The notes beneath the pieces are model-generated. The model made no database searches and was not told the DNA's origin. It saw nothing but the letters and a program-made list of their open reading frames with translations. A stretch of 64,000 nt of DNA from Candidatus Leucobacter sulfamidivorax (GTDB lineage Bacteria; Actinomycetota; Actinomycetes; Actinomycetales; Microbacteriaceae). Position numbers and translations under genes: made by a program. Each line of letters begins with the position of its first letter. Position 1 is the first letter of the stretch. Below are positions 1 through 64,000 of the stretch, piece after piece. The DNA lies in NCBI GenBank assembly GCA_016771945.1, contig QZLF01000004.1:248001-312000 (forward strand), read 5' to 3'.

Positions 1-1
1 C

Positions 2-718
2 GGGCACGGTGATCATGATCAGGACGAGGTGTTCCTGAGCGCCCGCTACTTCACCGTCACCGGCGTCTTCCAGTCCTACTCGGACCCGGACGCGCTCGCG
101 ACGGCGAGGGCCGCCCTCGACGTGATGCACGGCCGGCCCGGCTTCGAGGTGACCGTCACCGACGAAGCCGGGCCGCTCCGCTCGACAGCCAAGCTCGCTT
201 CCCGCATCGGATGGGACCGGAACCGGGCGCCTGGCTGCGCCTACTTCGAGTTCACCCTCAAGGCGGACGACCCGCGCCGGTACGGGCCCCTGCAGATCCT
301 CTCGACCGGGGCACCGACCCCGGGCGTCGGCATCGCAGACCCGGTACTGGACCCCGTCCAGGAGGGCGCAGCCGGGAACCTCGGCCGAGTCGAGCTCGTG
401 AACACCGGCTCCGCCCCGTCCGAGCCGCTCGTGCGGGTCGCCGGCGGATCCGACGAGGGCTTCGAGCTGCGCTGCATCGAGACCGCGGAGATCGTGCGTG
501 TCACCCGGCCGATCCCGGCCGGCTCCGTGATCGAGGTGCGCATGGGCGATGGCACGGTCTGGATCGACGGAGAGTCACCGCTCGCCGCCTCCTACATCCC
601 CGTCGCGGAGTGGATCAGCGTCGGCCCGGGCGAGACCTGCACCCTGCAGTTCACCCCGCTCGGAGCGCTCACGGGCACGCCGGCCATGAACGTGGAGTGG
701 GCGGTGGCAACGTGGTGA
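2..718 (+). CDS. Phage tail protein, distal-tail-like (5' truncated)
   Basis: The frame is open from the first bases of the window, so the true start lies upstream; a GTG at 29 is only internal. The visible 238 or so codons contain a tail-domain-like stretch (FTVTGVFQSY, then LDVMHGRPGFEVTVTDEAG, then RRYGPLQ), followed by a beta-rich carbohydrate-module-like half (VELVNTGSAPSEPLVRV). This layout is common in distal tail proteins of actinobacterial siphoviruses, which join the tail tube to the tip. The stop overlaps the next start by 4 bases (GTGA), so translation is probably coupled. The exact family is inferred from pattern, not from a search. Confidence 0.7.
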   Translation, partial: GHGDHDQDEVFLSARYFTVTGVFQSYSDPDALATARAALDVMHGRPGFEVTVTDEAGPLRSTAKLASRIGWDRNRAPGCAYFEFTLKADDPRRYGPLQILSTGAPTPGVGIADPVLDPVQEGAAGNLGRVELVNTGSAPSEPLVRVAGGSDEGFELRCIETAEIVRVTRPIPAGSVIEVRMGDGTVWIDGESPLAASYIPVAEWISVGPGETCTLQFTPLGALTGTPAMNVEWAVATW

Positions 719-1857
719 CGCGTGCGCAGGTGGCAGACATGGTCACCGGGGACCGCATCCAGACCCTCCCGACGTCGGAGGTGAGGTGGGAGCGGCGGAT
801 CCTCTCCCCGGAGCAGATGGACGTGAAGCTGACGCTCGCCCCGCGCGCGCACCAGCTGCTCGACCTGCGCAACTCGACCGTGGAGGCGAAGACCGCGCTC
901 GTCGTCTCCGACGGCGACGTGGTGCTCGGTGCGGGCCCGATCTGGGAGCGCGAGTACGACGACACCACCGGGCGCTGGTCGGGCACCGCGGAGGGCATCT
1001 GGGCGCTACTGGAGCACGCGCACGTGCTCCCGGAATCGGTGACGACACTGCCGCTGCTGGTCGCCTCCGGCGACGACGAGGGCGAACCGAACCCGGCGGT
1101 GGCGACGACCTTCACGGCGTCGACGTGGCCGGAGATCGTGCAGGGCCTCCTCGCGCAGCGCGCCGCCCGCCCCGGCGGCGCACTCCCGCTCGTGTTCGGC
1201 CCGGCCGGCACCGGCGCCCACGACAAGAGCTACGAGGCGTCCGCGTTCAAGACCATTGGGGAGGCGCTCACCGATCTCACCCGCCTTGTCGATGGGCCGG
1301 AGCTCGAGTTCACCCCGCAGATCGTCGACAACAAGCTCCGCTGGCTCGTGAGGGTCGGCGACGACGCACAGCCCGAGATCCAGTCCATCACCCGGCACCT
1401 GTTCGACTTCACCCCGCGGAAGCGGTCGGTGCGGGCGCTCAGGGTGCGCTCGTCCGGGCGGGGCCTCGCCTCCGAGATGTGGGGCACCGGGGGCCGGCAG
1501 GCCGCGAAGGCGCTCTTCTCTCGGGCGTGGTCGCCGCAGCTGATCGACGCCGGCTTCCCCCGCATGGAGGCGGTGTCCTCCTCGCACTCGACCGTGGTCG
1601 AGCAGGAGACCCTCGACCGGTACACGCTGCGCGATCTCGCGCAGGCGTCCGCCCCGGTGGAGTGGTGGTCGTGGGAGTTCCACGCCGACCGCCGGCCCCG
1701 CCTCACCGATGTGTCGGTCGGGGATCTCTGCACGGTGCGGCTCAAGGGCAACAGGTACCTCCCGGACGGGGAGTACGAGCGGCGGATCGTGGCGATGTCG
1801 GGGACGTCGAAGTCGAGGTGGGTGCGGGTGACGACGGATGAGGTGGTGACGTGGTAG
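715..1857 (+). CDS. Phage minor tail / baseplate protein
   Basis: About 380 aa. It starts at the GTG that overlaps the upstream stop; the same frame is open further upstream but only as an antiphase shadow. The N-terminal part (LPTSEVRWERRILSPEQMDV) and the repeated 'ALVVSDGDVVLGAGPIWER' region resemble tail proteins of actinophages that follow the distal tail gene (the Gp37-like family of rhodococcal phages is the closest I can name). It probably forms part of the tail tip. The stop overlaps the next gene start (1851) by 7 bases, which supports a tightly coupled tail operon. There is no signal peptide or membrane segment. Confidence 0.6.
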   Translation: MTRAQVADMVTGDRIQTLPTSEVRWERRILSPEQMDVKLTLAPRAHQLLDLRNSTVEAKTALVVSDGDVVLGAGPIWEREYDDTTGRWSGTAEGIWALLEHAHVLPESVTTLPLLVASGDDEGEPNPAVATTFTASTWPEIVQGLLAQRAARPGGALPLVFGPAGTGAHDKSYEASAFKTIGEALTDLTRLVDGPELEFTPQIVDNKLRWLVRVGDDAQPEIQSITRHLFDFTPRKRSVRALRVRSSGRGLASEMWGTGGRQAAKALFSRAWSPQLIDAGFPRMEAVSSSHSTVVEQETLDRYTLRDLAQASAPVEWWSWEFHADRRPRLTDVSVGDLCTVRLKGNRYLPDGEYERRIVAMSGTSKSRWVRVTTDEVVTW

Positions 1858-2612
1858 CGAGGATCCCCGAGGCGCAGGCGTTCGGGCGGATGCGCGCCGA
1901 TCGGGAGCGCACCGATCGGCGCGTCACCGACCTCGAGCGCACCGACGGCTCGCAGTACGCGCGGACGCTCGAGAAGATTAAGGCGCTCGTCGCCGGCCTC
2001 GACGCCACGGTGCAGAGCTACATCTCGCTCTACTCGTACACGAAGGCGCAGATCGATGCCCACACCTGGGCGGCCGGATCGATCTACGGGGTGCTCGCGC
2101 CCGGACAGGGCGGCACGGGCACCGCCAACGTCTACGACAACCCGCTCGTGGGTGGCAGCGCGCTCGCCGTGTACGTCACCTCCGACGGCGTGCTCAACAA
2201 GGGCGCGTCGAGTGCGCGGTGGAAGCAGGACATCACCGCGTGGGATGGCGACCCCGCCGTGCTGCTCGAGCTCGCGGTGCGCCGCTTCCGGTGGCGCGTC
2301 GAGGCCGCGGCCGCCGGCGAGCAGCAGGTCGACCTTGACAGGTACGCGGATGACGGCGGCCCCGAGGGGCCCGAGCCCGGGCCGGCTCCCTGGGACTTCG
2401 GCCTCATCGCCGAAGAGGTCCAGGAGCTCGGCGCAGACTGGCTCGTCCGCCTCGGCGAGGACGGCCTCCCCGAGGGCGTCCACTACCACCGGCTGCCGAT
2501 CGCGCTCCTCGCGCTGGTCCAGCAGCAACACCAGATCATCACCCGGCAGGGCAAAGCGCTCGCCGCATTCGAAGCGCGCCTCGCTGCGCTCGAGGAGAGG
2601 AGTACTCGATGA
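1851..2612 (+). CDS. Phage tail fibre with S74 intramolecular chaperone
   Basis: 253 aa, GTG start overlapping the previous gene. The N-terminus is highly charged and helical (trimeric coiled-coil-like, residues 10-60). A Gly-rich linker (VLAPGQGGTGTANVYD) typical of tail fibres follows. The C-terminus from about residue 125 has the hallmarks of the peptidase S74/endosialidase chaperone: ASSARWKQDI, FGLIAEEVQEL, then YHRLPIALLALVQQQHQII, ending in a helix. Family members trimerise the fibre and then cleave themselves off. The short body suggests a spike or an adaptor fibre. Confidence 0.8.
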   Translation: MVARIPEAQAFGRMRADRERTDRRVTDLERTDGSQYARTLEKIKALVAGLDATVQSYISLYSYTKAQIDAHTWAAGSIYGVLAPGQGGTGTANVYDNPLVGGSALAVYVTSDGVLNKGASSARWKQDITAWDGDPAVLLELAVRRFRWRVEAAAAGEQQVDLDRYADDGGPEGPEPGPAPWDFGLIAEEVQELGADWLVRLGEDGLPEGVHYHRLPIALLALVQQQHQIITRQGKALAAFEARLAALEERSTR

Positions 2613-3511
2613 CGCTCGGACACGGATTCCCCGGGCACAGCGCGCTCGCGACCTTCGCGGACGTGCGCCGGGATCTCGAGGGCGCCGTGGCGCGCAACGC
2701 CGCCGGCGTGATGCGCGCCGGCATCTTCCCGGCGCACTACGACCCGCTCGTGACCGGCCGGACCGACATGAAGGTCAACATCGCGGACTTCCGCGCGGTG
2801 CAGAACCGGGGCGGGGCGATCTTCCTCGCGAACGTCGGCACGGACGCATCGGTGCAGCTGGACGCGGCGCCGGCCGCGAACCGGCGCATCGATCTGATCT
2901 ACGTGACGCAGCGGTCGACCGCGCTCGGCGACGCCGCGTCGACGCCCGTATTCGGGGTGGTGAAGGGCACCGCCTCTGCGTCGCCGGTGGTGCCGGCACT
3001 GCCTGCCGCGGTGACGGATGCCATTCGCCTCGCGACGGTCGAGATCCCCGCCGGTGCCACGACGACGCTCTCGGCCGGCGTCGTGATCACGCAGGTGTAC
3101 CCGTACACGGCGATGGCCGGCGGCACCGTGGTTGTGAGAAACTCGGTGGAGCTGGCGGCGTGGACCCCAGCCGATAATGCTCGCGCTTTCAACCTCGCGG
3201 ATACTGGAGACTACGTTCGAGTCGGCGGTGCATGGGGGAAGAAATCCGAGCCGTTTCGGATGCTCCTCACCCCGACGATCACCGGCGGCGGCAACACCTC
3301 CGGCTGGTACTACGCCAACGACTCCAGCTACAACTTCCCCGGGGGCACCTTCTCCGTCGCGCCGCGCGTGAAGCTCACCCCACGCGGCACCGGGTTCATC
3401 GTCGCGCAGCTCGCGGCGATCACCGCCGCCGGCATCACCTACGGTGTCGCGCGCCTCGGTGCAGCGCCGGCAGCGAACACCCGTGTTGAGCTCGAGGCAT
3501 GGGTCGAATAG
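2609..3511 (+). CDS. Receptor-binding tail protein carrying C-terminal cassette 1
   Basis: 300 aa, ATG start overlapping the previous stop by 4 bases. Residues 1-190 form a constant part (HGFPGHSALATFADVRR, then a baseplate-adaptor-like IDLIYVTQRS region). After the junction motif NLADTGDYVRVGGAWG (residues 194-209) comes a beta-rich variable head of about 90 residues, ending in ELEAWVE. The junction codons lie in a 23-bp DNA repeat that recurs twice more nearby, each time followed by a different head. The protein ends at TAG 3509-3511, but the same reading frame stays open to 3961 and encodes cassette 2. The protein probably contacts the bacterial surface; the receptor is unknown. Confidence 0.7.
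   Translation: MTLGHGFPGHSALATFADVRRDLEGAVARNAAGVMRAGIFPAHYDPLVTGRTDMKVNIADFRAVQNRGGAIFLANVGTDASVQLDAAPAANRRIDLIYVTQRSTALGDAASTPVFGVVKGTASASPVVPALPAAVTDAIRLATVEIPAGATTTLSAGVVITQVYPYTAMAGGTVVVRNSVELAAWTPADNARAFNLADTGDYVRVGGAWGKKSEPFRMLLTPTITGGGNTSGWYYANDSSYNFPGGTFSVAPRVKLTPRGTGFIVAQLAAITAAGITYGVARLGAAPAANTRVELEAWVE
3197..3219 (+). repeat. Cassette junction repeat, copy 1 (expressed)
   Basis: 23 bp starting GCGGATACTGGAGA and ending CTACGTTCG, encoding ADTGDYVR. It differs from copy 3 at 2 positions and from copy 2 at 3 positions. It marks the switch from the constant to the variable part of the tail protein and is the proposed recombination site. Confidence 0.65.
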
Positions 3512-3961
3512 CCCCTCGCTGACAATGGAGACTACGTTCGACAGGCGGCCGCCTGGGCGCTTCCCGTGAGCGCCGGCGGGATCGTCGGCAGGCACCTCGC
3601 GGTGGGCACTGGAAGCGCAGCTGCGGGCGGGATTATCACCCAGCTGGACGTCTCAGGTCTGCGCCCCGGATCGAAGGTCCTCATCGAACAGTCCGCGGTC
3701 TCGTTGGCCCCTGCGGCGGCGGCGGGAATCGTGCAGCTCTATGGGATCTACACCACCGACGGCACCGCGCCGACCGCGGTCAACGGGACGAAGTTCCTGA
3801 ACTCGCGCGTGTACGCGCCGAGCTCCGGCGCGGTCGTCTCGGCGCCCGGCGGCGCTTTCCAGGTGACCGTCGGCGCGGCCGGCAGGGTGCGCGCGATCAC
3901 CTACTCCAATGAGCTCTGGTATCGGCCGGACATGACCGAGATGATCATGCGGCAGGGCTAG
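3512..3961 (+). CDS. Silent tail-protein C-terminal cassette 2
   Basis: Open frame in the same phase as the upstream tail gene, separated from it by one TAG. It begins with PLADNGDYVRQAAAWAL, a copy of the junction motif of the upstream protein, then a beta-rich head of about 130 residues ending MTEMIMRQG. The only start candidate is a GTG at 3566 with no Shine-Dalgarno sequence and lying after the junction motif, so independent expression is unlikely. I read it as a stored alternative head, usable after recombination at the repeat or by amber readthrough. A plain gene finder would call 3566-3961 a hypothetical protein. Confidence 0.6.
   Translation, partial: PLADNGDYVRQAAAWALPVSAGGIVGRHLAVGTGSAAAGGIITQLDVSGLRPGSKVLIEQSAVSLAPAAAAGIVQLYGIYTTDGTAPTAVNGTKFLNSRVYAPSSGAVVSAPGGAFQVTVGAAGRVRAITYSNELWYRPDMTEMIMRQG
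3518..3540 (+). repeat. Cassette junction repeat, copy 2
   Basis: Direct copy in front of silent cassette 2, encoding ADNGDYVR in the same codon phase. It shares the unbroken run TGGAGACTACGTTCGA with copy 1. Recombination with copy 1 would delete cassette 1 and its TAG. Confidence 0.65.
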
Positions 3962-4245
3962 GCGACCGCGAGCCAGGACGCCCAGATGTTTCGAACGATC
4001 CCGGCTCGGCCTACAAGCCTGAACCCCGATGCCGTGATCATCGAGACTCCGACAGAGATTGTGCCCGCCAGATCTCCCGACCCCGGAACCGCCGTGACGA
4101 TTGGTATCGTACGGAACGGAGTGGAGAAGACGACGTCGAATTGGTGGTCGGTATTCGCCGCTGCGCTCGCCTTGATCTGAGTCTCACCGCCCAGCCGAAC
4201 GGGGCCCCACCCGCCGGCACGGCGAACATATTCTCCAGTATCCGC
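3958..4245 (-). CDS. Silent inverted tail-protein C-terminal cassette 3
   Basis: On the minus strand the frame encodes SADTGEYVRRAGGWG, matching the junction motif of the upstream tail protein. It is followed by an H-type-lectin-like head: FDVVFSTPFRTIPIVTAV, then VGVSMITASGFRLVGRAG, ending WASWLAVA. It has no start codon with a ribosome site before the motif. Its TAG stop and the TAG of cassette 2 share the palindrome CTAG at 3958-3961, so the two heads lie exactly tail to tail. Inverting 3197-4245 would fuse this head in frame to the constant part of the tail protein. The function is inferred from the arrangement. Confidence 0.6.
   Translation of the reverse strand, partial: ADTGEYVRRAGGWGPVRLGGETQIKASAAANTDHQFDVVFSTPFRTIPIVTAVPGSGDLAGTISVGVSMITASGFRLVGRAGIVRNIWASWLAVA
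4223..4245 (-). repeat. Cassette junction repeat, copy 3 (inverted)
   Basis: Read on the minus strand it begins GCGGATACTGGAGA, identical to copy 1 for 14 bases, and ends ATATGTTCG. It encodes ADTGEYVR in the same phase. Being inverted relative to copy 1, recombination between them would flip the 3197-4245 segment. Confidence 0.65.
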
Positions 4246-4337
4246 AGAGCCGCCGCTGAGGCTTCGCCAAGGCGCGACACACGGCCGCTGGCCGGCCTCA
4301 TCATCCCGCACCCCGCGCATCCCGCGCAACCGTCACC

Positions 4338-4366
4338 TGAGCCCCGCCCCGTGCGGGGCTCACGCA
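4338..4366 (+). terminator. Strong hairpin terminator after tail module
   Basis: A perfect 10-bp stem (TGAGCCCCGC with GCGGGGCTCA) closes a 5-base loop and is followed by CGCATTTC. It separates the tail cassettes from the lysis genes. The U-tract is poor, so termination may be partial. Confidence 0.55.
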
Positions 4367-4384
4367 TTTCTGAGGAGGATTCCC

Positions 4385-4555
4385 ATGGCAACGAGTATCC
4401 ACGACGTCGAGGCCGAGGAGCGCGCCCTGATCGGTCGCACCCGCACCCCGGACGATCTCCCCGAGATCGTGAAGGCGGCGCTCGCCGCCGAAACCGGCCA
4501 ACGCTTCGATGCGGACGGCTTCGAAATCGCCGACGAGGTGGTCTCCGATGGCTGA
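4385..4555 (+). CDS. Small acidic phage protein before endolysin
   Basis: 56 aa with a strong ribosome site (GAGGAGG, 7 bases before ATG). The sequence begins MATSIHDVEAEERALIGRT and has a helical PDDLPEIVKAALAAE stretch. No motif is recognised. The stop overlaps the endolysin start by 8 bases, so it is the first gene of the lysis module and is probably translationally coupled. It could be a small structural or lysis accessory protein; the function is unknown. Confidence 0.55.
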   Translation: MATSIHDVEAEERALIGRTRTPDDLPEIVKAALAAETGQRFDADGFEIADEVVSDG

Positions 4556-5342
4556 CCCGCAGTGGTGGCCCGTCGACGACGTCCGCATCACCGGCGAATT
4601 CGGGGCTGATGCCGAGTGGTACATGCAGAACGTGGGCCAGAAGGGCCACAACGGCATCGACATCGGTGGCGAGTGGGGCACCCCGCTCTACGCCATCGAC
4701 GACGCGGTGATCGTGCAGGAGGGGTGGAACATCCCGTGGTCCGGGGTGGCCGGCGGGATCGCGCTGATCGCCCGCTCGACCTGGGGGTTCTTCGGTCTCG
4801 CGCACTGCTCCGACATCCGGGTCAGCGTCGGCGACGAGGTGCGCCGCGGATACCGGCTCGGGTCAATGGGCAACACCGGCCTCGCTCTCGGCGTCCACGT
4901 CCACTCAGAGACGCTGCCGCTGAGCCCCAACTTCGGCAACGGCTTCTCCGGCCGAGTGAACCCGTACCGACTCCTCAATCTTCAGCCCCGCAACGGCCAG
5001 CCCGCTCCCCGCAAGACTCGCAAGAAAGGCGCCACCATGAGCACTCTGTTCCACCGCATCGACAACGGAATCTACACCTTCGCGCTTGCCGGCGAGGCCC
5101 CCGGCACCTCGGCCAACTGGCTCGAGACGAAGGACGGCGACTTCGCCAACAGGCTCGCCGAGACGCACGGCAACTCGAAGCTGCTCTCCGGAGGTACGTG
5201 GGACGCCTGGAAGGCTCGCTATCTCGAGCCGGTCAAGATCGCCACCACAATCGACGCCTCCCTCGACCAGAAGGGCGTCGAGGACTCCGCGAGGAAGGGC
5301 GCGATCGATGGGATCAAGACGCTCACGATGAAGGCCGTCTAG
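4548..5342 (+). CDS. M23 family endolysin (LytM-type peptidase)
   Basis: 264 aa. Residues 1-145 form an M23 zinc peptidase. The first-motif region HNGIDIGGEWGTPLYA supplies the HxxxD ligands, and GVHVHSE supplies the HxH motif; GLAHCSDIRVSVGDEV is also typical. Such enzymes cut peptidoglycan peptide bridges. A basic linker (APRKTRKKGA) leads to a C-terminal domain from about residue 164 (LFHRIDNGIYTFALAGEAPG), probably cell-wall binding. An in-frame ATG at 5038 with AAAGG upstream could give the C-terminal domain alone. There is no signal peptide, so release would depend on the holin-like proteins downstream. Confidence 0.85.
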   Translation: MADPQWWPVDDVRITGEFGADAEWYMQNVGQKGHNGIDIGGEWGTPLYAIDDAVIVQEGWNIPWSGVAGGIALIARSTWGFFGLAHCSDIRVSVGDEVRRGYRLGSMGNTGLALGVHVHSETLPLSPNFGNGFSGRVNPYRLLNLQPRNGQPAPRKTRKKGATMSTLFHRIDNGIYTFALAGEAPGTSANWLETKDGDFANRLAETHGNSKLLSGGTWDAWKARYLEPVKIATTIDASLDQKGVEDSARKGAIDGIKTLTMKAV

Positions 5343-5352
5343 GGCGGCCACC

Positions 5353-5772
5353 ATGCGTGTGCTCAGACGCTTCGCCCGCTGCTGGTGGGCGACCATCCCC
5401 GAGCCGCGGCTCGTGTCGGCCGGCGTCGCGATCGCCTACGCGCTCGCCGTCGTCGGTGGGGCCCGGATCCTGCTCGCCCCGCCGGCGCACACACCACCCG
5501 ACGTGCAGGCCCTCGTGGTGACGATCGCGTGGCTGCTCATCCTCGGCGGGCTCCTCGCGGCCGGCGCCGGCTGGGCGGACGCGTGGGCGCTCGAGCGGCC
5601 CGGGCTCGCCCTGCTGATCATGGCAACGATCGCGCACACGATCGTGCTCGCCGTCGCCGAGCACCGCGGCGAGTCCCGCTCGGCCGACCTCGTCATGACG
5701 TCTTTCGGGCTGCTCCTCTTCGCGATTCGCCTCGGCATGATCTGGCGGTACTCCCGCAGACCCAGGGGGTAG
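5353..5772 (+). CDS. Phage membrane protein, lysis module
   Basis: 139 aa with about four hydrophobic segments: residues 22-42 (SAGVAIAYALAVVGGARILL), 51-72, 83-102 and 114-130 (MTSFGLLLFAIRLGMIW). The ends are basic. It follows the endolysin by 10 bases, the usual place for a holin or lysis-associated membrane protein. The family is not recognised. It may modulate hole formation. Confidence 0.6.
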   Translation: MRVLRRFARCWWATIPEPRLVSAGVAIAYALAVVGGARILLAPPAHTPPDVQALVVTIAWLLILGGLLAAGAGWADAWALERPGLALLIMATIAHTIVLAVAEHRGESRSADLVMTSFGLLLFAIRLGMIWRYSRRPRG

Positions 5773-5775
5773 AGC

Positions 5776-6084
5776 ATGACCGGCGCCGAGCTGCTCCAGT
5801 CCCTGCTCCTGGTCGGCGGCGGCGCGGTCTCGCTCCGCATCATCGACATGATCCGCGACGCACTCTCCGCGCCCGGCCGGCGCCGACGCCGCGAGGTCGA
5901 CCGCCTCGCGACGGACCTCCGTGAGCGTGACGAGCAGCTGCGCGAGGCCCGCACCGAGCGCGACACCTGGCGCACGAAGTACCGGCGCGTCATCGAGTCG
6001 TATCACGAGCTGCGCGTGTGGGTCATCCGCACCGGCTTGCACGACCCGGCAGACGTGCCCGACATCGACGATGAGAGGGGGTGA
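5776..6084 (+). CDS. Single-span coiled-coil phage protein
   Basis: 102 aa. A short N-terminal hydrophobic segment (LLQSLLLVGGGAVSLRIIDM) is followed by a long charged helix rich in Arg and Glu (residues 35-75) and an acidic tail. One membrane anchor plus a coiled coil resembles lysis accessory or spanin-like proteins of Gram-positive phages, but no specific family can be named. It lies between two membrane proteins with almost no spacing (3 bases before it, start/stop contact after it). Confidence 0.5.
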   Translation: MTGAELLQSLLLVGGGAVSLRIIDMIRDALSAPGRRRRREVDRLATDLRERDEQLREARTERDTWRTKYRRVIESYHELRVWVIRTGLHDPADVPDIDDERG

Positions 6085-6086
6085 CT

Positions 6087-6443
6087 ATGACCAACCCCGA
6101 AACCCCCGCCCAGGGCTCGCAGGCGCCCGCTGAGGCGCCGAAGAGCACCCAGAGCATCCGGACGTTCATCGCGGCCGCGGTCGGCGTGCTGATCGTCCGC
6201 CTCGTCGGCGCGGTGCCGGCGCTCGCCGACGCGCTCGCGTGGACCGATCAGCTCTTCGCCGACATGGGCTACGCGGGCCTGTCCGCGCTCGCGCTCGTCC
6301 AGGCCGCGGTGATCGCCGGCGTGATCCTGCTCTACCAGAAGCTGGCCCAGTGGCTCGGCGACCGCTGGCCGGCCGCCGAGCGGTGGATGCTCGGCTCCGA
6401 CGCCCGCCCGCACTACATCGCGCGATACGGAAGGAACCCGTGA
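6087..6443 (+). CDS. Holin-like phage protein
   Basis: About 118 aa. I chose the ATG at 6087 because AGGGGG sits 5 bases upstream; a GTG at 6081 overlapping the previous stop is the alternative. An Ala/Pro/Gln-rich N-terminus precedes two hydrophobic helices (FIAAAVGVLIVRLVGAVPAL and LSALALVQAAVIAGVILLY) and a short basic C-terminal tail, the layout of a two-helix holin. Position after the endolysin supports this. Holins make the membrane lesion that lets endolysin reach the wall. Confidence 0.65.
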   Translation: MTNPETPAQGSQAPAEAPKSTQSIRTFIAAAVGVLIVRLVGAVPALADALAWTDQLFADMGYAGLSALALVQAAVIAGVILLYQKLAQWLGDRWPAAERWMLGSDARPHYIARYGRNP

Positions 6444-6634
6444 TGAACCCGATCATGAAGTACTTCGCGTTCGAGCACCTCCGCGAGGGGCCGTTGCGAG
6501 ACACCTCGGCGAAGTTCGCGGCGCTCGCCGCCGACGTCGACGAGACCCTGCCGAACGGCCCCGAGAAGTCGACCGCGCTGCGGAAGCTGCTCGAGGCCAA
6601 GGACGCCGCGGTGCGAGCCGCCCTCGACCTGTAA
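6443..6634 (+). CDS. Acb2/Tad1-type hairpin protein, putative cyclic-nucleotide sponge
   Basis: 63 aa; the ATG overlaps the upstream stop by one base. It is a two-helix protein: FEHLREGPLRDTSAKFAAL, then LPNGPEKSTALRKLLEAKDA and AVRAA. This pattern (hydrophobic helix, LPxxxEKxxALRKLLEAKDxxVRA) matches small phage proteins annotated with the Acb2/Tad1 hairpin domain. Characterised members bind immune second messengers and block CBASS or Thoeris defence. Messenger binding by this protein is inferred. It is the last gene before a terminator, where phages often keep accessory genes. Confidence 0.55.
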   Translation: MNPIMKYFAFEHLREGPLRDTSAKFAALAADVDETLPNGPEKSTALRKLLEAKDAAVRAALDL

Positions 6635-6648
6635 CCCGATCCTGAAAC

Positions 6649-6697
6649 GCGCCCTCGCGTTCGAGCTCCACTGGGAGCCGAGCGCGAGGGCGCTTTC
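6649..6697. terminator. Terminator between lysis module and accessory genes
   Basis: A perfect 11-bp stem (GCGCCCTCGCG with CGCGAGGGCGC) encloses 23 bases and is followed by TTTCT. It ends the plus-strand lysis transcript and could also serve the minus-strand small gene that converges on it. Confidence 0.65.
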
Positions 6698-6702
6698 TGC
6701 GT

Positions 6703-6858
6703 TCAGGGCTGCACCGGATCCCGCGGCGACGGCAGCAGCAACGCCCGGCACCCCGAGCACTCCCAGCACCACCCCGCCGAACTCATCGGGTGCAGCCCGC
6801 AGTCGGGGCACGACGGGAGCCGGGGGTCGCACCGCCCGTCACAGATGAGGTGAGCCAT
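6703..6858 (-). CDS. Small zinc-ribbon-like phage protein
   Basis: 51 aa if started at the ATG at 6858 (MAHLICDGRCDPRLPSCPDC). Cysteines occur as C-x3-C, C-x2-C and C-x2-C (SCPDCGLH, WCWECSGC), suggesting one or two zinc knuckles. It lies downstream of the SRAP gene on the same strand. No family is recognised and the role is unknown. The start is uncertain because a GGAG sits too close to the ATG. Confidence 0.4.
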   Translation of the reverse strand: MAHLICDGRCDPRLPSCPDCGLHPMSSAGWCWECSGCRALLLPSPRDPVQP

Positions 6859-6957
6859 GCTCCGAGTCTGCGCGACCTCCCAGCTGCTCGCGGCCGCGGC
6901 CACGCATCTGTGGAGAGGCCGGAGGATGCCCAGGGTCCGGGCGCCTGTGGACGGCGA

Positions 6958-7644
6958 TTAGAAGAGCGTCGCCTCGGCTGCCGGCTTCTCCTCGGGCTCG
7001 GCCGGCGGCTCGACGACCGTCATCGCGCGCGAGATCTCCTCGGAGACGAGCTGCGCCCGTTCGACGAGCTCGGCGTCTCCGGGCCGGTCGGGGTCGAGCC
7101 ATTCGTCGTGCAGCTCGCGCGGCAGGACGAGCGGCATCCGGGACTCTCCCCGGGACGAGACCACGGTCGACGCCTCGCCGACGCCGTGCCGGGTCACCAT
7201 CGAGTAGCTCAGACCCTCGCCGCCGTCGTCGGCCGCGCGCGGCGCGACGATCGCCGCGATCCCGAACAGCTGCCCGTCAGGCAGTGCCCACCGCTTCCCG
7301 CCCTCGGAGTACCAGTCGGCCGGGATGAGCGCACGGTGTTGGAACGGCTTCCTCCACTTCGAGACCAGCGCGTCGTCGCGGGAGTTGAACGCGGAGAACT
7401 TGGCCGGCTCGCCGCCTACGTGCAGCCACCACCAGGCGAGCTCGAGCGAGCGAGCGCCGCCGCCTTCGCCGAGGATGATCGGGTTGAGGTTCACGCCGCG
7501 CTTCTGCCGCCGGGTGGTGTTCGCCTTGCCGAGCCACTGCCGAGCCCACTCCTCGAGCAGCACCCGATTGCCCTGCTCGCTCATCGGCTCGAGGTCGAGC
7601 GGCAGCGGCCCGCGGCCGCCCCCGAGTCCATACCCTGCACACAT
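6958..7644 (-). CDS. SRAP-domain protein (SOS response-associated, YedK/HMCES-like)
   Basis: 228 aa. I start it at MCAGYG because SRAP proteins need Cys immediately after the initiator Met; the frame is open upstream but this Cys2 is diagnostic. Other family marks: FSAFNSRDD, the RALIPADWYSEG segment (usual form RCLVPADGFYEW), and SRMPLVLP near the C-terminus. Characterised SRAP proteins form a covalent link to abasic sites in single-stranded DNA and shield them. The residue two before the RMP arginine is Glu, where the canonical enzyme has His. A LexA-like box lies 45 bases upstream, so SOS induction is likely. Confidence 0.8.
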   Translation of the reverse strand: MCAGYGLGGGRGPLPLDLEPMSEQGNRVLLEEWARQWLGKANTTRRQKRGVNLNPIILGEGGGARSLELAWWWLHVGGEPAKFSAFNSRDDALVSKWRKPFQHRALIPADWYSEGGKRWALPDGQLFGIAAIVAPRAADDGGEGLSYSMVTRHGVGEASTVVSSRGESRMPLVLPRELHDEWLDPDRPGDAELVERAQLVSEEISRAMTVVEPPAEPEEKPAAEATLF

Positions 7645-7688
7645 GCCGCCAGCGTACTCATTTGCGCCCCGAGCTGCGAGGCCTATAC

Positions 7689-7704
7689 TCGAACATACTT
7701 TCGA
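7689..7704. promoter_or_regulatory. LexA (SOS) box between divergent genes
   Basis: TCGAACATACTTTCGA matches the actinobacterial LexA operator TCGAAC-N4-GTTCGA with one mismatch. It lies between the SRAP gene (minus strand) and the gene at 7719 (plus strand), beside a TATACT hexamer at about 7683-7688, so bound LexA would block both promoters. Confidence 0.65.
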
Positions 7705-7718
7705 ATGGAGGCGGGGAG

Positions 7719-7982
7719 ATGGGCGAGCGGGTGGAGGTCTGGTTGGGCGAGCAGGGGCGGCCTGCGCGCCTCGTGCACGGTGGGGCGCGGTGGCGGGTGA
7801 TCGACCGGCCGACACCGCTGACGGAGGAGCCGGACTGGATCCCGCCGGAGATCACGCATCCGCCTGCGCAGCTGGTGGGGTGGCGCTGCACCGTGCGCCG
7901 GGAGATCGACCGTGAGGTGATCGTGGTCGACCTCCGCACCGGGGACGACGGCTGGGTCGTCGCACGCACCTACGAGGGCTGA
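7719..7982 (+). CDS. DUF6504-like small protein, SOS-linked
   Basis: 87 aa. The ATG is preceded by GGAGGCGGGGAG. The sequence VEVWLGEQGRPARLVHGGARWRV, with a later WRCTVRREIDREVIVVDLR, resembles DUF6504-type proteins. From memory, these often occur near Y-family polymerase/ImuAB mutasome genes in actinobacteria. It probably responds to DNA damage through the LexA box 15 bases upstream. It is divergent from the SRAP gene and followed 4 bases later by another small gene. The assignment is by pattern only. Confidence 0.45.
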   Translation: MGERVEVWLGEQGRPARLVHGGARWRVIDRPTPLTEEPDWIPPEITHPPAQLVGWRCTVRREIDREVIVVDLRTGDDGWVVARTYEG

Positions 7983-7986
7983 GCTC

Positions 7987-8346
7987 GTGGGCGGTCGACG
8001 GAAAGACGGCTCGACGCCGCCGAGCGTGCTGCGGGACGAGGAGCGCATGATGGAGGCGTGGCATCGGCGCCCGGAGCCGATCTCGCTGTCGGCGGCGGAG
8101 GTGCGAGCGACGGGCTATCCTCACGAGGGTGACGGCACTCGGGTGCGGGTGCTCATGCCGCATCTGGTCTCGTACACGGAGCACATCGAGCTCGAGGGCG
8201 TGGTCGAGGGATGGACGCCGCGCGCGGTGCGCGTGCGAGCGACGCATCCGGACGGACGCACGGTCACGGCCTGGGTTTGGGCGAGCGCCGTGAAGCGGCT
8301 CGACAAACCACCTTCGGAGCCGACCTCCGGGCGGCCAAGGAGATGA
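7987..8346 (+). CDS. Hypothetical phage protein
   Basis: 119 aa from GTG at 7987, following the previous gene by 4 bases. Central part MMEAWHRRPEPISLSAAEVR, then a beta-rich region (EGVVEGWTPRAVRVRATHPD) ending ASAVKRLDKPP. No domain is recognised. It probably shares the SOS-controlled transcript of the gene before it. It is the last plus-strand gene before the tRNA and integrase, which are on the other strand. Confidence 0.45.
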   Translation: MGGRRKDGSTPPSVLRDEERMMEAWHRRPEPISLSAAEVRATGYPHEGDGTRVRVLMPHLVSYTEHIELEGVVEGWTPRAVRVRATHPDGRTVTAWVWASAVKRLDKPPSEPTSGRPRR

Positions 8347-8354
8347 ATTCGGCG

Positions 8355-8431
8355 TGGCGCCCCCAGCAGGATTCGAACCTGCGACCGCGGGATTAGAAGG
8401 CCCGTGCTCTATCCAGCTGAGCTATGGAGGC
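8355..8431 (-). tRNA. tRNA-Arg (anticodon TCT), phage-borne
   Basis: A complete cloverleaf can be folded: acceptor GCCTCCA/TGGGGGC (one G-U pair), D-loop AGCTCAGCTGGATAGAGC, anticodon loop CTTCTAA (TCT), T-arm GCAGG-TTCGAAT-CCTGC, discriminator G and an encoded CCA. Base 31/39 of the anticodon stem is a C-U mismatch. It reads rare AGA codons. It lies inside the prophage just beyond the integrase stop, and its 3' 43 bases match the attR fragment at 39 positions. Confidence 0.9.
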
Positions 8432-8446
8432 AACACACCGAGGGTA

Positions 8447-9373
8447 CTACGCCGCGAGCCGGCCACCCCCCACAGGGCTCTCGTGAGGGGCCTCGACTGA
8501 GGCGGATGGCGCGGGCGCTCGCCGCCGCCGTGGAGTGCGCTGCGGGACCTCGATGATGGGCAGTAGCTCTTGGCCGGCCGCGATCTGGTCGTGTCGGATG
8601 GCGAGGTAGCGGGGGAGTGTCTGCATGTCGGAGTGGCGGAGACCGGCGGCAATCACGGGTGCGTCCACGCCGGCCTGGCTGAGCTCGGTTGCGTACCAGG
8701 CGCGCAAGTTGTGGGGGCGGTGTCCGAGGATTCCGGCCCGCTTCATAGCCTGGCTGATGACCGTCGTCACTGTCCCGCCGGTGACATGGGTGCCGGGCTT
8801 GTAGGGGGAGGGGAACCAGAACCCGCTGCGAGGGTACTTCTGGGCTTCGGCCCAGATGAGCGGGTGGATCGGGCGCCAGACCTCCTTGCCGCCCTTTCCG
8901 TCGACCGAGAGAATGCGTCGGCGGCGCCAGTCGATCGCCTCGCCGGCGATCGCGGCGATCTCGGAGGCGCGGAATCCTTGGTAGGCGTAGAGCAACACGT
9001 ACATGCGGGTTCGCGAATAGATGCCACTGTTGATGAGCAGCTGGAGGTCCTCGGTCGTGACGGGGTTGGCTTCCTTCTGCGTGACCCGCACCTTGGGCAG
9101 CCGCACGGCGGGGTTGTCGAGTCGATAGCCCTCGTCTTGAACCCAGGTCCAGAAGAGGTGATAGAGGCTCTTGTGGTGGCTGCGGGTCGAGTTCTCGATG
9201 CCGTCGCGGCCGACGTCGAGCAGCAGGTCGTGGCGGGTCATCGTGAGAATACTCTTGCCCGTCCGGCGCAGAACTGCGCGCATCGCGAACGCTTGATTGC
9301 GCAGTGTGCGCGGCCGGTAGCCGGATGCGCGAAGCTCTGCCAGCCAGTGCTCGAGGATGGCGTCGTCGTCCAT
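8447..9373 (-). CDS. Tyrosine-family phage integrase
   Basis: 308 aa from the ATG at 9373, which has GGAG six bases upstream; an upstream ATG at 9472 overlapping the preceding gene (ATGA) would add 33 residues. Residues 1-100 are the core-binding domain. Catalytic residues are visible: Arg in YQGFRASEIAAI, Lys in GKGGKEVW, His-Arg in HNLRAWYATEL, His in GLRHSDMQ and Tyr in LPRYLAI. The C-terminal tail is Pro/Arg-rich. The enzyme would recombine phage attP with a host tRNA; the tRNA-derived attR lies about 520 bases upstream of the start. Confidence 0.88.
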   Translation of the reverse strand: MDDDAILEHWLAELRASGYRPRTLRNQAFAMRAVLRRTGKSILTMTRHDLLLDVGRDGIENSTRSHHKSLYHLFWTWVQDEGYRLDNPAVRLPKVRVTQKEANPVTTEDLQLLINSGIYSRTRMYVLLYAYQGFRASEIAAIAGEAIDWRRRRILSVDGKGGKEVWRPIHPLIWAEAQKYPRSGFWFPSPYKPGTHVTGGTVTTVISQAMKRAGILGHRPHNLRAWYATELSQAGVDAPVIAAGLRHSDMQTLPRYLAIRHDQIAAGQELLPIIEVPQRTPRRRRAPAPSASVEAPHESPVGGGRLAA

Positions 9374-9468
9374 TTCATCTCCGTTCTCTTGCACTCCTCG
9401 TTGAGTGAAGTCGGAGACTAGCGAGAGATGCCTTTGCGCGTTTCTCGGTAGGATCGGTGGTTGGGTGC

Positions 9469-9834
9469 TCATCGCTTCGCGAGTTCGAACCAGACCGCGT
9501 CGGCCTGGTCTCGACGGGCACTGTGCCGATCGACGGCGGACCAGTCGCCGCGTTCGAGCGCTCGCCGGGCGGCGAGATCGCAGACGTCGTGGAGAGCGCT
9601 CAGACGCCGCATCCGAAGGTCGCGGGCGTCCTGCGCGCACTCGTAGCAGTCTTCGCCGCTGCATTCTTCGGTGCAGCCGCCGTAGCAGTAGATGCAGGTG
9701 CTGAGGATCCCGTCGAGGTCATGCTCGAGACCATCACCTCCGCAGTATGGGCACCAGTGGTGTCCGACGGGGAGCTCGGTGGGCGGGTCGCCGGCGATGA
9801 ATCGACCGTCGCCGCAGTTGATGAGCGTGCTCAT
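9469..9834 (-). CDS. Cys-rich zinc-binding phage protein
   Basis: 121 aa. The N-terminal half contains WCPYCGG, CIYCYGG, CTEECSGEDCYEC, a pattern like DnaJ-type CxxCxG zinc folds; the C-terminal half is helical and charged (DLAARRALERGDWSAVDRH). The stop overlaps an in-frame upstream start of the integrase by 4 bases, so it is likely co-transcribed with int. It could be a recombination directionality or regulatory factor by position, but there is no direct evidence. Confidence 0.5.
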   Translation of the reverse strand: MSTLINCGDGRFIAGDPPTELPVGHHWCPYCGGDGLEHDLDGILSTCIYCYGGCTEECSGEDCYECAQDARDLRMRRLSALHDVCDLAARRALERGDWSAVDRHSARRDQADAVWFELAKR

Positions 9835-9896
9835 GCTCCCACCGCCTCGAGCTCACGACCGGTGAAGAGATCGATAATCTTGGCGTCTGAACCATC

Positions 9897-9940
9897 CGCC
9901 TTGTAATCCCGATGTCGCAGGTTCGAGTCCTGCTGGGGGC
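9897..9940 (+). other. attR: 3' half of a host tRNA
   Basis: The sequence from the anticodon loop (CTTGTAA) through TCCCG, the T-arm GCAGG-TTCGAGT-CCTGC and acceptor strand TGGGGGC is a tRNA 3' half. The 5' half is absent and the bases before it do not pair with it. Read literally the anticodon is TGT (Thr), but the anticodon could lie at the phage-host junction; the rest is close to tRNA-Arg(TCT). The intact tRNA should lie at the left end of the prophage. Confidence 0.75.
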
Positions 9941-9982
9941 ACTCGAGCGGCGAGCCTCGCGCGCAGCTTTCCCGGAACAGAA

Positions 9983-10411
9983 TCACGCGCGCGTGAGCGA
10001 GTTCACGAGCAGGCTCGTCTGCGTGTCCCGCACCCCGGGCACCGCCCGGATGCGCTCCAGCGCCTCGTCGAACCCCTCCAGCGAGCGAGCGCTGAGGTGC
10101 ACGATGAGATCCCATGCGCCGAGGGTCGAGTGAAGCTGCTCCGCCTCGGGGATGCCGCGCACGGCGCGAATGATGTCCTGGCCCCGGGCGGGATCGCTGG
10201 CGACGAACACGACGCCGCGAATGGCGTCTCGGGCGACCTCGTCGCTGACCTGGATCGTGAACGCCTCAATCACGCCCGTGTCCACCAGGCGATCGATCCG
10301 GGCGTTGACGGTCGAGCGATTCACCCCGAGCTCGCGCGCGAGCACCGCGATCGGGGTGCGGCTGTTGAAGCGCAGCCAGGAGATGAGCTGTCGATCCAGA
10401 TCGTCGATCAT
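9983..10411 (-). CDS. Lrp/AsnC family transcriptional regulator
   Basis: 142 aa. An N-terminal winged helix-turn-helix (DLDRQLISWLRFNSR, then VLARELGVNRSTVNARIDRL) is followed by a RAM-type ligand domain (VVFVASDP, AWDLIVHLSARSLEGFDE). Such proteins form octameric or dimeric DNA-binding complexes that sense amino acids. It is the first chromosomal gene right of the prophage and diverges from an EamA-type exporter. Lrp proteins often control such neighbours, so an amino-acid efflux switch is likely. Confidence 0.88.
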   Translation of the reverse strand: MIDDLDRQLISWLRFNSRTPIAVLARELGVNRSTVNARIDRLVDTGVIEAFTIQVSDEVARDAIRGVVFVASDPARGQDIIRAVRGIPEAEQLHSTLGAWDLIVHLSARSLEGFDEALERIRAVPGVRDTQTSLLVNSLTRA

Positions 10412-10476
10412 GCAGATAGCTTAATTCAGTCCCGCGAAATGCTGAAATGGTCATCACTATTCGGTTCGATTGCCGA

Positions 10477-10506
10477 TTGCACCACCACATTGCCTCTTTC
10501 TAGCGT
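10477..10506 (+). promoter_or_regulatory. Predicted promoter of the EamA exporter
   Basis: TTGCAC at 10477-10482 and TAGCGT at 10501-10506 are 18 bases apart in an AT-richer stretch between the divergent Lrp and exporter genes. The TTG start at 10579 has AAGGA nearby. Confidence 0.35.
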
Positions 10507-10578
10507 GGAGCATGCACGCGGGGACCGGTCGACTCGGGCGCTTCGTGCGGCTCCGTTCGTCATCCTGGAAGGATCCCG

Positions 10579-11501
10579 TTGTCACCTGCCGCGCCCGCCC
10601 CCGACCGCAGGCGGGTGCTCGCCGCTGCGGGGCTGATCCTCGTCGGTTCCGCCGGGATCCAAGCGTCCTCGGCGATCTCCTCGACCCTGTTCTCCTCCTA
10701 CGGCACGGTCGGTGTCAGCGCGCTCCGCAGCGCGATCGCCGCGTCGATACTGCTGCTCGCCATCCGCCCGGCGCTTCGAGGAGCCGGTCCGAGTGGGCGG
10801 GGATCATCGTGTACGGCGCGGCGATGGCCCTGATGAACATCAGCCTGTACGCGGCGATCCAGCGCCTCCCGCTCGGAGTGGCCGTGACCCTCGAGTTCCT
10901 CGGCCCCTGCGCGGTCGCGCTGATGGCTTCGCGCAGGGTGAAGGAAGGCCTCTGCGCGCTCCTGTCGCTGGGCGGCGTGGCGCTCATCTCCGCGGGCCCC
11001 GCCGGATACTTCGACCTGCTCGGATACGCCGCGGGCATCCTCGCCGCGACGTTCTTCGGCGTCTACACGCTGTTCGCCGCCAAGGTCGGCAAGACCGGAA
11101 CCGGCCTCGACGGCCTGGCGCTCTCGGTCGCCGTCAGCGCGATCCTGACCGGTCCGTTCGCCCTCGTCGACATCGGCCGGGTGACCGCGCCGCACTGGGG
11201 GCTCCTCGCCCTCGCGGCGGTCGTCGGCGTCGTGATCCCGTACTCGGTCGACACCCTCGCCGGGCGGATCACCTCGGCCCGCGTCATCGGCACGCTGTTC
11301 GCCATCGACCCGGCCATGGGGGCACTCGTCGGGTTCCTCGTGCTCGGAGAGACCCTCGCGCCGACGGCCCTGATCGGGGTGCTCGTGGTCATGCTCGCCG
11401 GGGCCCTGCTGGTCTGGAGCTCCTCGGGCAGGCCGCTCTCCGCGAGAAACGCGTCGGTCGGGCGCGATTTCCCTACTGCCGGGCGAGGCGCGCACCGATA
11501 G
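10579..11501 (+). pseudogene. EamA-family exporter (RhtA-like), frameshifted
   Basis: A ten-helix drug/metabolite transporter read in two frames. The first frame starts at TTG 10579 and runs through GLILVGSAGIQASSAISSTL to LLLAIRPALRG. The second carries SRSEWAGIIVYGAAMALMN, LPLGVAVTLEFLGPCAVAL and on to the end. Adding one base near 10780 (GAGG to GAGGG) joins them as RG-SRSEW, the expected family sequence. Intact homologues export threonine, homoserine or other amino acids. It pairs with the divergent Lrp gene. Either it is inactive or the base loss is an assembly error. Confidence 0.75.
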
Positions 11502-11557
11502 GATGACATCACGTCGCGGGTGCCGCAGGGGCCCCGCGCCCCTCAGAAGGGATGGCC

Positions 11558-12784
11558 ATGGGCTTCATCAAGGCATTCGCGGGTGCGATCGGCGGCATGT
11601 TCGCCGATCAGTGGGTCGACTACCTCCTGCCGCCGGCAGGGCTCGCCCCGACCGCGGCGATCTTCCCCGCTGTGCCGAAGGGCCAGAACGCGGGCCGCGG
11701 CTCGAACACCAAGGGCTCCGAGAACATCATCTCCGACGGCTCGCTCATCGTCGTGCCCGAGGGCTACGCGCTGATGACGTTCCACAACGGCGAGCTCACC
11801 GGCCTCGTGGCCGAGCCGGGCGGCTACACCTTCACGACGACGGACCCGCAGGCGCAGTCGATCTTCACCGGCGGCGGCTTCCTGGCCTCCACCGTGATGC
11901 AGTCGTGGGAGCGCTTCAAGTTCGGCGGCCAGCCCGGCTCGCAGCACCTCGCCTTCTACGTCAACCTGAAGGAGATCCCGAACAACCGCTTCGGCACGCA
12001 GAGCGAGATCTACTGGGACGACGCCTTCCTCGGCACCCAGGTCGGCGCGATCACGCGCGGCACCTACACGATCCGCATCGCGGATCCGGTGCTCTTCCTC
12101 AAGCAGTTCGTGCCGCTGGCCTACTACAGCGCCGACGCGAGGATCTTCGACTTCACCGACCTCGACAACGACGCGGCCGCCCAGCTCTTCAACGAGGTGG
12201 TCTCGTCGCTCGCCCCGGCCTTCTCGCACTACACGAACGATCCCTCCAAGGGCAATCGCATGGCGAACATCCAGGGCGACTCGCTGGGCTTCGCCCAGTC
12301 GCTCTCGGCGGCCGTGGAGCAGGGCTACCAGTGGGCGAGCCAGCGCGGCCTCGTCATCGTGAGCGTCGCGATCCAGGCGATCGAGTACGACGAGGACACC
12401 CGGGCCCTGCTCAGCGACGTCAAGAAGGCGGACGCGCTCGGCGGTGCGCGCGGCGCCTCGTTCCTGCAGCAGTCCGTCGCCCGCGGCTTCGAGGCCGCCG
12501 GCGAGGGCGGCAGCGGCAACATGGCGATGATGGGCCTGGGCGTCGGCATGACCGGCCAGGCGCTCAACTTCCAGCAGCAGCAGACCCAGGCCGCGCCGCC
12601 TCCCGCGGCCCCGCCCGCCGCGGCACCGGCGGCCGCTGCGGCCGGCGTCGCCGCCGAGGCGGCCCCGGCGCAGGGCGCCGAGGATCCGGTCGCGAAGCTC
12701 GCCCAGTACAAGCAGATGCTGGACCAGGGCCTCATCACCGCCGAGGACTTCGAGTCGGCGAAGAAGAAGATCCTGGGTCTCTGA
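11558..12784 (+). CDS. SPFH-domain protein (YdjI/virion-core-like) with C-terminal SHOCT
   Basis: 408 aa; the second ATG (11558) is chosen because AAGGG is 7 bases upstream of it. The start MGFIKAFAGAIGGMFADQW is characteristic of the Bacillus YdjI family. The SPFH region (about 70-290) includes LIVVPEGYALMTFHNGELTG and YYSADARIFDF. An Ala/Pro/Gln-rich linker precedes a short C-terminal SHOCT-like helix pair (KLAQYKQMLDQGLITAEDF). No signal peptide is present. These proteins assemble at membranes, and Bacillus relatives belong to a stress operon. It forms an operon with the next two genes. Confidence 0.8.
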   Translation: MGFIKAFAGAIGGMFADQWVDYLLPPAGLAPTAAIFPAVPKGQNAGRGSNTKGSENIISDGSLIVVPEGYALMTFHNGELTGLVAEPGGYTFTTTDPQAQSIFTGGGFLASTVMQSWERFKFGGQPGSQHLAFYVNLKEIPNNRFGTQSEIYWDDAFLGTQVGAITRGTYTIRIADPVLFLKQFVPLAYYSADARIFDFTDLDNDAAAQLFNEVVSSLAPAFSHYTNDPSKGNRMANIQGDSLGFAQSLSAAVEQGYQWASQRGLVIVSVAIQAIEYDEDTRALLSDVKKADALGGARGASFLQQSVARGFEAAGEGGSGNMAMMGLGVGMTGQALNFQQQQTQAAPPPAAPPAAAPAAAAAGVAAEAAPAQGAEDPVAKLAQYKQMLDQGLITAEDFESAKKKILGL

Positions 12785-12789
12785 CGAAG

Positions 12790-13947
12790 ATGGCCGATCA
12801 CGTCATCGACACGTCGAACGCGAAGGCCGACGGACTCGACAAGTGCCCGAAGTGCGGGTCGACCGAGATCTCGCTGCGCCCGAGCACCGGCATGCTCGTC
12901 TGCCACTTCTGCCGCCACGAGTGGAGCGAGGCGACGATCGACGAGAAGTTCGGCCTCGACGCCGCGATCGGGGACCTGCAGGGCACGGTGGTGACCTCGG
13001 GCGCCCTGGGCGGATCGGAGTCGACCGATGACGTGCTCACCCTCAAATGCGCTGCTTGCGGCGCGGAGGTCATCGTGAACACCGCCGAGGCGCTGCAGTC
13101 GCGCTGCCACTGGTGCCGCCAGACGCTGTCGGTGAACCAGCAGGTGCACAACGGCGCGGTGCCCGACGGGCTGCTGCCGTTCAGCATCGTCCGGGACGAC
13201 GCGATCGCGCGCATCTCCCACTTCGTGAAGAAGCGCAGCTTCTTCGCGCACCCGAAGTTCGTGAGGGAGTTCGCGCCGAGCGAGGTGGTCGGGGTCTACA
13301 TGCCCTACTTCCTGCTCGACGCGAACACCCACATCGACCTCACCGGCTTCGGGGAGGTGCTCACGCGCAGCTACACGCGCAAGCGGGGCGACGACGAGGT
13401 GCGGCTCTACGACGCCGACGTCTACCAGGTGGCCCGGTCCTTCGACCTGCACATCGACGACGCGGTCATCGAGTCGTCGGGGCAGCGGGCCGACATCGAC
13501 TGGCAGCGCAACACGAACAACATCATCAACTCGATCCAGCCCTTCGACGTGAAGGCCGCGGTGGAGTACAACGCGAACTACCTGCGCGGCTTCACCTCGG
13601 AGAAGCGCGACCTCGACGTCACCGGGCTCTCCGACGAGGCCTACGGGCGGGCGCTGTCGATCGGGCGCGCCCGCGCCGAGAGCAGCATCGGCCGCTACGA
13701 TCGGGGCGTGCGCTGGGAGACCGAGCACCTCGACGTGAAGGGCACGCGCTGGGTGTCGCTGTACCTGCCGGTGTGGCTCTACAGCTACTACGACGGTCGG
13801 CTCACCCACTTCGTGGCGGTGAACGGGCGCACCGGCGAGACCATGGGCAGCGTGCCGCTGCGCTACGGGCGGCTGACCGCGGTCTCCGTGGGGATCGGCG
13901 TGATCGGCACCGTGGTCGGCGGCTTCCTGGCCCTGGTGCTCGGATAG
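12790..13947 (+). CDS. TFIIB-type zinc-ribbon membrane protein (YdjH-like)
   Basis: 385 aa, 5 bases after the SPFH gene. Two N-terminal zinc ribbons (KCPKCGSTE with CHFCRHEW; KCAACGAEV with CHWCRQTL) precede a large domain (LLPFSIVRDDAIARISHFVK, PYFLLDANTHIDLTGFGEV, LYLPVWLYSYYDGRLTHFV). It ends in a hydrophobic helix (VSVGIGVIGTVVGGFLALVL). The combination with an SPFH partner matches YdjH-YdjI pairs. It is probably an SPFH-associated membrane stress factor; the molecular activity is unknown. Confidence 0.75.
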   Translation: MADHVIDTSNAKADGLDKCPKCGSTEISLRPSTGMLVCHFCRHEWSEATIDEKFGLDAAIGDLQGTVVTSGALGGSESTDDVLTLKCAACGAEVIVNTAEALQSRCHWCRQTLSVNQQVHNGAVPDGLLPFSIVRDDAIARISHFVKKRSFFAHPKFVREFAPSEVVGVYMPYFLLDANTHIDLTGFGEVLTRSYTRKRGDDEVRLYDADVYQVARSFDLHIDDAVIESSGQRADIDWQRNTNNIINSIQPFDVKAAVEYNANYLRGFTSEKRDLDVTGLSDEAYGRALSIGRARAESSIGRYDRGVRWETEHLDVKGTRWVSLYLPVWLYSYYDGRLTHFVAVNGRTGETMGSVPLRYGRLTAVSVGIGVIGTVVGGFLALVLG

Positions 13948-13959
13948 ATCGGGGGAGCG

Positions 13960-14373
13960 ATGATCCACGTACTCGAGCCGCTGCTCGCCACGGGCGGGCC
14001 GCTCGCGGCGCAGTCGTATTCGGACTCCGAGGGCGGCAGCTGGCTCCTGTGGCTGCTCGGCCCCGCCGCGGGGGTGCTGTTCTACATCGGGATGTTCCTG
14101 CGCTACCGCAACACGAACAAACGCCATGCCTACGAGCGGGAGACCTCGGCCGAGGTCGTCGACATGCGCGTGTACGACCAGGTCGTGGGGAACGTCACCG
14201 GGGTGCAGCGCACGAGCATCGAGGGCGCCAACGGCACGAGCCCGCGCTCGAGGCTCGGGCGGGGCACGACCGTGACGGTCGCCGCGGCACCCGCGCCGCC
14301 GCTGCCGCCGGAGGCGGGACCGCCGCCCGTGCAGCCGCCGACTCCGCCGCAGCAGCCGCCCGCGCAGGGCTGA
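13960..14373 (+). CDS. Small membrane protein of the SPFH operon
   Basis: 137 aa. One membrane helix (SWLLWLLGPAAGVLFYIGMFL, residues 27-46) is followed by a charged cytosolic segment (YRNTNKRHAYERETSAEVVD) and a Pro/Ala/Gln-rich tail. It starts 12 bases after the zinc-ribbon gene. No family is recognised; its place suggests a third subunit of the SPFH/zinc-ribbon system. Confidence 0.6.
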   Translation: MIHVLEPLLATGGPLAAQSYSDSEGGSWLLWLLGPAAGVLFYIGMFLRYRNTNKRHAYERETSAEVVDMRVYDQVVGNVTGVQRTSIEGANGTSPRSRLGRGTTVTVAAAPAPPLPPEAGPPPVQPPTPPQQPPAQG

Positions 14374-14498
14374 AAGAAGAAGGCCCGGGGAGCACTCGCC
14401 GTTGAGTGGGCCTCAGGCATTGCCCACGCTAGCCCCGTGCGCCTGGGAAGTCGAATCGGGGGAGGCGTCGTGGCCGGATCGTTACCCGGGCGCCTCGA

Positions 14499-14942
14499 TC
14501 ACTCGAAGCGGTTCACCATCGCGAGCGCCGCGCGCTCGATGTAGTCGCGGAAGGCCGCGTCGTGCATCGGGGGCAGGGCGGCCTCGTCGAGCGCCGCGTT
14601 CATGTGGAAGAGCCAGCGGTCCTTCGCCCGCGGGGTGACCGGGAACGGCTGGTGCCGCATGCGCAGCCGGGGATGGCCCCGCTGCTCCGAGTAGGTGGTC
14701 GGCCCGCCCCAGTACTGCTCGAGGAAGGATCGCAGCCGCCAGATCGCGCCCTCCCAGTCGGCGTCGGGGTACATCGGCGCGAGTTCCGGATCCTCGCGGA
14801 CGCCGGCGTAGAAGCGCCGCACGATGCGCTCGAAGGTCTCGGTGCCGCCGACCTGCGCCCAGAGCGTGTCGGTGACCGCCGGCCCTGCCTCGCCCTGCCG
14901 CAGGGTGAGGCGCGGGGCGGGGGTACCCTCGGCGTCGTTCAT
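14499..14942 (-). CDS. glbO: Truncated haemoglobin, group II
   Basis: 147 aa. Globin marks: LWAQVGGTETFERIVRRFYAG (helices A-B), PELAPMYPDADWEGAIWRL (CD region), FLEQYWGGPTTYSEQRGHPRL (tyrosine and proximal region) and RWLFHMNAAL. The group II signature YWGGPxxYSxxRGHPxLRMRH is clear. Members bind O2 or NO in redox defence. It follows the MscS gene by 13 bases on the same strand, so it may share a transcript with pepN and mscS. Confidence 0.9.
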   Translation of the reverse strand: MNDAEGTPAPRLTLRQGEAGPAVTDTLWAQVGGTETFERIVRRFYAGVREDPELAPMYPDADWEGAIWRLRSFLEQYWGGPTTYSEQRGHPRLRMRHQPFPVTPRAKDRWLFHMNAALDEAALPPMHDAAFRDYIERAALAMVNRFE

Positions 14943-14955
14943 CGCGATCCTCCCA

Positions 14956-15849
14956 TCACAGCGATCCTCCCGGCTGCTTCGGCAGCTCCGCGGCGAGCTC
15001 GATGCCGCGCTCCTCGAAGTGCTTCTTGATGAGCGCCCGCAGCTCGCGCTGCACGGCGTACTGCGCCTGCGGCCGGGTGCGCACGGTGAGGCGCAGCGTG
15101 GCGCGATCCCCGAACACGCTCTCGAGCCCCAGCACCTCCGGCTGCCCGGTGACCCGGCTCGCGTACTCCGGGAGGCGCAGCAGCTCCTCCCCGCACTCGA
15201 GGGCGGTGCGCTCGACGAGCGCGAGATCCGAGTTCGCGGGCACGGTGATGTCGATGATCGCCCGCCCCCAGCCCTGGGAGGCGTTGCCGAGCGTCAGGAT
15301 CTCGCCGTTGCGCACGAACCACAGCGTGCCGTCGGCGGCCCGCACCTTCGTGATGCGGATGCCCACGTCCTCGACGGTGCCCGTCACCTGCCCCACGGTG
15401 ATCAGGTCGCCGACGCCGAGCTGATCCTCGAACACCATGAAGATGCCGTTCAGGATGTCCTTGACGATGTTCTGCGCGCCGAAGGCGAGGCCCGCGGCGA
15501 GGATGCCCGCCGAGGCGAGGATCGCCGTGAGGTTGACGCCCAACTCGCCGAGGATCAGGATCAGGGCGATGACGACGATCGTCCAGCTGATGATGTGCCG
15601 GCCGACCGTGCCGAGGGTGCGGGTGCGCTGCACCGCGCGGGCGTTGAGGTGCGGGCCGGCCGTGAGCTCCTGCGTCGAGTCCACGGCCTGCGCGCGCTTC
15701 ACGCCCTGCACGAAGCGCTTCACGCTGCGGTCGAGGATCACGCGCAGGATCCAGTTGAGCAGCACCGCGGCGACGAGGATCACCAGGATGCGGAAGAGCA
15801 CCTGGTACTCGGCGAAGAAGGCGCTGATCGCGGCCCAGACCTCGGCCAC
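14956..15849 (-). CDS. Small-conductance mechanosensitive channel (MscS family)
   Basis: 297 aa. Three hydrophobic segments near residues 17-37, 85-105 and 108-130; the pore helix reads ILASAGILAAGLAFGAQNIVKDILNG, Gly/Ala-rich as in MscS TM3. The beta domain (FEDQLGVGDLITVGQVTGTVEDV) and a C-terminal alpha/beta domain follow. It opens under membrane tension to release osmolytes. It starts 3 bases after the pepN stop on the same strand. Confidence 0.9.
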   Translation of the reverse strand: MAEVWAAISAFFAEYQVLFRILVILVAAVLLNWILRVILDRSVKRFVQGVKRAQAVDSTQELTAGPHLNARAVQRTRTLGTVGRHIISWTIVVIALILILGELGVNLTAILASAGILAAGLAFGAQNIVKDILNGIFMVFEDQLGVGDLITVGQVTGTVEDVGIRITKVRAADGTLWFVRNGEILTLGNASQGWGRAIIDITVPANSDLALVERTALECGEELLRLPEYASRVTGQPEVLGLESVFGDRATLRLTVRTRPQAQYAVQRELRALIKKHFEERGIELAAELPKQPGGSL

Positions 15850-15852
15850 GGC

Positions 15853-18420
15853 TCAGCCCTCGCGATCCGCCCGCTGCGCGGCGAGGGCGCGCTCGACGCC
15901 GGCGAGATGCTCGACGATCAGACGGCGCAGCGCCGCGGGGGCCTCGGTGTGCCCGTCGAGCCAGGCGCGGCTCGCGTCGCGCAGCCCCTCGTTCGCGAGT
16001 GAGGCCGGGTAGAAGCCGTCGATGAGCTCGTCGGCGATCGCGTAGCTGCGCGAGGCCCACACGTCCTCGAGCGCCGCGAAGTAGCGCTCGATGTACGGCT
16101 CGAGCAGCGCGCGGTCGTGGGCGCGGGCGAAGCCGAGACCGGTCGAGCGCACGATGAGGTTCGAGGCACCGGGCTGGTCGAAGACCGAGGCCCAGGCGGC
16201 GGCCTTGCCCTCGGGGGTCGGCAGCGCCGCCCGCGCGTGGGCGGCGGACTGCTCGCCGGTCGCCGTGCGGTCGTCGGCGAGGGCCTCGTCGATCTCCTCG
16301 TTCGAGACGCGGCCTCCTGCCGCGAGCGCGATGAGCAGCTCCCAGCCGAGGTCGGTGTCGATGTCGAGCCCGTCGAGCTCGATCTGCCCGTCGAGCAGCG
16401 CGAACACGGCGTCGAGATGATCGTCGGCCGCCGCGAGGTGCGCGAAGGACTTGAGGAACTGGAACTGCCGGTCCGTGCCCGCGTCCGCGGCCCGGGCGAG
16501 CTGCCACAGCGCCTCCGCGGTGCGGTGCAGCGCGGCCTCGCGCCGTTCCGGGGCGACGTAGCTCGAGGCGGCGAGCAGCAGCTGCTGCAGCACCGTGCGC
16601 AGGGTGGTCGAGTGGGTCTCGCGGCCGAGGTGGGCGATGACGGTGTCGACGAAGCGGGAGGGCGGGAACTCGCCGTCGCGCGTCGCGTCCCAGAGCGCGC
16701 CCCAGACGAGCGAGCGGGCGAGCGGATCGGCGATGTCGCCGAGGCGCCCCGCGGCCGCGGCGAGCGACTCGTCGTCGAAGCGGATCTTCGCGTAGCTGAG
16801 GTCGTCGTCGTTCAGCAGCAGCAGCGCCGGGCGGGCGACGCCCGCGAGCTCGGGCACGTCGGTGCTGGGGCCGTCGATGTCGAGCTCGATGCGGCGGGAG
16901 CGGTGCAGCGCGCCGTGCTCGTCCTGCTCGTAGAGGCCGATCGCGATGCGGTGCGGGCGCAGCGTCGGGTGCTCCTCGGCCGCCGTCTGGAGGATCGCGA
17001 ACGACGCGTAGCGGCCCTCGGCGTCCACCGCGAACTCGGGGCGCAGCGTGTTGACCCCGGCGGTCTCGAGCCACTTCGCCGACCAGTCGGCGAGGTCGCG
17101 GCCGCTGCGGGCCTCGAGCTCGGAGAGCAGGTCGTTCAGCTCGGTGTTGCCGTGATGGTGCTTGACGAAGTAGTCGTGCACGCCGCGCATGAACGGCTCG
17201 CGGCCCACCCAGGCGACGAGCTGCTTCAGCACGGAGGCGCCCTTGGCGTAGGTGATGCCGTCGAAGTTGACGAGCACGTCCTCGAGGTCGCGGATCTCGG
17301 CGACGATGGGGTGCGTCGAGGGCAGTTGGTCCTGCCGGTAGGCCCACGACTTCTCGCTCGCCACGAAGGTCGTCCAGCAGTCGGTCCACTCGGTCGCCTC
17401 GGCGACGGCGAGCGTCGACATGTACTCGGCGAAGGACTCGTTGAGCCAGAGGTCGTTCCACCAGCGCATCGTGACGAGGTCGCCGAACCACATGTGCGCG
17501 AGCTCGTGGAGGATCGTGACGACGCGGCGCTCGCGCATCGCGTCGGTCACCTGGCTGCGGAAGACGTACGCCTCGGTGAAGGTGATCGCCCCCGCGTTCT
17601 CCATGGCGCCCGCGTTGAACTCGGGCACGAAGAGCTGGTCGTACTTGTCGAAGGGGTAGGGATAGTCGAACTCGCGCTCGAAGAAGTCGAAGCCTTGCCG
17701 CGTCTTCTCGAAGACGTAGTCGGCGTCGAGGTACTGCGCGAGCGAGGCGCGGCAGAAGACCCCCAGCGGGATCGTGCGGCCGTCGGCGCTCGTCAGCTCG
17801 CCGCGCTCCACGTGGTAGGGGCCCGCGATGAGCGCCGTGACGTAGCTCGACATGACCGGGGTCGGCTCGAAGGCCCAGGTGGCGATCGGCTCGCCGCGAT
17901 CCTCGCTCCCGACGGGCACGGGCTCCGGCGTCGGCTGGTTGCTCACGACCTGCCAGCGGGCCGGCGCGGTGATCGTGAAGCGGAAGGTCGCCTTGAGATC
18001 GGGCTGCTCGAACACCGCGAAGACGCGGCGCGAGTCGGGCACCTCGAACTGGGAGTAGAGGTAGACCTCGCCGTCGGCCGGATCCACGAAGCGGTGGAGG
18101 CCCTCGCCCGTGTTGGTGTAGCGCTGATCGGAGACGATCACGAGCTCGTTCTCGGCCGCGAGACCCGGCAGCCGGACTCGGGAGTCGGCGAAGACCTCGG
18201 CCGGATCGAGATCCGCGCCGTTCAGCGAGACCGAGAGCACCCGCTCGGCGATGAGGTCGATGAAGGTCGAGGCGCCGGGGGTCGCGTCGAAGCGCACCGT
18301 CGTCTCGGCGCGGAAGACCTCGGCGCCGGTGGTGAGGTCGAGCGCGATCTCGTAGCTGCGGGCGGCGACGACGCTCGCTCGCTCGCGGGCCTCTGCGCGG
18401 GTGAGGTTCTCTCCGGGCAC
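15853..18420 (-). CDS. pepN: Aminopeptidase N (M1 metallopeptidase)
   Basis: 855 aa, full length for actinobacterial PepN. The substrate-binding motif GAMENAGAITF and the zinc motif HELAHMWFGDLV ... NESFAEYMS are intact, including the catalytic Glu and the third zinc ligand. The N-terminal beta-sandwich contains PDSRRVFAVFEQPDLKATF; the C-terminal helical ERAP-like domain closes the active site. It removes N-terminal residues from peptides in the cytosol. A divergent DsbA-like gene lies about 100 bases away. Confidence 0.95.
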   Translation of the reverse strand: MPGENLTRAEARERASVVAARSYEIALDLTTGAEVFRAETTVRFDATPGASTFIDLIAERVLSVSLNGADLDPAEVFADSRVRLPGLAAENELVIVSDQRYTNTGEGLHRFVDPADGEVYLYSQFEVPDSRRVFAVFEQPDLKATFRFTITAPARWQVVSNQPTPEPVPVGSEDRGEPIATWAFEPTPVMSSYVTALIAGPYHVERGELTSADGRTIPLGVFCRASLAQYLDADYVFEKTRQGFDFFEREFDYPYPFDKYDQLFVPEFNAGAMENAGAITFTEAYVFRSQVTDAMRERRVVTILHELAHMWFGDLVTMRWWNDLWLNESFAEYMSTLAVAEATEWTDCWTTFVASEKSWAYRQDQLPSTHPIVAEIRDLEDVLVNFDGITYAKGASVLKQLVAWVGREPFMRGVHDYFVKHHHGNTELNDLLSELEARSGRDLADWSAKWLETAGVNTLRPEFAVDAEGRYASFAILQTAAEEHPTLRPHRIAIGLYEQDEHGALHRSRRIELDIDGPSTDVPELAGVARPALLLLNDDDLSYAKIRFDDESLAAAAGRLGDIADPLARSLVWGALWDATRDGEFPPSRFVDTVIAHLGRETHSTTLRTVLQQLLLAASSYVAPERREAALHRTAEALWQLARAADAGTDRQFQFLKSFAHLAAADDHLDAVFALLDGQIELDGLDIDTDLGWELLIALAAGGRVSNEEIDEALADDRTATGEQSAAHARAALPTPEGKAAAWASVFDQPGASNLIVRSTGLGFARAHDRALLEPYIERYFAALEDVWASRSYAIADELIDGFYPASLANEGLRDASRAWLDGHTEAPAALRRLIVEHLAGVERALAAQRADREG

Positions 18421-18509
18421 GGTGCTCCTTGTACTGCTCGACGGCTTGCTCGGTTCCGCCCCTCAGCCTACTTCCCGGGACGGCCCCGCGGCTGCGCGCG
18501 CACCGGGAG

Positions 18510-18515
18510 TAGACT
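18510..18515 (+). promoter_or_regulatory. -10 hexamer TAGACT, leaderless-type
   Basis: TAGACT ends 7 bases before the ATG of the DsbA-like gene, and no Shine-Dalgarno sequence is seen. Transcription would start at or next to the start codon. Confidence 0.45.
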
Positions 18516-18522
18516 CTGGGCC

Positions 18523-19143
18523 ATGAGCGATGCGAAGCCCCATGTCGAGTTCTGGTTCGATCCGATCTGCCCCTGGTGCTGGATGACCAGCCGCTGGGCG
18601 ACCGAGGTCGCCGCCGCCCGCGGCTTCGAGATCGAGTGGCATCCGATCAGCCTGAAGGTGATCAACGAGGGGCACGACGAGAACTCCGAGTATCTCGAAT
18701 CGCATGGCGAGCGGCACCGCCAGGGGCATCGCATGGGCCGGGTCGTCGAGGCCGCGAGGATCGCGCAGGGCGAGGGCGTGGTCGGCGCCCTCTACACCGA
18801 GTTCGGCACTCGCATCCACCCGGGCGGTCGGGACGATTTCGACGCGATCATCGCCGAGTCGCTCGCAGCCGCGGGGCTGCCCGCCGAGCTCGCCGCCGCG
18901 GCCGACGACGAGGCGGGCGATGCGCAGCTGCGCGAGAACACGCGCCATGCGCTGGAGATCGCGGGCCCCGACGTCGGAGTGCCGATCATCTCGATCGACG
19001 GGGTCGCCTTCTTCGGGCCCGTCGTCACGCCCGCGCCGACGGGGGAGACCGCGCTGCGGCTGTGGGACGGCATCCACGCCGCCGCCAGCGTGCCCGGCTT
19101 CTACGAGCTCAAGCGCGGCCGCACGGTCGGCCCGCAGTTCTGA
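18523..19143 (+). CDS. DsbA-family oxidoreductase (Rv2466c-like, mycothiol-dependent type)
   Basis: 206 aa. The active site CPWCW lies at residues 17-21 in FWFDPICPWCWMTSRW. Further matches to the mycobacterial nitroreductase Rv2466c: WHPISLKVINE, LYTEFGTRIH, VPIISIDGVAFFGPV (cis-Pro loop) and the end FYELKRGRT. Cytosolic (no signal peptide). Known relatives reduce substrates with mycothiol/mycoredoxin; the substrate here is not known. Confidence 0.85.
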   Translation: MSDAKPHVEFWFDPICPWCWMTSRWATEVAAARGFEIEWHPISLKVINEGHDENSEYLESHGERHRQGHRMGRVVEAARIAQGEGVVGALYTEFGTRIHPGGRDDFDAIIAESLAAAGLPAELAAAADDEAGDAQLRENTRHALEIAGPDVGVPIISIDGVAFFGPVVTPAPTGETALRLWDGIHAAASVPGFYELKRGRTVGPQF

Positions 19144-19150
19144 TCTCGCA

Positions 19151-19156
19151 TAGGCT
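19151..19156 (+). promoter_or_regulatory. -10 hexamer TAGGCT before rpiB
   Basis: TAGGCT ends 7 bases before the rpiB ATG. This is the same spacing as several other genes here and suggests a leaderless transcript. Confidence 0.45.
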
Positions 19157-19163
19157 GGCATCC

Positions 19164-19655
19164 ATGCGCATCCACGTCGCCACCGACCACGCGGGGCTCG
19201 AGTTCAGCCGCGTCCTGCAGGAGCATCTCGCCGAGCAGGGCCACGAGGTCGTCGACCACGGCCCCGTCGAGTACGACGCGCTCGACGACTACCCCTCATT
19301 CTGCATCAACGCGGCGATCGGCGTCGCCCGCGACCTGCGCGACGGCGTTCCGGCGTTCGGGGTCGTCTTCGGCGGCTCGGGCAACGGCGAGCAGATGGCC
19401 GCGAACAAGGTCGAGGGGATCCGCGCCGCGCTCGTCTGGAACGAGTCGACCGCCGAGCTCGCGCGCGAGCACAACGACGCGAACGTGATCTCCATCGGCG
19501 CGCGCCAGCACCCGGTCGAGGACGCGATCCGCTTCATCGACCTGTTCATCGCGACGCCCTTCTCGGGCGACGAGCGGCACGTGCGCCGCATCGGCCAGCT
19601 CGGCGAGTACGAGCGCACGGGCGCGATCGCGGGCAAGCGGGTCGACGAGTTCTGA
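19164..19655 (+). CDS. rpiB: Ribose-5-phosphate isomerase B
   Basis: 163 aa. It begins MRIHVATDHAGLEF (RpiB Asp-His substrate loop) and has GVVFGGSGNGEQMAANKVEG (phosphate and catalytic Ser/Gly loop) and HNDANVISIGAR. It interconverts ribulose-5-P and ribose-5-P in the pentose phosphate pathway, in the cytosol. It is followed one base later by the nei gene, so they are probably co-transcribed. Confidence 0.95.
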   Translation: MRIHVATDHAGLEFSRVLQEHLAEQGHEVVDHGPVEYDALDDYPSFCINAAIGVARDLRDGVPAFGVVFGGSGNGEQMAANKVEGIRAALVWNESTAELAREHNDANVISIGARQHPVEDAIRFIDLFIATPFSGDERHVRRIGQLGEYERTGAIAGKRVDEF

Positions 19656-19656
19656 C

Positions 19657-20682
19657 ATGCCTGAAGGCCATTCCGTCCACCGCATCGCCCGCCAGTTCGG
19701 GGTGAACTTCGTCGGCACGCGCCCCGAGGTGACGAGCCCCCAGGGCCGCTTCGCCGAGGGCGCCGCGATGCTGAACGGCCGCGAGGTCAGCGATTCGCGG
19801 GCCGTCGGCAAGCACATGTTCCTCGAGTTCGAGGGCGACGAGTGGCTGCGCGTGCACCTCGGCATCTACGGCGCCTGGGACTTCTCGGGCGAGATCAAGG
19901 TCGACCCGTCGATCCGGATCACCGCGAAGGGCGACACCCACCTGCGCTACGGGCAGACGGGGGAGTACTCCCGCCCCGACGGCAGCCGGCTGCGCGACGC
20001 GGTGCTGCTCGACCGCGACGCCGAGGACTCGGTCTCCTCGATCGGGGCGCCCCGCCGCACGCGGGTGCACATGGCCGAGCACGACAGCGAGAGCGCGGAG
20101 CCCGGGATCTGGCCGCCCGAGCCGCGGGGCCAGGTGCGGGTGCGCCTGCTGAACGACACGGTGTGCGCCGATCTGCGCGGGCCGACCGCCTGCGAGGTGC
20201 TCACCCCGCTCGAGGTCGAGCGCGTGCTCGACCGGCTCGGGCCGGACCCGGCGAACGCGAACACGCCCGACGAGAAGCATCGCTTCGTCGAGCGCGCGGG
20301 CAAGAAACGGACGCCGATCGGCCTCGTGCTCATGGACCAGTCGGTCGTCGCGGGGATCGGCAACATCTACCGGGCCGAGATGCTTTTCCGCGCAGAGCTC
20401 GATCCGCACACTCCGGCGAACCGGCTCGGCGAGGAGACGCTCGGCCGGCTCTGGGACGACTGGGCGCACCTGCTCGAGATCGGCATCACCGTCGGGCAGA
20501 TGATCACGATCGACGGCCTCGAGGGCGACGACTACCTGCGGGCCCTGCAGGATCGCGAGGAGCGGCACTGGGTCTACAAGCTCGAGGGCACGCCCTGCAA
20601 GCGCTGCGGCGCGAACATCGTGCTCGAGGAGATGGGGAACCGCAAGCTGTACTGGTGCCCCGGATGCCAGCGCGCCCACTAA
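19657..20682 (+). CDS. nei: Fpg/Nei-family DNA glycosylase (endonuclease VIII type)
   Basis: 341 aa, longer than typical Fpg. It begins MPEGHSVHRIAR with the catalytic Pro-Glu (after Met removal) and has VGKHMFLEF (Lys loop), the helix-two-turn-helix SVVAGIGNIYRAEMLF and a C-terminal zinc finger CKRCGANI ... CPGC. It removes oxidised pyrimidines or purines and nicks abasic DNA. An internal stretch (residues 110-160) is expanded relative to short family members. It follows rpiB by one base. Confidence 0.92.
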   Translation: MPEGHSVHRIARQFGVNFVGTRPEVTSPQGRFAEGAAMLNGREVSDSRAVGKHMFLEFEGDEWLRVHLGIYGAWDFSGEIKVDPSIRITAKGDTHLRYGQTGEYSRPDGSRLRDAVLLDRDAEDSVSSIGAPRRTRVHMAEHDSESAEPGIWPPEPRGQVRVRLLNDTVCADLRGPTACEVLTPLEVERVLDRLGPDPANANTPDEKHRFVERAGKKRTPIGLVLMDQSVVAGIGNIYRAEMLFRAELDPHTPANRLGEETLGRLWDDWAHLLEIGITVGQMITIDGLEGDDYLRALQDREERHWVYKLEGTPCKRCGANIVLEEMGNRKLYWCPGCQRAH

Positions 20683-20685
20683 TCT
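20680..20685 (+). promoter_or_regulatory. -10 hexamer TAATCT before murT
   Basis: TAATCT overlaps the nei stop and ends 7 bases before the murT ATG. This is another leaderless-type arrangement, so murT-gatD can be transcribed on its own. Confidence 0.45.
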
Positions 20686-20692
20686 GGATCGC

Positions 20693-22006
20693 ATGCGTGA
20701 TGCTCTGAGCGCCGTGACCGGCAAGGCCGTGCGGCAGCTCGCCCGCCTGCGCGGCGGCGGATCCGCCCTGCCCGGTCTCGTGATCGAGCGGATCGACCCC
20801 GGCTTCCTGTCCCGCGTGCTCGGGCGACTGCCGCTCGGCGTGGTCGCCGTGAGCGGCACGAACGGCAAGACGACCACGACGAAGATGATCGTCGAGATGC
20901 TCGAGGCCCAGGGACTGCGCGTCTTCACGAACCGCACCGGGTCGAACTTCCTGCGCGGCGTGATCGCCGCCGCTGTGCAGGAGTGCTCGCCACGGGGGCG
21001 CCTCGACGCGGACATCGCGGTGCTCGAGCTCGATGAGGCGCACGCGATCCACTTCATCGCCAGGGTGAAGCCGCGCTTCACCCTGCTGCTCAACGTGCTG
21101 CGCGATCAGCTCGACCGCTTCGGCGAGATCGACACGACCGCGAGGCTGCTGAGCCGGATCGCCGAGGCGACCACCGAGGGCCTCGTCGTGAATCGCGAGG
21201 ATCCGCTCATCGCGGCGATCGGCGAGGGCGCCGGGGCGCGCATCGAGGCGCGGGCCTTCGGCCTGTCGGAGCCCCTGCGCGAGATGTTCCCGAGCGACGA
21301 CGACTTCCACCGCGGCGCCGCTGCGGACGCGGCCGGCGGGGCGGGGGCGGATCGCGGCCCCGCGGACGTCGAGCTCGTGGAGCTCGGCGATCACGAGGCG
21401 GTCTTCCGCATCGACGGCGTGGACCACCGCACGCCGCTCAAGCTCGAGGGGCTCTACAACACCTTCAACGCGGCGGCGGCGCTCGCGACGGTCCGCCTGG
21501 TGCAGGGCGCGGTGCGGGAGGCCGGCGGTGAGACGGCCGGCACCGCCGAGGTCGTGGCGGCGCTCGCGCAGGTGCGCCCGGCGTTCGGGCGCGGTGAGCG
21601 GCTGGAGCTCGACGGGCAGCCGCTCGAACTCGTGCTCGTGAAGAATCCGGCGGGCTTCCGCCTCGCGCTCGCCTCCTTCGATCCAGCCGGGGTCGCCGCG
21701 ATGATCGCGATCAACGACCAGTACGCCGACGGTCGCGACATGTCGTGGCTCTGGGACGTCGACTTCGGCTCACTCGCGGCGGAGGGCGTCGACACGGTCG
21801 GCGGCATCCGGGCGTGGGACATGGCGCTCCGGCTCGAGCACGACGACGTGCCCTTCGGCGTCGTCGAAGAGGATCCGGTCGCCGCCCTCGAGGGCTTCCG
21901 CGAGCGCACCGCCGGGCGGCCGCGCCGCATCTTCTGCACCTACACCGCGATGCTGGCCCTGCGCGGGCGTCTGGCCGAGCTGACGGAAGTCGAGGACGTC
22001 TGGTGA
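20693..22006 (+). CDS. murT: Lipid II isoglutaminyl synthase subunit MurT
   Basis: 437 aa Mur-ligase-like protein. P-loop AVSGTNGKTTTTKMI at about residues 57-71, RTGSNFLRGV, ELDEAHA and a DUF1727-type C-terminus (LVLVKNPAGFR, INDQYADGRDMSWLWD, WDVDF). With GatD it amidates the D-Glu of lipid II to D-isoGln. The four-cysteine ribbon seen in some MurT proteins is not obvious here. The stop overlaps the gatD start by 4 bases. Confidence 0.93.
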   Translation: MRDALSAVTGKAVRQLARLRGGGSALPGLVIERIDPGFLSRVLGRLPLGVVAVSGTNGKTTTTKMIVEMLEAQGLRVFTNRTGSNFLRGVIAAAVQECSPRGRLDADIAVLELDEAHAIHFIARVKPRFTLLLNVLRDQLDRFGEIDTTARLLSRIAEATTEGLVVNREDPLIAAIGEGAGARIEARAFGLSEPLREMFPSDDDFHRGAAADAAGGAGADRGPADVELVELGDHEAVFRIDGVDHRTPLKLEGLYNTFNAAAALATVRLVQGAVREAGGETAGTAEVVAALAQVRPAFGRGERLELDGQPLELVLVKNPAGFRLALASFDPAGVAAMIAINDQYADGRDMSWLWDVDFGSLAAEGVDTVGGIRAWDMALRLEHDDVPFGVVEEDPVAALEGFRERTAGRPRRIFCTYTAMLALRGRLAELTEVEDVW

Positions 22007-22785
22007 GCGAGGAACTGGTGGGCGAGGATCAGATGGGTGCGGATCTGGTGGACGCAGAGCCGGACGCGGGGTGCGAGCTCGTCATCGTCTCGCTCTACCC
22101 GCGCGACATGAACATCTACGGCGACCGCGGCAACGTGCTCGCGCTCGCGCGTCGTGCCCGTGCCCACGGCTTCGCGCCGCGGGTGGTCGAGGTGAACCCC
22201 GGCGATCCGTGGCCCGAGCGCGTGGACATCGTGCTCGGCGGCGGCGGGCAGGACTCGGGTCAGGGCCGGGTCGCGGCCGACCTGCAGGGTCGGGGGACGG
22301 AGATCCGCGCCCTTGCCGAGGACGGCACGCCGATGCTCGTCATCTGCGGCCTGTACCAGCTGTTCGGCCACCGCTTCATCACCTACACGGGCGAGGAGCT
22401 CACCGGCATCGGCGTGCTCGACGTCGAGACGCGCGGCGGCGACACCCGCATGATCGGCAACGTCGTGGCGCAGAGCGCCGATTTCGGCGAGGTCATCGGC
22501 TACGAGAACCACAGCGGGGACACGGTGCTCGGACCGGGTTCGGCTCCGCTCGCACGGATCGTGCAGGGCGCGGGCAACAACCCGCGCGACGGCGTCGAGG
22601 GCGCGCGCACCGGCAACGTGATCGGCAGCTACCTGCACGGCTCGCTGCTGCCGAAGAACCCGGCCATCAGCGACTTCCTGATCGGCGAGGCGGCGAGGCG
22701 GCGCTACGGCTCCTTCGAGCCCGGTGCGGTGGCTGATGCGACCGCGGAGCGGGCGCGATCCGCAGCGAAACGACGACCGAGATAG
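22003..22785 (+). CDS. gatD: Lipid II isoglutaminyl synthase glutaminase subunit GatD
   Basis: About 260 aa from the GTG overlapping the murT stop. Class I glutamine amidotransferase features: SLYPRDMNIYGDRGN (GatD signature), the nucleophile Cys in MLVICGLYQLFG, and the catalytic His in GSYLHGSLLPKNP. It supplies ammonia from glutamine to MurT at the inner face of the membrane. The first 18 residues (EELVGEDQMGADLVDAEP) are an acidic extension. Confidence 0.93.
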   Translation: MSEELVGEDQMGADLVDAEPDAGCELVIVSLYPRDMNIYGDRGNVLALARRARAHGFAPRVVEVNPGDPWPERVDIVLGGGGQDSGQGRVAADLQGRGTEIRALAEDGTPMLVICGLYQLFGHRFITYTGEELTGIGVLDVETRGGDTRMIGNVVAQSADFGEVIGYENHSGDTVLGPGSAPLARIVQGAGNNPRDGVEGARTGNVIGSYLHGSLLPKNPAISDFLIGEAARRRYGSFEPGAVADATAERARSAAKRRPR

Positions 22786-22804
22786 ACCGAGATAGCGGTC
22801 TCGC

Positions 22805-23896
22805 CTACAGCAGCCCGAGCCCCTTCAGCTCCTCGCGCAGGGTCGCGCCGTCGGAGCCGTAGACCCAGGGCACGCCGTTCGCCTTGCGGTGCATGCCGGC
22901 CTTGGAGCGCCCGCCGACGAGCACGGCCTGACCGGTCGAGAGCTGCCGGATGGCGACGGCCGCGACGCTGCCCGGGTGCTGCTGCGCGAACTCCTGGTAG
23001 AGGGATTCGTCGTGCTGCCCGTCGTCGCCGAAGAGCACCCACTGCACCTCGGGGAACTCGCCCGCGAGCCGGTCGAGCTCGCGCAGCTTGTGCTCCTGGC
23101 CGCTGCGGAACCAGCGGTCGTGCGTGGGGCCCCAGTCGGTCAGCAGCAGCGGCCCCATGGGGTAGAGGTTGCGCTCGAGGAAGCGGCTGAGGGCGGGGGC
23201 CACGTTCCACGCGCCGGTCGAGAGGTAGATCACGGGGGCGCCGGGGTGCTGCGCCATGAGGTGGTCGTAGAGCACCGGCATGCCGGGCGTCGAGGTGCGG
23301 GCGTGCTCGTCGACGACGAAGCTGTTCCAGGCCGCCACGAGCGGCTTCGGCAGCGCCGTGTTCAGGATGGTGTCGTCGACGTCGCTGATGACCCCGAACC
23401 GGGCGGAGGGATCCACGATGTAGACGGGCGCCTCGACGGGCTCGCCCGCCCCGGTCTGCAACGAGACCGTGTGCCAGCCCGGGGCGAGCGAGACCCGCAC
23501 GATCGAGTCGATCACCCCGCCGCGATCCGAGACCACCTCGGTGACGTGCTCGCCGTCGATGCTCACGCGCACGCGCTGATGCGGGGCGTGGAGGCTCGTG
23601 AAGCTGCGCCAGCCGCGCACCCGCGAGACCTGCGCGACGTCGGGTCGCTGGCGACGGCGCAGCAGGATCCGGCGCTTGCGCTTCGGCTTCGCGGGCTGCT
23701 CGGGCTCCTCGGGCCGCAGGTAGAGCACCCGGCCGAGCACGCGCACCCACTCGGTGCTGCCGTAGCCGATGTAGGGGATGACGCCGGGCGTCTTGCCGCG
23801 GCTGCGGGCCCGCTTCTCGCGTCGACGGTGCACCCAGTCGTCGACCCGCGCGGCGAAGCGGGGCCGGCTGTCGGCGGGACGGGGGGCGTCGATCAT
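22805..23896 (-). CDS. App1-family phosphatase (DUF2183)
   Basis: 363 aa. The HAD-like motif ISDVDDTILNTAL gives the DxDxT nucleophile, with IYLSTGAWNVAP and LFGDDGQHDESLYQEF as the later motifs. The N-terminal half is basic (KPKRKRRILLRRRQRP) and beta-rich. Homologues include yeast App1 phosphatidate phosphatase; the bacterial substrate is unknown. It converges with gatD across about 20 bases. Start chosen at MIDAPRPADSRP. Confidence 0.85.
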   Translation of the reverse strand: MIDAPRPADSRPRFAARVDDWVHRRREKRARSRGKTPGVIPYIGYGSTEWVRVLGRVLYLRPEEPEQPAKPKRKRRILLRRRQRPDVAQVSRVRGWRSFTSLHAPHQRVRVSIDGEHVTEVVSDRGGVIDSIVRVSLAPGWHTVSLQTGAGEPVEAPVYIVDPSARFGVISDVDDTILNTALPKPLVAAWNSFVVDEHARTSTPGMPVLYDHLMAQHPGAPVIYLSTGAWNVAPALSRFLERNLYPMGPLLLTDWGPTHDRWFRSGQEHKLRELDRLAGEFPEVQWVLFGDDGQHDESLYQEFAQQHPGSVAAVAIRQLSTGQAVLVGGRSKAGMHRKANGVPWVYGSDGATLREELKGLGLL

Positions 23897-23943
23897 CCGT
23901 CCCAGTCTAGGTGCCGTCCTCCCGGTCGTCGTCCCACTCGCCG

Positions 23944-24720
23944 TCAGCCGCCGTTCAGGGGCCGCCAGGCGCTCTCGAGGCCGTCCCGGAAATCGGCGAT
24001 CCGCCCGCGCTCCGGTCCGCCGGTCGGGGTTCCGTCGATGAGGGTCACCGCACGGATGCCGTGCAGCGCGTTCAGCGCCCACACCTCGTGGGACGCGATC
24101 TCGTCCGGAGTGCAGGCGCGCGGCTCGAGCGGGACGCCGCGCCGCTCGGCGATCGCGAGCACCAGCCGTTCGGTCACGCTCTCGACGCGCTCCCGCGACC
24201 GTGCCGTGCAGAGCACCGGGCCGTCCCACCAGACGAGGCTCGTCGTGGCCCCCTCCACCGCGCGGCCGGCCTCGTCGAGCAGCAGCGCCTCGGCGCCGAG
24301 CTCGCGGTTCAGCGCTCCGAGCCGATCGATGTTCGGGCCCTTCAGCCGGGGCGTCGCGAGCCGCACGCCGGGCGCGCTGCGCAGCTCGAGGTCCGTCGTC
24401 AGCGGGGGGAGGGGGCGGATCAGCACGTCGAGCACGGGGTCGCCGCCGGCGCTGCCGTCATCGTCGAGCGGCTCGATCCCGCGCAGCTCGATCCGGGGGA
24501 AGCCGGCGCCGCCGTCCGCGATCCGCCCCGGCACCGTCTCCATGAAGGGCTCGAAGACGAGCCGCCACCATTCCTGGCGCCTCGATCCGTCGAGCAGCCC
24601 CTCGATCGCCGCGGCGACGTCCCTGCGGAAGCGGTCGAAGTGCATCGCCGGCATGCGGGCTTCGGCGACGCCCTCCCGCTCGCGCACGCGGAAGGAGTCG
24701 GCGACGAGCAGCGTTCCCAT
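23944..24720 (-). CDS. pabC: Class IV aminotransferase, probable aminodeoxychorismate lyase
   Basis: 258 aa. Fold-type IV PLP marks: the lysine of LKGPNIDRLGALNREL, EGATTSLVWWDG and SHEVWALNALHGIRAV. The neighbouring divergent gene encodes a chorismate-binding PabB-like enzyme, so conversion of aminodeoxychorismate to p-aminobenzoate for folate is the likely role. A branched-chain or D-amino-acid aminotransferase is the alternative. Confidence 0.75.
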   Translation of the reverse strand: MGTLLVADSFRVREREGVAEARMPAMHFDRFRRDVAAAIEGLLDGSRRQEWWRLVFEPFMETVPGRIADGGAGFPRIELRGIEPLDDDGSAGGDPVLDVLIRPLPPLTTDLELRSAPGVRLATPRLKGPNIDRLGALNRELGAEALLLDEAGRAVEGATTSLVWWDGPVLCTARSRERVESVTERLVLAIAERRGVPLEPRACTPDEIASHEVWALNALHGIRAVTLIDGTPTGGPERGRIADFRDGLESAWRPLNGG

Positions 24721-24875
24721 GCCGCCAGATTAGCCCCAATGCCTTCTCGCAGTCGGTCGTCCTGCGCACTGGGGATCGCCGCTGTCACCCTCGGCGAGAC
24801 GCGGTGCGTCTTTGACCGGCCACGTTGGCCACGGACACGACCTCAAAGCTCGAAAGGCCGGTGATGAACCGTGCC

Positions 24876-24929
24876 GAGAGAAGGAAGATGCAGGTTTCCC
24901 TGCGGAGAAACGTGCGTTCTCCTTCTTTC
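24876..24929 (+). other. Structured leader-like region upstream of pabB
   Basis: The 296 bases between pabC and the pabB start hold no convincing gene. Arms 24876-24885 and 24920-24929 can pair over 10 bp, with a nested GCAGG/CCTGC hairpin at 24890-24903 and a competing GTTTC/GAAAC pairing (24894-24911). The composition is less GC-rich than the neighbours. This could be an RNA element or a gene remnant. Confidence 0.3.
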
Positions 24930-25003
24930 GAGATGCCTCTTGTGCATTGCGGGAAGACCCCGGGGTGGCGTCTCGCCCGGGCGGGCGCCGAAGCCGGAGG
25001 CCC

Positions 25004-25009
25004 TAGGCT
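25004..25009 (+). promoter_or_regulatory. -10 hexamer TAGGCT before pabB
   Basis: TAGGCT ends 7 bases before GTG 25017. It supports this start over the upstream in-frame ATG codons and suggests a leaderless transcript. Confidence 0.45.
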
Positions 25010-25016
25010 GAGAGCC

Positions 25017-26231
25017 GTGGAAGAGCGGGCTGCGTGCGACGCGGGGGAGCGGGCCCGCGCGATGGCGGGCTCGCCGGCCTGGTGCCGCCTCGACTTCGGC
25101 GAGCAGGGGCGCAGCCTCTGCGGGCGGGCGAGCGAGGTGCTCGTCGCCGAACGCGGTCGCGAGCGCGAATTCCTCGCCCGCCTGCGCTCGGAGCTCGGCG
25201 ACTCGGCGGGCTGGGCGGTGGCCCTCTCGTACGAGTTCGGCGCGGCCCTGCTGGGCCTCGAGCCCGCGGCCGACGTCGAGGCGCCGGCCTTCGCGCTGCG
25301 CCTCGACGAGGTGGTCGAGATCGCCGAGGCGGCCGGGGCCGGAGGCGCGGTGCGGCGCGACGATCCCCGCGGTCCGTCGGAGGCGGGCTGGCGCAAGACC
25401 CCGGCCCAGTACCGCGCGGGGGTCGAGGCCTGTCGATCCGCGATCCGCGACGGCAAGGCCTACGTGCTCTGCCTGACCGACACGGCCGAGCCGCCGGTCG
25501 GCCCGGTCGATCCGCTCGCCCTGTACGAGCGGTTGGGCACGGGCGCGGTGCGCGGCGGCGTGATCGTCGCGGGGGAGCGCGCGCTCGTCAGCGCGAGCCC
25601 GGAGCGCTTCCTCAGCGTGCGCGGCGATCGCATCGAGACCCACCCCATCAAGGGCACCCGTCCGCGCGGCGCGACGCCCGAGGCGGACGCGGCGCTCGCC
25701 CGCGAACTCGGCGCAGACCCGAAGGAGCGCGCCGAGAACCTCATGATCGTCGACCTCATGCGCAACGACCTGAGCCGCTTCTGCGTGCCCGGCACGGTCG
25801 AGACCCGCGGCTTCCTGCGGGTCGAGACGCACCCCCACGTGCACCAGCTCGTGAGCACGGTCGCCGGCCGCATCGCCCCGGGACGCGACGTCTACGACGC
25901 GATCGAGGCGTGCTTCCCCGGCGGCTCCATGACGGGGGCGCCGAAGCACCGGGCCGTCGAGATCCTGGCGGGCCTGGAGGCCGCGCCCCGCGGGCTCTAC
26001 TCGGGCTGCTTCGGATGGATCGGCCGCGACGGCGATGCCGAGCTCGCGATGACGATCCGCAGCATCGAGCTGCGCGGTCTCGGAAGCGCGGCGCCGACCG
26101 CGCGCATCGGCGCCGGAGGGGGCGTCACGATCGACTCCGACGCTCGTCGCGAGCAGGAGGAGCGGGACCTCAAGGCGACCCCGCTGCTCGCTGCGCTGCG
26201 CGACGCGGGTCTCAGGCCTCCGCCTCGCTGA
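25017..26231 (+). CDS. pabB: Chorismate-binding enzyme, aminodeoxychorismate synthase component I
   Basis: 404 aa from GTG 25017 (the frame is open further upstream to 24825). Chorismate-enzyme signatures: ALVSASPERFLSVRGD, ETHPIKGTRPRGATP, ERAENLMIVDLMRNDLSR, VHQLVSTVAGRI and the end FPGGSMTGAPKHRAVEI. PIKGTRPR, together with the neighbouring pabC, favours PabB over TrpE, which is encoded separately at 51132. Its last 20 bases overlap the convergent SRPBCC gene. Confidence 0.85.
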   Translation: MEERAACDAGERARAMAGSPAWCRLDFGEQGRSLCGRASEVLVAERGREREFLARLRSELGDSAGWAVALSYEFGAALLGLEPAADVEAPAFALRLDEVVEIAEAAGAGGAVRRDDPRGPSEAGWRKTPAQYRAGVEACRSAIRDGKAYVLCLTDTAEPPVGPVDPLALYERLGTGAVRGGVIVAGERALVSASPERFLSVRGDRIETHPIKGTRPRGATPEADAALARELGADPKERAENLMIVDLMRNDLSRFCVPGTVETRGFLRVETHPHVHQLVSTVAGRIAPGRDVYDAIEACFPGGSMTGAPKHRAVEILAGLEAAPRGLYSGCFGWIGRDGDAELAMTIRSIELRGLGSAAPTARIGAGGGVTIDSDARREQEERDLKATPLLAALRDAGLRPPPR

Positions 26232-26700
26232 GCGCGGCGAGAGCGTCGGTCACCGAGCCCCAGCCGTCGAAGAAGCCGAGCCGCTCGTGCTTGTCCCGGT
26301 CGGCCTCGCTGCCGTGCCGCACGATCACCCGGTAATCGGTGCCCTCGGCGTGCTCCCCGAAGGCGATGTGCGCCGTCATGGCGACGGGGAACGGTCTCGC
26401 GGGGCGCCAGCCGCTGTCGAGCCCGTTGCTGAACACGAGCCGGCGCTCGGGCTCAGCCGCGAGGAAGATCGCGTCGAGGTGCGGGGTGAACAGGGAGCCG
26501 TCCTCGCTCATGCGGGTGACGAAGGCACCGCCCGCCACGGGGTCGAGGCGGTCGATCCGCACCGTGAAGGGCGCGGGGATCCACCACCGCGCGAGACGCT
26601 CGGGGTCGGTCCAGGCCCGCCACACGGTGCTGCGCGGTGCCCGGATCAGCCGGGACAGCGCGAGATCGCGCTCGGGGTCGAACTCGGGTGCTTCGTTCAT
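26212..26700 (-). CDS. SRPBCC (AHSA1-type) domain protein
   Basis: 162 aa, one SRPBCC domain: [46 protein letters not shown] and a C-terminal helix [16 protein letters not shown]. It is a hydrophobic-ligand-binding fold; the ligand is unknown. The start overlaps the stop of an ArsR regulator by 4 bases, a very common ArsR-AHSA1 pairing in actinobacteria. It is co-transcribed from the ArsR promoter. Confidence 0.88.
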
Positions 26701-27038
26701 GGTCGCTCCTCGGTGAAGGCCTGCAGGCGGTCGGTGTGGGCCTCCCAGCTGCGCCGCTGCGCGGCCAGCCAGTCGTCGACGAGCGCGAGCCGCTCCCGGT
26801 TCAGCTCGCAGCTGCGGACGCGGCCCGTCTTGCGGGTGCGGATGAGACCGCTCGTCTCGAGCACCCGCAGGTGCTTCATGAAGGAGGGGAGCGCGATCGG
26901 GAAGTCCCGCGCGAGCTCGCTCACGGTGCCGGGCCCCGCGCCGAGCCGGTGCACGACGGCGCGTCTCGTCGGATCGGCGAGAGCGGCGAAGACCCGATTC
27001 GCCTCCCCGCGATCGGGTTCGGCCCAATAGTTATCCAT
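26697..27038 (-). CDS. ArsR-family transcriptional regulator
   Basis: 113 aa. Winged helix: [20 protein letters not shown], then [19 protein letters not shown] and [19 protein letters not shown]. No metal-site cysteines, so it is of the non-metal type that pairs with SRPBCC proteins. It likely represses its own two-gene operon. The start at 27038 ([10 protein letters not shown]) is preceded by an AT-rich promoter-like stretch (ATACTTAGCTTT). It diverges from leuS. Confidence 0.9.
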
Positions 27039-27170
27039 AAAGCTAAGTATTGCCCGCCCGGCGTCCGCGCGCAAGCCCCGCCCGTGCGGCTTCGGGGCGC
27101 CGGCGCGGTATTCTTGATCGATGTGCGCGTCCGCGGCTCGCGGGCGCGATTCCGATGTGTCGAGGTGAGT

Positions 27171-29711
27171 GTGAGCGAGCAGCAGGCGGGCGAGACGGTC
27201 GAGACCGGCGCCGTGGGCTACGACTTCCGGGCGATCCAGGATCGCTGGCTTCCCGTGTGGGAGGAGATGAGACCCTTCGAGGTCCGCGAGGGCGGATCCG
27301 AGGGGCGCAAGCCGAAGAAGTACGTGCTCGACATGTTCCCCTACCCCTCGGGCGATCTGCACATGGGCCACGCCGAGGCGTTCTGCTTCGGCGACGTGCT
27401 CGCGCGCTACTGGCGCGGTCGGGGCTACGAGGTGCTGCACCCCATCGGCTGGGACTCCTTCGGGCTGCCCGCCGAGAACGCCGCCATCAAGCGGGGCGTC
27501 GATCCGCGCGAGTGGACCTACGCCAACATCGCCCAGCAGAAGGCCTCGTTCCGCGTCTACGCGCCCTCCTTCGACTGGAGCCGGGTGCTGCACACGAGCG
27601 ACCCCGAGTACTACAAGTGGAACCAGTGGCTCTTCCTGAAGCTCTACGAGAAGGGCCTCGCCTACCGCAAGGCGAGCTGGGTGAACTGGGATCCGGTGGA
27701 TCAGACCGTGCTCGCGAACGAGCAGGTGCTGCCCGACGGGACCTCCGAGCGCTCCGGCGCGATGGTCGTGAAGAAGAAGCTGACCCAGTGGTACTTCCGC
27801 ATCACGGACTACGCGGATCGCCTGCTCGACGACCTCGACTCCCTCGAGGGCCAGTGGCCCGCGAAGGTGCTGAACATGCAGCGCAACTGGATCGGGCGCT
27901 CGCAGGGCGCCGAGGTGGAGTTCGAGATCGAGGGCCGCGAGGCGAAGGTGCCCGTCTTCACGACGCGCCCCGACACGCTCTACGGCGCGACCTTCATGGT
28001 CGTCGCGCCCGACAGCGACCTCGCCGCCGAGCTCGCGGCCAGCGCCTCGCCCGAGGTGCGCATGCAGTTCCAGGAATATCTCGCGGAGACCCAGAAGCAG
28101 AGCGAGATCGACCGCCAGAACGCGGATCGGCCGAAGACCGGCGTCTTCCTCGACCACTTCGCGATCAATCCGGTGAACGGCGAGCGCATTCCCGTCTGGG
28201 CATCCGACTACGTGCTGGCAGACTACGGACACGGCGCCATCATGGCCGTCCCTGCGCACGACCAGCGCGACCTCGACTTCGCCCTGAGGTTCGAGCTGCC
28301 GGTGCGGGTCGTGGTCGACGTGCGGGACGAGGCGGGGGAGCCGCTGCCCGATCCCGCGGTCAGCGGCGCCGCAACGGCGGGCGACGGCGTGCTCGTGAAC
28401 TCCGGCCCGCTCGACGGGCTGCGCAAGGAGGCGGCGATCCGGCGCGCCATCGAGGTGCTCGAGGAGCGCGGCACCGGTCGGGCCGCCAAGACCTATCGCC
28501 TGCGCGACTGGCTGATCTCGCGGCAGCGCTACTGGGGCACGCCGATCCCGATCCTGCACGGCACCGGCGAGCACGAGGGCGAGATGCGTCCGGTCGCCGA
28601 GGCCGAGCTGCCCGTTCGCCTCCCGGACCCCGCCGGGCTCGACCTGAAGCCGAAGGGCTCCTCGCCGCTCGGCGCCGCCACCGAGTGGGCGACCGTCGCC
28701 GACGCCTCGGGCGATGCGTGGTTGCGCGACCCCGACACGATGGACACCTTCGTCGACAGCTCCTGGTACTACCTGCGCTTCCTCTCGGCGCAGGACGACA
28801 CCCGGGCCTTCGACCCCGAGCTCGCGAGGCGCTGGGGGCCCATCGACCAGTACGCGGGCGGGGTCGAGCACGCGATCCTGCACCTGCTCTACTCGCGCTT
28901 CATCACGAAGGTGCTGCACGACCTCGGCTACCTCGACTTCGAGGAGCCGTTCACCGCGCTGCTGAACCAGGGCATGGTGCTGCAGGACGGCGCCAAGATG
29001 TCGAAGTCGAAGGGCAACCTCGTCGAGTTCGCCTCCGAGCTGCGCGACCACGGCGCCGATGCACTGCGGGTGACGCTCGCCTTCGCGGGGCCGCCCGAGG
29101 ACGACATCGACTGGGCCGACGTGTCGGTGCAGGGCTCGGCGAAGTTCCTGGCGCGCGCCTGGCGCGTCGCGGGCGACGTCTCGTCCGCTCCCGGCATCGA
29201 CTTCGCCTCGGGAGATGCCGAGCTGCGCCGGCACACGCATCACCTGCTCGCCGACGCCCCCGGACTCGTCGAGCAGTACAAGTTCAACGTCGTCGTCGCG
29301 CGCCTCATGGACCAGGTGAACGTGACGCGCAAGGCGATCGACTCGGGCGTCGGCGGCGCGGATCCCGCGGTGCGGGAGTCGGCCGAGGCGATCGCGGTCA
29401 TCCTGTCGCTCTTCGCGCCGTACGCCGCCGAGGACATGTGGGCGCGGCTCGGGCACGAGCCGACCGTTGCACTCGTGGAGTGGCCCGCCGCCGATCCCTC
29501 GCTGCTCGTGGAGGACGAGGTCACGATGGTCGTGCAGGTCGACGGCAAGGTGCGGGATCGCCTCACCCTGCCCGCCTCGGTCTCCGAGGGCGAGGCGGAG
29601 GCCGCGGCCCGCGCCTCCGCGGCCGTGCAGCGCGCGATCGGCGATCGTCAGATCGTGAACGTCGTGGTGCGGGTGCCGAAGATCGTGAGCATCGCGACGA
29701 AGCCGGCGTAA
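27171..29711 (+). CDS. leuS: Leucyl-tRNA synthetase
   Basis: 846 aa from GTG 27171, with GAGG upstream. HIGH motif in [12 protein letters not shown], the class I editing domain ([19 protein letters not shown]) and KMSKS in [12 protein letters not shown], plus a C-terminal domain ending [15 protein letters not shown]. It charges tRNA-Leu. Length and motifs are complete, so it is a normal essential gene. A very long open frame in another phase overlaps it and is an artefact. Confidence 0.97.
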
Positions 29712-29831
29712 CCCGTCCCCGCCGGCGCCGCGGCGGTTCCCGTTCGCCGTGCACAGGCGTGATCCGGCTGGGAGTCCGCCCGTTTCTCCGCAGATCGTCC
29801 CTTGACGCCGTTCGAGGCCGGTGCGCCTGCC

Positions 29832-29837
29832 TAGCCT
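29832..29837 (+). promoter_or_regulatory. -10 hexamer TAGCCT before comEA
   Basis: TAGCCT ends 6 bases before the comEA ATG. A TTGACG at 29802 is too far upstream to be its -35 box. Confidence 0.4.
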
Positions 29838-29843
29838 GGCCGC

Positions 29844-30695
29844 ATGGCGCTCCTCGAATCTCGCGAATCGGTCTTCCGCGGCGGGTCGACGTGGTCCCGG
29901 GAGGTCTCCGGGAGCGGCGAGACCCCGCGCCTGCGGTGGGGAGCGGTACCCGAGCCGGCCGCCCCCGCGACCCTCCCGCGCGAACCGCTTCAATCGTTCG
30001 AACCGCTCGAACCGCTCGAACCGCTCGAAGAGGCGGACTGGCGGCCCGCGCCGACCCTGCGAGAGCGATTGCTGCGAGCGGTCGGCACGCCCTTCGCGAT
30101 CGGCGCCGTGCTCTTCGTCGGTGCGATCATCGGCGCCGTCGTGCTCGTGGCGGTGCAGCCGCACACGCCCGAGCCCGACCTCGCCGCCCCGGTGGTCGAA
30201 GCCGAGATCGGATCGGCCTCGGTCGATGCAGGGGTCGAGACCGGAGAAGAGGCCTCCCCGGCACCGGTACTGCTCGTCCACGTCGTGGGCGAGGTGCGCT
30301 CGCCCGGGGTGGTGGAGCTCGAGGGCGGCGCGCGGGTGAGGGATGCGATCGAGGCGGCCGGCGGTGCGACGGAGCTGGCCGTGCTCGCCGGAGTCAATCT
30401 CGCCAGACTGCTGACCGACGGCGAGCAGATCGTCGTGCCGAACGCCGAGACGGCGGAGGCCGCAGCGGCGGGCGCTCCGGGTGCGGGCGTCGCCGGAGCC
30501 CCGGGGCCGGTGAGCCTCAACGCCGCGGATGCGGCCGCGCTCGAGACGCTTCCGGGGGTCGGCCCCGCGCTCGCGCAGCGGATCCTCGCCTGGCGGGCGG
30601 CGAACGGCGCCTTCTCGAGCGTCGAGCAGCTGCTGGAGATCTCCGGCATCGGGCAGAAGACGTTCGAGGGGCTGCGGGAGTCGGTGACGCTGTGA
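29844..30695 (+). CDS. comEA: ComEA-like DNA-binding competence protein
   Basis: 283 aa. A cytosolic N-terminus of about 80 residues holds a short tandem repeat (EPLEPLEPLEE), then one membrane helix (FAIGAVLFVGAIIGAVVLVAV), a SLBB-type domain (VHVVGEVRSPGVVELEGGAR) and C-terminal helix-hairpin-helix motifs (LNAADAAALETLPGVGPALA and LLEISGIGQKTFEGL). The protein binds incoming DNA outside the membrane. Its stop overlaps comEC by 3 bases. Confidence 0.92.
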   Translation: MALLESRESVFRGGSTWSREVSGSGETPRLRWGAVPEPAAPATLPREPLQSFEPLEPLEPLEEADWRPAPTLRERLLRAVGTPFAIGAVLFVGAIIGAVVLVAVQPHTPEPDLAAPVVEAEIGSASVDAGVETGEEASPAPVLLVHVVGEVRSPGVVELEGGARVRDAIEAAGGATELAVLAGVNLARLLTDGEQIVVPNAETAEAAAAGAPGAGVAGAPGPVSLNAADAAALETLPGVGPALAQRILAWRAANGAFSSVEQLLEISGIGQKTFEGLRESVTL

Positions 30696-33238
30696 ATCGC
30701 CCGGCGCCCCTCATACCCCGGCAGCGCTCCCCGCCGGGTGCCTGGCGACTGCTCCTTCCCGCTCTCGCGGCGTGGGGATTCGCGGCATGCGCGGTGACGA
30801 TCACCGGGCTCGCGGGTCCGGTCCTGTGGATCGCGGCGGTCTGCGGCACGGTGATCTGCGCGGCGGCGGCCTGCGGCGCGGTGCTCGGGGCGGGCGCGGT
30901 GGGGCTCCGGGTCGGTGCTGGCCGGCAGCGGCGCCCCGGCGCGGCGGGGCGGCGGTTCGCGGGTGCGGTGCTGCTGCTCTGCGCGGTGCTGCTGCTCATC
31001 GGGACGCGGATCGCGCTCGGCGAGTACGCTCGGGCGGATCCGGGGTTCTCCGCGGCCGCCGAGCGCGGGGCGACGATCGAGTTCACCGCGGTGCTCGCGG
31101 GATTCCCCGAATCCCGGGTCTCCGAGTTCGGGGAGCGACGCTGGGTGCGGGCCACGGCGGACACCGGTCGGGGCGGGGTGCCGGTGCTGCTCTGGCTGGG
31201 GGACGAGCCGGGAACCGCGCCCGATGCGGAGTGGGCGCCGGGCACCCGGGTCTCGGTGCGCGGCGAGCCGGAGCGATTCGACGCAGGGGGCAGCGCCGCC
31301 TACGGCGTCGCCGTGCGGCGGATCGATGCGGATCCGCCCGCGGACTGGAGCCTCGCCGGCGCCGGCGCGATCGCCGCCCATCTCAGGCTCGGCCTGCGCG
31401 ATGCCGCGGCCGGCGCGCCCGGTGCGGAGCTGGTGCCGGGCTTCGCGGTGGGCGACACCTCGCTCGTGCCCGAGCCGCTCGACCGTGCGATGCGGGAGAG
31501 CTCGCTCGCGCACCTCGTCGCGGTCTCGGGCGCGAACTGCGCGCTGATCACGGGCGCGGTCGTCTGGCTACTCGCGCGCCTCGGGGTGGGGAGACGGCTG
31601 CGCACGGCGGCGGCGGGCTGCGGCCTCGCCGCGTTCCTCGTGGTCGTCGGGCCCGACGCGAGCGTGCAGCGCGCCGCTGTGATGGCCGCCGCGCTGCTCG
31701 CCGCGGGTTTCGGGGGCCGCCGGGCCGCCGCGCTGCCGGCGCTCGGGCTCGCGATCCTCGTGCTGCTCCTGGCCGACCCCTGGCAGGCGCTGCAGCCGGG
31801 CTTCGCACTCTCGGTCGTGGCGACAGGCGGCATCCTCCTGGGAGCGACCCCGCTGGCGCGCGTGCTCCAGCGGCGCACCCGCCTGCCCCGCGTGCTCGCG
31901 CTGCCCGTCGCCGTGGCCCTGGCCGCCCAGCTCGCCTGCGGGCCGCTGCTCCTGCTGCTGCAGCCGGGCATCCCGGCGGTCGGGGTGCTCGCCAACGTGC
32001 TCGCGGCGCCCGCGGCCCCGCTCGGCACCGGCCTCGGCCTCGTGGTGGCGGTCACCGCCCCCTGGAGCCCGGGCCTCGCGCATCTCGCGACGGTGGTCGC
32101 GGCGCTGCCAGCCCGCTGGGTCGCGGCGACCGCCGAGGTCTCCGGCGCCCTGCCGCTGGCGCGCTGGCACTGGCCGGAGGGCTGGCCGGGGGCGCTGCTG
32201 CTCGCCGCCTGCGAGGGCGCGCTGCTCCTGGCCTGGGCCCTGCGCCGGGGCCGGCTCGCGCTGCCCGGCGGCCTCGTCGCGCCCCTCAGGCGGCCGTGGC
32301 ACGAGAGGCCCCGGACTCCGCGCGGGGTGCGCGTCGCCGCGGCGGTGCTCCTCGGCACCGGACTCGGTCTCTTCGTCGCGACCACGCTCGCGGCGCCCCT
32401 CGCGCAGCGCGCGGCGGATCCCGCGGGCTGGGCGGTCGTCGCCTGCGACGTCGGCCAGGGTGACGCGCTGCTGCTGCGAGACCCCTCGCGGCCGTCGCGG
32501 GTCGTGCTGGTCGACACGGGAGACGATCCCGAGGCGCTCGGCGCCTGCCTCGACCGCTTCGGCGTCGATCGCGTCTCGCTGCTGGTGCTCAGCCACGACG
32601 ACCGCGACCACGTCGGCGCGCTGGGCTCCGTGATCGACCGGGTCGACGAGGCGCTCATCGCCCCGACGGTGCGCGGGGAGCGGGACGAGGATCGGCCCGT
32701 GGTCCGGAGCCTGCGGAGCGCCGGCGTGCCCTACCGGATCGGAGCGGCGGGGCAGAGCGGATCCGCCGTCGATGCCGGCATCGACGCCGAGGCCGGCGGC
32801 CTCGCCTGGGAGGTGCTCGCCCCGGCCGCGGGCGCCGAGCCCGCCGACACCAACGCGGCGAGCCTCGTGCTCCGGGTCGATGCCGGCGGCGTCTCGGTGC
32901 TGCTGCTCGCCGACACCGGCCTCGACGAGCAGACGGCGCTGCTGCGGAGCGGTGCGGAGCTGCGCGCCGAGGTGCTGAAGGTCGCCCACCACGGCTCGCG
33001 CGACCAGGATCCCGAGCTGCCGGGCGTGGTCGGTGCCGTGTGGGCGCTCGTCTCCGTCGGCGCGGGCAACCGCTATGGGCATCCCGCCGACGAGACGCTG
33101 GCGGGTCTCGCGATGGCCGGGACGCGCACGCTCCGCACGGATCTGCAGGGGTCGATCGCGCTGATCCCGGGCGATGGCGGCGAGATCGAGGCCTGGGTCG
33201 AGCGCAGCGAGCGCTCCGATGTCGGCGGTGCGCCCTAA
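30692..33238 (+). CDS. comEC: ComEC/Rec2 DNA-uptake channel
   Basis: 848 aa from GTG overlapping the comEA stop. Several N-terminal membrane helices, an OB-like region, the competence domain (SSLAHLVAVSGANCALIT) and a C-terminal metallo-beta-lactamase domain with CDVGQGDALLLRDP, VDTGDDP, LVLSHDDRDHVGAL and LKVAHHGSRDQ. It forms the channel for single-stranded DNA, and the MBL domain may degrade the other strand. The set comEA-comEC-holA is a standard actinobacterial order. Confidence 0.94.
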   Translation: MNRPAPLIPRQRSPPGAWRLLLPALAAWGFAACAVTITGLAGPVLWIAAVCGTVICAAAACGAVLGAGAVGLRVGAGRQRRPGAAGRRFAGAVLLLCAVLLLIGTRIALGEYARADPGFSAAAERGATIEFTAVLAGFPESRVSEFGERRWVRATADTGRGGVPVLLWLGDEPGTAPDAEWAPGTRVSVRGEPERFDAGGSAAYGVAVRRIDADPPADWSLAGAGAIAAHLRLGLRDAAAGAPGAELVPGFAVGDTSLVPEPLDRAMRESSLAHLVAVSGANCALITGAVVWLLARLGVGRRLRTAAAGCGLAAFLVVVGPDASVQRAAVMAAALLAAGFGGRRAAALPALGLAILVLLLADPWQALQPGFALSVVATGGILLGATPLARVLQRRTRLPRVLALPVAVALAAQLACGPLLLLLQPGIPAVGVLANVLAAPAAPLGTGLGLVVAVTAPWSPGLAHLATVVAALPARWVAATAEVSGALPLARWHWPEGWPGALLLAACEGALLLAWALRRGRLALPGGLVAPLRRPWHERPRTPRGVRVAAAVLLGTGLGLFVATTLAAPLAQRAADPAGWAVVACDVGQGDALLLRDPSRPSRVVLVDTGDDPEALGACLDRFGVDRVSLLVLSHDDRDHVGALGSVIDRVDEALIAPTVRGERDEDRPVVRSLRSAGVPYRIGAAGQSGSAVDAGIDAEAGGLAWEVLAPAAGAEPADTNAASLVLRVDAGGVSVLLLADTGLDEQTALLRSGAELRAEVLKVAHHGSRDQDPELPGVVGAVWALVSVGAGNRYGHPADETLAGLAMAGTRTLRTDLQGSIALIPGDGGEIEAWVERSERSDVGGAP

Positions 33239-33241
33239 GCT
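33236..33241 (+). promoter_or_regulatory. -10 hexamer TAAGCT before holA
   Basis: TAAGCT overlaps the comEC stop and ends 7 bases before GTG 33249. Together with the lack of a Shine-Dalgarno it supports that start. Confidence 0.4.
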
Positions 33242-33248
33242 TGAGGGC

Positions 33249-34262
33249 GTGGCAGCAGGCAAGGCGAAGATCGCGGCTCTCGGCTACGACGAGGCGCGTC
33301 CGGCGCCCGTCGTGCTCATCAGCGGTCCCGAGCAGTTCCTCGCCGACCGCGCGGCGCGCGCCATCCGCGAGGCGCTGCGGACCGAGCGCCCCGATCTCGA
33401 GATCCACGACATCGACGCCTCGGGCTACGGCGCGGGCGAGCTCTTCACCGTGGCGAGCCCCTCGCTCTTCGCCGAGCCCCGCCTGATCCGCGTCGAGGGC
33501 GTCGAGAAGGCGAGTGACGCGTTCATCGAGGACGCCAAGAGCTACCTCTCCCAGCCGGCCGAGGACACGACGCTCGTGCTGCGGCACGCCGGCGGCCAGC
33601 GTGGCAAGGCGCTGCTCGACGCGGTGCGGGGCGAGCCGGGGGCGGCGCTCGGCGCCGTCGAGGTCGCCTGCGCCGAGGTGAAGCGCGACCAGGACCGGCT
33701 GGCCTTCGCGCAGGCTGAGTTCCGCCGGCTGAGGGCCGAGGCGACCCCCGGCGCCGTGCGCGCCCTGGCCGCCGCCTACGGGGGCGGCATCGGCGAGCTC
33801 GCGGGCGCGATCGAGCAGCTGGTCGCCGATGGGGGCAACCGCATCACGGAGGCGGAGGTCGACCGCGCGACCGAGGGCCGGGTCGAGGCCGGCGCCTTCA
33901 AGGTCGCCGATGCGGCGACCGCCGGGCGCGCCGCCGATGCGCTCGTGCTGCTGCGCCAGGCGCTCTCGACGGGCACGGACCCGATCCCGATGCTCGCGGC
34001 GCTCAACATGAAGGTGCGCGCCATGGCCCGCGTCTTCGGCGCCCGCGGCTCGAGCGGCGAGCTCGCGAAGGCCTTCGGGATGGCGCCGTGGCAGGTGGAG
34101 CGCGCGCAGCGCGAGACCCGTGGCTGGAACGAGGCCGACCTGGCGCGCGCGATCGACCTGGCGGCCGAGACCGAGTGGCGGCTCAAGGGCGGCAGCCGCG
34201 ACCCCGAGTACGCGCTCGAGCGCTACCTGCTCTTCGTCGCGCGGCGGGGCCGCGAGCGCTGA
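33249..34262 (+). CDS. holA: DNA polymerase III subunit delta
   Basis: 337 aa. N-terminal VVLISGPEQFLADRAARAIREAL (degenerate P-loop), FTVASPSLFAEPRLIRVEGVEK, and the C-terminal helical domain LLRQALSTGTDPIPMLAALNMKVRAM with YALERYLLFVARRG. It is the clamp-loader delta subunit that opens the sliding clamp. GTG 33249 is preferred; an ATG at 33219 inside comEC would add 10 residues. Confidence 0.93.
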   Translation: MAAGKAKIAALGYDEARPAPVVLISGPEQFLADRAARAIREALRTERPDLEIHDIDASGYGAGELFTVASPSLFAEPRLIRVEGVEKASDAFIEDAKSYLSQPAEDTTLVLRHAGGQRGKALLDAVRGEPGAALGAVEVACAEVKRDQDRLAFAQAEFRRLRAEATPGAVRALAAAYGGGIGELAGAIEQLVADGGNRITEAEVDRATEGRVEAGAFKVADAATAGRAADALVLLRQALSTGTDPIPMLAALNMKVRAMARVFGARGSSGELAKAFGMAPWQVERAQRETRGWNEADLARAIDLAAETEWRLKGGSRDPEYALERYLLFVARRGRER

Positions 34263-34265
34263 GCG

Positions 34266-35141
34266 TCAGTCCTCCGGCTCCCCGGGGGTGCGCACGATGC
34301 TCTCCTGGGAGACGCTCGCGACGAGCGCGCCCTCCCGATCGTAGAAGCGTCCGTGGGTGAGGCCCCGGCCCCCGGTCGCGACGGGGGTGTCGAGCACGTA
34401 GAGCAGCCAGTCGTCGGTGCGGAACGGCCGGTGGAACCACATGGCGTGGTCGAGGCTGATGCTGCGCAGGCCCGGGGTCGCCCACGGCACGCCGTGACGG
34501 CGCAGCACCGGTTCGACGAGCAGGTAGTCGCTCGCGAAGGCGAGGGCCGCCGAGTGCAGGGCGGCGGAGTCGCCGAGGCTGTCGCGGCTGCGCAGCCACA
34601 CGCGCTGCTCGCCGCTCGTCTCGGCGACGTTCAGCAGGATGTCGTCCTCCACGTAGCGGAAGTCGAAGGGGCGGTTCAGCACCCAGGAGGCGCGTCCGCC
34701 GTCCGCCAGGTGCCCGTACTTCTCCCACACGGCGGGCAGTCCCTCCGGCGGGGGCACGGAGGCGACGTCGTAGACGTCCAGGTGCTCGAGGCCGTCGCCC
34801 GGCGTCTGGAAGGAGGCGATGAGCGACATGAGCACCTCGCCGTGCTGGTAGGCCTGCACGCGCCGCGTCGAGAAGGTGCGCCCGTCGTGCAGCCGCCCGA
34901 CCTCGAAGGTCATGCGCCGCTCGCTCTCGCCCGGACGGATGAAGTAGCCGTGCATCGAATGCAGCTCGCGGCCCTCCGGCGCGGTGTGCGCGGCGGCGGC
35001 GAGGGCCTGTCCCAGTACCTGCCCGCCGAAGGTGCGCCCGTGCGGGGTGGGGAGCGTGGGGCCGGTGAAGATGTCGTCCCGCGTGCGGGCTTCGGAATCG
35101 ATCACCGAGAGCATCGCGGTGAGATCGGGTACGCCGGTCAT
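34266..35141 (-). CDS. tesB: Acyl-CoA thioesterase II (TesB-like)
   Basis: 291 aa double-hotdog protein: GRTFGGQVLGQALAAAAHT, HSMHGYFIRPGESERRMTFEV, SLIASFQTP, LDHAMWFHRPFRTDDWLLY and GRFYDREGALVASVSQES (conserved Gln and Asp/Thr positions). It hydrolyses acyl-CoA thioesters in the cytosol. It converges with holA with 3 bases between stops. Confidence 0.93.
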   Translation of the reverse strand: MTGVPDLTAMLSVIDSEARTRDDIFTGPTLPTPHGRTFGGQVLGQALAAAAHTAPEGRELHSMHGYFIRPGESERRMTFEVGRLHDGRTFSTRRVQAYQHGEVLMSLIASFQTPGDGLEHLDVYDVASVPPPEGLPAVWEKYGHLADGGRASWVLNRPFDFRYVEDDILLNVAETSGEQRVWLRSRDSLGDSAALHSAALAFASDYLLVEPVLRRHGVPWATPGLRSISLDHAMWFHRPFRTDDWLLYVLDTPVATGGRGLTHGRFYDREGALVASVSQESIVRTPGEPED

Positions 35142-35213
35142 GGGGCCTCCTGCTCGAACGATGGGCTTCAGTCTATCGGCGACGGGGGACGCTCCCTCCC
35201 GCGACGCAGGCCG

Positions 35214-35219
35214 TAGGCT
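35214..35219 (+). promoter_or_regulatory. -10 hexamer TAGGCT before 35227 gene
   Basis: TAGGCT ends 7 bases before ATG 35227, in the leaderless spacing. Confidence 0.4.
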
Positions 35220-35226
35220 GGAGGCG

Positions 35227-35873
35227 ATGACCGCGTCCCTCGACCTCGCCGACCACGCCACGCGCGACGATCTGCGGGTGTATCTCGAACGCCTCGTGCG
35301 GGCGGGCGAGCCCGAGGTGCGGCTCGTCACGCGGGGGCCCGCGCTCGCCGTCTACGGCTGCACGCAGTCCCCGGAGGGCCTGCTCGACCCGGTGCCGGTG
35401 GTGCTCGTGATGCGGGCCTTCGCGCTCGCGGCCCCGTCCGCCGAGCCCCTCGACGCGACGGTGGAGGCCCGCGCCCTGCTCGATCGACTGGCGCGCATGG
35501 GGCGCATCGGCCTGCGCCTCGAGCTGCCCGATGCGGTGGTCGCGGCGGCGTGGGCCGGGGTGCTGCCCCCGAGCAGCGGCTGGGGCCGGTCGGCGCGCTG
35601 GACGCGCCTTCCCTTGAGCGCGCCGCCCGTGAGGGCATCGAGCGGATCGCCGCCGCCCTGCCGGCGAACCCCGGCGACGCCGTCGTGCGCGCGGTGCGCC
35701 GTCGCGTGTGGGGCGCCGAGATCGCCCCGGGGGTGCCCGCGGCCGCCGCGTTCGCCGCCGAGGCGCTCGGCTTCCTCCGGGAGGAGCGCGAGGTCGCGGT
35801 CTCGGCCTCGCTCACCTGGCTGCGCCTGAGCACCGGCCGCGGGCACACCATCGTGCGGGAGCCGATGGGGTAG
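35227..35873 (+). pseudogene. Conserved hypothetical protein, apparent frameshift
   Basis: The first frame runs MTASLDLADHATRDDLRVYL ... VAAAWAGVLPPSSGW. The second picks up GPVGALDAPSLERAAREGIE and continues to the TAG at 35871-35873. One extra G in the TGGGG run at 35581-35585 would join them into a protein of about 215 aa. The N-terminal half is beta-rich (VRLVTRGPALAVYGCTQ) and the C-terminal half helical. No enzyme motif is seen. It lies just upstream of rpoZ. The function is unknown; assembly error is as likely as true decay. Confidence 0.6.
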
Positions 35874-35876
35874 AAT
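35871..35876 (+). promoter_or_regulatory. -10 hexamer TAGAAT of rpoZ
   Basis: TAGAAT contains the stop codon of the preceding gene. rpoZ starts 30 bases later with GAAGGAGA as ribosome site, so this is a conventional leadered promoter. Confidence 0.4.
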
Positions 35877-35906
35877 GGCAAGGTTCAAGCGAAGGAGAAC
35901 CGCCAC

Positions 35907-36263
35907 ATGGCTCAGGTGAACGGCATCATCGATCCCCCCATCGACGACCTGCTCGAGAAGGTCGACTCGAAGTACGCGCTCGTGATCTTCGCCTCGCAGC
36001 GGGCTCGGCAGATCAACGACTACTACACCGATCTGCACGACGGCAACCTCTTCGACAACATCGGTCCGCTCGTCGACGCCTCCGTCGACGACAAGCCGCT
36101 GTCGACCGCGCTGCACGAGATCGTCGAGGGCAAGCTGGTCATGAAGCCGCGGGTCGCCCAGGCGGAGAGCACCTCGCTCGAGGACGCGGCGGCCGACGCA
36201 GCGGGCTCGCTCGAGGCGGCCTTCGACGCGATCGCACCGGCCGCGGACGCCGACGCGGAGTAA
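35907..36263 (+). CDS. rpoZ: RNA polymerase omega subunit
   Basis: 118 aa. It starts [20 protein letters not shown], and has the conserved [20 protein letters not shown] helix and [17 protein letters not shown]. The C-terminus carries an acidic/Ala-rich extension typical of actinobacteria. It supports assembly of the beta' subunit. In many actinobacteria coaBC lies between rpoZ and metK, but here metK follows directly. Confidence 0.95.
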
Positions 36264-36293
36264 CCGCAGCGTCACGCGATTCGAACTTGTCGG

Positions 36294-36334
36294 TGGCGCC
36301 GGATAGCTTGGATTCATCCAGCCTTCCGGCGCCA
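36294..36334. terminator. Hairpin between rpoZ and metK
   Basis: A perfect 10-bp stem (TGGCGCCGGA with TCCGGCGCCA) encloses 21 bases that contain TAGCTT and a small TGGA/TCCA stem. There is no strong U-tract. It may terminate rpoZ transcripts or act as a regulatory leader of metK. Confidence 0.45.
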
Positions 36335-36356
36335 TCACTCATTTGAGGAGCCCAGC

Positions 36357-37547
36357 ATGAGCCTGCGTCAGTTCACCTCGGAATCGGTGACCGAGGGGCA
36401 CCCCGACAAGATCTGCGACCGGATCAGCGACTCGATCCTCGATGCGATGCTCGAGCAGGATCCGGGCGCCAGGGTCGCGGTCGAGACCCTCGTCACGACC
36501 GGGCTCGTCCACGTCGCCGGCGAGGTGACGACGAGCGGCTACGTCGAGATCCCGCAGATCGTGCGCGAGGCGGTCCGCGAGGTCGGCTACACGTCGAGCG
36601 AGATGGGCTTCGACGCGGCCTCCTGCGGCGTCTCGGTGTCGATCGGCCAGCAGTCGCCCGACATCGCGAGCGGCGTCGACGCCTCGCTCGAGGTGCGCGA
36701 GGGCGCGGCCGGCGACGAGCTCAGCGCCCAGGGCGCGGGCGATCAGGGCATCATGTTCGGCTACGCGACCGACGAGACCCCCGAGCTGCACCCGCTGCCG
36801 AGCTGGATCGCGCACCGCCTCGCCGAGCGGCTCACCGAGGTCCGCAAGACCGGGGTGCTGCCCTACCTGCGTCCCGACGGCAAGACCCAGGTCACGATCG
36901 GCTACGACGGCGACCGCGCCGCGAGCGTCGAGGCCGTCGTCCTCTCCACGCAGCACGCCCGGGACATCGAGCAGGCGCAGCTGCGGGCCGATGTCGAGCG
37001 CGAGGTGATCCGCCCCGTGCTCGGCAGGGTCGAGCTCGCGAGCGGCGACGCGCGGCTCTTCATCAACCCGGCGGGCCCCTTCGTCATCGGCGGGCCGATG
37101 GGCGACGCGGGCCTCACCGGCCGCAAGATCATCATCGACACCTACGGCGGCGCGAGCCGCCACGGCGGCGGCGCCTTCAGCGGCAAGGATCCGAGCAAGG
37201 TCGACCGCTCGGCGGCCTACGCAATGCGCTGGGTGGCCAAGCACGTCGTGGCCGCCGGCCTCGCGAAGCGCGCCGAGCTGCAGGTCGCCTACGCGATCGG
37301 GCGTGCCGAGCCCGTGGGCCTCTACGTGGAGACCTTCGGCACCGAGACGGTGCCCTCGGAGCGGATCGAGGCCGCCGTCCGCGCGGTCTTCGACCTGCGT
37401 CCGCTCGCCATCATCCGGGACCTCGACCTGCTGCGGCCGATCTACGCGAAGACGAGCGCCTACGGGCACTTCGGGCGCGAGCTGCCCGAGTTCACCTGGG
37501 AGGCCACCCCCCGCGTCGCCGAGCTGCGCGCGGCGGCGGGCGTCTAG
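36357..37547 (+). CDS. metK: S-adenosylmethionine synthetase
   Basis: 396 aa. It begins with the N-terminal [16 protein letters not shown]/Met site and has [12 protein letters not shown] and [19 protein letters not shown]. It makes SAM from methionine and ATP as a tetramer. Complete, with a GAGGAG ribosome site. A 10-bp hairpin lies in its leader. priA begins 19 bases downstream. Confidence 0.97.
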
Positions 37548-37565
37548 CGGCCCGGGCGGGTCGCC

Positions 37566-39649
37566 GTGTTCGAGGCGGAGGGGGCGGCGGGCCGTCGGGT
37601 CGCGCGGGTGCTGCTCGACTCCGCCCTGCCGCAGCTCGACCACCTCTTCGACTACGCGGTGCCCGAGGAGCTCGCCGAGGAGCTGCGCGTCGGCCAGCGG
37701 GTGCGGGTGCCCTTCCGCTCCCAGAGCCGGCGCAGCCACGGCTACGTGATCGGCTTCGCCGAGCGCAGCGACTTCGCCGGCGAGCTGCAGCCCGTGGCCG
37801 AGATCGTGGGCCCGGTGCCCGTGCTGCGGCCCGAGATCTGGCGCCTCGCGCGCGAGGCGGCGGATCGGGCGGGCGGATCGGCCTGCGACATCCTGCGCCT
37901 CGCGATCCCCACCCGCATGGTACGAGTCGAGAAGCAGCACCTCGCCGAGGCGCCGCAGGGCTCAGAGGCTTCGGCCACCGCCTTCGAACCCGTCGAGGAG
38001 GAGGCCGAGACCGCGCGGCTGCTCGCCTCGGGCGCCCGCCTCGCGGTCACGGCCTCGCACGGGCCCGAGCGGCTGGGCACGGGCGAGTGGGTCGGAGGCT
38101 GGGCGGTGCGCCTCGCGCGCGCGGCGCTCGCGGTGCACGCGCTGGGGCGCAGCGTCATCGCGGTGCTGCCCGACTACCGCGACCTCGACCAGCTGCGTGA
38201 CGCGCTCGCGGCGCTCGGCCACGCCGAGGCGGTGCGGGTGGATTCCCGCCAGTCGAACGGCGAGCGCTACGCCTCCTTCCTGCGCGCGCTCGATCCGGTC
38301 CCGCGCATCGTCATCGGCAACCGCTCGGCCGTCTACGCGCCCGCCCACCGGCTCGGCGCGATCCTGATCTGGGACGACGGGGATCCGCTCCTCGCGGAGC
38401 CCCTCACTCCCTACGTGCACCCCCGCGACGCGGCGCTCGTGCGCGCCTCGCAGAGCGGCGGCGACGCCACCGGCGGGGGGCCGGCGGCACGACCGACGGC
38501 GAGGGCGATGAAGGCGCCGCCGAGCCGGTCGGACTGCTGTTCGCGGGGCACGCGCGCACGGCCGAGATGCAGTGGCTCGTCGACATCGGCTACGTGCAGC
38601 CCGAACGGCTGCCCCCGCGGCGCACCCGGGTGGTGCACGCCGATGCCTCGGTCGTGCCCGACGCCTTCGCCGGCAGGGTGCCCGAGTTCGCCGCGCGGGC
38701 GATCCGCGAGGGCCTGCGGAAGGGCCCGGTGCTCGTGCAGGTCGCGAGCCCGGGCTACGCCCCGGTCGCGGTGTGCGCCGAGTGCGGCGAGCTCGCGCGC
38801 TGCACCGCGTGCGCGGGGCCGATCGGGTTCCGCTCGGCGGGCCGGGCGGCCTGCCGATGGTGCGGAGAGCAGGGGGCCGGGTGGCGCTGCCGCCACTGCG
38901 GCGGCCGCGGGCTCGAACAGCGCGGCATGGGCTCCCAGCGCACCGCCGAGCAGTTCGAGCGCCAGTTCACCGGTGCCCGGGTGGTGCTGAGCGACGGCGA
39001 GCACCCCCACGAGCGCATCGACTCCCGTCCCGCGCTCGTCGTCGCGACACGGGGAGCCGAGCCCATCGCGGCCGGGGGCTACCGGGCGGTGGTGCTGCTC
39101 GATGCCGAGCGGCTGCTCGGCATCGAGTCGCTGCGCGCGGGGGAGGACTGCATGCGCTGGTGGCAGAACGCCGCGGCGCTCGCGGCGCCCGACGGCGTCT
39201 GCGTCGTCGCCTCGGGCGGCGGCCCCGTCGTGCGGGCGTTCGTCACCGGTCGTATCGAGGAGTGGCTGCGCGACGAGCTGAGGGATCGGCATGCGCTGCG
39301 CTATCCGCCCGCGGTGCGGGTCGCGAGCGTCACCGGCGGGCCTGCCGAGGTGGATCGCGCCCTCGGCGCGCTGCGCGGGCCCGGCGGGGCAGAGCTTGCC
39401 GGCGTCGACGTGCTGGGACCCGTCCCGGTGCTCAGACGGGACGTCCCGCCCGGGCTCGTGCGGGCGATCGTGCGCTTCGACTACGCGCACGGCGCCGAGG
39501 TCGCCAAACGGCTGCGCGGCGCCCTCGTCGCCGACGCGGCCGGGGCCTCGTCCCGGGCGGCGGGGCGCAGGCCGGGTCGCGCCAGGCCCGAGGCGCTGCG
39601 GCTGCGCTTCGACGACCGCGGCGTGTTCGACGGCCACCTCGGCGCCTGA
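37566..39649 (+). pseudogene. priA: Primosomal protein N' (PriA-like), frameshifted
   Basis: Reads from GTG 37566 (VFEAEGAAGRRVARVLLDSA, 3'-binding domain LDHLFDYAVPEEL and RVRVPFRSQSRRSHGYVIGF) to about 38475, then continues in another frame (EPVGLLFAGHARTAEMQWLV, zinc motifs CAECGELARCTAC and CRWCGEQGAGWRCRHCGGRG, MGSQRTAEQFER). One extra G in the G6 run at 38475-38480 joins the two. Like other actinobacterial PriA proteins it lacks helicase Walker motifs. PriA restarts stalled replication. An essential-type gene broken here suggests sequencing error. Confidence 0.85.
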
Positions 39650-39668
39650 ACGCCTGAGCTCCTGAACC

Positions 39669-40301
39669 TCAGTGCACGAGCACCAGCAGCGCGGCGACCG
39701 CGATGAAGAGCGCCCCGAAGACCGAGTTCAGCGCCTTGCGGCCTCGCGGGGTGCGGGTGAGCCGCCGGAAGGGGCGCGCCAGCGCCGCGAAGCCGCCCCA
39801 CATCACGACCGTGTCCACGCCCACGGAGGTCGCGAGGAAGATCGCGTACTGCGGCAGCTGCGGCTGGTCGAGCCTGATGAACTGCGGGATGAAGGCGAGG
39901 AAGAAGACGATGGCCTTCGGGTTCAAGAGGTTCACCCAGAAGCCGCGCCGTAGCATCGACCACGCGCTCTCGCGCACGTGCGGGGGCTCGCCGCCGTCCC
40001 CGGCGGCGTCCGTGCGGATCAGGATGAGCCGGATGCCGAGGTAGACGAGGTACGCGGCGCCCGCGTAGCGGATCACGTTGAAGAGCACCGGCGACTGCGT
40101 CACGAGCAGGCCGACGCCGGCGGCGACGATGACCACGTGCACGGCGAGGGCGAGCTGCTGCCCCAGGACACCCCAGATGGAGCGGCGCCAGCCCTGCGAG
40201 AGCGCGTTGCTCATCGTGTTGATCGCGCCGGCCCCGGGAGTGAGACTGATCACCAGGCAGGCGACGAGCAGCGAGAGCCAGACCTGAAGCGTCACCGGCA
40301 C
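39669..40301 (-). CDS. LysE/RhtB-family amino-acid exporter
   Basis: 210 aa with about six membrane helices. Family marks: SLTPGAGAINTMSNALSQGW in the first loop, IRYAGAAYLVYLGIRLILI, and FWVNLLNPKAIVFFLAFIPQF. It exports amino acids such as homoserine or threonine. It converges with priA, and the promoter lies in the short gap before fmt on the opposite strand. Confidence 0.9.
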   Translation of the reverse strand: MPVTLQVWLSLLVACLVISLTPGAGAINTMSNALSQGWRRSIWGVLGQQLALAVHVVIVAAGVGLLVTQSPVLFNVIRYAGAAYLVYLGIRLILIRTDAAGDGGEPPHVRESAWSMLRRGFWVNLLNPKAIVFFLAFIPQFIRLDQPQLPQYAIFLATSVGVDTVVMWGGFAALARPFRRLTRTPRGRKALNSVFGALFIAVAALLVLVH

Positions 40302-40358
40302 AGTCTACGGGTCCGGCGGTGGCGGGATCGCCGGCCCGCGACTGGAAGAATGGAGCGC

Positions 40359-41315
40359 ATGCGCATCCTCTTCGCCGGAACCCCCGAGTTCGCCGTGCCG
40401 AGCCTCAGGTCGCTCGTCGCCGCCGGCCACGAGGTGGTCGGGGTCATCACCCGCGAGGACGCCCCGGTGGGCCGGAAGCGAGTGCTCACCCCCTCGCCGG
40501 TCGCGACCGCCGCGGAGGAGCTCGGGCTGCCGGTGCTGAAGCGGAACCGCCTGGGCGAGGATGCGACCGCCTGGGCCGAGCGGCTGGGTGCGGAGGGGCA
40601 GGGCGCCGAGGGGCAGGGCGCGGATCTCGGCGTCATCGTCGCCTACGGCGGCCTCGTGCGCGAGCCGCTGCTCTCCCTGCCCGCGCACGGCTGGATCAAC
40701 CTGCACTTCAGCGAGCTGCCCCGCTGGCGGGGGGCCGCGCCGGTGCAGCGGGCGCTCATGGCCGGTGAGCAGCGGCTGGGCGTCACCGTGTTCCGCCTGG
40801 TGCCCGAGCTCGATGCGGGCGATGTGCTCAGCCGGGGATCCCGCGACTTCCCGCCGGGCACCCCGGCCGGCGAGGCGCTCGTCGAGCTCGCGAGCTTCGG
40901 CACCGATGCGCTCGACCGCGCGATCTGCGCGCTCGAGGCGGATCCGGACGCGGGCGAGCCGCAGCGCGGCGAGACGAGCTACGCTCACAAGCTCGATCGC
41001 GAGGACGGCCGGCTCGACCTCGCCCTCCCCGCGGCCCTGGTGCTCGCCCACTGGGCCGGGGTCACCCCCGAGCCCGGTGCCTGGGTGCAGGTCGAGGGAC
41101 AGCCCCTGAAGCTGCACGAGGTGCGGGCGGCGGATCCGCCGGCCCGACCCGCCGAGGCGGCCGCGACCGCGGCCGCCATCCTGCAGGACGGCCGCGCGAT
41201 CCTCGGCCTTCCCGGCGGGGCGCTCGAGCTCGTGCGCGTGCAACCCGCGGGGAAGCCCGTGATGGACGGCGCCGCCTGGCTGCGCGGCCGCGGGGGAGAG
41301 GCGGTGCTCTCGTGA
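40359..41315 (+). CDS. fmt: Methionyl-tRNA formyltransferase
   Basis: 318 aa; ATG 40359 is chosen because GGAG lies 5 bases upstream (an ATG at 40350 would add three residues). MRILFAGTPEFAVPSL, INLHFSELPRWRGAAPVQRA (Asn-His region) and ETSYAHKLDREDG are diagnostic. A small tandem GAEGQ duplication lies at about residue 77. It formylates initiator Met-tRNA. It overlaps rsmB by 4 bases, a common fmt-rsmB unit. Confidence 0.95.
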   Translation: MRILFAGTPEFAVPSLRSLVAAGHEVVGVITREDAPVGRKRVLTPSPVATAAEELGLPVLKRNRLGEDATAWAERLGAEGQGAEGQGADLGVIVAYGGLVREPLLSLPAHGWINLHFSELPRWRGAAPVQRALMAGEQRLGVTVFRLVPELDAGDVLSRGSRDFPPGTPAGEALVELASFGTDALDRAICALEADPDAGEPQRGETSYAHKLDREDGRLDLALPAALVLAHWAGVTPEPGAWVQVEGQPLKLHEVRAADPPARPAEAAATAAAILQDGRAILGLPGGALELVRVQPAGKPVMDGAAWLRGRGGEAVLS

Positions 41316-42781
41316 GCGGCGCACGCGGCGGCGGCGCGGGCGCGGATCGGTCGCCCCGGGTCTCGCCCGCGAGGCTCGCGGCCTACGACGTGCTGCGCGA
41401 CGTCGACGAGCGGGACGCCTACGCGAACCTGGCGCTGCCCGCCCGCATCCGCGAGGCGCGGCTCGGACCCCGCGACGCCGCTCTCGTCACCGAGCTCGTC
41501 GCGGGCACCCTGCGCGGCCGGGGCCGCTACGACCGCATCATCGAGCTCGCCTCCGGCCGGGGCATCGACGCCATCGACCCGCGCACCCGCAACGTCCTGC
41601 GTCTCGGCGCGCATCAGCTGCTCGCGATGCGCACCGCGGCGCACGCGGCGGTCAACGAATCGGTCGAGCTGCAGCGGGTCGTCGGCAACCGGGCCGCGGC
41701 CGGGTTCGTGAACGGGGTGCTGCGCGCGATCGGGCGCGCCTCCGGCGAGGAGTGGGACGCGCGGATCGACGCCGAGGCGAGGAGCGCCGACGACGCGCTC
41801 GCGGCGCGCAGCTCGCATCCCGCATGGGTGGTGCGCGCACTGCGCGCCGCGCTGCGCACGGAGGGGCGCGAGGCGGAGCTCGCTGCGCTGCTCGAGGCCG
41901 ACAACGCCCCGCCCCGGGTGAGCCTCACGCTGCTGCCGGGAGCGGGCATCGATGCCGAGACGGCCGAGGCGCTGGGCATCGACACCGAGCACGGCGAATC
42001 GCGGCTCGTCGCACGCGGTCCCTCGCCGCTCGGCCTCGAGCTCGCGGGCGGCGATCCCGCTCGCGCGATCGAGGCGCTCGAGGCGCCCGACGGCACCGTG
42101 AGGGTGCAGGATCAGGGCTCGCAGCTGGCGGCCCTCGCGCTCAGCCGCGCCCGTCCCGCGCAGGCGGGGGAGCGCTGGCTCGATCTCTGCGCCGGGCCGG
42201 GCGGGAAGACCGCGGTGCTGGCGGCCGAGGCGGCGCTCGCGGGCGCCGAGCTGCGCGCGAACGAGGTCTCCGAGCACCGCGCCGAGCTGGTGCGGGGAGC
42301 CGTCGCCGCCCACGAGGAGTCCGTCGAGATCGTCTGCCACGACGGCCGGCGCGACGAGGCCTTCGGCGGGCCGGATGCGCAGTACGACCGCATCCTGGTC
42401 GACGCGCCGTGCTCGGGTCTCGGCGCGCTGCGCCGCCGTCCCGAGGCGCGCTGGCGCAAGCAGCCGGGCGATCTGCCCGAACTCACGGCGCTGCAGGGCG
42501 AACTGCTCGATGCGGCCGCGACCCACCTGGCCCCCGGCGGCCTGCTGGCCTACGTGACCTGCTCCCCGCACCTCGCCGAGACCCGGGTCGTCGTCTCGGC
42601 GGCGCTGAAACGCCACCCGGAGCTGCGGGAAGTCGATGCGCGGGCGATCCTGAACGCCGTCGCCCGCGGGCCGCTCGACCTGGCGGGTGAGCAGCCGAGC
42701 GCCCAGCTGTGGCCGCATCGCAACGGCACCGACGCGATGTTCGTCGCGCTGTTCGAGCGGGCGACTACGCTGGACGGGTGA
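41312..42781 (+). CDS. rsmB: 16S rRNA m5C967 methyltransferase
   Basis: 489 aa. An N-terminal NusB-like domain (RLAAYDVLRDVDERDAYANL, RIIELASGRGIDAIDPRTRN) is followed by a SAM methyltransferase domain with RWLDLCAGPGGKTAVLA (motif I), ILVDAPCSGLGALRRRPE (motif IV, catalytic Cys) and LAYVTCSPHLAETRVVV (motif VI Cys). It overlaps fmt upstream and the MFS gene downstream. Confidence 0.95.
   Translation: MSGARGGGAGADRSPRVSPARLAAYDVLRDVDERDAYANLALPARIREARLGPRDAALVTELVAGTLRGRGRYDRIIELASGRGIDAIDPRTRNVLRLGAHQLLAMRTAAHAAVNESVELQRVVGNRAAAGFVNGVLRAIGRASGEEWDARIDAEARSADDALAARSSHPAWVVRALRAALRTEGREAELAALLEADNAPPRVSLTLLPGAGIDAETAEALGIDTEHGESRLVARGPSPLGLELAGGDPARAIEALEAPDGTVRVQDQGSQLAALALSRARPAQAGERWLDLCAGPGGKTAVLAAEAALAGAELRANEVSEHRAELVRGAVAAHEESVEIVCHDGRRDEAFGGPDAQYDRILVDAPCSGLGALRRRPEARWRKQPGDLPELTALQGELLDAAATHLAPGGLLAYVTCSPHLAETRVVVSAALKRHPELREVDARAILNAVARGPLDLAGEQPSAQLWPHRNGTDAMFVALFERATTLDG
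42766..42771 (+). promoter_or_regulatory. -10-like TACGCT before MFS gene
   Basis: TACGCT inside the rsmB 3' end stops 6 bases before GTG 42778, in the leaderless spacing. The overlap with rsmB also allows coupled translation. Confidence 0.3.
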
Positions 42782-44160
42782 CTGCAGAGCCTGCGGCCCC
42801 CGCCGCGCACACGCCGCCTCCCGGCGGCTGGCGCACCTTCGTGCACGTGCTCGTGAACACCGGTGTGGCCGGTCTCACGACGAACTTCCTCTGGTTCGCG
42901 GTGGTCTTCTGGGTGTACCTCGAGACCCGCAGCATCCTCGCGACGGGCATCCTGGGCGGCGCCTACATGATCCTGCTCGCGCTCTGCTCGATGTGGTTCG
43001 GATCGCTGGTGGACCGCTACCGCAAGCGGCGGGTCATGCTGATCTCGGCCTGGTTCTCCATGGCGGCCTTCGTCATCGGCACCGCCCTCTTCTTCACCGT
43101 GCCCCACGAGTCCCTGCTCGCGCTCGACGGCCCCTGGTTCTGGATCTTCACGACCGTGCTGCTCGCCGGCTGCGTGGTCGAGCTGCTGCGCGGCCTCGCG
43201 CTCTCGACCACGGTGACGCTGCTCGTGCCGGTCGAGCGGCACGCGAACGCGAACGGGCTCGTCGGCACCGTGCAGGGGCTGAGCTTCATCGTGACGAGCG
43301 TCTTCAGCGGCATCTCGATCGGCTTCCTGGGCATGGGATGGACGATGGTGATCGCGGTCGTCGCGACCGCGGTGCCGATCGCGCACCTGCTCCTGCTGCG
43401 CATCCCCGAGCCGGAGGTCGCGCACGACCCGAATCGCAGCGCGATCGACTTCCGCGGCGGGATGATCGCGATCCTCGCGGTGCCCGGGCTGCTCGGCCTC
43501 ATCATGTTCACGACCTTCAACAACTTCGCGAGCGGCGTCTACATGGCGCTGCTCGACCCCTACGGCCTCACCATGTTCTCGGTCGAGATCTGGGGCATCG
43601 TCTTCGGGCTCGCGGGAACGGGCTTCCTCGTCGGCGGCGCGATCGTCGCCAAGTGGGGCCTCGGCCGGAACCCGGTGCGCACGATGCTGCTGCTGGTCGC
43701 CGTGCTCGGGATCATCGGGGCGCTCGTCGCGATCCGGGAGTGGGCCTGGATCTTCATCGCCGGCATCTGGCTCTTCATGCTGCTCATGCCGGCGATCGAG
43801 GCCGCCGAGCAGACCGTCATCCAGCGCGTCGTGCCCTTCGAGAAGCAGGGCCGGGTGTTCGGGCTCGCGATGACCTTCGAGGCCGCCGCCGCGCCGATCA
43901 CCTCGCTGCTGATCGCCCCGATCGCCGAGTTCTGGATCGTGCCCTACATGCGGGACGGGGTCGGCGAGCAGAGCTGGAGCTGGCTGCTGGGCGAGGGGGA
44001 GAGCCGCGGCATCGCCCTCATCTTCCTCTGGGCGGGCGTCTTCACGACGGTGGTCTCGCTGCTCGCGCTGCTCACCCCGACGTACCGCAAGCTGAGCCGC
44101 AGCTACGCCGCGGCGGCCCCGGCGCCGGAACCCGAGCCCGCGCCGCAGCCGAGCGCCTAG
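42778..44160 (+). CDS. MFS transporter (EntS-like)
   Basis: 460 aa with about 12 membrane helices. The loop 2-3 motif is MWFGSLVDRYRKRRVMLISA, and the second half repeats FGLAGTGFLVGGAIVAKWGL. The C-terminal tail is Pro/Ala/Glu-rich. The EntS-like branch exports siderophores or drugs; the substrate is unknown. GTG overlaps the rsmB stop by 4 bases. Its TAG shares the palindrome CTAG with the convergent gene. Confidence 0.82.
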   Translation: MTAEPAAPAAHTPPPGGWRTFVHVLVNTGVAGLTTNFLWFAVVFWVYLETRSILATGILGGAYMILLALCSMWFGSLVDRYRKRRVMLISAWFSMAAFVIGTALFFTVPHESLLALDGPWFWIFTTVLLAGCVVELLRGLALSTTVTLLVPVERHANANGLVGTVQGLSFIVTSVFSGISIGFLGMGWTMVIAVVATAVPIAHLLLLRIPEPEVAHDPNRSAIDFRGGMIAILAVPGLLGLIMFTTFNNFASGVYMALLDPYGLTMFSVEIWGIVFGLAGTGFLVGGAIVAKWGLGRNPVRTMLLLVAVLGIIGALVAIREWAWIFIAGIWLFMLLMPAIEAAEQTVIQRVVPFEKQGRVFGLAMTFEAAAAPITSLLIAPIAEFWIVPYMRDGVGEQSWSWLLGEGESRGIALIFLWAGVFTTVVSLLALLTPTYRKLSRSYAAAAPAPEPEPAPQPSA

Positions 44161-45347
44161 TCGATCCACTCCACGCGCGGCTGGGCGGCCGCGAAGTCCA
44201 CGCTGGGGAAGCGCATCGTCCCCGCCTGCACCTGCACGGTCTCGCCGCTCGCGAGCTGGGCCGTGATGCGCACCGGGAAGTAGTCCCAGGTGGTCATCGC
44301 GGTGCGCGGGTCGTAGTCCTGCTCGATCGTGAGCCGCTCGAACGCCGCTCGGCCCTCCTCGGTGAGCTCGCGCTGCACCGTGCCCTCGACCACCCGGGAG
44401 CCGGCCACCCCGGTCTGGGTCTCCGACACCTCGAAGCCGCAGGGGGTCGTGAGCGTGGTCATCGCGAGGCATTCGTCGAGCGAGGCGCGCACGAGCGAGC
44501 GGAAGGTCTCGTCTCCCAGCTCGGTCGTCACGAGCCGGAGCGAATAGAAGCTCTCGGAATCCAGGTCCTCGGCGAGGCGGATCCGCCCGTCCGGCAGATC
44601 GAGCTCGAGATACTCGTTGTCGATCGTGACCTCGTAGACGCCCGGGAAGACCAGCTGGTAGCCCTCCGCCGTCACCCCGTTCACCTCGAGCTCGAGGCCG
44701 GTGAAGCCGTCGATCCAGACCGATATCAGGCCGTCCGAGATCTCCCAGCCGTCCGAGACCTCCCAGAGCTGGAACTCGCGATCGACCCACTCGTCGCCGA
44801 GCTCGAAGGAGACGGGCACGGTCGCGCCGTAGCCCTCGAAGCCGGGGCTCGCGACGCCCACCTCGATGTCACCGATCGGCGCGATCCTCGCGGCCTCCGC
44901 GAGCACCTCGTCGGTGAGCAGCAGATCCTCGCCCTCCTCGACCCAGACGTACTCGAGGGCCGCGTCCGCGTCGCCCTTCGCGAGGGCGGTGAGGTAGCTC
45001 TCCACGGACTCGGCCGCGCCGGTGAGGTCGGGCGCCGTCGTCGGCTCCGGCCAGTCGTCGCGAGGGGGCGTCGGGCCGAGCAGCACCGTCATCCAGAGGA
45101 AGAAGAAGGCGATCCCGATCAGCACGACGACGCCGACCGCGCCGCCGATGATGCCGATGATCGCACCGACCGGCAGACCGCCGCGATCGGGGGGCGGTAC
45201 CGGCAGGGGCTGCGGCCCGGGCGCGACGGGAGGCAGGGGAGACTGCGAATACGGGGTCCCGGGCGGCGGCGGGCCGTACGACGGCTGCTGCGGCTGCTGC
45301 GGTTGCTGCGGTTGCGGGTGCGGCTGCGGATCCTGCGGCTCTGACAT
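44157..45347 (-). CDS. Proline-rich membrane-anchored protein, extracytoplasmic domain
   Basis: 396 aa. A Pro/Gln-rich cytosolic start with PQQPQQPQQP repeats is followed by one membrane helix (AIIGIIGGAVGVVVLIGIAFFFLWM, residues 62-88) and an outer region that begins with a DUF4878-like helix (AAESVESYLTALAKGDADAAL) and continues as acidic beta-rich repeats. There is one Cys pair. The protein probably sits at the envelope; the function is unknown. Confidence 0.65.
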   Translation of the reverse strand: MSEPQDPQPHPQPQQPQQPQQPSYGPPPPGTPYSQSPLPPVAPGPQPLPVPPPDRGGLPVGAIIGIIGGAVGVVVLIGIAFFFLWMTVLLGPTPPRDDWPEPTTAPDLTGAAESVESYLTALAKGDADAALEYVWVEEGEDLLLTDEVLAEAARIAPIGDIEVGVASPGFEGYGATVPVSFELGDEWVDREFQLWEVSDGWEISDGLISVWIDGFTGLELEVNGVTAEGYQLVFPGVYEVTIDNEYLELDLPDGRIRLAEDLDSESFYSLRLVTTELGDETFRSLVRASLDECLAMTTLTTPCGFEVSETQTGVAGSRVVEGTVQRELTEEGRAAFERLTIEQDYDPRTAMTTWDYFPVRITAQLASGETVQVQAGTMRFPSVDFAAAQPRVEWID

Positions 45348-45404
45348 GGCTCCATCCTATGAGCGGCCGTCGGCGACCCGCCCGATCGGGCCCGCGCGAT
45401 CTCG

Positions 45405-45410
45405 TAGAAT
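45405..45410 (+). promoter_or_regulatory. -10 hexamer TAGAAT before rpe
   Basis: TAGAAT ends 6 bases before GTG 45417, in the leaderless spacing. Confidence 0.45.
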
Positions 45411-45416
45411 CGACGG

Positions 45417-46079
45417 GTGACCGCGCAGCGCATCAACCCGAGCATCCTCTCCGCCGACTTCGTGAACCTGCAGGCCGAGCTCGAGCGGATCGCCTCCGCC
45501 GACCTCGTGCACGTCGACGTCATGGACAACCACTTCGTGCCGAACCTCACGATGGGCCCGCCGATCGTGGAGCGCATCCAGGCGGTGTCGCCGATCCCGC
45601 TCGACGTGCACCTCATGATCGCCGACGCAGATCGCTGGGCGCCCGGCTACGCCGAACTGGGCGCGTTCTCCGTGACCTTCCACGCCGAGGCCGCGGCGGA
45701 TCCGGTGGCGCTCGCCCGCAGGATCCGCGACATCGGCGCCCGCGCCGGCCTCGCGCTGAAGCCGGGCACCGATCCGGAGCCCTATCTCGAGCTGCTGCCC
45801 GAGTTCGACCAGCTGCTCGTGATGACGGTCGAGCCGGGCTTCGGCGGGCAGTCGTTCATGGCCGACATGATGCCGAAGCTTCGCCGCGTCGCCGAGGCGA
45901 AGGCCCGCCTCGGGCTCGACGTGTGGCTGCAGGTCGACGGCGGCATCACCGTCGACACCATCGGCATCGCCGCAGAGGCCGGCGCCGACACCTTCGTCGC
46001 GGGGTCCGCCGTCTACGGCGGGGTGCCCGAGGAGCGGATCGCGCAGCTGCGCGAGGCCGCCGCGCTGCACGCGCACTGA
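45417..46079 (+). CDS. rpe: Ribulose-phosphate 3-epimerase
   Basis: 220 aa TIM barrel: [36 protein letters not shown] (metal site), [24 protein letters not shown] and [12 protein letters not shown]. It converts ribulose-5-P to xylulose-5-P. It heads the stretch leading to the his genes. Confidence 0.96.
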
Positions 46080-46116
46080 TCCGCCGGGTGCGGACGCGTC
46101 CCGCGCTCCGACCCGA

Positions 46117-46122
46117 TAGCAT
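46117..46122 (+). promoter_or_regulatory. -10 hexamer TAGCAT before hisE
   Basis: TAGCAT ends 8 bases before GTG 46131 and supports that start over the TTG at 46122. Confidence 0.4.
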
Positions 46123-46130
46123 TGGTCAAC

Positions 46131-46394
46131 GTGAAGACATTCGACGAGCTCTTCGCCGAGCTGAGCGAGAAGGCCGCGACCAGGCCCGAGGGCAGCGACA
46201 CCGTCGCGCGCCTCGATGCCGGCGTGCACGCGATCGGGAAGAAGATCGTCGAGGAGGCGGCCGAGGTCTGGATGGCCGCCGAGTACGAGAGCAACGCGGC
46301 CTGCGCCGAGGAGATCAGCCAGCTGCTCTACCACCTGCAGGTGCTCATGCTCGCGAAGGGGCTGAGCCTGTCCGACGTCTACCGGCACCTCTGA
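46131..46394 (+). CDS. hisE: Phosphoribosyl-ATP pyrophosphatase
   Basis: 87 aa from GTG 46131. All-alpha MazG-like protein: [37 protein letters not shown] (metal-binding Glu residues) and [13 protein letters not shown]. It performs the second histidine step. It is separated from hisG by about 100 bases containing a hairpin. Confidence 0.94.
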
Positions 46395-46449
46395 TCCCGT
46401 CCGACATTCTGCGGGGGCGAAGCGACTCGCGGAACCTCATCCCGAACAG

Positions 46450-46472
46450 ATCCTGCGACCGGTGCGCAGGAT
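46450..46472. repeat. Small hairpin upstream of hisG
   Basis: ATCCTGCG and CGCAGGAT form an 8-bp stem around ACCGGTG, 22 bases before the hisG start. It could be a short interspersed hairpin repeat or a hisE terminator; the rest of the gap holds nothing else that I can name. Confidence 0.4.
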
Positions 46473-46494
46473 GACGAGTGAAAGCAAGGAAAAT

Positions 46495-47334
46495 ATGCTC
46501 CGCGTCGCGGTTCCCAACAAGGGCTCGCTGTCAGAGATCGCCGCAGAGATGCTCGCCGAGGCGGGCTACAGCGGCCGTCGCGACAACCGCAAGCTCGTGC
46601 ACCGGGATACCCGCAACGACATCGAGTTCTTCTACCTCCGCCCGCGCGACATCGCGACCTACGTGGGCTCCGGCGCGCTCGACGTCGGCATCACCGGGCG
46701 CGACCTGCTGCTCGACTCGGGCTCGGAGGCGCGGGAGATCGCGCACCTCGACTTCGGGGACTCGACCTTCCGCTTCGCCGCGCCCCGCGGCGCCTTCGAG
46801 GGCATCGAGCAGCTCGCCGGCCGGCGCGTCGCGACCAGCTACCCGAAGCTCGTGGACGACTTCCTGCGGCAGCGCGGGGTCGAGGCGGTCACCGTGAAGC
46901 TCGACGGCGCGGTCGAGTCGGCGGTGCAGCTCGGCGTCGCCGACGCCGTGGCCGATGTCGTCTCGACCGGGGCCACCCTCGCCTCCGCGGGGCTCGAGAT
47001 CTTCGGCCCGGTGATCCTCGAGTCGACCGCGGTGCTGATCGGCGGCCCGAAGCGCCACGACGGCGTCGATCGCCTGCTGCGGCGTCTGCGCGGCGGCCTC
47101 GTCGCGCGCAAGTTCGTGATGGTGGAGTACGACCTGCAGGAGTCGACGCTGCCCGCCGCGATCGAGATCGCCGGCGGCATCGAGTCGCCGACCGTGTCGC
47201 CGCTGCGCGAGGACGGCTGGGTCGCCGTGCGCGTGATGATCCCCGCCGACGACGCGAACGAGGTCATGGACCGCCTCGCCGACATCGGTGCCCGTGCGAT
47301 CCTGGTCACCGCGATCCACGCGGCCAGGCTGTAG
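46495..47334 (+). CDS. hisG: ATP phosphoribosyltransferase (long form)
   Basis: 279 aa; the ATG at 46495 has AAGGA 5 bases upstream. [53 protein letters not shown] (PRPP loop) and a C-terminal regulatory ACT-like domain ([19 protein letters not shown]) that allows histidine feedback. It catalyses the first histidine step. Confidence 0.96.
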
Positions 47335-47344
47335 CGGGCCTGCC

Positions 47345-48106
47345 ATGACTGTCGCAGTGCGGGTCATCCCCTGCCTCGACGTGGCCGCGGGCCGCGTGGT
47401 GAAGGGCGTCAACTTCCTGAACCTGCGCGACGCCGGCGATCCCGTGGAGCTCGCCGCGCGCTACGCCGAGCAGGGCGCCGACGAGCTCACCTTCCTCGAC
47501 GTCACCGCGACGGTCGACGACCGCAGCACCACCTACGACGTCGTGCGCCGCACCGCCGAGCAGGTCTTCATCCCGCTCACCGTCGGCGGCGGCGTGCGCG
47601 AGGTCGACGACGTCGCCCGGCTGCTGTCCGTGGGCGCCGACAAGGTCGGCATCAACAGCGGCGCCATCGCGCGCCCGGAGGTCATCGGCGAGATCGCCGA
47701 CCGCTTCGGCTCGCAGGTGCTCGTGCTCTCGCTCGACGTGAAGCGCTCGCCCCGCACCCCGAGCGGCTTCGTGGTCACGACGCACGGCGGCAAGCGGGAG
47801 ACCGACCTCGACGCGCTCGAGTGGTGCCGCGAGGCGGTCGAGCGGGGAGCCGGCGAGCTGCTCGTGAACTCCATGGACGCCGACGGCACGCTCGCCGGAT
47901 TCGACCTCGAGCTCACCTCGCTCGTGCGCGCGCTCGCCTCGGTACCGGTGATCGCCTCGGGCGGGGCCGGCCGGCTCGAGCACTTCGCGCCCGCGGTCGC
48001 CGCGGGGGCGGACGCGGTGCTCGCGGCCTCCGTGTTCCACGACGGCACCTTCACGGTCGGCCAGGTGAAGCGCGCGATCGCCGACGCCGGCTACCTCGTG
48101 CGCTGA
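47345..48106 (+). CDS. hisF: Imidazole glycerol phosphate synthase cyclase subunit
   Basis: 253 aa TIM barrel: [73 protein letters not shown] and [14 protein letters not shown], with both catalytic Asp positions. It starts 10 bases after hisG. Its partner hisH is not in the window. Confidence 0.97.
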
Positions 48107-48117
48107 TCCCGCAGGGG

Positions 48118-48123
48118 TACCCT
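48118..48123 (+). promoter_or_regulatory. -10-like TACCCT before hisI
   Basis: TACCCT ends 6 bases before GTG 48130. hisI is probably also read through from hisF. Confidence 0.3.
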
Positions 48124-48129
48124 GGAACC

Positions 48130-48486
48130 GTGGACATCGACACCAGCCTCGACCGGCTCTCCTTCGGCGCCGACGGGCTGCTGCCCGCGATCGTGCAGGA
48201 CGACGAGTCGGGCGAGGTGCTCATGCTCGCCTGGATGGATCGCGAGGCCGTGCGCCGCACCCTCACCGAGGGCCGCGTGACCTTCTGGTCGCGCTCGCGC
48301 GGGGAGTACTGGCGCAAGGGCGACACTTCGGGGCACCGGCAGTACGTGCGCTCGGTGGCGATGGACTGCGACGGCGACACCCTGCTCGTGCGCGCGATCC
48401 AGATCGGCGCCGCCTGCCACACGGGAACGCGCAGCTGCTTCACCGATCGGGAGCTCCCGGCTGTGAACGGCATCGTCGAGAGCTGA
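48130..48486 (+). CDS. hisI: Phosphoribosyl-AMP cyclohydrolase
   Basis: 118 aa. [39 protein letters not shown], the metal-binding [12 protein letters not shown] (Asp residues) and [12 protein letters not shown] (Cys/His ligands). It performs the third histidine step. It is the last his gene before the inserted hydrolase pair. Confidence 0.96.
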
Positions 48487-48562
48487 GCCGTCGCAAGGCC
48501 CGGACCGTGTCGGGCATGTGCCGCCGCCTCGGGCTGCTAGTGTTTCGCCAAAGGGGGTGCCG

Positions 48563-49852
48563 ATGCCCGGCTCGCAGGACTGCCTACCGTCGACCGGAGC
48601 GGATCCGCTCATCGTCGTGCTGATCGTCCTCCTGCTGCTCGCCGTGGCGGTCGCCGTGCTGATCGTGGTCCCGCGTCGGCGGAGGCACGTCGGCGCGATG
48701 CTCGCCATCGTGCTCCTGGTCGCGGCCGGATCCGGTGTCGTCGCCACCCCAGCACCTGCGAGCGCTGCCGTCGACTGCCGCACCATCCAGGACGACGCCG
48801 ACGTGACGTTCCTCAGCGGCGGCATCACCGTCCAGGCCAGCTACCGCGGGCCGATCGACCCGAGCCACCCGGTGGCCGCCGCCGTCATCGTCGGCGGCAC
48901 GGGCGACGTCGACCGCAACGGTGACGGCGCCGGCATACCCATGGAGGAGTACGCGTGGATCGCCGACCTGCTCAGCGAGCAGGGGATCGCGTCTCTGCGC
49001 TACGACAAGCTCGGCACCGGCGCGACCGGGCTCGGACCCTACGCCGACGACCCCGACGAGCTGCTGTCGCTCGGCTACGAAGAGCTGCGCATCCAGCCGG
49101 TCAGGGATGCGCTCGGCTTCGTGGCCGCGCAGCCCGGCATCGACGCGAGCCGCCTCCTCCTCGTCGGGCACAGCGAGGGCGGCGTCGTGACGATCTCGGT
49201 CGCGGCCGACCCGGGCTCGGGCCTCGCGATCGCCGGACTCGCGCTCATCGAGCCGGCCTACGACAACATCCTCAGCGTCGTGCCCAGCCAGCTCGCCGAG
49301 CAGATCGACGCCGCCGTCGCAGGCGCCGCGATGAGCGCGACGGACGCGGCCGCCTTGAAGGCGTGGATGGCTGACGGCGTGGACGAGATCCGCACCGGAG
49401 CGCCGCCGTACCCGGCTCCCGGGCCGGTGCCGCTGCCGGACGCGACCGACTACACCGCCGTCATGCAGACGACCATCGCGAACAACATCTACGGGTCGGA
49501 CCCGGCGCAGATGGTCATCTCGCACGCGTACCGCACGCTCTACGGCAAGCAGTTCGACGAGATCGACCCTGCAGCGATCGCGCCGTCGATCACCATCCCG
49601 GTGCTCGTGACCTGCGGCTCGAAGGACTTCAACACCCCGTGCGGCGACGGCACGGCCGGGTCTGGCGTGGTCTCGCTCGCGAACGCCTTCGCCCCCGGCG
49701 TCGCGCGATTCGTCGAGCTGCCGAATACCGTTCACATCATGCGCGACGTCGGGTCCGCGGACGTACCCGGCCTCGCCGACCAGATCCAGTATCCATACTC
49801 GGCGCTGCTTGAGACCGAGTTCACAGCATTCGTCGCGCAGTTCCGCGACTGA
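48563..49852 (+). CDS. Secreted alpha/beta hydrolase with N-terminal LPSTG-like segment
   Basis: 429 aa; AAGGGGG is 6 bases before ATG 48563. Residues 5-40 look like a sortase sorting signal (CLPSTGAD, hydrophobic helix, PRRRRH). A second hydrophobic stretch follows, with an AxA site (TPAPASA) before the mature hydrolase. Hydrolase marks: VIVGGTGDVDRNGDGAG, SLRYDKLGTGATG, nucleophile elbow LVGHSEGGVV and HIMRD near the end as catalytic His. It acts outside the cell; the substrate is unknown. It sits between hisI and trpE, paired with the next gene 17 bases on. Confidence 0.75.
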   Translation: MPGSQDCLPSTGADPLIVVLIVLLLLAVAVAVLIVVPRRRRHVGAMLAIVLLVAAGSGVVATPAPASAAVDCRTIQDDADVTFLSGGITVQASYRGPIDPSHPVAAAVIVGGTGDVDRNGDGAGIPMEEYAWIADLLSEQGIASLRYDKLGTGATGLGPYADDPDELLSLGYEELRIQPVRDALGFVAAQPGIDASRLLLVGHSEGGVVTISVAADPGSGLAIAGLALIEPAYDNILSVVPSQLAEQIDAAVAGAAMSATDAAALKAWMADGVDEIRTGAPPYPAPGPVPLPDATDYTAVMQTTIANNIYGSDPAQMVISHAYRTLYGKQFDEIDPAAIAPSITIPVLVTCGSKDFNTPCGDGTAGSGVVSLANAFAPGVARFVELPNTVHIMRDVGSADVPGLADQIQYPYSALLETEFTAFVAQFRD

Positions 49853-49869
49853 CCGAGGAGAGGCCGACC

Positions 49870-51084
49870 TTGCGACTCAACCGTTTCACCGCGATCGCGA
49901 CCGTGCTGGTGCTCGCCGGCGCGCTCGCCGCCTGCGCCCCGGAGCCGGGCTCGTCACCGACCTCGACCGAGTCGCCGACGTCGGCCGCCGACGCCGTGTT
50001 CGCCGACCGGATGGCCGCGGCGCTCACCCAGTGGCGCGCATCGCCGTCGACCGGACCGTTCGCGTTCGAGATCCCCGGCACCGCGCTTGCCGCCTCCCTC
50101 GGCGACGGCGAGGTCGTAGCGACCGCGAGCGGCGAGGGCGAGCCCGGCGTGCCGCTCGCACCCGATGCGACGTTCCACATCGGCAGCATGACCAAGCTCT
50201 TCACCGCGGCACTCGTCATGCAGCTCGATCAGGAGGGCGTGCTCTCGCTGGGCGACACGATCGACCGCTGGTTCCCGGCCGCGCCGAACGGCGGCACGAT
50301 CACCGTGCGGATGCTGCTGCAGCACGAGAGCGGGCTCGACGAACTCGACTTCGACCTGGTCGGGCACGTCACCCCTCAGGAACTCGTCGACGATGTCTTC
50401 ACCCGGGCGCCGGTCTTCGCGCCCGGCACCGAGTACGAGTACCTGAACGCCGGCTACATCATGCTCGGCCGGATCGCGGAGCTCGCCGCCGAGACCCCGT
50501 ACGCCGAGCTCGTCGACACCCGGTTCATCGAGCCGCTCGGTCTCACGAGCACCTACCTCGACGGCGAAGGCAGCGGCCCGGAGGCCGTCGACGGGTTCGT
50601 GCTCGTCTGCGACGCGGGCGAGGGCGCCGACTGCGCCAAGCAGTTCGGGACGGTCGAGCACCAGGAGACGTCTCCGCAGTGGACCGGCGCCTGGTCGGCG
50701 GGCGCCATGGTCAGCTCGGCTCGGGATCAGGCTCACTGGATCCGCGCGCTCGTCGGCGGCGACGTGGTCGACGAGCGGCATCTGGAGCAGATGCTCGAGA
50801 TCACCCCGCTGTCGTCGGAGTTCTTCACCGCGACCTACGGCGCCCAGGGCGTCCCGGCTGTTCAGCTCGGCGAGGGCACCGGGCTCGCGACCTGGAACGT
50901 GCCCGGCGTCGGCCTCTGCCACGGTCACGCCGGCGCCATCCCCGGCTCGAACGGGATCGCGGCGTACTGCCCCGAGGCGGGTCTCGCGATCGTCATCCTC
51001 AACGCGATCGAGCCGGCAGGGCTCACACCCGGCTACCCCGGGCTGACGCCGTTGACCGCCGGGGCGCTCGGAGCGCTGCGGTGA
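49870..51084 (+). CDS. Serine beta-lactamase-like lipoprotein
   Basis: 404 aa from TTG 49870 with GAGGAG upstream. Signal peptide with lipobox LAAC (residues 19-22), then a Ser/Thr/Pro linker. Class C beta-lactamase/DD-peptidase fold: SMTK gives SxxK, YLNAGYIMLGRIAEL gives YxN, and HGHAGAIPGSNG replaces the KTG-type motif. It could be an esterase, D-aminopeptidase or penicillin-binding relative. It forms a probable operon with the preceding hydrolase. Confidence 0.8.
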   Translation: MRLNRFTAIATVLVLAGALAACAPEPGSSPTSTESPTSAADAVFADRMAAALTQWRASPSTGPFAFEIPGTALAASLGDGEVVATASGEGEPGVPLAPDATFHIGSMTKLFTAALVMQLDQEGVLSLGDTIDRWFPAAPNGGTITVRMLLQHESGLDELDFDLVGHVTPQELVDDVFTRAPVFAPGTEYEYLNAGYIMLGRIAELAAETPYAELVDTRFIEPLGLTSTYLDGEGSGPEAVDGFVLVCDAGEGADCAKQFGTVEHQETSPQWTGAWSAGAMVSSARDQAHWIRALVGGDVVDERHLEQMLEITPLSSEFFTATYGAQGVPAVQLGEGTGLATWNVPGVGLCHGHAGAIPGSNGIAAYCPEAGLAIVILNAIEPAGLTPGYPGLTPLTAGALGALR

Positions 51085-51119
51085 CGGTCCTGCGCGGGAG
51101 CCAGCGAGCCTTTCAGCGC

Positions 51120-51125
51120 TAGTCT
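51120..51125 (+). promoter_or_regulatory. -10 hexamer TAGTCT before trpE
   Basis: TAGTCT ends 6 bases before GTG 51132. With a leaderless start there is no room for a trp leader-peptide attenuator in front of trpE. Confidence 0.45.
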
Positions 51126-51131
51126 GGTTCG

Positions 51132-52682
51132 GTGAGCCTCACCACGACCCGCGCCGCCTTCGACGCGGCGCGCGCCCGACGTTCCGTGATCCCCGTCTGC
51201 CGCGAGGTCTTCGCCGATGCCGACACGCCCGTCGGCATCTACCGCAAGGTCGCCGCGAACCGTCTCGGCACCTTCCTGCTCGAGAGCGCGGAGCAGGGCG
51301 GGGTGTGGACCCGCTTCAGCTTCGTCGGGGCCGGCAGCTTCGGCGTGCTCGGCGAGCGCGGCGGGCGGGCGCACTGGGCGCCCGACGCCCGCGGCGCGGT
51401 GGATCAGCACCGCCTGCTGCCCGGCGGCGTCGACGGCCTCGAGCCCGTCGAGGCGCTGCGCGCGGTCTACGAGCGGTGGCGGCAGGATCCGGATCCCGCG
51501 CTGCCGCCGCTCGCCAGCGGCTTCGTCGGCTACCTCGGCTGGGAGACGGTGCGCCAGTTCGAGCGGCTGCCGAACGGCCCGTCGGAGGGCCCCGGGCTGC
51601 CGACGCAGGGGCTGAGCTTCGTGAGCGAGCTCGTGGTGATCGACCACCGCGAGGGCACCGTGGTGCTGCTCGCCAATGTGCTGAACGACGAGCACTCGGG
51701 CGACGCCGAGGCGCAATGGCGCGACGCCCAGAGCCGCCTCGACGAGCTGCAGCGCGCGCTCGCAGCCCCGGCCTCCTCGCCCCTCGGCGAGCTCGACCGC
51801 GACGCCCTGCCCGCCCCGCACCGGCTCACGGTCGAGGACGACTACCTGGCGTCGGTCGAGCGCTCGAAGCGGTACATCGTCGACGGCGACATCTTCCAGG
51901 TGGTGATCTCGCAGCGCTTCGACCAGGAGTGCACCGCCGATCCGCTCGACGTGTACCGAGTGCTGCGCCACCTGAACCCGAGCCCCTACCTCTACCTGCT
52001 GCAGCTGGAGGACGCGGCGGGAAAGCCCTTCGCCGTGGTCGGCTCGAGCCCCGAGGCGCTCGTCACCGTGCAGGACACGGGGCACGTGATGACCCACCCG
52101 ATCGCGGGCTCCCGTCCGCGCGGCGCCACCGTCGACGAGGACCAGCAGCACGAGCGCGAACTGCTCGCCGACGAGAAGGAACGGGCCGAGCACCTCATGC
52201 TCGTCGACCTCGCCCGCAACGACCTGCTGCGCGTCTGCGAGCCCTCGAGCGTCGAGGTCACCGAGTTCATGCGCGTCGAGCGCTTCAGCCACATCATGCA
52301 CATCGTCAGCACGGTGGAGGGGATGCTGCGCGAGGGGCGGAACCCGATCGACGCCCTGCGCGCGACCTTCCCCGCGGGGACGCTGAGCGGGGCCCCGAAG
52401 CCCCGCGCCCTGCAGATCATCGACGAGCTCGAACCGGTGCAGCGCGGCGTGTACGGGGGAGTCGTGGGCTACTTCGGCCTGGGCGGCGCCGCGGATCTCG
52501 CGATCGCGATCCGCACCGCGACCATTCGCGACGGGGTCGCCATGGTGCAGGCGGGCGGCGGCATCGTCGCCGACTCGGTGCCCGAGCTCGAGGACCAGGA
52601 GTCGCGCAACAAGGCCGCAGCCCCGCTGCGGGCGGTCGCGATCGCGAACACGCTGCAGGCGCTCGGCGGCGATCGTGCGTAG
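51132..52682 (+). CDS. trpE: Anthranilate synthase component I
   Basis: 516 aa. The N-terminal feedback region has the LLES-type motif in GTFLLESAEQGGVWTRFSF. Catalytic part: VSEL, HPIAGSRPRGAT, RAEHLMLVDLARNDLLR, MHIVSTVEGML, FPAGTLSGAPKPRALQII and the end VQAGGGIVADS. It makes anthranilate from chorismate; the glutaminase partner trpG is not in the window. It overlaps the next gene by 8 bases. Confidence 0.96.
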   Translation: MSLTTTRAAFDAARARRSVIPVCREVFADADTPVGIYRKVAANRLGTFLLESAEQGGVWTRFSFVGAGSFGVLGERGGRAHWAPDARGAVDQHRLLPGGVDGLEPVEALRAVYERWRQDPDPALPPLASGFVGYLGWETVRQFERLPNGPSEGPGLPTQGLSFVSELVVIDHREGTVVLLANVLNDEHSGDAEAQWRDAQSRLDELQRALAAPASSPLGELDRDALPAPHRLTVEDDYLASVERSKRYIVDGDIFQVVISQRFDQECTADPLDVYRVLRHLNPSPYLYLLQLEDAAGKPFAVVGSSPEALVTVQDTGHVMTHPIAGSRPRGATVDEDQQHERELLADEKERAEHLMLVDLARNDLLRVCEPSSVEVTEFMRVERFSHIMHIVSTVEGMLREGRNPIDALRATFPAGTLSGAPKPRALQIIDELEPVQRGVYGGVVGYFGLGGAADLAIAIRTATIRDGVAMVQAGGGIVADSVPELEDQESRNKAAAPLRAVAIANTLQALGGDRA

Positions 52683-53280
52683 CAAGCTCTGGCTGATCGC
52701 GGGCATCGCGCTGCTCTCGGCGGCGGCGCTGCTCGCGGCCTCGCAGACCTGGGTATCGCTCGAGCTGGTGCCGGGGGCGGCGGCGTTCGAGCTGCTCGCC
52801 GCATCGGGGCAGCAGCTGAACGCGGCGCTGACCGCGATCGCGCTCGCGGGTTTCGCGGCGGCGCTCGCGCTCACGATCGCGGGACCGGGCTTCCGGCGCG
52901 TGCTCGGCGTGCTCGTCGTCCTCTTCGGTGCGGGCATCGCGGGCGTGGCGATCTCGGTGCTGGCGGACCCCGAGGGCGCGGCATCGGGCCGGCTGGCCGA
53001 GGCCACCGGCATCGCGGGGGACGCGCAGTCGGCGATGGTGGATCGCGTCGCTACCACGCCCTTCATCATGCTCGCGCTCGTGTGCGGGGCGCTGCTCGCG
53101 GTGCTGGGCGCGCTCGTCCTGGTGCTGGGCGGGCGCTGGCGGGCGGCGGGGCGCAAGTACGCGGCCCGGGAGGACCGCGGTCCGGCCGTGGGGGGCGACG
53201 GGCGCCCCGATCCCGGTCTCGACCGCTTCTCGGACTGGGATCGGCTCAGCGAAGGCGGCGACCCGACTTCGTCGGATTGA
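52675..53280 (+). CDS. Trp-operon-associated membrane protein
   Basis: 201 aa, GTG overlapping trpE. Four membrane helices: residues 5-25, 45-70 (LTAIALAGFAAALALTIAGP), 75-95 and 125-150. The pattern ASQTWVSLELVPGAAAFELL in the first loop and position after trpE are typical of the Trp_oprn_chp family. The role is unknown, possibly transport or tuning of tryptophan synthesis. The C-terminal tail is charged. Confidence 0.85.
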   Translation: MRSKLWLIAGIALLSAAALLAASQTWVSLELVPGAAAFELLAASGQQLNAALTAIALAGFAAALALTIAGPGFRRVLGVLVVLFGAGIAGVAISVLADPEGAASGRLAEATGIAGDAQSAMVDRVATTPFIMLALVCGALLAVLGALVLVLGGRWRAAGRKYAAREDRGPAVGGDGRPDPGLDRFSDWDRLSEGGDPTSSD

Positions 53281-53291
53281 GTCGTCCTGAA

Positions 53292-53341
53292 CTGCTCGCG
53301 AGGACGCGAGCAGCGCCGAGGCGCGAAACGCTTCGCGTTTC
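53292..53341. repeat. Double hairpin between Trp-membrane gene and HGxxPAAW gene
   Basis: Two perfect hairpins: CTGCTCGCG/CGCGAGCAG (9 bp, loop AGGA) at 53292-53313 and GAAACGC/GCGTTTC (7 bp, loop TTC) at 53325-53341. No U-tract follows. It resembles an interspersed repeat or a processing site in the trp transcript. Confidence 0.5.
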
Positions 53342-53415
53342 ACTGAGCGACCTCGCCGGGCGATGACCCGAGCGCACCGTAGGCGTGTGGTTTCCCGGGA
53401 TCGCCCGAGGCCGGG

Positions 53416-53421
53416 TAGGCT
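53416..53421 (+). promoter_or_regulatory. -10 hexamer TAGGCT before HGxxPAAW gene
   Basis: TAGGCT lies 29 bases before ATG 53451, which has GAGGAG as ribosome site. A separate promoter for the trpC-trpB-trpA part is likely. Confidence 0.35.
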
Positions 53422-53450
53422 GGAGGGAACCATCTGTTTCGAGGAGATTC

Positions 53451-53693
53451 ATGAGCAACCAGCACGGAGACCCCGGTCACGGCGATTCGCCCGCCGCATG
53501 GACGGCGGTGATCGTCATGCTGCTCGGCATCGCTGCCGGAGCCGTCTTCTTCTTCCTGCACATGCCGGCAGGCGTCCTGGTCTGCGCCGGCGTGGTGGTC
53601 GTCGGTCTGCTGCTCGGCCTCATCCTCTCGAAGGCCGGCTTCGGCATCCGCGGTCCGAAGTTCAGTCCCAAGACCCACGACTCAGGTGCTTGA
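53451..53693 (+). CDS. HGxxPAAW family membrane protein
   Basis: 80 aa. It has the HGDSPAAWTAVIVMLLGI signature, two membrane helices (residues 17-37 and 43-63) and a short basic tail. These small proteins sit almost invariably between trpE and trpC in actinobacteria; the function is unknown. It overlaps trpC by 8 bases. Confidence 0.88.
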   Translation: MSNQHGDPGHGDSPAAWTAVIVMLLGIAAGAVFFFLHMPAGVLVCAGVVVVGLLLGLILSKAGFGIRGPKFSPKTHDSGA

Positions 53694-54456
53694 CCAACTG
53701 CTCGCGGGTTCTCTGGAGGACGCGCGAGCCCGACGGCAGCTGAAGCCCCTCGCGGCGGTCGAGGCCGAGGCACTGGCCAGGCCCGCCGCGCTCGATGCTC
53801 TCGAGGCCCTCGCGCCGGCCGAGCATATCAAGGTCATCGCCGAGGTGAAGCGCGCGAGCCCGTCCCGCGGCGACCTCGCCGAGATCCCCGAGCCGCAGGC
53901 GCTGGCCGCCCAGTACGAGGCCGGGGGAGCGAGCGTGATCAGCGTGCTGACCGAGGAGCGCCGCTTCAAGGGCTCCCTCGCGGATCTCGAGGCGGTGCGC
54001 AAGGCCGTGAGCCTGCCGCTGCTGCGCAAGGACTTCATCGGCGACGAGTACCAGGTGCTCGAGGCCCGCGCGGCGGGCGCCGACCTGGCGCTGCTCATCG
54101 TCGCAGCCCTGCCGCAGGAGACGCTGCAGCGCCTCTACGCCTTCATCCGCGAGCTCGGCATGACCGCGCTCGTCGAGGCGCACTCCGAGGAGGAGGTGGC
54201 ACGGGCGGTCGACCTCGGCGCGCAGCTGATCGGCGTGAACGCGCGCGACCTCACGACTTTCGAGCTCGACCGCGAGCTCTTCGGCCGGGTCGCCGACCAG
54301 ATCCCCGCGGGCGTGATCCGCGTGGCGGAGTCGGCCGTGCTCGACATCGAGGACGTCGTGCGCTACCGCGAGGCGGGCGCCGATGCGATCCTGGTCGGCG
54401 AGGCGCTCGTGACCGGCGACCCGGTCGCGACCCTGCAGAGCTACCTGAGCGTCTGA
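53686..54456 (+). CDS. trpC: Indole-3-glycerol phosphate synthase
   Basis: 256 aa TIM barrel from GTG 53686: [19 protein letters not shown] (catalytic Lys and phosphate loop), [46 protein letters not shown] and VAESAV. It closes the indole ring in tryptophan synthesis. Monofunctional; no trpD is nearby. Confidence 0.96.
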
Positions 54457-54481
54457 ACTTCCGAACATCCGAGGGGACAGC

Positions 54482-55738
54482 ATGACCGACCAGGCCCCCG
54501 GGGGCATCACGAGCCTCCGCGAGCAGCACGGCCCGTTCTTCGGGGACTTCGGCGGCAGGTACATGCCCGAGTCGCTCATCGCGGCGATCGACGAGCTGAC
54601 CGAGGCCTACGAGGCGGCGAAGGCGGATCCGGCCTTCCAGGCCGAGCTCGCCGGGCTGCTGCACGACTACGCCGGTCGCCCGTCCCCGCTCACCGAGGTG
54701 CCGCGCTTCGCCGAGCACGCCGGGCGCGCGCGGGTCTTCCTGAAGCGCGAGGACTTGAACCACACGGGCTCGCACAAGATCAACAACGTGCTCGGCCAGG
54801 CGCTCCTCACGAGGCGCCTCGGCAAGACCCGGGTGATCGCGGAGACCGGGGCGGGCCAGCACGGCGTGGCGACCGCGACGGCCGCCGCGCTCTTCGGGCT
54901 CGAGTGCACGATCTACATGGGCGAGGTCGACACCGAGCGCCAGGCGCTCAACGTGGCCCGCATGCGCCTGCTCGGCGCCGAGGTGATCCCCGTGACCACG
55001 GGCTCGCGCACGCTCAAGGACGCGATCAACGAGGCGTATCGCGACTGGGTCGCGAGCGTCGAGCGCACCAACTACATCTTCGGCACCGCCGCGGGCCCCC
55101 ACCCGTTCCCGGCGATGGTGCGTGACTTCCAGAAGGTCATCTCCGAGGAGGCCCGCGCGCAGCTGCTCGAGCGCATCGGCCGGCTCCCCGACGCGGTCGT
55201 CGCGTGCGTCGGAGGCGGATCCAACGCGATCGGCATGTTCGACGCCTTCCTCGACGACCCGGACGTGCGGATCTACGGGGTCGAGGCCGCGGGCGACGGC
55301 GTCGACACCGAGCGCCACGCCGCCTCGATCGAGCGCGGCCGGCCGGGCATCCTGCACGGCGCGAAGACCTACGTGCTGCAGGACCAGGACGGACAGACCA
55401 TCGAGTCGCACTCGATCTCGGCCGGGCTCGACTACCCGGGCGTCGGTCCGGAGCACGCCTGGCTCGCCGACATCGGCCGGGTCTCGTACATCCCCGCGAG
55501 CGACGACGAGGCGATGCAGGCGCTGCGCCTGCTCAGCCGCACCGAGGGCATCATCCCGGCGATCGAATCGGCGCACGCGCTGGCAGGTGCGATCCGCATC
55601 GGCCGGGAGCTCGGCCCCGATACCGTCATCGCCGTGAGCCTGTCCGGCCGCGGCGACAAGGACATGGCGACGGCGGGCCGCTACTTCGGTCTGCTCGACG
55701 GCGCCGCGGAAGACGGAGCGACGGGAGCAGAGGGATGA
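54482..55738 (+). CDS. trpB: Tryptophan synthase beta chain
   Basis: 418 aa. PLP lysine in [55 protein letters not shown] (phosphate cup) and [14 protein letters not shown]. It joins indole and serine to make tryptophan. It overlaps trpA by 4 bases. Confidence 0.97.
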
Positions 55739-56532
55739 GCGGATCCCGCGTCGCCGCCGCGATCCGCGCGGCGAAGGAGTCGCGCCGCGGCGCGCTCATC
55801 GGCTACCTGCCTGTCGGCTTCCCCGACCTCGACACGAGCGTGGACGCGGCGATCGCGATGGCGAGGAGCGGCGCCGACGTCCTCGAGTTCGGCGTGCCCT
55901 ACTCCGATCCGGTCATGGACGGCCTCGTGATCCAGGAGGCCACGCAGACCGCGCTCGAGCGCGGCTTCCGGCTGCCGCAGGTCTTCGAGGCGGTGCGCCG
56001 GGTGCGCGAAGCGGTCGACACGCCGATCCTCGTGATGACCTACTGGAACCCGGTGCTGCAGTACGGCGCGGACCGCTTCGCCGCCGACCTGAAGGCCGCC
56101 GGCGGCGACGGCCTCATCACGCCGGACATCACGCCGGACTCGGCCGCCGACTGGATCGAGGCGAGCGAGCGGCACGGCCTCGATCGCGTGTTCCTCGCGG
56201 CCCCGACCTCGAGCGACGAGCGCCTCGACATGGTCGCCCGCAGCACGACCGGCTTCGTCTACACCGTCTCCACGATGGGCATCACCGGCGAGCGCGCCGA
56301 GCTCGACGCCGCGGCCCGCAAGCTGACCGGGCGGCTCCGCGAGCACGGCGCCGAGCTCGCCTGCGTGGGCATCGGCCTGTCGACCGCGGAGCACGTCGCC
56401 GCCGCGCTCGACTACGCCGACGGCGCCATCGTCGGCACGGTCTTCGTGCGTGCGCTGCGCGACGGCGGCATCGAGGGCCTCGCCGCGGCCGTGCGCGAGC
56501 TCGCCGCCGGCACCCGGGCGCTCTCGGCGTAG
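55735..56532 (+). CDS. trpA: Tryptophan synthase alpha chain
   Basis: 265 aa TIM barrel: [19 protein letters not shown] (catalytic Glu replaced positionally by the YLPVGFP variant), [19 protein letters not shown] (catalytic Asp), [12 protein letters not shown] and [10 protein letters not shown]. It splits indole-3-glycerol phosphate and channels indole to TrpB. ATGA overlap with trpB. Confidence 0.96.
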
Positions 56533-56614
56533 CCCCGGGTTCCCCGGCAGTAGGATTGAAGGCGCCCGTGCCGAGCGGCGAGCGGGCGGCCGCAGCAACG
56601 CGAAAGAAGAATGA

Positions 56615-57526
56615 ATGATCCTCCCGCTGAGTATTCCCAGCCCCGGTATTCAGTACCTGCAGATCGGTCCGCTGCAGATCCACTTCTACGCGCTGTGGAT
56701 CCTGCTCGGCATCGTGCTCGCGACCATCTGGACCGCCAGGCGGATCGGGCGGCGCGGGGGAGAGCGCGGGGCCATCATCGACTTCCTGGTGTGGTCCGTG
56801 GTGCTCGGCATCATCGTCGCCCGCTTCTACCACGTCGCCACGCACTGGGGCGACTACTTCGGCCCCGACAAGAACATCTGGGACGTCTTCGCCTTCTGGA
56901 AGGGCGGCATCGCCATCTTCGGCGCGCTGCTCGGCGGCGCGCTCGGCGTGCTCATCGCCTCGCGCATCACGGGCATCCGCTGGCTGTCCTTCGCCGACGC
57001 GATCGTGCCCGGGCTGCTGCTCGCCCAGGCCTGCGGGCGCCTCGGCAACTGGTTCAACCACGAGCTCTTCGGCGGACCCACCACGCTGCCCTGGGGCCTC
57101 GAGATCGAGAGCAGCAACCCGGCCTTCCCGCTGGGGCTGCCGGAGGGCACGCTCTTCCACCCGACCTTCCTCTACGAGATTGTCTGGAACCTGCTCGGCA
57201 TCGTCGTGCTGCTGGCGATCGAGCGCCGCTGGAAGCCGCGCTGGGGCAAGTTCTTCGGCATGTACCTCATCTGGTACGGCATCGGCCGCTTCCTCATCGA
57301 GGGCATGCGCGTCGACCCGAGCTTCGCGCTGCTGGGCATCCGCTCGAACCAGTGGGCATCCCTCCTGGCCGTCGTGCTCGGCATCGTGCTCATCCTCGTG
57401 CAGCGGCGCCGGCACCCGGGCCTCGAGACCTCGGTCTACCTGCCCGGCCGCAGCAACCCGGCCGATGCGATCGACGAGCGCACGGCGGATCCCGAGAAGT
57501 TCTACCACGTGCTGAAGAAGGACTGA
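56615..57526 (+). CDS. lgt: Prolipoprotein diacylglyceryl transferase
   Basis: 303 aa with about seven membrane helices. Lgt signature GRLGNWFNHELFGGPTTLPWG, the conserved YHVATHWGDYF region and YGIGRFLIEGMRVDP. It moves diacylglycerol from phosphatidylglycerol to lipobox cysteines, the first step for the lipoproteins in this window. pyk begins 3 bases downstream. Confidence 0.95.
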   Translation: MILPLSIPSPGIQYLQIGPLQIHFYALWILLGIVLATIWTARRIGRRGGERGAIIDFLVWSVVLGIIVARFYHVATHWGDYFGPDKNIWDVFAFWKGGIAIFGALLGGALGVLIASRITGIRWLSFADAIVPGLLLAQACGRLGNWFNHELFGGPTTLPWGLEIESSNPAFPLGLPEGTLFHPTFLYEIVWNLLGIVVLLAIERRWKPRWGKFFGMYLIWYGIGRFLIEGMRVDPSFALLGIRSNQWASLLAVVLGIVLILVQRRRHPGLETSVYLPGRSNPADAIDERTADPEKFYHVLKKD

Positions 57527-57529
57527 GCC

Positions 57530-59005
57530 GTGCGGCACGCGAAGATCGTCGCCACCTGGGGGCCCGCCGTCTCCAGCTACGACCGCACGCTCGAGCTGAT
57601 CCGCGCGGGCGTGAACGTCGCCCGCCTCAACATGTCGCACGGCACCCACGGCGTCCACGTCGGCATCTACCGCAACATCCGGCGCGCCGAGGCCGAGGTC
57701 GGGCGCCCCATCGCGGTGCTCGCCGACCTCCAGGGGCCGAAGATCCGACTCGGCACGTTCGCCGACGGCCCGCACGAGCTCGAGGAGGGCGACGAGTTCG
57801 CCATCACGACGCGCGACGTGCCGGGCGACCGCAGCATCTGCGGCACCACCTACCGGGGCCTGCCGGGGGACGTGAAGCCCGGCGATCCGCTGCTCATCGA
57901 TGACGGCAAGGTCGGCCTGCGCGCCGTGCGCGTGACCGAGGACACCGTGCACACGGTCGTCGAGGTGCCGGGCACCGTGTCGAACAGCAAGGGCATCAAC
58001 CTGCCGGGCGTCGCGGTGAACGTGCCCGCCCTCTCGGATAAGGACGAGGCCGACCTGCGCTGGGCGCTGAAGCTCGGCGTCGACTACATCGCGCTCTCCT
58101 TCGTGCGCGACGCGGCCGACATCACCCGTGTGCACGAGATCATGGCGGAGGAGGGGATCCGCCTGCCCGTCATCGCGAAGATCGAGAAACCGCAGGCGGT
58201 CGACAACCTCGAGGGCATCGTCGAGGCCTTCGACGGCATCATGGTCGCCCGCGGCGACCTGGGCGTGGAGCTGCCGCTCGAGCAGGTGCCGCTCGTGCAG
58301 GTCGAGGCCATCGCGCTCGCGCGCCGCAGCGCGAAGCCGGTGATCGTCGCCACGCAGGTGCTCGAGTCGATGATCGAGAATCCCCGTCCGACGCGCGCCG
58401 AGGCGAGCGACTGCGCGAACGCGGTGCTGGACGGCGCCGACGCGGTGATGCTCTCCGGCGAGACCAGCGTCGGAGCGTACCCGGTGCAGGCCGTGGCGAC
58501 CATGGCGCGCATCATCGAGGCGACCGAGGATCACGCCCTCGACCGGATCGAGCCGCTCGGCACGAAGCCGCGCTCGCAGGGCGGCATCCTCACCCTCGCC
58601 GCCGCGGAGGTGGCCGAGTTCGTCGGGGCGAAGATGATCTGCGTCTTCACGGAGTCGGGCGACACCGTGCGCCGGATGTCGCGGCTGAGGAAGCCCCTGC
58701 CGATCGTCGGCTTCACGCCGAGCAGGGCTATCCGGCGCCGGATGGAGCTCACCTGGGGGGCCCGCAGCTACGAGGTGCCCCGCGTCGGCTCCACCGACGA
58801 GATGTTCGCGCAGGTCGACCTGACCCTACTGGAGCGGGACAAGCTGAAGCTCGGCGAGAAGGTCGTGATCATCGCGGGGTCGCCCCCCGGGATCGTGGGC
58901 TCGACGAACACGCTCCGCATCCACCGCATGGGCGAGGCCACCGGGCAGCTCGCCGAGGCGGGCCAGCGGAAGCATCTCATCGGGCGAGGCAGCATTCCGG
59001 TCTGA
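57530..59005 (+). CDS. pyk: Pyruvate kinase
   Basis: 491 aa from GTG. It begins VRHAKIVATWGPAVSSYD and has ARLNMSHGTHGVH, LADLQGPKIRLG, IAKIEKPQAVDNL (catalytic Lys), DGIMVARGDLGVEL and SGETSVGAYPVQAV. Last step of glycolysis, making pyruvate and ATP. The position after lgt is usual in actinobacteria. An unusual Trp is in the first loop (ATWGP, normally ATLGP). Confidence 0.96.
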   Translation: MRHAKIVATWGPAVSSYDRTLELIRAGVNVARLNMSHGTHGVHVGIYRNIRRAEAEVGRPIAVLADLQGPKIRLGTFADGPHELEEGDEFAITTRDVPGDRSICGTTYRGLPGDVKPGDPLLIDDGKVGLRAVRVTEDTVHTVVEVPGTVSNSKGINLPGVAVNVPALSDKDEADLRWALKLGVDYIALSFVRDAADITRVHEIMAEEGIRLPVIAKIEKPQAVDNLEGIVEAFDGIMVARGDLGVELPLEQVPLVQVEAIALARRSAKPVIVATQVLESMIENPRPTRAEASDCANAVLDGADAVMLSGETSVGAYPVQAVATMARIIEATEDHALDRIEPLGTKPRSQGGILTLAAAEVAEFVGAKMICVFTESGDTVRRMSRLRKPLPIVGFTPSRAIRRRMELTWGARSYEVPRVGSTDEMFAQVDLTLLERDKLKLGEKVVIIAGSPPGIVGSTNTLRIHRMGEATGQLAEAGQRKHLIGRGSIPV

Positions 59006-59009
59006 GTCG

Positions 59010-59642
59010 ATGAGCCCTCTCAGCCGTCCCCGTGCAGCGCATGCGGGCGCGTTCGCCGCGGTGCTGCTCTGCCTGCTCGCCACCGGCTGCGCGGCAGCGC
59101 CGAACGAGGCGTCCGAGGGGCTCGGCGACCGCTCGCCGTCCGCCCCTGCCGCGGGATCGGATGCGAGGAGCGGATCCGATTCGGATCCGGCCCGGAACGG
59201 GAAGACTGAAACCGATATCGAGGGCGCGTCGAAGCTCTGCGGCGACGGCTCGACGCGGCGCGAGCTTCTCTTCGGCGGCTCGACCGACACGCACCGCTAC
59301 GAGGGCCATGTCGTCGAACCCCGCGGCCCCGAGTACGACGTTCGCGCGACGGTCTCCGACGACGGGTGCATGGTCATCGGCACCGTCGAATACGTCGAGC
59401 TGGGGTGCTCGGGCGCGTGGACGTCGGTGCACATCGAAGCGCTGGGCGTGGATACCGGGCCGGCGCCGAGCCTGCGCGTGGACTTCGACGAGCGCATCGA
59501 CCGCGATCCCGACGGAGCCTGCGCGAGCGAGGCCCATGTGACGCTGCTGTGGGGGCCGGCCGGGGTGTTCTACTACTCGGACTGGCTGCTCGCGGACGGG
59601 CAGTCCACGGATTCCCGGACGCATCTCGATCTCGTGGGCTAG
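59010..59642 (+). CDS. Putative secreted lipoprotein
   Basis: 210 aa. Signal peptide with lipobox LLATGC (Cys about residue 27), a low-complexity Ser/Asp/Ala linker, then a domain with four to five Cys (KLCGDGSTR, DDGCMVIGTVEY, LGCSGAW, GACASEAHV). No family is recognised. It starts 4 bases after pyk. Its substrate or partner is unknown. Confidence 0.6.
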   Translation: MSPLSRPRAAHAGAFAAVLLCLLATGCAAAPNEASEGLGDRSPSAPAAGSDARSGSDSDPARNGKTETDIEGASKLCGDGSTRRELLFGGSTDTHRYEGHVVEPRGPEYDVRATVSDDGCMVIGTVEYVELGCSGAWTSVHIEALGVDTGPAPSLRVDFDERIDRDPDGACASEAHVTLLWGPAGVFYYSDWLLADGQSTDSRTHLDLVG

Positions 59643-59674
59643 GGCCGCTGCACGGTGGCCCGAACCCTCCACGG

Positions 59675-59756
59675 TGCCGGATGAGGGACTCGAACCCTCA
59701 CGTCTTTCGACAACGCATTTTGAGTGCGCCGCGTCTGCCAATTCCGCCAATCCGGC
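59675..59756 (-). tRNA. tRNA-Leu (anticodon CAA)
   Basis: An 82-base cloverleaf: acceptor GCCGGAT/ATCCGGC, long class II variable arm, anticodon loop ACTCAAAAT (CAA), T-arm GAGGG-TTCGAGT-CCCTC, discriminator A, no encoded CCA. It reads UUG codons. It lies alone between a lipoprotein gene and the ANTAR regulator. Confidence 0.94.
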
Positions 59757-59824
59757 CGGGACTGATCCACACTATCGCACGCTCACGGCGCCTTCGTGCG
59801 CGGTTCTCGAAGCGCGCGGAGTAG

Positions 59825-59830
59825 TAGGCT
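59825..59830 (+). promoter_or_regulatory. -10 hexamer TAGGCT before ANTAR regulator
   Basis: TAGGCT ends 6 bases before ATG 59837, in the leaderless spacing. Confidence 0.45.
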
Positions 59831-59836
59831 GAACAC

Positions 59837-60442
59837 ATGACAGAGCAGAGCGCCCCCAGCACCGCCCGGCGAGTCGTCGTCGCCGAGGACGAGTCGCTGA
59901 TCCGCCTCGACATCGTCGAGACCCTCCGCGACAACGGCTTCGACGTCGTCGGCGAGGCCGGCGACGGCGAGGAGGCGGTGCGCCTCGTCGAGGAGCTGCG
60001 CCCCGATCTCGTGGTGATGGACGTGAAGATGCCGAAGCTCGACGGCATCTCGGCGGCCGAGCAGATCAACAAGGAGCACATCGCCCCCGTCGTGCTGCTC
60101 ACCGCGTTCAGCCAGCGCGAGCTCGTGGAGCGCGCCGGCGAGGCGGGCGCCCTCGCCTACGTCGTGAAGCCCTTCACCCCGGCCGACCTGATCCCGGCCA
60201 TCGAGATCGCGCTCTCGCGCTTCCAGCAGATCGTGGCGCTCGAGAACGAGGTCGCCGACCTCGCCGAGCGCTTCGAGACCCGCAAGCTCGTCGACCGGGC
60301 CAAGGGCATCCTGAACGAGAAGATGGGGCTCACCGAGCCCGAGGCCTTCCGGTGGATCCAGAAGGCCTCGATGGATCGGCGCCTCACGATGCAGGACGTC
60401 GCGAAGACGATCATCGATCAGCTCGGCCCGAAGAAGGACTGA
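59837..60442 (+). CDS. ANTAR-domain response regulator (PdtaR-like)
   Basis: 201 aa. Receiver domain with VVVAEDESLIRLDIVETL (acidic pocket), phosphoacceptor Asp in LVVMDVKMPKLDG, and LTAFSQRELVERA and YVVKPF (Lys). A coiled linker leads to the C-terminal ANTAR RNA-binding domain (RKLVDRAKGILNEKMGLTEPEAFRWIQKAS). It would bind two-loop hairpin RNAs to prevent termination. Its last bases overlap the convergent kinase-like gene. Confidence 0.93.
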   Translation: MTEQSAPSTARRVVVAEDESLIRLDIVETLRDNGFDVVGEAGDGEEAVRLVEELRPDLVVMDVKMPKLDGISAAEQINKEHIAPVVLLTAFSQRELVERAGEAGALAYVVKPFTPADLIPAIEIALSRFQQIVALENEVADLAERFETRKLVDRAKGILNEKMGLTEPEAFRWIQKASMDRRLTMQDVAKTIIDQLGPKKD

Positions 60443-61523
60443 CGGCCCGTCCCCGCCCCTCCGGGCGAATCCGGGGAGGTGGTTCGGCGGGGTCGAGGGC
60501 CAGGAACTCGGGAGGATCGTCCGAGTTCTCGGCGTAGAAGGAGATCGCCGGTCTCCCGTCGGCTCCGACCGCGAGCCTGAGGGTCGCGCGCGGTGGTGCG
60601 GCGGCGGACAGGCGACTCGCGACCCAGTCCAGCGCGGCGGCCGGCACGGCCTCCGGCATCGAGCCTTCCCCGGGATCCCCGAGATCGTCGAGGAGCACGA
60701 CATCCACTCCCCGCGCGCGAGCGGCACGAGCCGCGGACGGCACCGATCCCGCCGCGAGGCGGCGGCCGCGCAGCGCATCGCGCAGCTCGCCCTCGAGCAG
60801 CAGCGCCTCCCGACGCAGTTCGGGGCTCGTGTCCCCGACGGCGATGCGCTGCAGCGTCGATGTGACGAGGTTCCGGATGCGCTCGGTCTCCACGTGTCGC
60901 TGTCTCACGACCGTCTCCCTGAGCCGGATGGCCGTGAGCCTCGCGCGCTCCTCGTCCCTCAGCGCCGCGATCGCCTCCTGGCCGCGAACCAGCAGGACCG
61001 CGAACACCTGAATGGCGATCAGAGCTGCCGCCTGCCGCACGACGAGGTCGACCCACTGCTCGAACGGTTCTCCGCTCAGAATGTCGACGACCAGAGCGCC
61101 CGAGTAACCCACGAGCGCACCCGTCCACCCGGCGCCGGCTCTGCGACGCAGGATCACCGCGGCGCAGACGACCGTCGCCCCGCGCGCGTACCAGGGCGCG
61201 TAGCTCTCCACCTGCCCGTGGGCAGGATCCCAGATCGTCGTGAAGAGCACGAGCAGTGCGGCTGTCGTGGCCGCGCCCCATGCCCACGGAGCCGGAAGCC
61301 GGGCACCGCGGGGCAGCATGGCGGCGCCGGCGGCTGCGATGAGGCCGACGCCCGCGAGGAGGATCCGCGCGTCGGCTCCGACCTGCCACCATGTCAGCAT
61401 GACGGCCGCGACCGTCGCGATCGAGAGCACCGCCCAGAGCTCCCGCCCGTAGCCGGGTCGGGGCCCGAAGAACACCGCCTCCGGGTGCTCGATCGAGCTC
61501 CGAGCCTGAACCGTCGCGCTCAT
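60411..61523 (-). CDS. Membrane kinase-like protein lacking a clear ATPase motif
   Basis: 370 aa. About five membrane helices (for example AVLSIATVAAVMLTWWQVGA), then a helical region (ALRDEERARLTAIRLRETVV) and a C-terminal part with LEGELRDALRGRRL and VVLLDDLGD but no N box or glycine-rich ATP lid. Start ATG 61523 overlaps the upstream kinase stop by 4 bases. It may be a degenerate sensor partner of that kinase. Its 3' end overlaps the ANTAR gene by 32 bases. Confidence 0.6.
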   Translation of the reverse strand: MSATVQARSSIEHPEAVFFGPRPGYGRELWAVLSIATVAAVMLTWWQVGADARILLAGVGLIAAAGAAMLPRGARLPAPWAWGAATTAALLVLFTTIWDPAHGQVESYAPWYARGATVVCAAVILRRRAGAGWTGALVGYSGALVVDILSGEPFEQWVDLVVRQAAALIAIQVFAVLLVRGQEAIAALRDEERARLTAIRLRETVVRQRHVETERIRNLVTSTLQRIAVGDTSPELRREALLLEGELRDALRGRRLAAGSVPSAARAARARGVDVVLLDDLGDPGEGSMPEAVPAAALDWVASRLSAAAPPRATLRLAVGADGRPAISFYAENSDDPPEFLALDPAEPPPRIRPEGRGRAVSPSSGRADR

Positions 61524-62683
61524 CCGCGCCAGCTCAGCGTGACGGATGTGCCGGATCGCGCCCGTGAAAGGACTCTCGCGTCCCCGCCGGGCAGGGCTCG
61601 CATTCTCTCGACGATGCTGCGCGCGATGCCGAGGCGGTGGGGCGGCACATGCCGCACGTCGAAGCCGTCGCCATCGTCTTCGACCGTCACCTCGATCGCG
61701 TCGGGCCCGATGCGCGCGCGGACGACGCGCGATACTCCGCGGTCGACCGGCGCGTGCACGACGCTGTTGCGCAGAGCCTCGCCGCACGCCTCGGTGATTG
61801 CGTCGGCCACGCCCGCGGGGATCACCGGCGCGCCGGCCTGCACGACGCGCACCTCCGTCTCCGGCGCGACCGTGGTGACGAGCGAGCGTAGGCGATTCAG
61901 CAGCGCGCCGACTTCGACCGGTGCGTCGGCCTCATCCGGCCGCTGATCCAGCACTGCGAGGTGCTCGAGCGCTGCGCCGGCGAGCCGCGCTGGGTCCGCG
62001 CGAGCGGTGACGAGCCCGAGGCTCGCAGCGCGCAGGGTGGAGAGCACCTCGTCGTGCACGATCCGCTCGATGCGCCGGAGCTCGGCCGTGCGCGCGGCCT
62101 GGTAGGCGTCCTCGCGGATCGCCCGCAGTGCGAGTCGCTCCCGCAGATCGCGCGCGCGGGTCATCCGCAGGAACACCATCAGGACGGATACGAGCAGCAC
62201 GGTCATCGTGAGGGCGACGAGGGTCGACTCGAGGAACTGGAACGGATCGCTCACCCGAATCGCCCGCGCCGCGGCCGCGAGGGATTCGAAGACGAGGATC
62301 CACGCCCAGGCCTCCGGAGGACGCATCGCGAGAGGCGCCGCCCAGACGTACAGCGACTGCGCGCGCAGCACCCAGGTGAGCTCCGGATTGACGGCGATCA
62401 GGGAGATGGACACGGTCACGACGCCGAAGGCGACGAAGGAGAGCGCCAGGACCCGCAGCACCGCGGCACTCGCGAACCAGGGCACCGTCAGCAGGACGAC
62501 GCCGAAGGCCAGTCGTCCGGCCAACGAGACGATCCACCACCAGTGCGAGAGGTTGGTGGGCTGTCCCCAGATCGTGACGAGGTCGGCTGCCGTGTACACC
62601 AGCAGGGCAATCCCGAGCGCCGCACTCGCGACTCTTCGCGCCCGGAGCTCGGCAGGACCGACGCGTTCAGCTGACCGCGCCAT
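61520..62683 (-). CDS. Sensor histidine kinase (NarL/DesK type)
   Basis: 387 aa. Several N-terminal membrane helices (IALLVYTAADLVTIWG, VLALSFVAFGVVTVSISLIA, LVALTMTVLLVSVLMVF), HisKA_3-like segment RIERIVHDEVLSTLRAASLG with the phospho-His, and an HATPase domain with ITEACGEALRNSVVHA (N box), VTVEDDGDGFD (G1) and SGTSVTLSW. It overlaps the response regulator by 17 bases and the kinase-like gene by 4. The signal is unknown. Confidence 0.87.
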   Translation of the reverse strand: MARSAERVGPAELRARRVASAALGIALLVYTAADLVTIWGQPTNLSHWWWIVSLAGRLAFGVVLLTVPWFASAAVLRVLALSFVAFGVVTVSISLIAVNPELTWVLRAQSLYVWAAPLAMRPPEAWAWILVFESLAAAARAIRVSDPFQFLESTLVALTMTVLLVSVLMVFLRMTRARDLRERLALRAIREDAYQAARTAELRRIERIVHDEVLSTLRAASLGLVTARADPARLAGAALEHLAVLDQRPDEADAPVEVGALLNRLRSLVTTVAPETEVRVVQAGAPVIPAGVADAITEACGEALRNSVVHAPVDRGVSRVVRARIGPDAIEVTVEDDGDGFDVRHVPPHRLGIARSIVERMRALPGGDARVLSRARSGTSVTLSWRG

Positions 62684-63353
62684 CGCTCGACCGCGATTCG
62701 CCAGGCAGGGGCAGATACCCGTCCTCGAGGGCGCGCAGCACGAGATCGCTGCGTTGATGCGCGGGTCGCCCGATGCGGGCGTACTTCTCCCGCAGACGCG
62801 CGAGGTGGACCTCGAGCGTCGGGATCGCGATGCCGAGCTGCGCGGCGGCGGCCTTGCTCGGCAGGCCGGTGGCGAGCAGCACGAGCACCTCGCGTTCGCG
62901 GGGGCTCAGACCCACCTCGTCGAGGCCGTGGTCGCCCAGTATCGCCGCGGCCCAGTCGCTCGAGAAGGCGAGGCCGCCATCCGCGCAGAGCTCGAGTGCG
63001 GTGACGAGGTCGCCGAGCGGGGCGCTCTTGCGGACGAGTCCCGAGATCGGGGTCTGCGCGGCGAGCCGGATCAAGTACGGGCTCTCGCCCGAGGTGTACA
63101 CGAGCACGGTGCTGCCGGCGTCGACCAGGGCGCGGACGTTCCGCACGGGCGAAGACTCGTCCGCCAGGCGCAGGTCGAGCACGACGATCCCGGCGGGCGC
63201 CCGCTCGGCGAGCGCTTCGTCGACGGTGCCGACGCGGCCGAGGTACCGCAGCCTTGCCGAGGTCGCCAGTGCCTGCTCGAGCGCGACGCCGACGAGCTCG
63301 TGGTCGTCGATGAGCCGGACCCCGGCTCGGTGCTGAGCCTCCATGCTCCTCAT
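62667..63353 (-). CDS. LuxR/NarL-type response regulator
   Basis: 228 aa from the ATG at 63353 (ATG 63344 is the alternative; its GGAG is too close). Receiver: VRLIDDHELVGVALEQAL, phosphoacceptor in VVLDLRLADE, VYTSGESP and GLVRKSAPLGDL. Output: LSPREREVLVLLATGLPSKAAAAQLGIAI and TLEVHLARLREKYAR, a LuxR helix-turn-helix. It pairs with the overlapping kinase gene. A divergent lipoprotein gene may be its target. Confidence 0.9.
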   Translation of the reverse strand: MRSMEAQHRAGVRLIDDHELVGVALEQALATSARLRYLGRVGTVDEALAERAPAGIVVLDLRLADESSPVRNVRALVDAGSTVLVYTSGESPYLIRLAAQTPISGLVRKSAPLGDLVTALELCADGGLAFSSDWAAAILGDHGLDEVGLSPREREVLVLLATGLPSKAAAAQLGIAIPTLEVHLARLREKYARIGRPAHQRSDLVLRALEDGYLPLPGESRSSDGAVS

Positions 63354-63447
63354 GATGCCGCAAAGCGGGCCCGCTGTCATGGACTTCCATGACTGCCGCG
63401 CGGAGCCGCCGATGCATACTCTGAAGCCAATATCGGAGGAGGTTCTC

Positions 63448-64000
63448 ATGAAGTCCAGCACAGCCCCGGTCCTGGCCGGAGTCGCCCTGGCAGCCCTGCT
63501 GCTCGGCGGATGCAGCGGATCCGCCTCCGAGAGCTCGGGGACGCCCGCCTCTCCCGACGGTTCCGGATCCGCCTCCGCCGCGCCCGCGGCTCCGACCGGT
63601 TCGACCCCCGACGGCGAGATCTCGTTCGAGGGGACCTACACGCAGACGATCCTGATCCCCGAGAGCAGCGGAGAGTCGCGCGAGGATCACGAAGGAAACG
63701 CGACGGCGTACGTCGAGTGCTCGGACGGCGCTTGCGTACTGAAGGAGATCCAGATCGATGACGGCGGTGGAGGCGGCGTCGTCTTCTTCGACGAGCTCCC
63801 CACCCTCGATGCGACCGTCGCGTTCTCCCTCGACCCGGAACCGACCATCTGCACTGAGGACCTCCGGTTCGACTTCCCGCAGGGAGTCGAGATCACCGGG
63901 ACCTTCTCGGCGGAGCGGCTGTCGCTGCAGATCAACGCGCCCTCGCTCGCGGAGAGCGATGACCAGGGGGGCTGGTGCGGCTACACCCAGGGCATGGAAC
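63448..64000 (+). CDS. Putative lipoprotein (3' end beyond window)
   Basis: At least 184 aa with no stop before the window ends. ATG 63448 has GGAGGAGG upstream. Signal peptide with lipobox LLGGC (Cys at residue 22), a long Ser/Gly/Ala/Pro linker, then a domain starting ISFEGTYTQTILIPESSGE with Cys residues (YVECSDGACV, TICTEDL, GGWCGY). It is divergent from the response regulator. No family is recognised; it may be the sensed or regulated envelope protein of that system. Confidence 0.6.
   Translation, partial: MKSSTAPVLAGVALAALLLGGCSGSASESSGTPASPDGSGSASAAPAAPTGSTPDGEISFEGTYTQTILIPESSGESREDHEGNATAYVECSDGACVLKEIQIDDGGGGGVVFFDELPTLDATVAFSLDPEPTICTEDLRFDFPQGVEITGTFSAERLSLQINAPSLAESDDQGGWCGYTQGME

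What the first reader, a model, noticed from the sequence alone, without database searches (positions are those of the whole stretch)
3197..4245. Invertible tail-fibre head module with three interchangeable C-terminal cassettes
Three imperfect 23-bp repeats (3197-3219 and 3518-3540 on the plus strand, 4223-4245 on the minus strand; 20-21 of 23 bases shared with copy 1) each encode AD(T/N)G(D/E)YVR in the same codon phase. Each is followed by a different C-terminal head. Only copy 1 is joined to the constant N-terminal part of the 2609 gene. Copy 3 is inverted and its head ends tail to tail with cassette 2. Recombination 1x3 would flip the segment and express head 3; recombination 1x2 would delete cassette 1 and express head 2. 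This resembles the Mu, P1 and p15B host-range inversion systems, but in an actinobacterial prophage. No invertase gene is visible in the window.
Basis: partly seen in the sequence, partly recalled or inferred. Interest (0 to 1): 0.85.

Follow-up and report, generated by a model that had tools for sequence, protein, structure and literature searches.

The report
Invertible phage tail-head cassettes without invertase
A prophage in an actinobacterium carries one tail-tip gene stem and three spare heads, at least one of them lectin-like, behind matching short DNA switch sites but no dedicated switching enzyme beside them, and related Bifidobacterium phages whose copy of this switch has flipped carry switch sites that look like bacterial XerC/XerD (dif) sites.

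Summary
Three copies of a 24-bp repeat (3197-3220+, 3518-3541+, 4222-4245-) lie in one codon phase. Copy 1 is in a phrog_3398 tail gene (2609-3511), copy 2 follows its stop codon, copy 3 faces it. Each precedes a different head; head 3 matches the H-type lectin domain. The plan is that of the published Rin shufflon of bifidoprophages (PMC6109161), not of Mu/P1/p15B, but without a flanking invertase or rix site. Homologous genes with the same switch at the same linker occur in one other genome of the host's family (G316) and in six Bifidobacterium phage records (BP677P1 and relatives). There it has, most simply, flipped: BA720P3/BA746P1 carry the segment inverted, ending at the sites. In the records tested (BP677P1, BA720P3, and the partial BP742P1) no integrase- or resolvase-family gene was found, and the 25-bp BP repeats match the core dif-arm pattern at 15 of 15 positions. 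I read the family as head switching by Xer-type recombinases in trans. For the window this is inferred: its sites match dif no better than their peptide requires, no reads were available, and a fossil is possible. The prophage's only tyrosine recombinase (8447-9664-) is also Xer-like.

The parts
1851..2612 (+). Tail protein with a Peptidase_S74 chaperone-like domain, directly upstream (overlaps the RBP start)
   Evidence: PF13884 E 2e-5; phrog_1330 tail E 6e-8
2609..3196 (+). Constant N-terminal part (Rc) of the receptor-binding / minor tail protein
   Evidence: phrog_3398 E 4.9e-33 and phrog_35449 minor tail E 4.8e-10; 40-41% identity to BP677P1
3197..3220 (+). Crossover-site copy 1, GCGGATAC-TGGAGA-CTACGTTCGA, encodes ADTGDYVR, inside the gene
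3221..3511 (+). Head 1, the one now joined to Rc; no domain recognised
   Evidence: Pfam none at E<=1; phrog_34656 (unknown function) E 0.0013
3518..3541 (+). Crossover-site copy 2, GCTGACAA-TGGAGA-CTACGTTCGA, 6 bases after the stop of head 1, same orientation as copy 1
3542..3961 (+). Head 2, silent (no constant part and no start codon between the stop of head 1 and the site); G+C by codon position 0.65/0.56/0.86
   Evidence: no Pfam match over cut-off
3958..4221 (-). Head 3, silent, H-type lectin domain; tail to tail with head 2; weaker codon pattern 0.63/0.58/0.69
   Evidence: PF09458 E 1.5e-5, 25.5 bits, cut-off 24
4222..4245 (-). Crossover-site copy 3, GCGGATAC-TGGAGA-ATATGTTCGC, inverted to copy 1
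8447..9664 (-). The only PF00589 tyrosine recombinase gene of the prophage; Xer-like core (ORF residues 106-361) and little room for an arm-binding domain if translation starts at MSTQPP (about 9472, inferred by eye); integrase and candidate invertase
   Evidence: PF00589 E 1.1e-14; XerA model E 6.6e-21, matches all below the models' cut-offs; sole match in the prophage

Best explanation
A Rin-like receptor-binding-protein switch that lacks its own flanking invertase. One constant stem gene (Rc) can be joined to any of three heads by site-specific recombination at a ~24-28-bp site embedded in the linker codons AD(T/N)G(D/E)YVR. Copy 1 x copy 3 would flip 1,049 bp and put the lectin head on the stem; after that flip copy 2 is inverted to the stem site, so a second flip could bring head 2; copy 1 x copy 2 would delete 321 bp in frame. 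The strand exchange is most likely made in the 6-bp centre TGGAGA by a Xer-type tyrosine recombinase acting in trans: in the Bifidobacterium relatives the host XerC/XerD (their sites are dif-like and no recombinase gene was found in the tested records), in the window either the host's XerC/XerD or the prophage's own Xer-like integrase. Shown: module, copies, heads, homologous modules, an inversion difference between Bifidobacterium phage clades, no recombinase hit in three records. Inferred: that the window module still recombines, and which enzyme does it.
For: Three copies, one phase, exact junctions. Head 3 matches a lectin domain. Same gene family (phrog_3398) with the same arrangement at the same linker in G316 (26-nt inverted repeat, 25/26, second head tail to tail) and in six Bifidobacterium phage records (perfect 25-bp inverted repeat). 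BA720P3/BA746P1 carry the BP segment on the opposite strand, BA720P3's joined head is the homologue of the silent BP head (54% over 119 aa), and remnants of the other head and of the second site follow. BP677P1, BA720P3 and the partial record BP742P1: 0 PF00589 and 0 PF00239 matches; 10 of BP677P1's 46 annotated proteins scanned with Pfam showed no site-specific recombinase. BP sites match CCGATAA-N6-TTATGTCA at 15/15, P 0.00046 given peptide and codon usage, and 16-17 of all 22 arm positions of the F. alni dif. G316's stem copy 12/15, P 0.020 with its own codons. The F. alni dif is a computational prediction in the literature; the window's own genome has one such site, reversed control 0. In the window all copy 1-2 differences lie left and all copy 1-3 differences right of the 6 bases that the BP alignment gives as the dif centre (P 0.009, post hoc). 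Each copy is a rare-codon outlier: rank 156, 111 and 49 of 9,448.
Against: The window sites match the dif pattern at only 9, 9 and 10 of 15, not more than synonymous codons would give (P 0.86, 1.0, 0.40; with the own-genome dif 0.78, 0.78, 0.25). Nucleotide identity among copies is not above that expected from peptide plus codon usage. G316's second copy matches only 10/15. No read data, no second strain. Among 35 homologous loci scanned, a repeat at the linker was found in four: window, L020, L180 and L212, the last judged chance. Heads 2 and 3 found no convincing relatives. The Bifidobacterium dif itself was not obtained. Two of three host Xer candidates scanned match XerC/XerD models only below cut-off, the third not at 1e-20; the best PF00589 gene (C1:1177222) was not scanned.
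Confidence: 0.6

Rival explanations
1. A fossil switch: the module once recombined, but its sites have drifted and head 1 is now fixed, as seems to have happened in BA720P3/BA746P1 where the old head and the second site have decayed.
For: The window copies are imperfect (21/24) whereas BP sites are perfect over 25 bp; window sites are not dif-like beyond their peptide; no flanking invertase; decay is seen in the BA relatives.
Against: All three centres are identical, the heads are open with no internal stop, and head 3 keeps a domain match just over its cut-off; arm mismatches are tolerated by many tyrosine recombinases (general knowledge).
Confidence: 0.25
2. No switch at all: heads were captured by ordinary module exchange at a conserved linker, and the repeats are only the conserved linker codons.
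For: Codon-conditioned identity test not significant; one homologue without a second head has the same linker motif (L181 LADSGDYVR).
Against: 9 of the 10 homologues without a module whose linker aligned lack the ADxGDYV motif; rare-codon islands in each copy; inverted tail-to-tail order and a site just after the stop codon, as in Rin; the inverted segment in BA versus BP.
Confidence: 0.1
3. The prophage's own Xer-like integrase (8447-9664) alone is the invertase and host XerC/XerD play no part in the window (a sub-case of the best explanation, so the odds overlap).
For: It is the only PF00589 gene of the prophage, Xer-like and apparently without an arm-binding domain (inference), like Rin itself. 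G316 also has a XerC-like recombinase gene about 7.3 kb from its module on the same contig.
Against: The putative attachment core in the split tRNA shares no obvious sequence with the repeats (read by eye); no recombinase gene was found in the BP and BA records tested.
Confidence: 0.3
4. A serine invertase or resolvase encoded elsewhere in the genome acts in trans.
For: Six PF00239 matches in the genome; three in ORFs of 192-230 aa, two of them on the 22.6-kb contig C7.
Against: None lies in the prophage; the site has a 6-bp invariant centre and is homologous in position to dif-like sites of BP phages, whereas serine invertase sites have a 2-bp centre (recalled).
Confidence: 0.05

Closest known systems
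Rin shufflon of bifidoprophages Bb423phi1, Bl157phi1, Bl30698phi1 (Mavrich et al. 2018, PMC6109161; passages and section 8 read)
   Same: Constant N-terminal RBP part, several dissimilar C-terminal heads, one site in the gene, a second direct site just after its 3' end, others inverted; short heads (about 95-147 aa here, 95-100 there)
   Different: Rin has a dedicated armless tyrosine invertase gene flanking the heads and an 11-bp rix TTCCCTAACCC; neither was found here. Homology of this Rc to the Rin Rc was not tested.
Second bifidophage inversion locus, 689b-1 / Bb423phi2 (same paper, section 8 read)
   Same: About 500-bp inversion without a flanking recombinase; a trans-acting invertase was proposed by those authors
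   Different: Two gene segments of unknown function and an 8-bp site CAGGGTTA; section 8 mentions no dif likeness
Rin with H-type lectin heads in Eggerthella lenta clade 1 prophages (PMC8778435, passages read)
   Same: Small genes often with H-type lectin domains in a Rin-like arrangement
   Different: Has a tyrosine recombinase directly beside them
dif/XerCD sites and phages that integrate through them (PMC3025954, passages read)
   Same: 28-bp site with a 6-bp centre; BP sites carry the core of both arms
   Different: The uses described in those passages are dimer resolution and phage integration, not inversion of a tail gene
Mu Gin, P1 Cin, p15B Min (recalled; named in PMC6109161)
   Same: Tail-fibre heads changed by inversion
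   Different: Serine invertase; encoded beside the segment, 26-bp sites with 2-bp core and enhancer (recalled); no serine recombinase in this prophage

Membership tests
Rin shufflon | Constant RBP stem followed by several dissimilar heads, site in gene plus direct site after the gene plus inverted site | tested here: met
   against the description
Rin shufflon | Flanking dedicated armless tyrosine invertase (rin) | tested here: not met
   Only PF00589 match in the prophage is 8447-9664, 4.2 kb from the module, beside a putative attachment site
Rin shufflon | rix site TTCCCTAACCC | tested here: not met
   0 matches at up to 1 mismatch in 64 kb
Rin shufflon | Inversion seen in reads or between close genomes | not testable with these tools
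   One assembly only for the window; for relatives an inversion between BA and BP phages is seen
Mu/P1/p15B serine inversion systems | Adjacent serine invertase gene | tested here: not met
   6 PF00239 matches in the genome, none in the prophage
dif/XerCD site, Bifidobacterium phage copies | Core of both conserved arms, CCGATAA-N6-TTATGTCA | tested here: met
   15/15 at both repeats of BP677P1, P 0.00046 given peptide; 16-17 of all 22 arm positions of the F. alni dif
dif/XerCD site, window copies | Core of both conserved arms, CCGATAA-N6-TTATGTCA | tested here: not met
   9, 9 and 10 of 15; P 0.86, 1.0, 0.40
dif/XerCD site, window copies | Identical 6-bp centre between partner sites | tested here: met
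   TGGAGA in 3 of 3; differences partition around it, P 0.009 post hoc
dif/XerCD site | Binding and recombination by XerC and XerD | not testable with these tools
   needs an experiment
Phage protein family phrog_3398 | Profile match over the stem | tested here: met
   window E 4.9e-33, BP677P1 E 2e-35, G316 E 2.7e-32

The most novel reading that the evidence does not exclude
Tailed phages of actinobacteria have placed dif-like sites inside the coding linker of their receptor-binding protein so that the host's chromosome-dimer resolvase XerC/XerD flips the heads. The linker peptide ADNCDYVR of the Bifidobacterium phages would then itself be the translation of a dif-like site, the phage needs no invertase gene, and the window and G316 modules are drifted or recombinase-switched branches of the same invention.
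Probability: 0.3. Interest if true: 0.85.

Novelty: new variant of a known kind. Interest (0 to 1): 0.62.

Why it matters
Phage tail switches are mostly described with a dedicated invertase next to the switched segment. Here one gene family carries such a switch in three lineages, with no adjacent invertase found in the window or in the Bifidobacterium records tested, and in one lineage the sites look like a chromosomal dif site. If right, host dimer resolution could set which receptors a phage can use. It also offers an answer to a question left open in 2018, what flips actinophage segments that have no invertase beside them, and the answer can be tested by PCR in xer mutants.

Tried and rejected
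Serine invertase: PF00239 searched in the genome, six matches, none in the prophage. rix sites: none. Head relatives: tblastn of heads 2 and 3 against 50,697 phage records, no match; head 2 matched 2 of 398 genomes, its own and one at E 5.5e-4 whose locus was not read; head 3 in viral contigs, one 37-residue match to a long protein that looks like a pectate-lyase-type spike by eye, judged chance. BP site in viral contigs: 0. Window site pattern: 2 stretches without a partner repeat, one in frame in an ATPase-like ORF by eye. Megablast of window 1-8400 against phages: no match. L212 linker repeat (21/22): partner lies in no head-like frame, judged chance. One search also listed weaker repeats (score 15-17) 444-600 bases past the junction in the window, L180, L215 and L236, taken as chance. 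AlphaFold of heads 2 and 3 from single sequences: mean pLDDT 37 and 46, not used; PDB sequence searches gave nothing usable. Nucleotide identity given peptide and codon usage: not significant. In one search the linker coordinates of L182 and L183 were off, so only one search tests those two; there L181 had one out-of-register 17/22 match. In one search the G316 and L181 sites were tested with the window prophage's codon usage (G316 P 0.012); one search repeats G316 with its own codons, 2,218 from eight ORFs picked by eye (P 0.020; 0.076 against the window genome's dif form).

Literature: nine searches, of which I saw listings with the openings of abstracts. None listed describes XerCD- or dif-driven inversion of a phage tail gene; the library holds open-licence papers only and some lists were cut, so this is weak evidence of novelty. 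PMC6109161 was read in passages and section 8; PMC8778435, PMC3025954, PMC11652169 and PMC8987985 in passages.
Full report
Observation. The window is contig 4, 248001-312000, of a 3.84-Mb genome. The gene at 2609-3511 encodes a 300-aa tail protein whose residues 15-243 match phrog_3398 (E 4.9e-33). Three 24-bp copies (3197-3220+, 3518-3541+, 4222-4245-) are the only ones in the window at up to 3 mismatches of their joint consensus and, at 18 or more of 24 bases, in the prophage. 0 of 60 dinucleotide shuffles of 2609-4400 held any 20/23 pair. Copy 1 is inside the gene, copy 2 starts 6 bases after the stop codon of head 1, copy 3 is inverted; heads 2 and 3 share the stop sequence CTAG. By BLASTP the heads resemble each other only in the first 13-22 residues, apart from a 7-residue match at E 0.6-0.8. 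Head 3 matches the H-type lectin domain (E 1.5e-5, just over the Pfam cut-off); heads 1 and 2 have no recognised domain. Codon-position G+C is coding-like for heads 1 and 2 (third position 0.86) and weaker for head 3 (0.69).

DNA or protein conservation? Given the peptides and the codon usage of the prophage, nucleotide identity among the copies is not surprising (P 0.13 and 0.17). That speaks against a naive reading of '20-21 of 23'. Two other facts favour a DNA site. Each copy is a rare-codon outlier: rank 156, 111 and 49 among 9,448 eight-codon windows (the background holds some wrong-frame ORFs, and codons around copy 1 also look AT-rich by eye). And the three differences between copies 1 and 2 all lie left, the three between copies 1 and 3 all right, of the invariant TGGAGA (P 0.009 for a separation with six or more bases between, chosen after seeing the data). 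That is what exchange within a 6-bp centre would leave behind.

Surroundings. The prophage seems to run from about C4:219.2 kb to about 257.9 kb (window about 9.9 kb): half a tRNA-Arg gene with a repressor-like ORF beside it on the left, a tRNA 3' half beyond the recombinase on the right (boundaries and the repressor are read by eye). It holds one PF00589 gene, 8447-9664, and no PF00239 gene. That recombinase matches Xer models below their cut-offs; the first 64 or so residues of the ORF look like out-of-frame sequence, which would leave little room for an arm-binding domain (inference).

Relatives. The whole protein matched 5 of 54 genomes of the genus and 140 of 50,697 phage records, best eight Bifidobacterium phages at 40-42% identity; the stem matched 14 of 398 genomes of the family and a stem alignment 16 of 396 of the order. 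The own genome is counted in the three genome figures. I scanned 38 loci, some of them near-duplicates, for inverted repeats near the stem-head junction; 3 gave no stem match, leaving 35. At the linker a repeat was found in the window (score 17), L020 = BP677P1 (25), L180 = G316 (23) and L212 (19). L212's partner is in no head-like frame, so it is counted as chance; that also shows the window's repeat pair would not convince by score alone. G316 has a stem with head 1 (L180 13165-14373-) and a second head (about 12559-13152+) tail to tail, each behind GNGDYVWSG, with a 26-nt repeat at 25/26. Of 10 homologues without a module whose linker aligned, 9 lack the ADxGDYV motif; L181 has it (LADSGDYVR) but no partner in register.

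Inversion in the family. Six Bifidobacterium pseudocatenulatum phage records (BP677P1, P2, P3, P4, P8, BP742P1) hold a perfect 25-bp inverted repeat at offsets 592-616 and 1298-1322 of the gene, encoding VADNCDYVR at the window's linker. In B. adolescentis phages BA720P3 and BA746P1 the segment lies on the opposite strand, the head joined to the stem of BA720P3 is homologous to the silent BP head (54% over 119 aa), and remnants of the other head and of the second site follow. The simplest account is an inversion at these sites since their common ancestor. The orientation goes with the host species, six records against two, but these are two clades, not eight independent events.

Which enzyme? 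Four records were searched for recombinases: BP677P1, BP742P1 (a partial record), BA720P3 and Microbacterium phage Isperia; 0 of 4 have a PF00589 and 0 of 4 a PF00239 match. Pfam scans of 10 of the 46 annotated BP677P1 proteins gave no site-specific recombinase; one has a sub-cut-off YqaJ (exonuclease-type) match. The other four BP records and BA746P1 were not searched. The BP repeat reads GCCGATAA-TTGCGA-TTATGTCAGAA. The computationally predicted dif of Frankia alni is CACGCCGATAA-TGCACA-TTATGTCAAGT. BP matches the core arm pattern CCGATAA-N6-TTATGTCA at 15/15 in both repeats and all 22 arm positions of F. alni at 16 and 17; synonymous recoding of the same peptide reaches 15/15 with P 0.00046, or 14/15 of the window genome's dif form with P 0.003. 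BA: 12/15, P 0.008, not independent. G316: 12/15 at the stem copy, P 0.020 with its own codons, and 10/15 at the second copy. The window's own genome has exactly one site within two mismatches of the pattern and none for the reversed control. In 198 genomes of the phylum, 20 have an exact match to YGATAA-N6-TTATGTCA, one each, and 178 none; the reversed control gave two matches. So the BP sites are probably Xer sites, and the host the likely source of the enzyme; the dif of the Bifidobacterium hosts was not obtained. For the window the case is weaker: 9, 9 and 10 of 15, no better than chance given the peptide (P 0.86, 1.0, 0.40), and 13, 14 and 13 of 22 arm positions of its own genome's dif. 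Its switch may use drifted Xer sites, its own Xer-like recombinase, or be dead.

Mechanism proposed for the window. Site 1 x site 3 would invert 1,049 bp and express the lectin head; a further inversion at site 2, then in inverted order, would express head 2; site 1 x site 2 would delete head 1 in frame (321 bp). Confidence: module and past recombination about 0.85; still active about 0.6; host XerC/XerD rather than the prophage recombinase about even.

Comparison. The arrangement is that of Rin, including a direct site right after the gene, without rin and rix. The 2018 authors described a second bifidophage inversion locus lacking a recombinase and suggested one in trans. What is added here is the dif likeness of the BP sites, the absence of recombinase hits in three phage records, and the presence of the module in the window and in G316. 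I file the window as a new variant of the RBP-shufflon kind, not as a member of Rin.

Noticed in passing
window 8355-8431 and about 9890-9945; L008 about 19205-19260 (C4:219.2 kb): The prophage appears to split a host tRNA-Arg gene in its anticodon region (5' half at C4:219.2 kb, 3' half near window 9.9 kb), while a complete tRNA-Arg(tct) gene in the opposite orientation lies inside the prophage next to the integrase, perhaps a replacement.
   Followed up: partly
window 1851-2612: Tail protein just upstream of the switch carries a Peptidase_S74 (intramolecular chaperone) domain.
   Followed up: no
L181 5890-6498 (G137): Stem homologue with linker LADSGDYVR encoded by CCGATAGTGGAGATTACGTGC, same centre TGGAGA as the window, but no second head in register within 4 kb; a possible locked or ancestral state.
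   Followed up: partly
G000:C7 (22.6 kb, L011): Small contig with two small serine recombinase genes, perhaps a plasmid or transposon.
   Followed up: no
G000:C1:1366278-1366298 (L059): Likely chromosomal dif of this genome, CTGATAATCTATATTATGTCA, a single match.
   Followed up: partly
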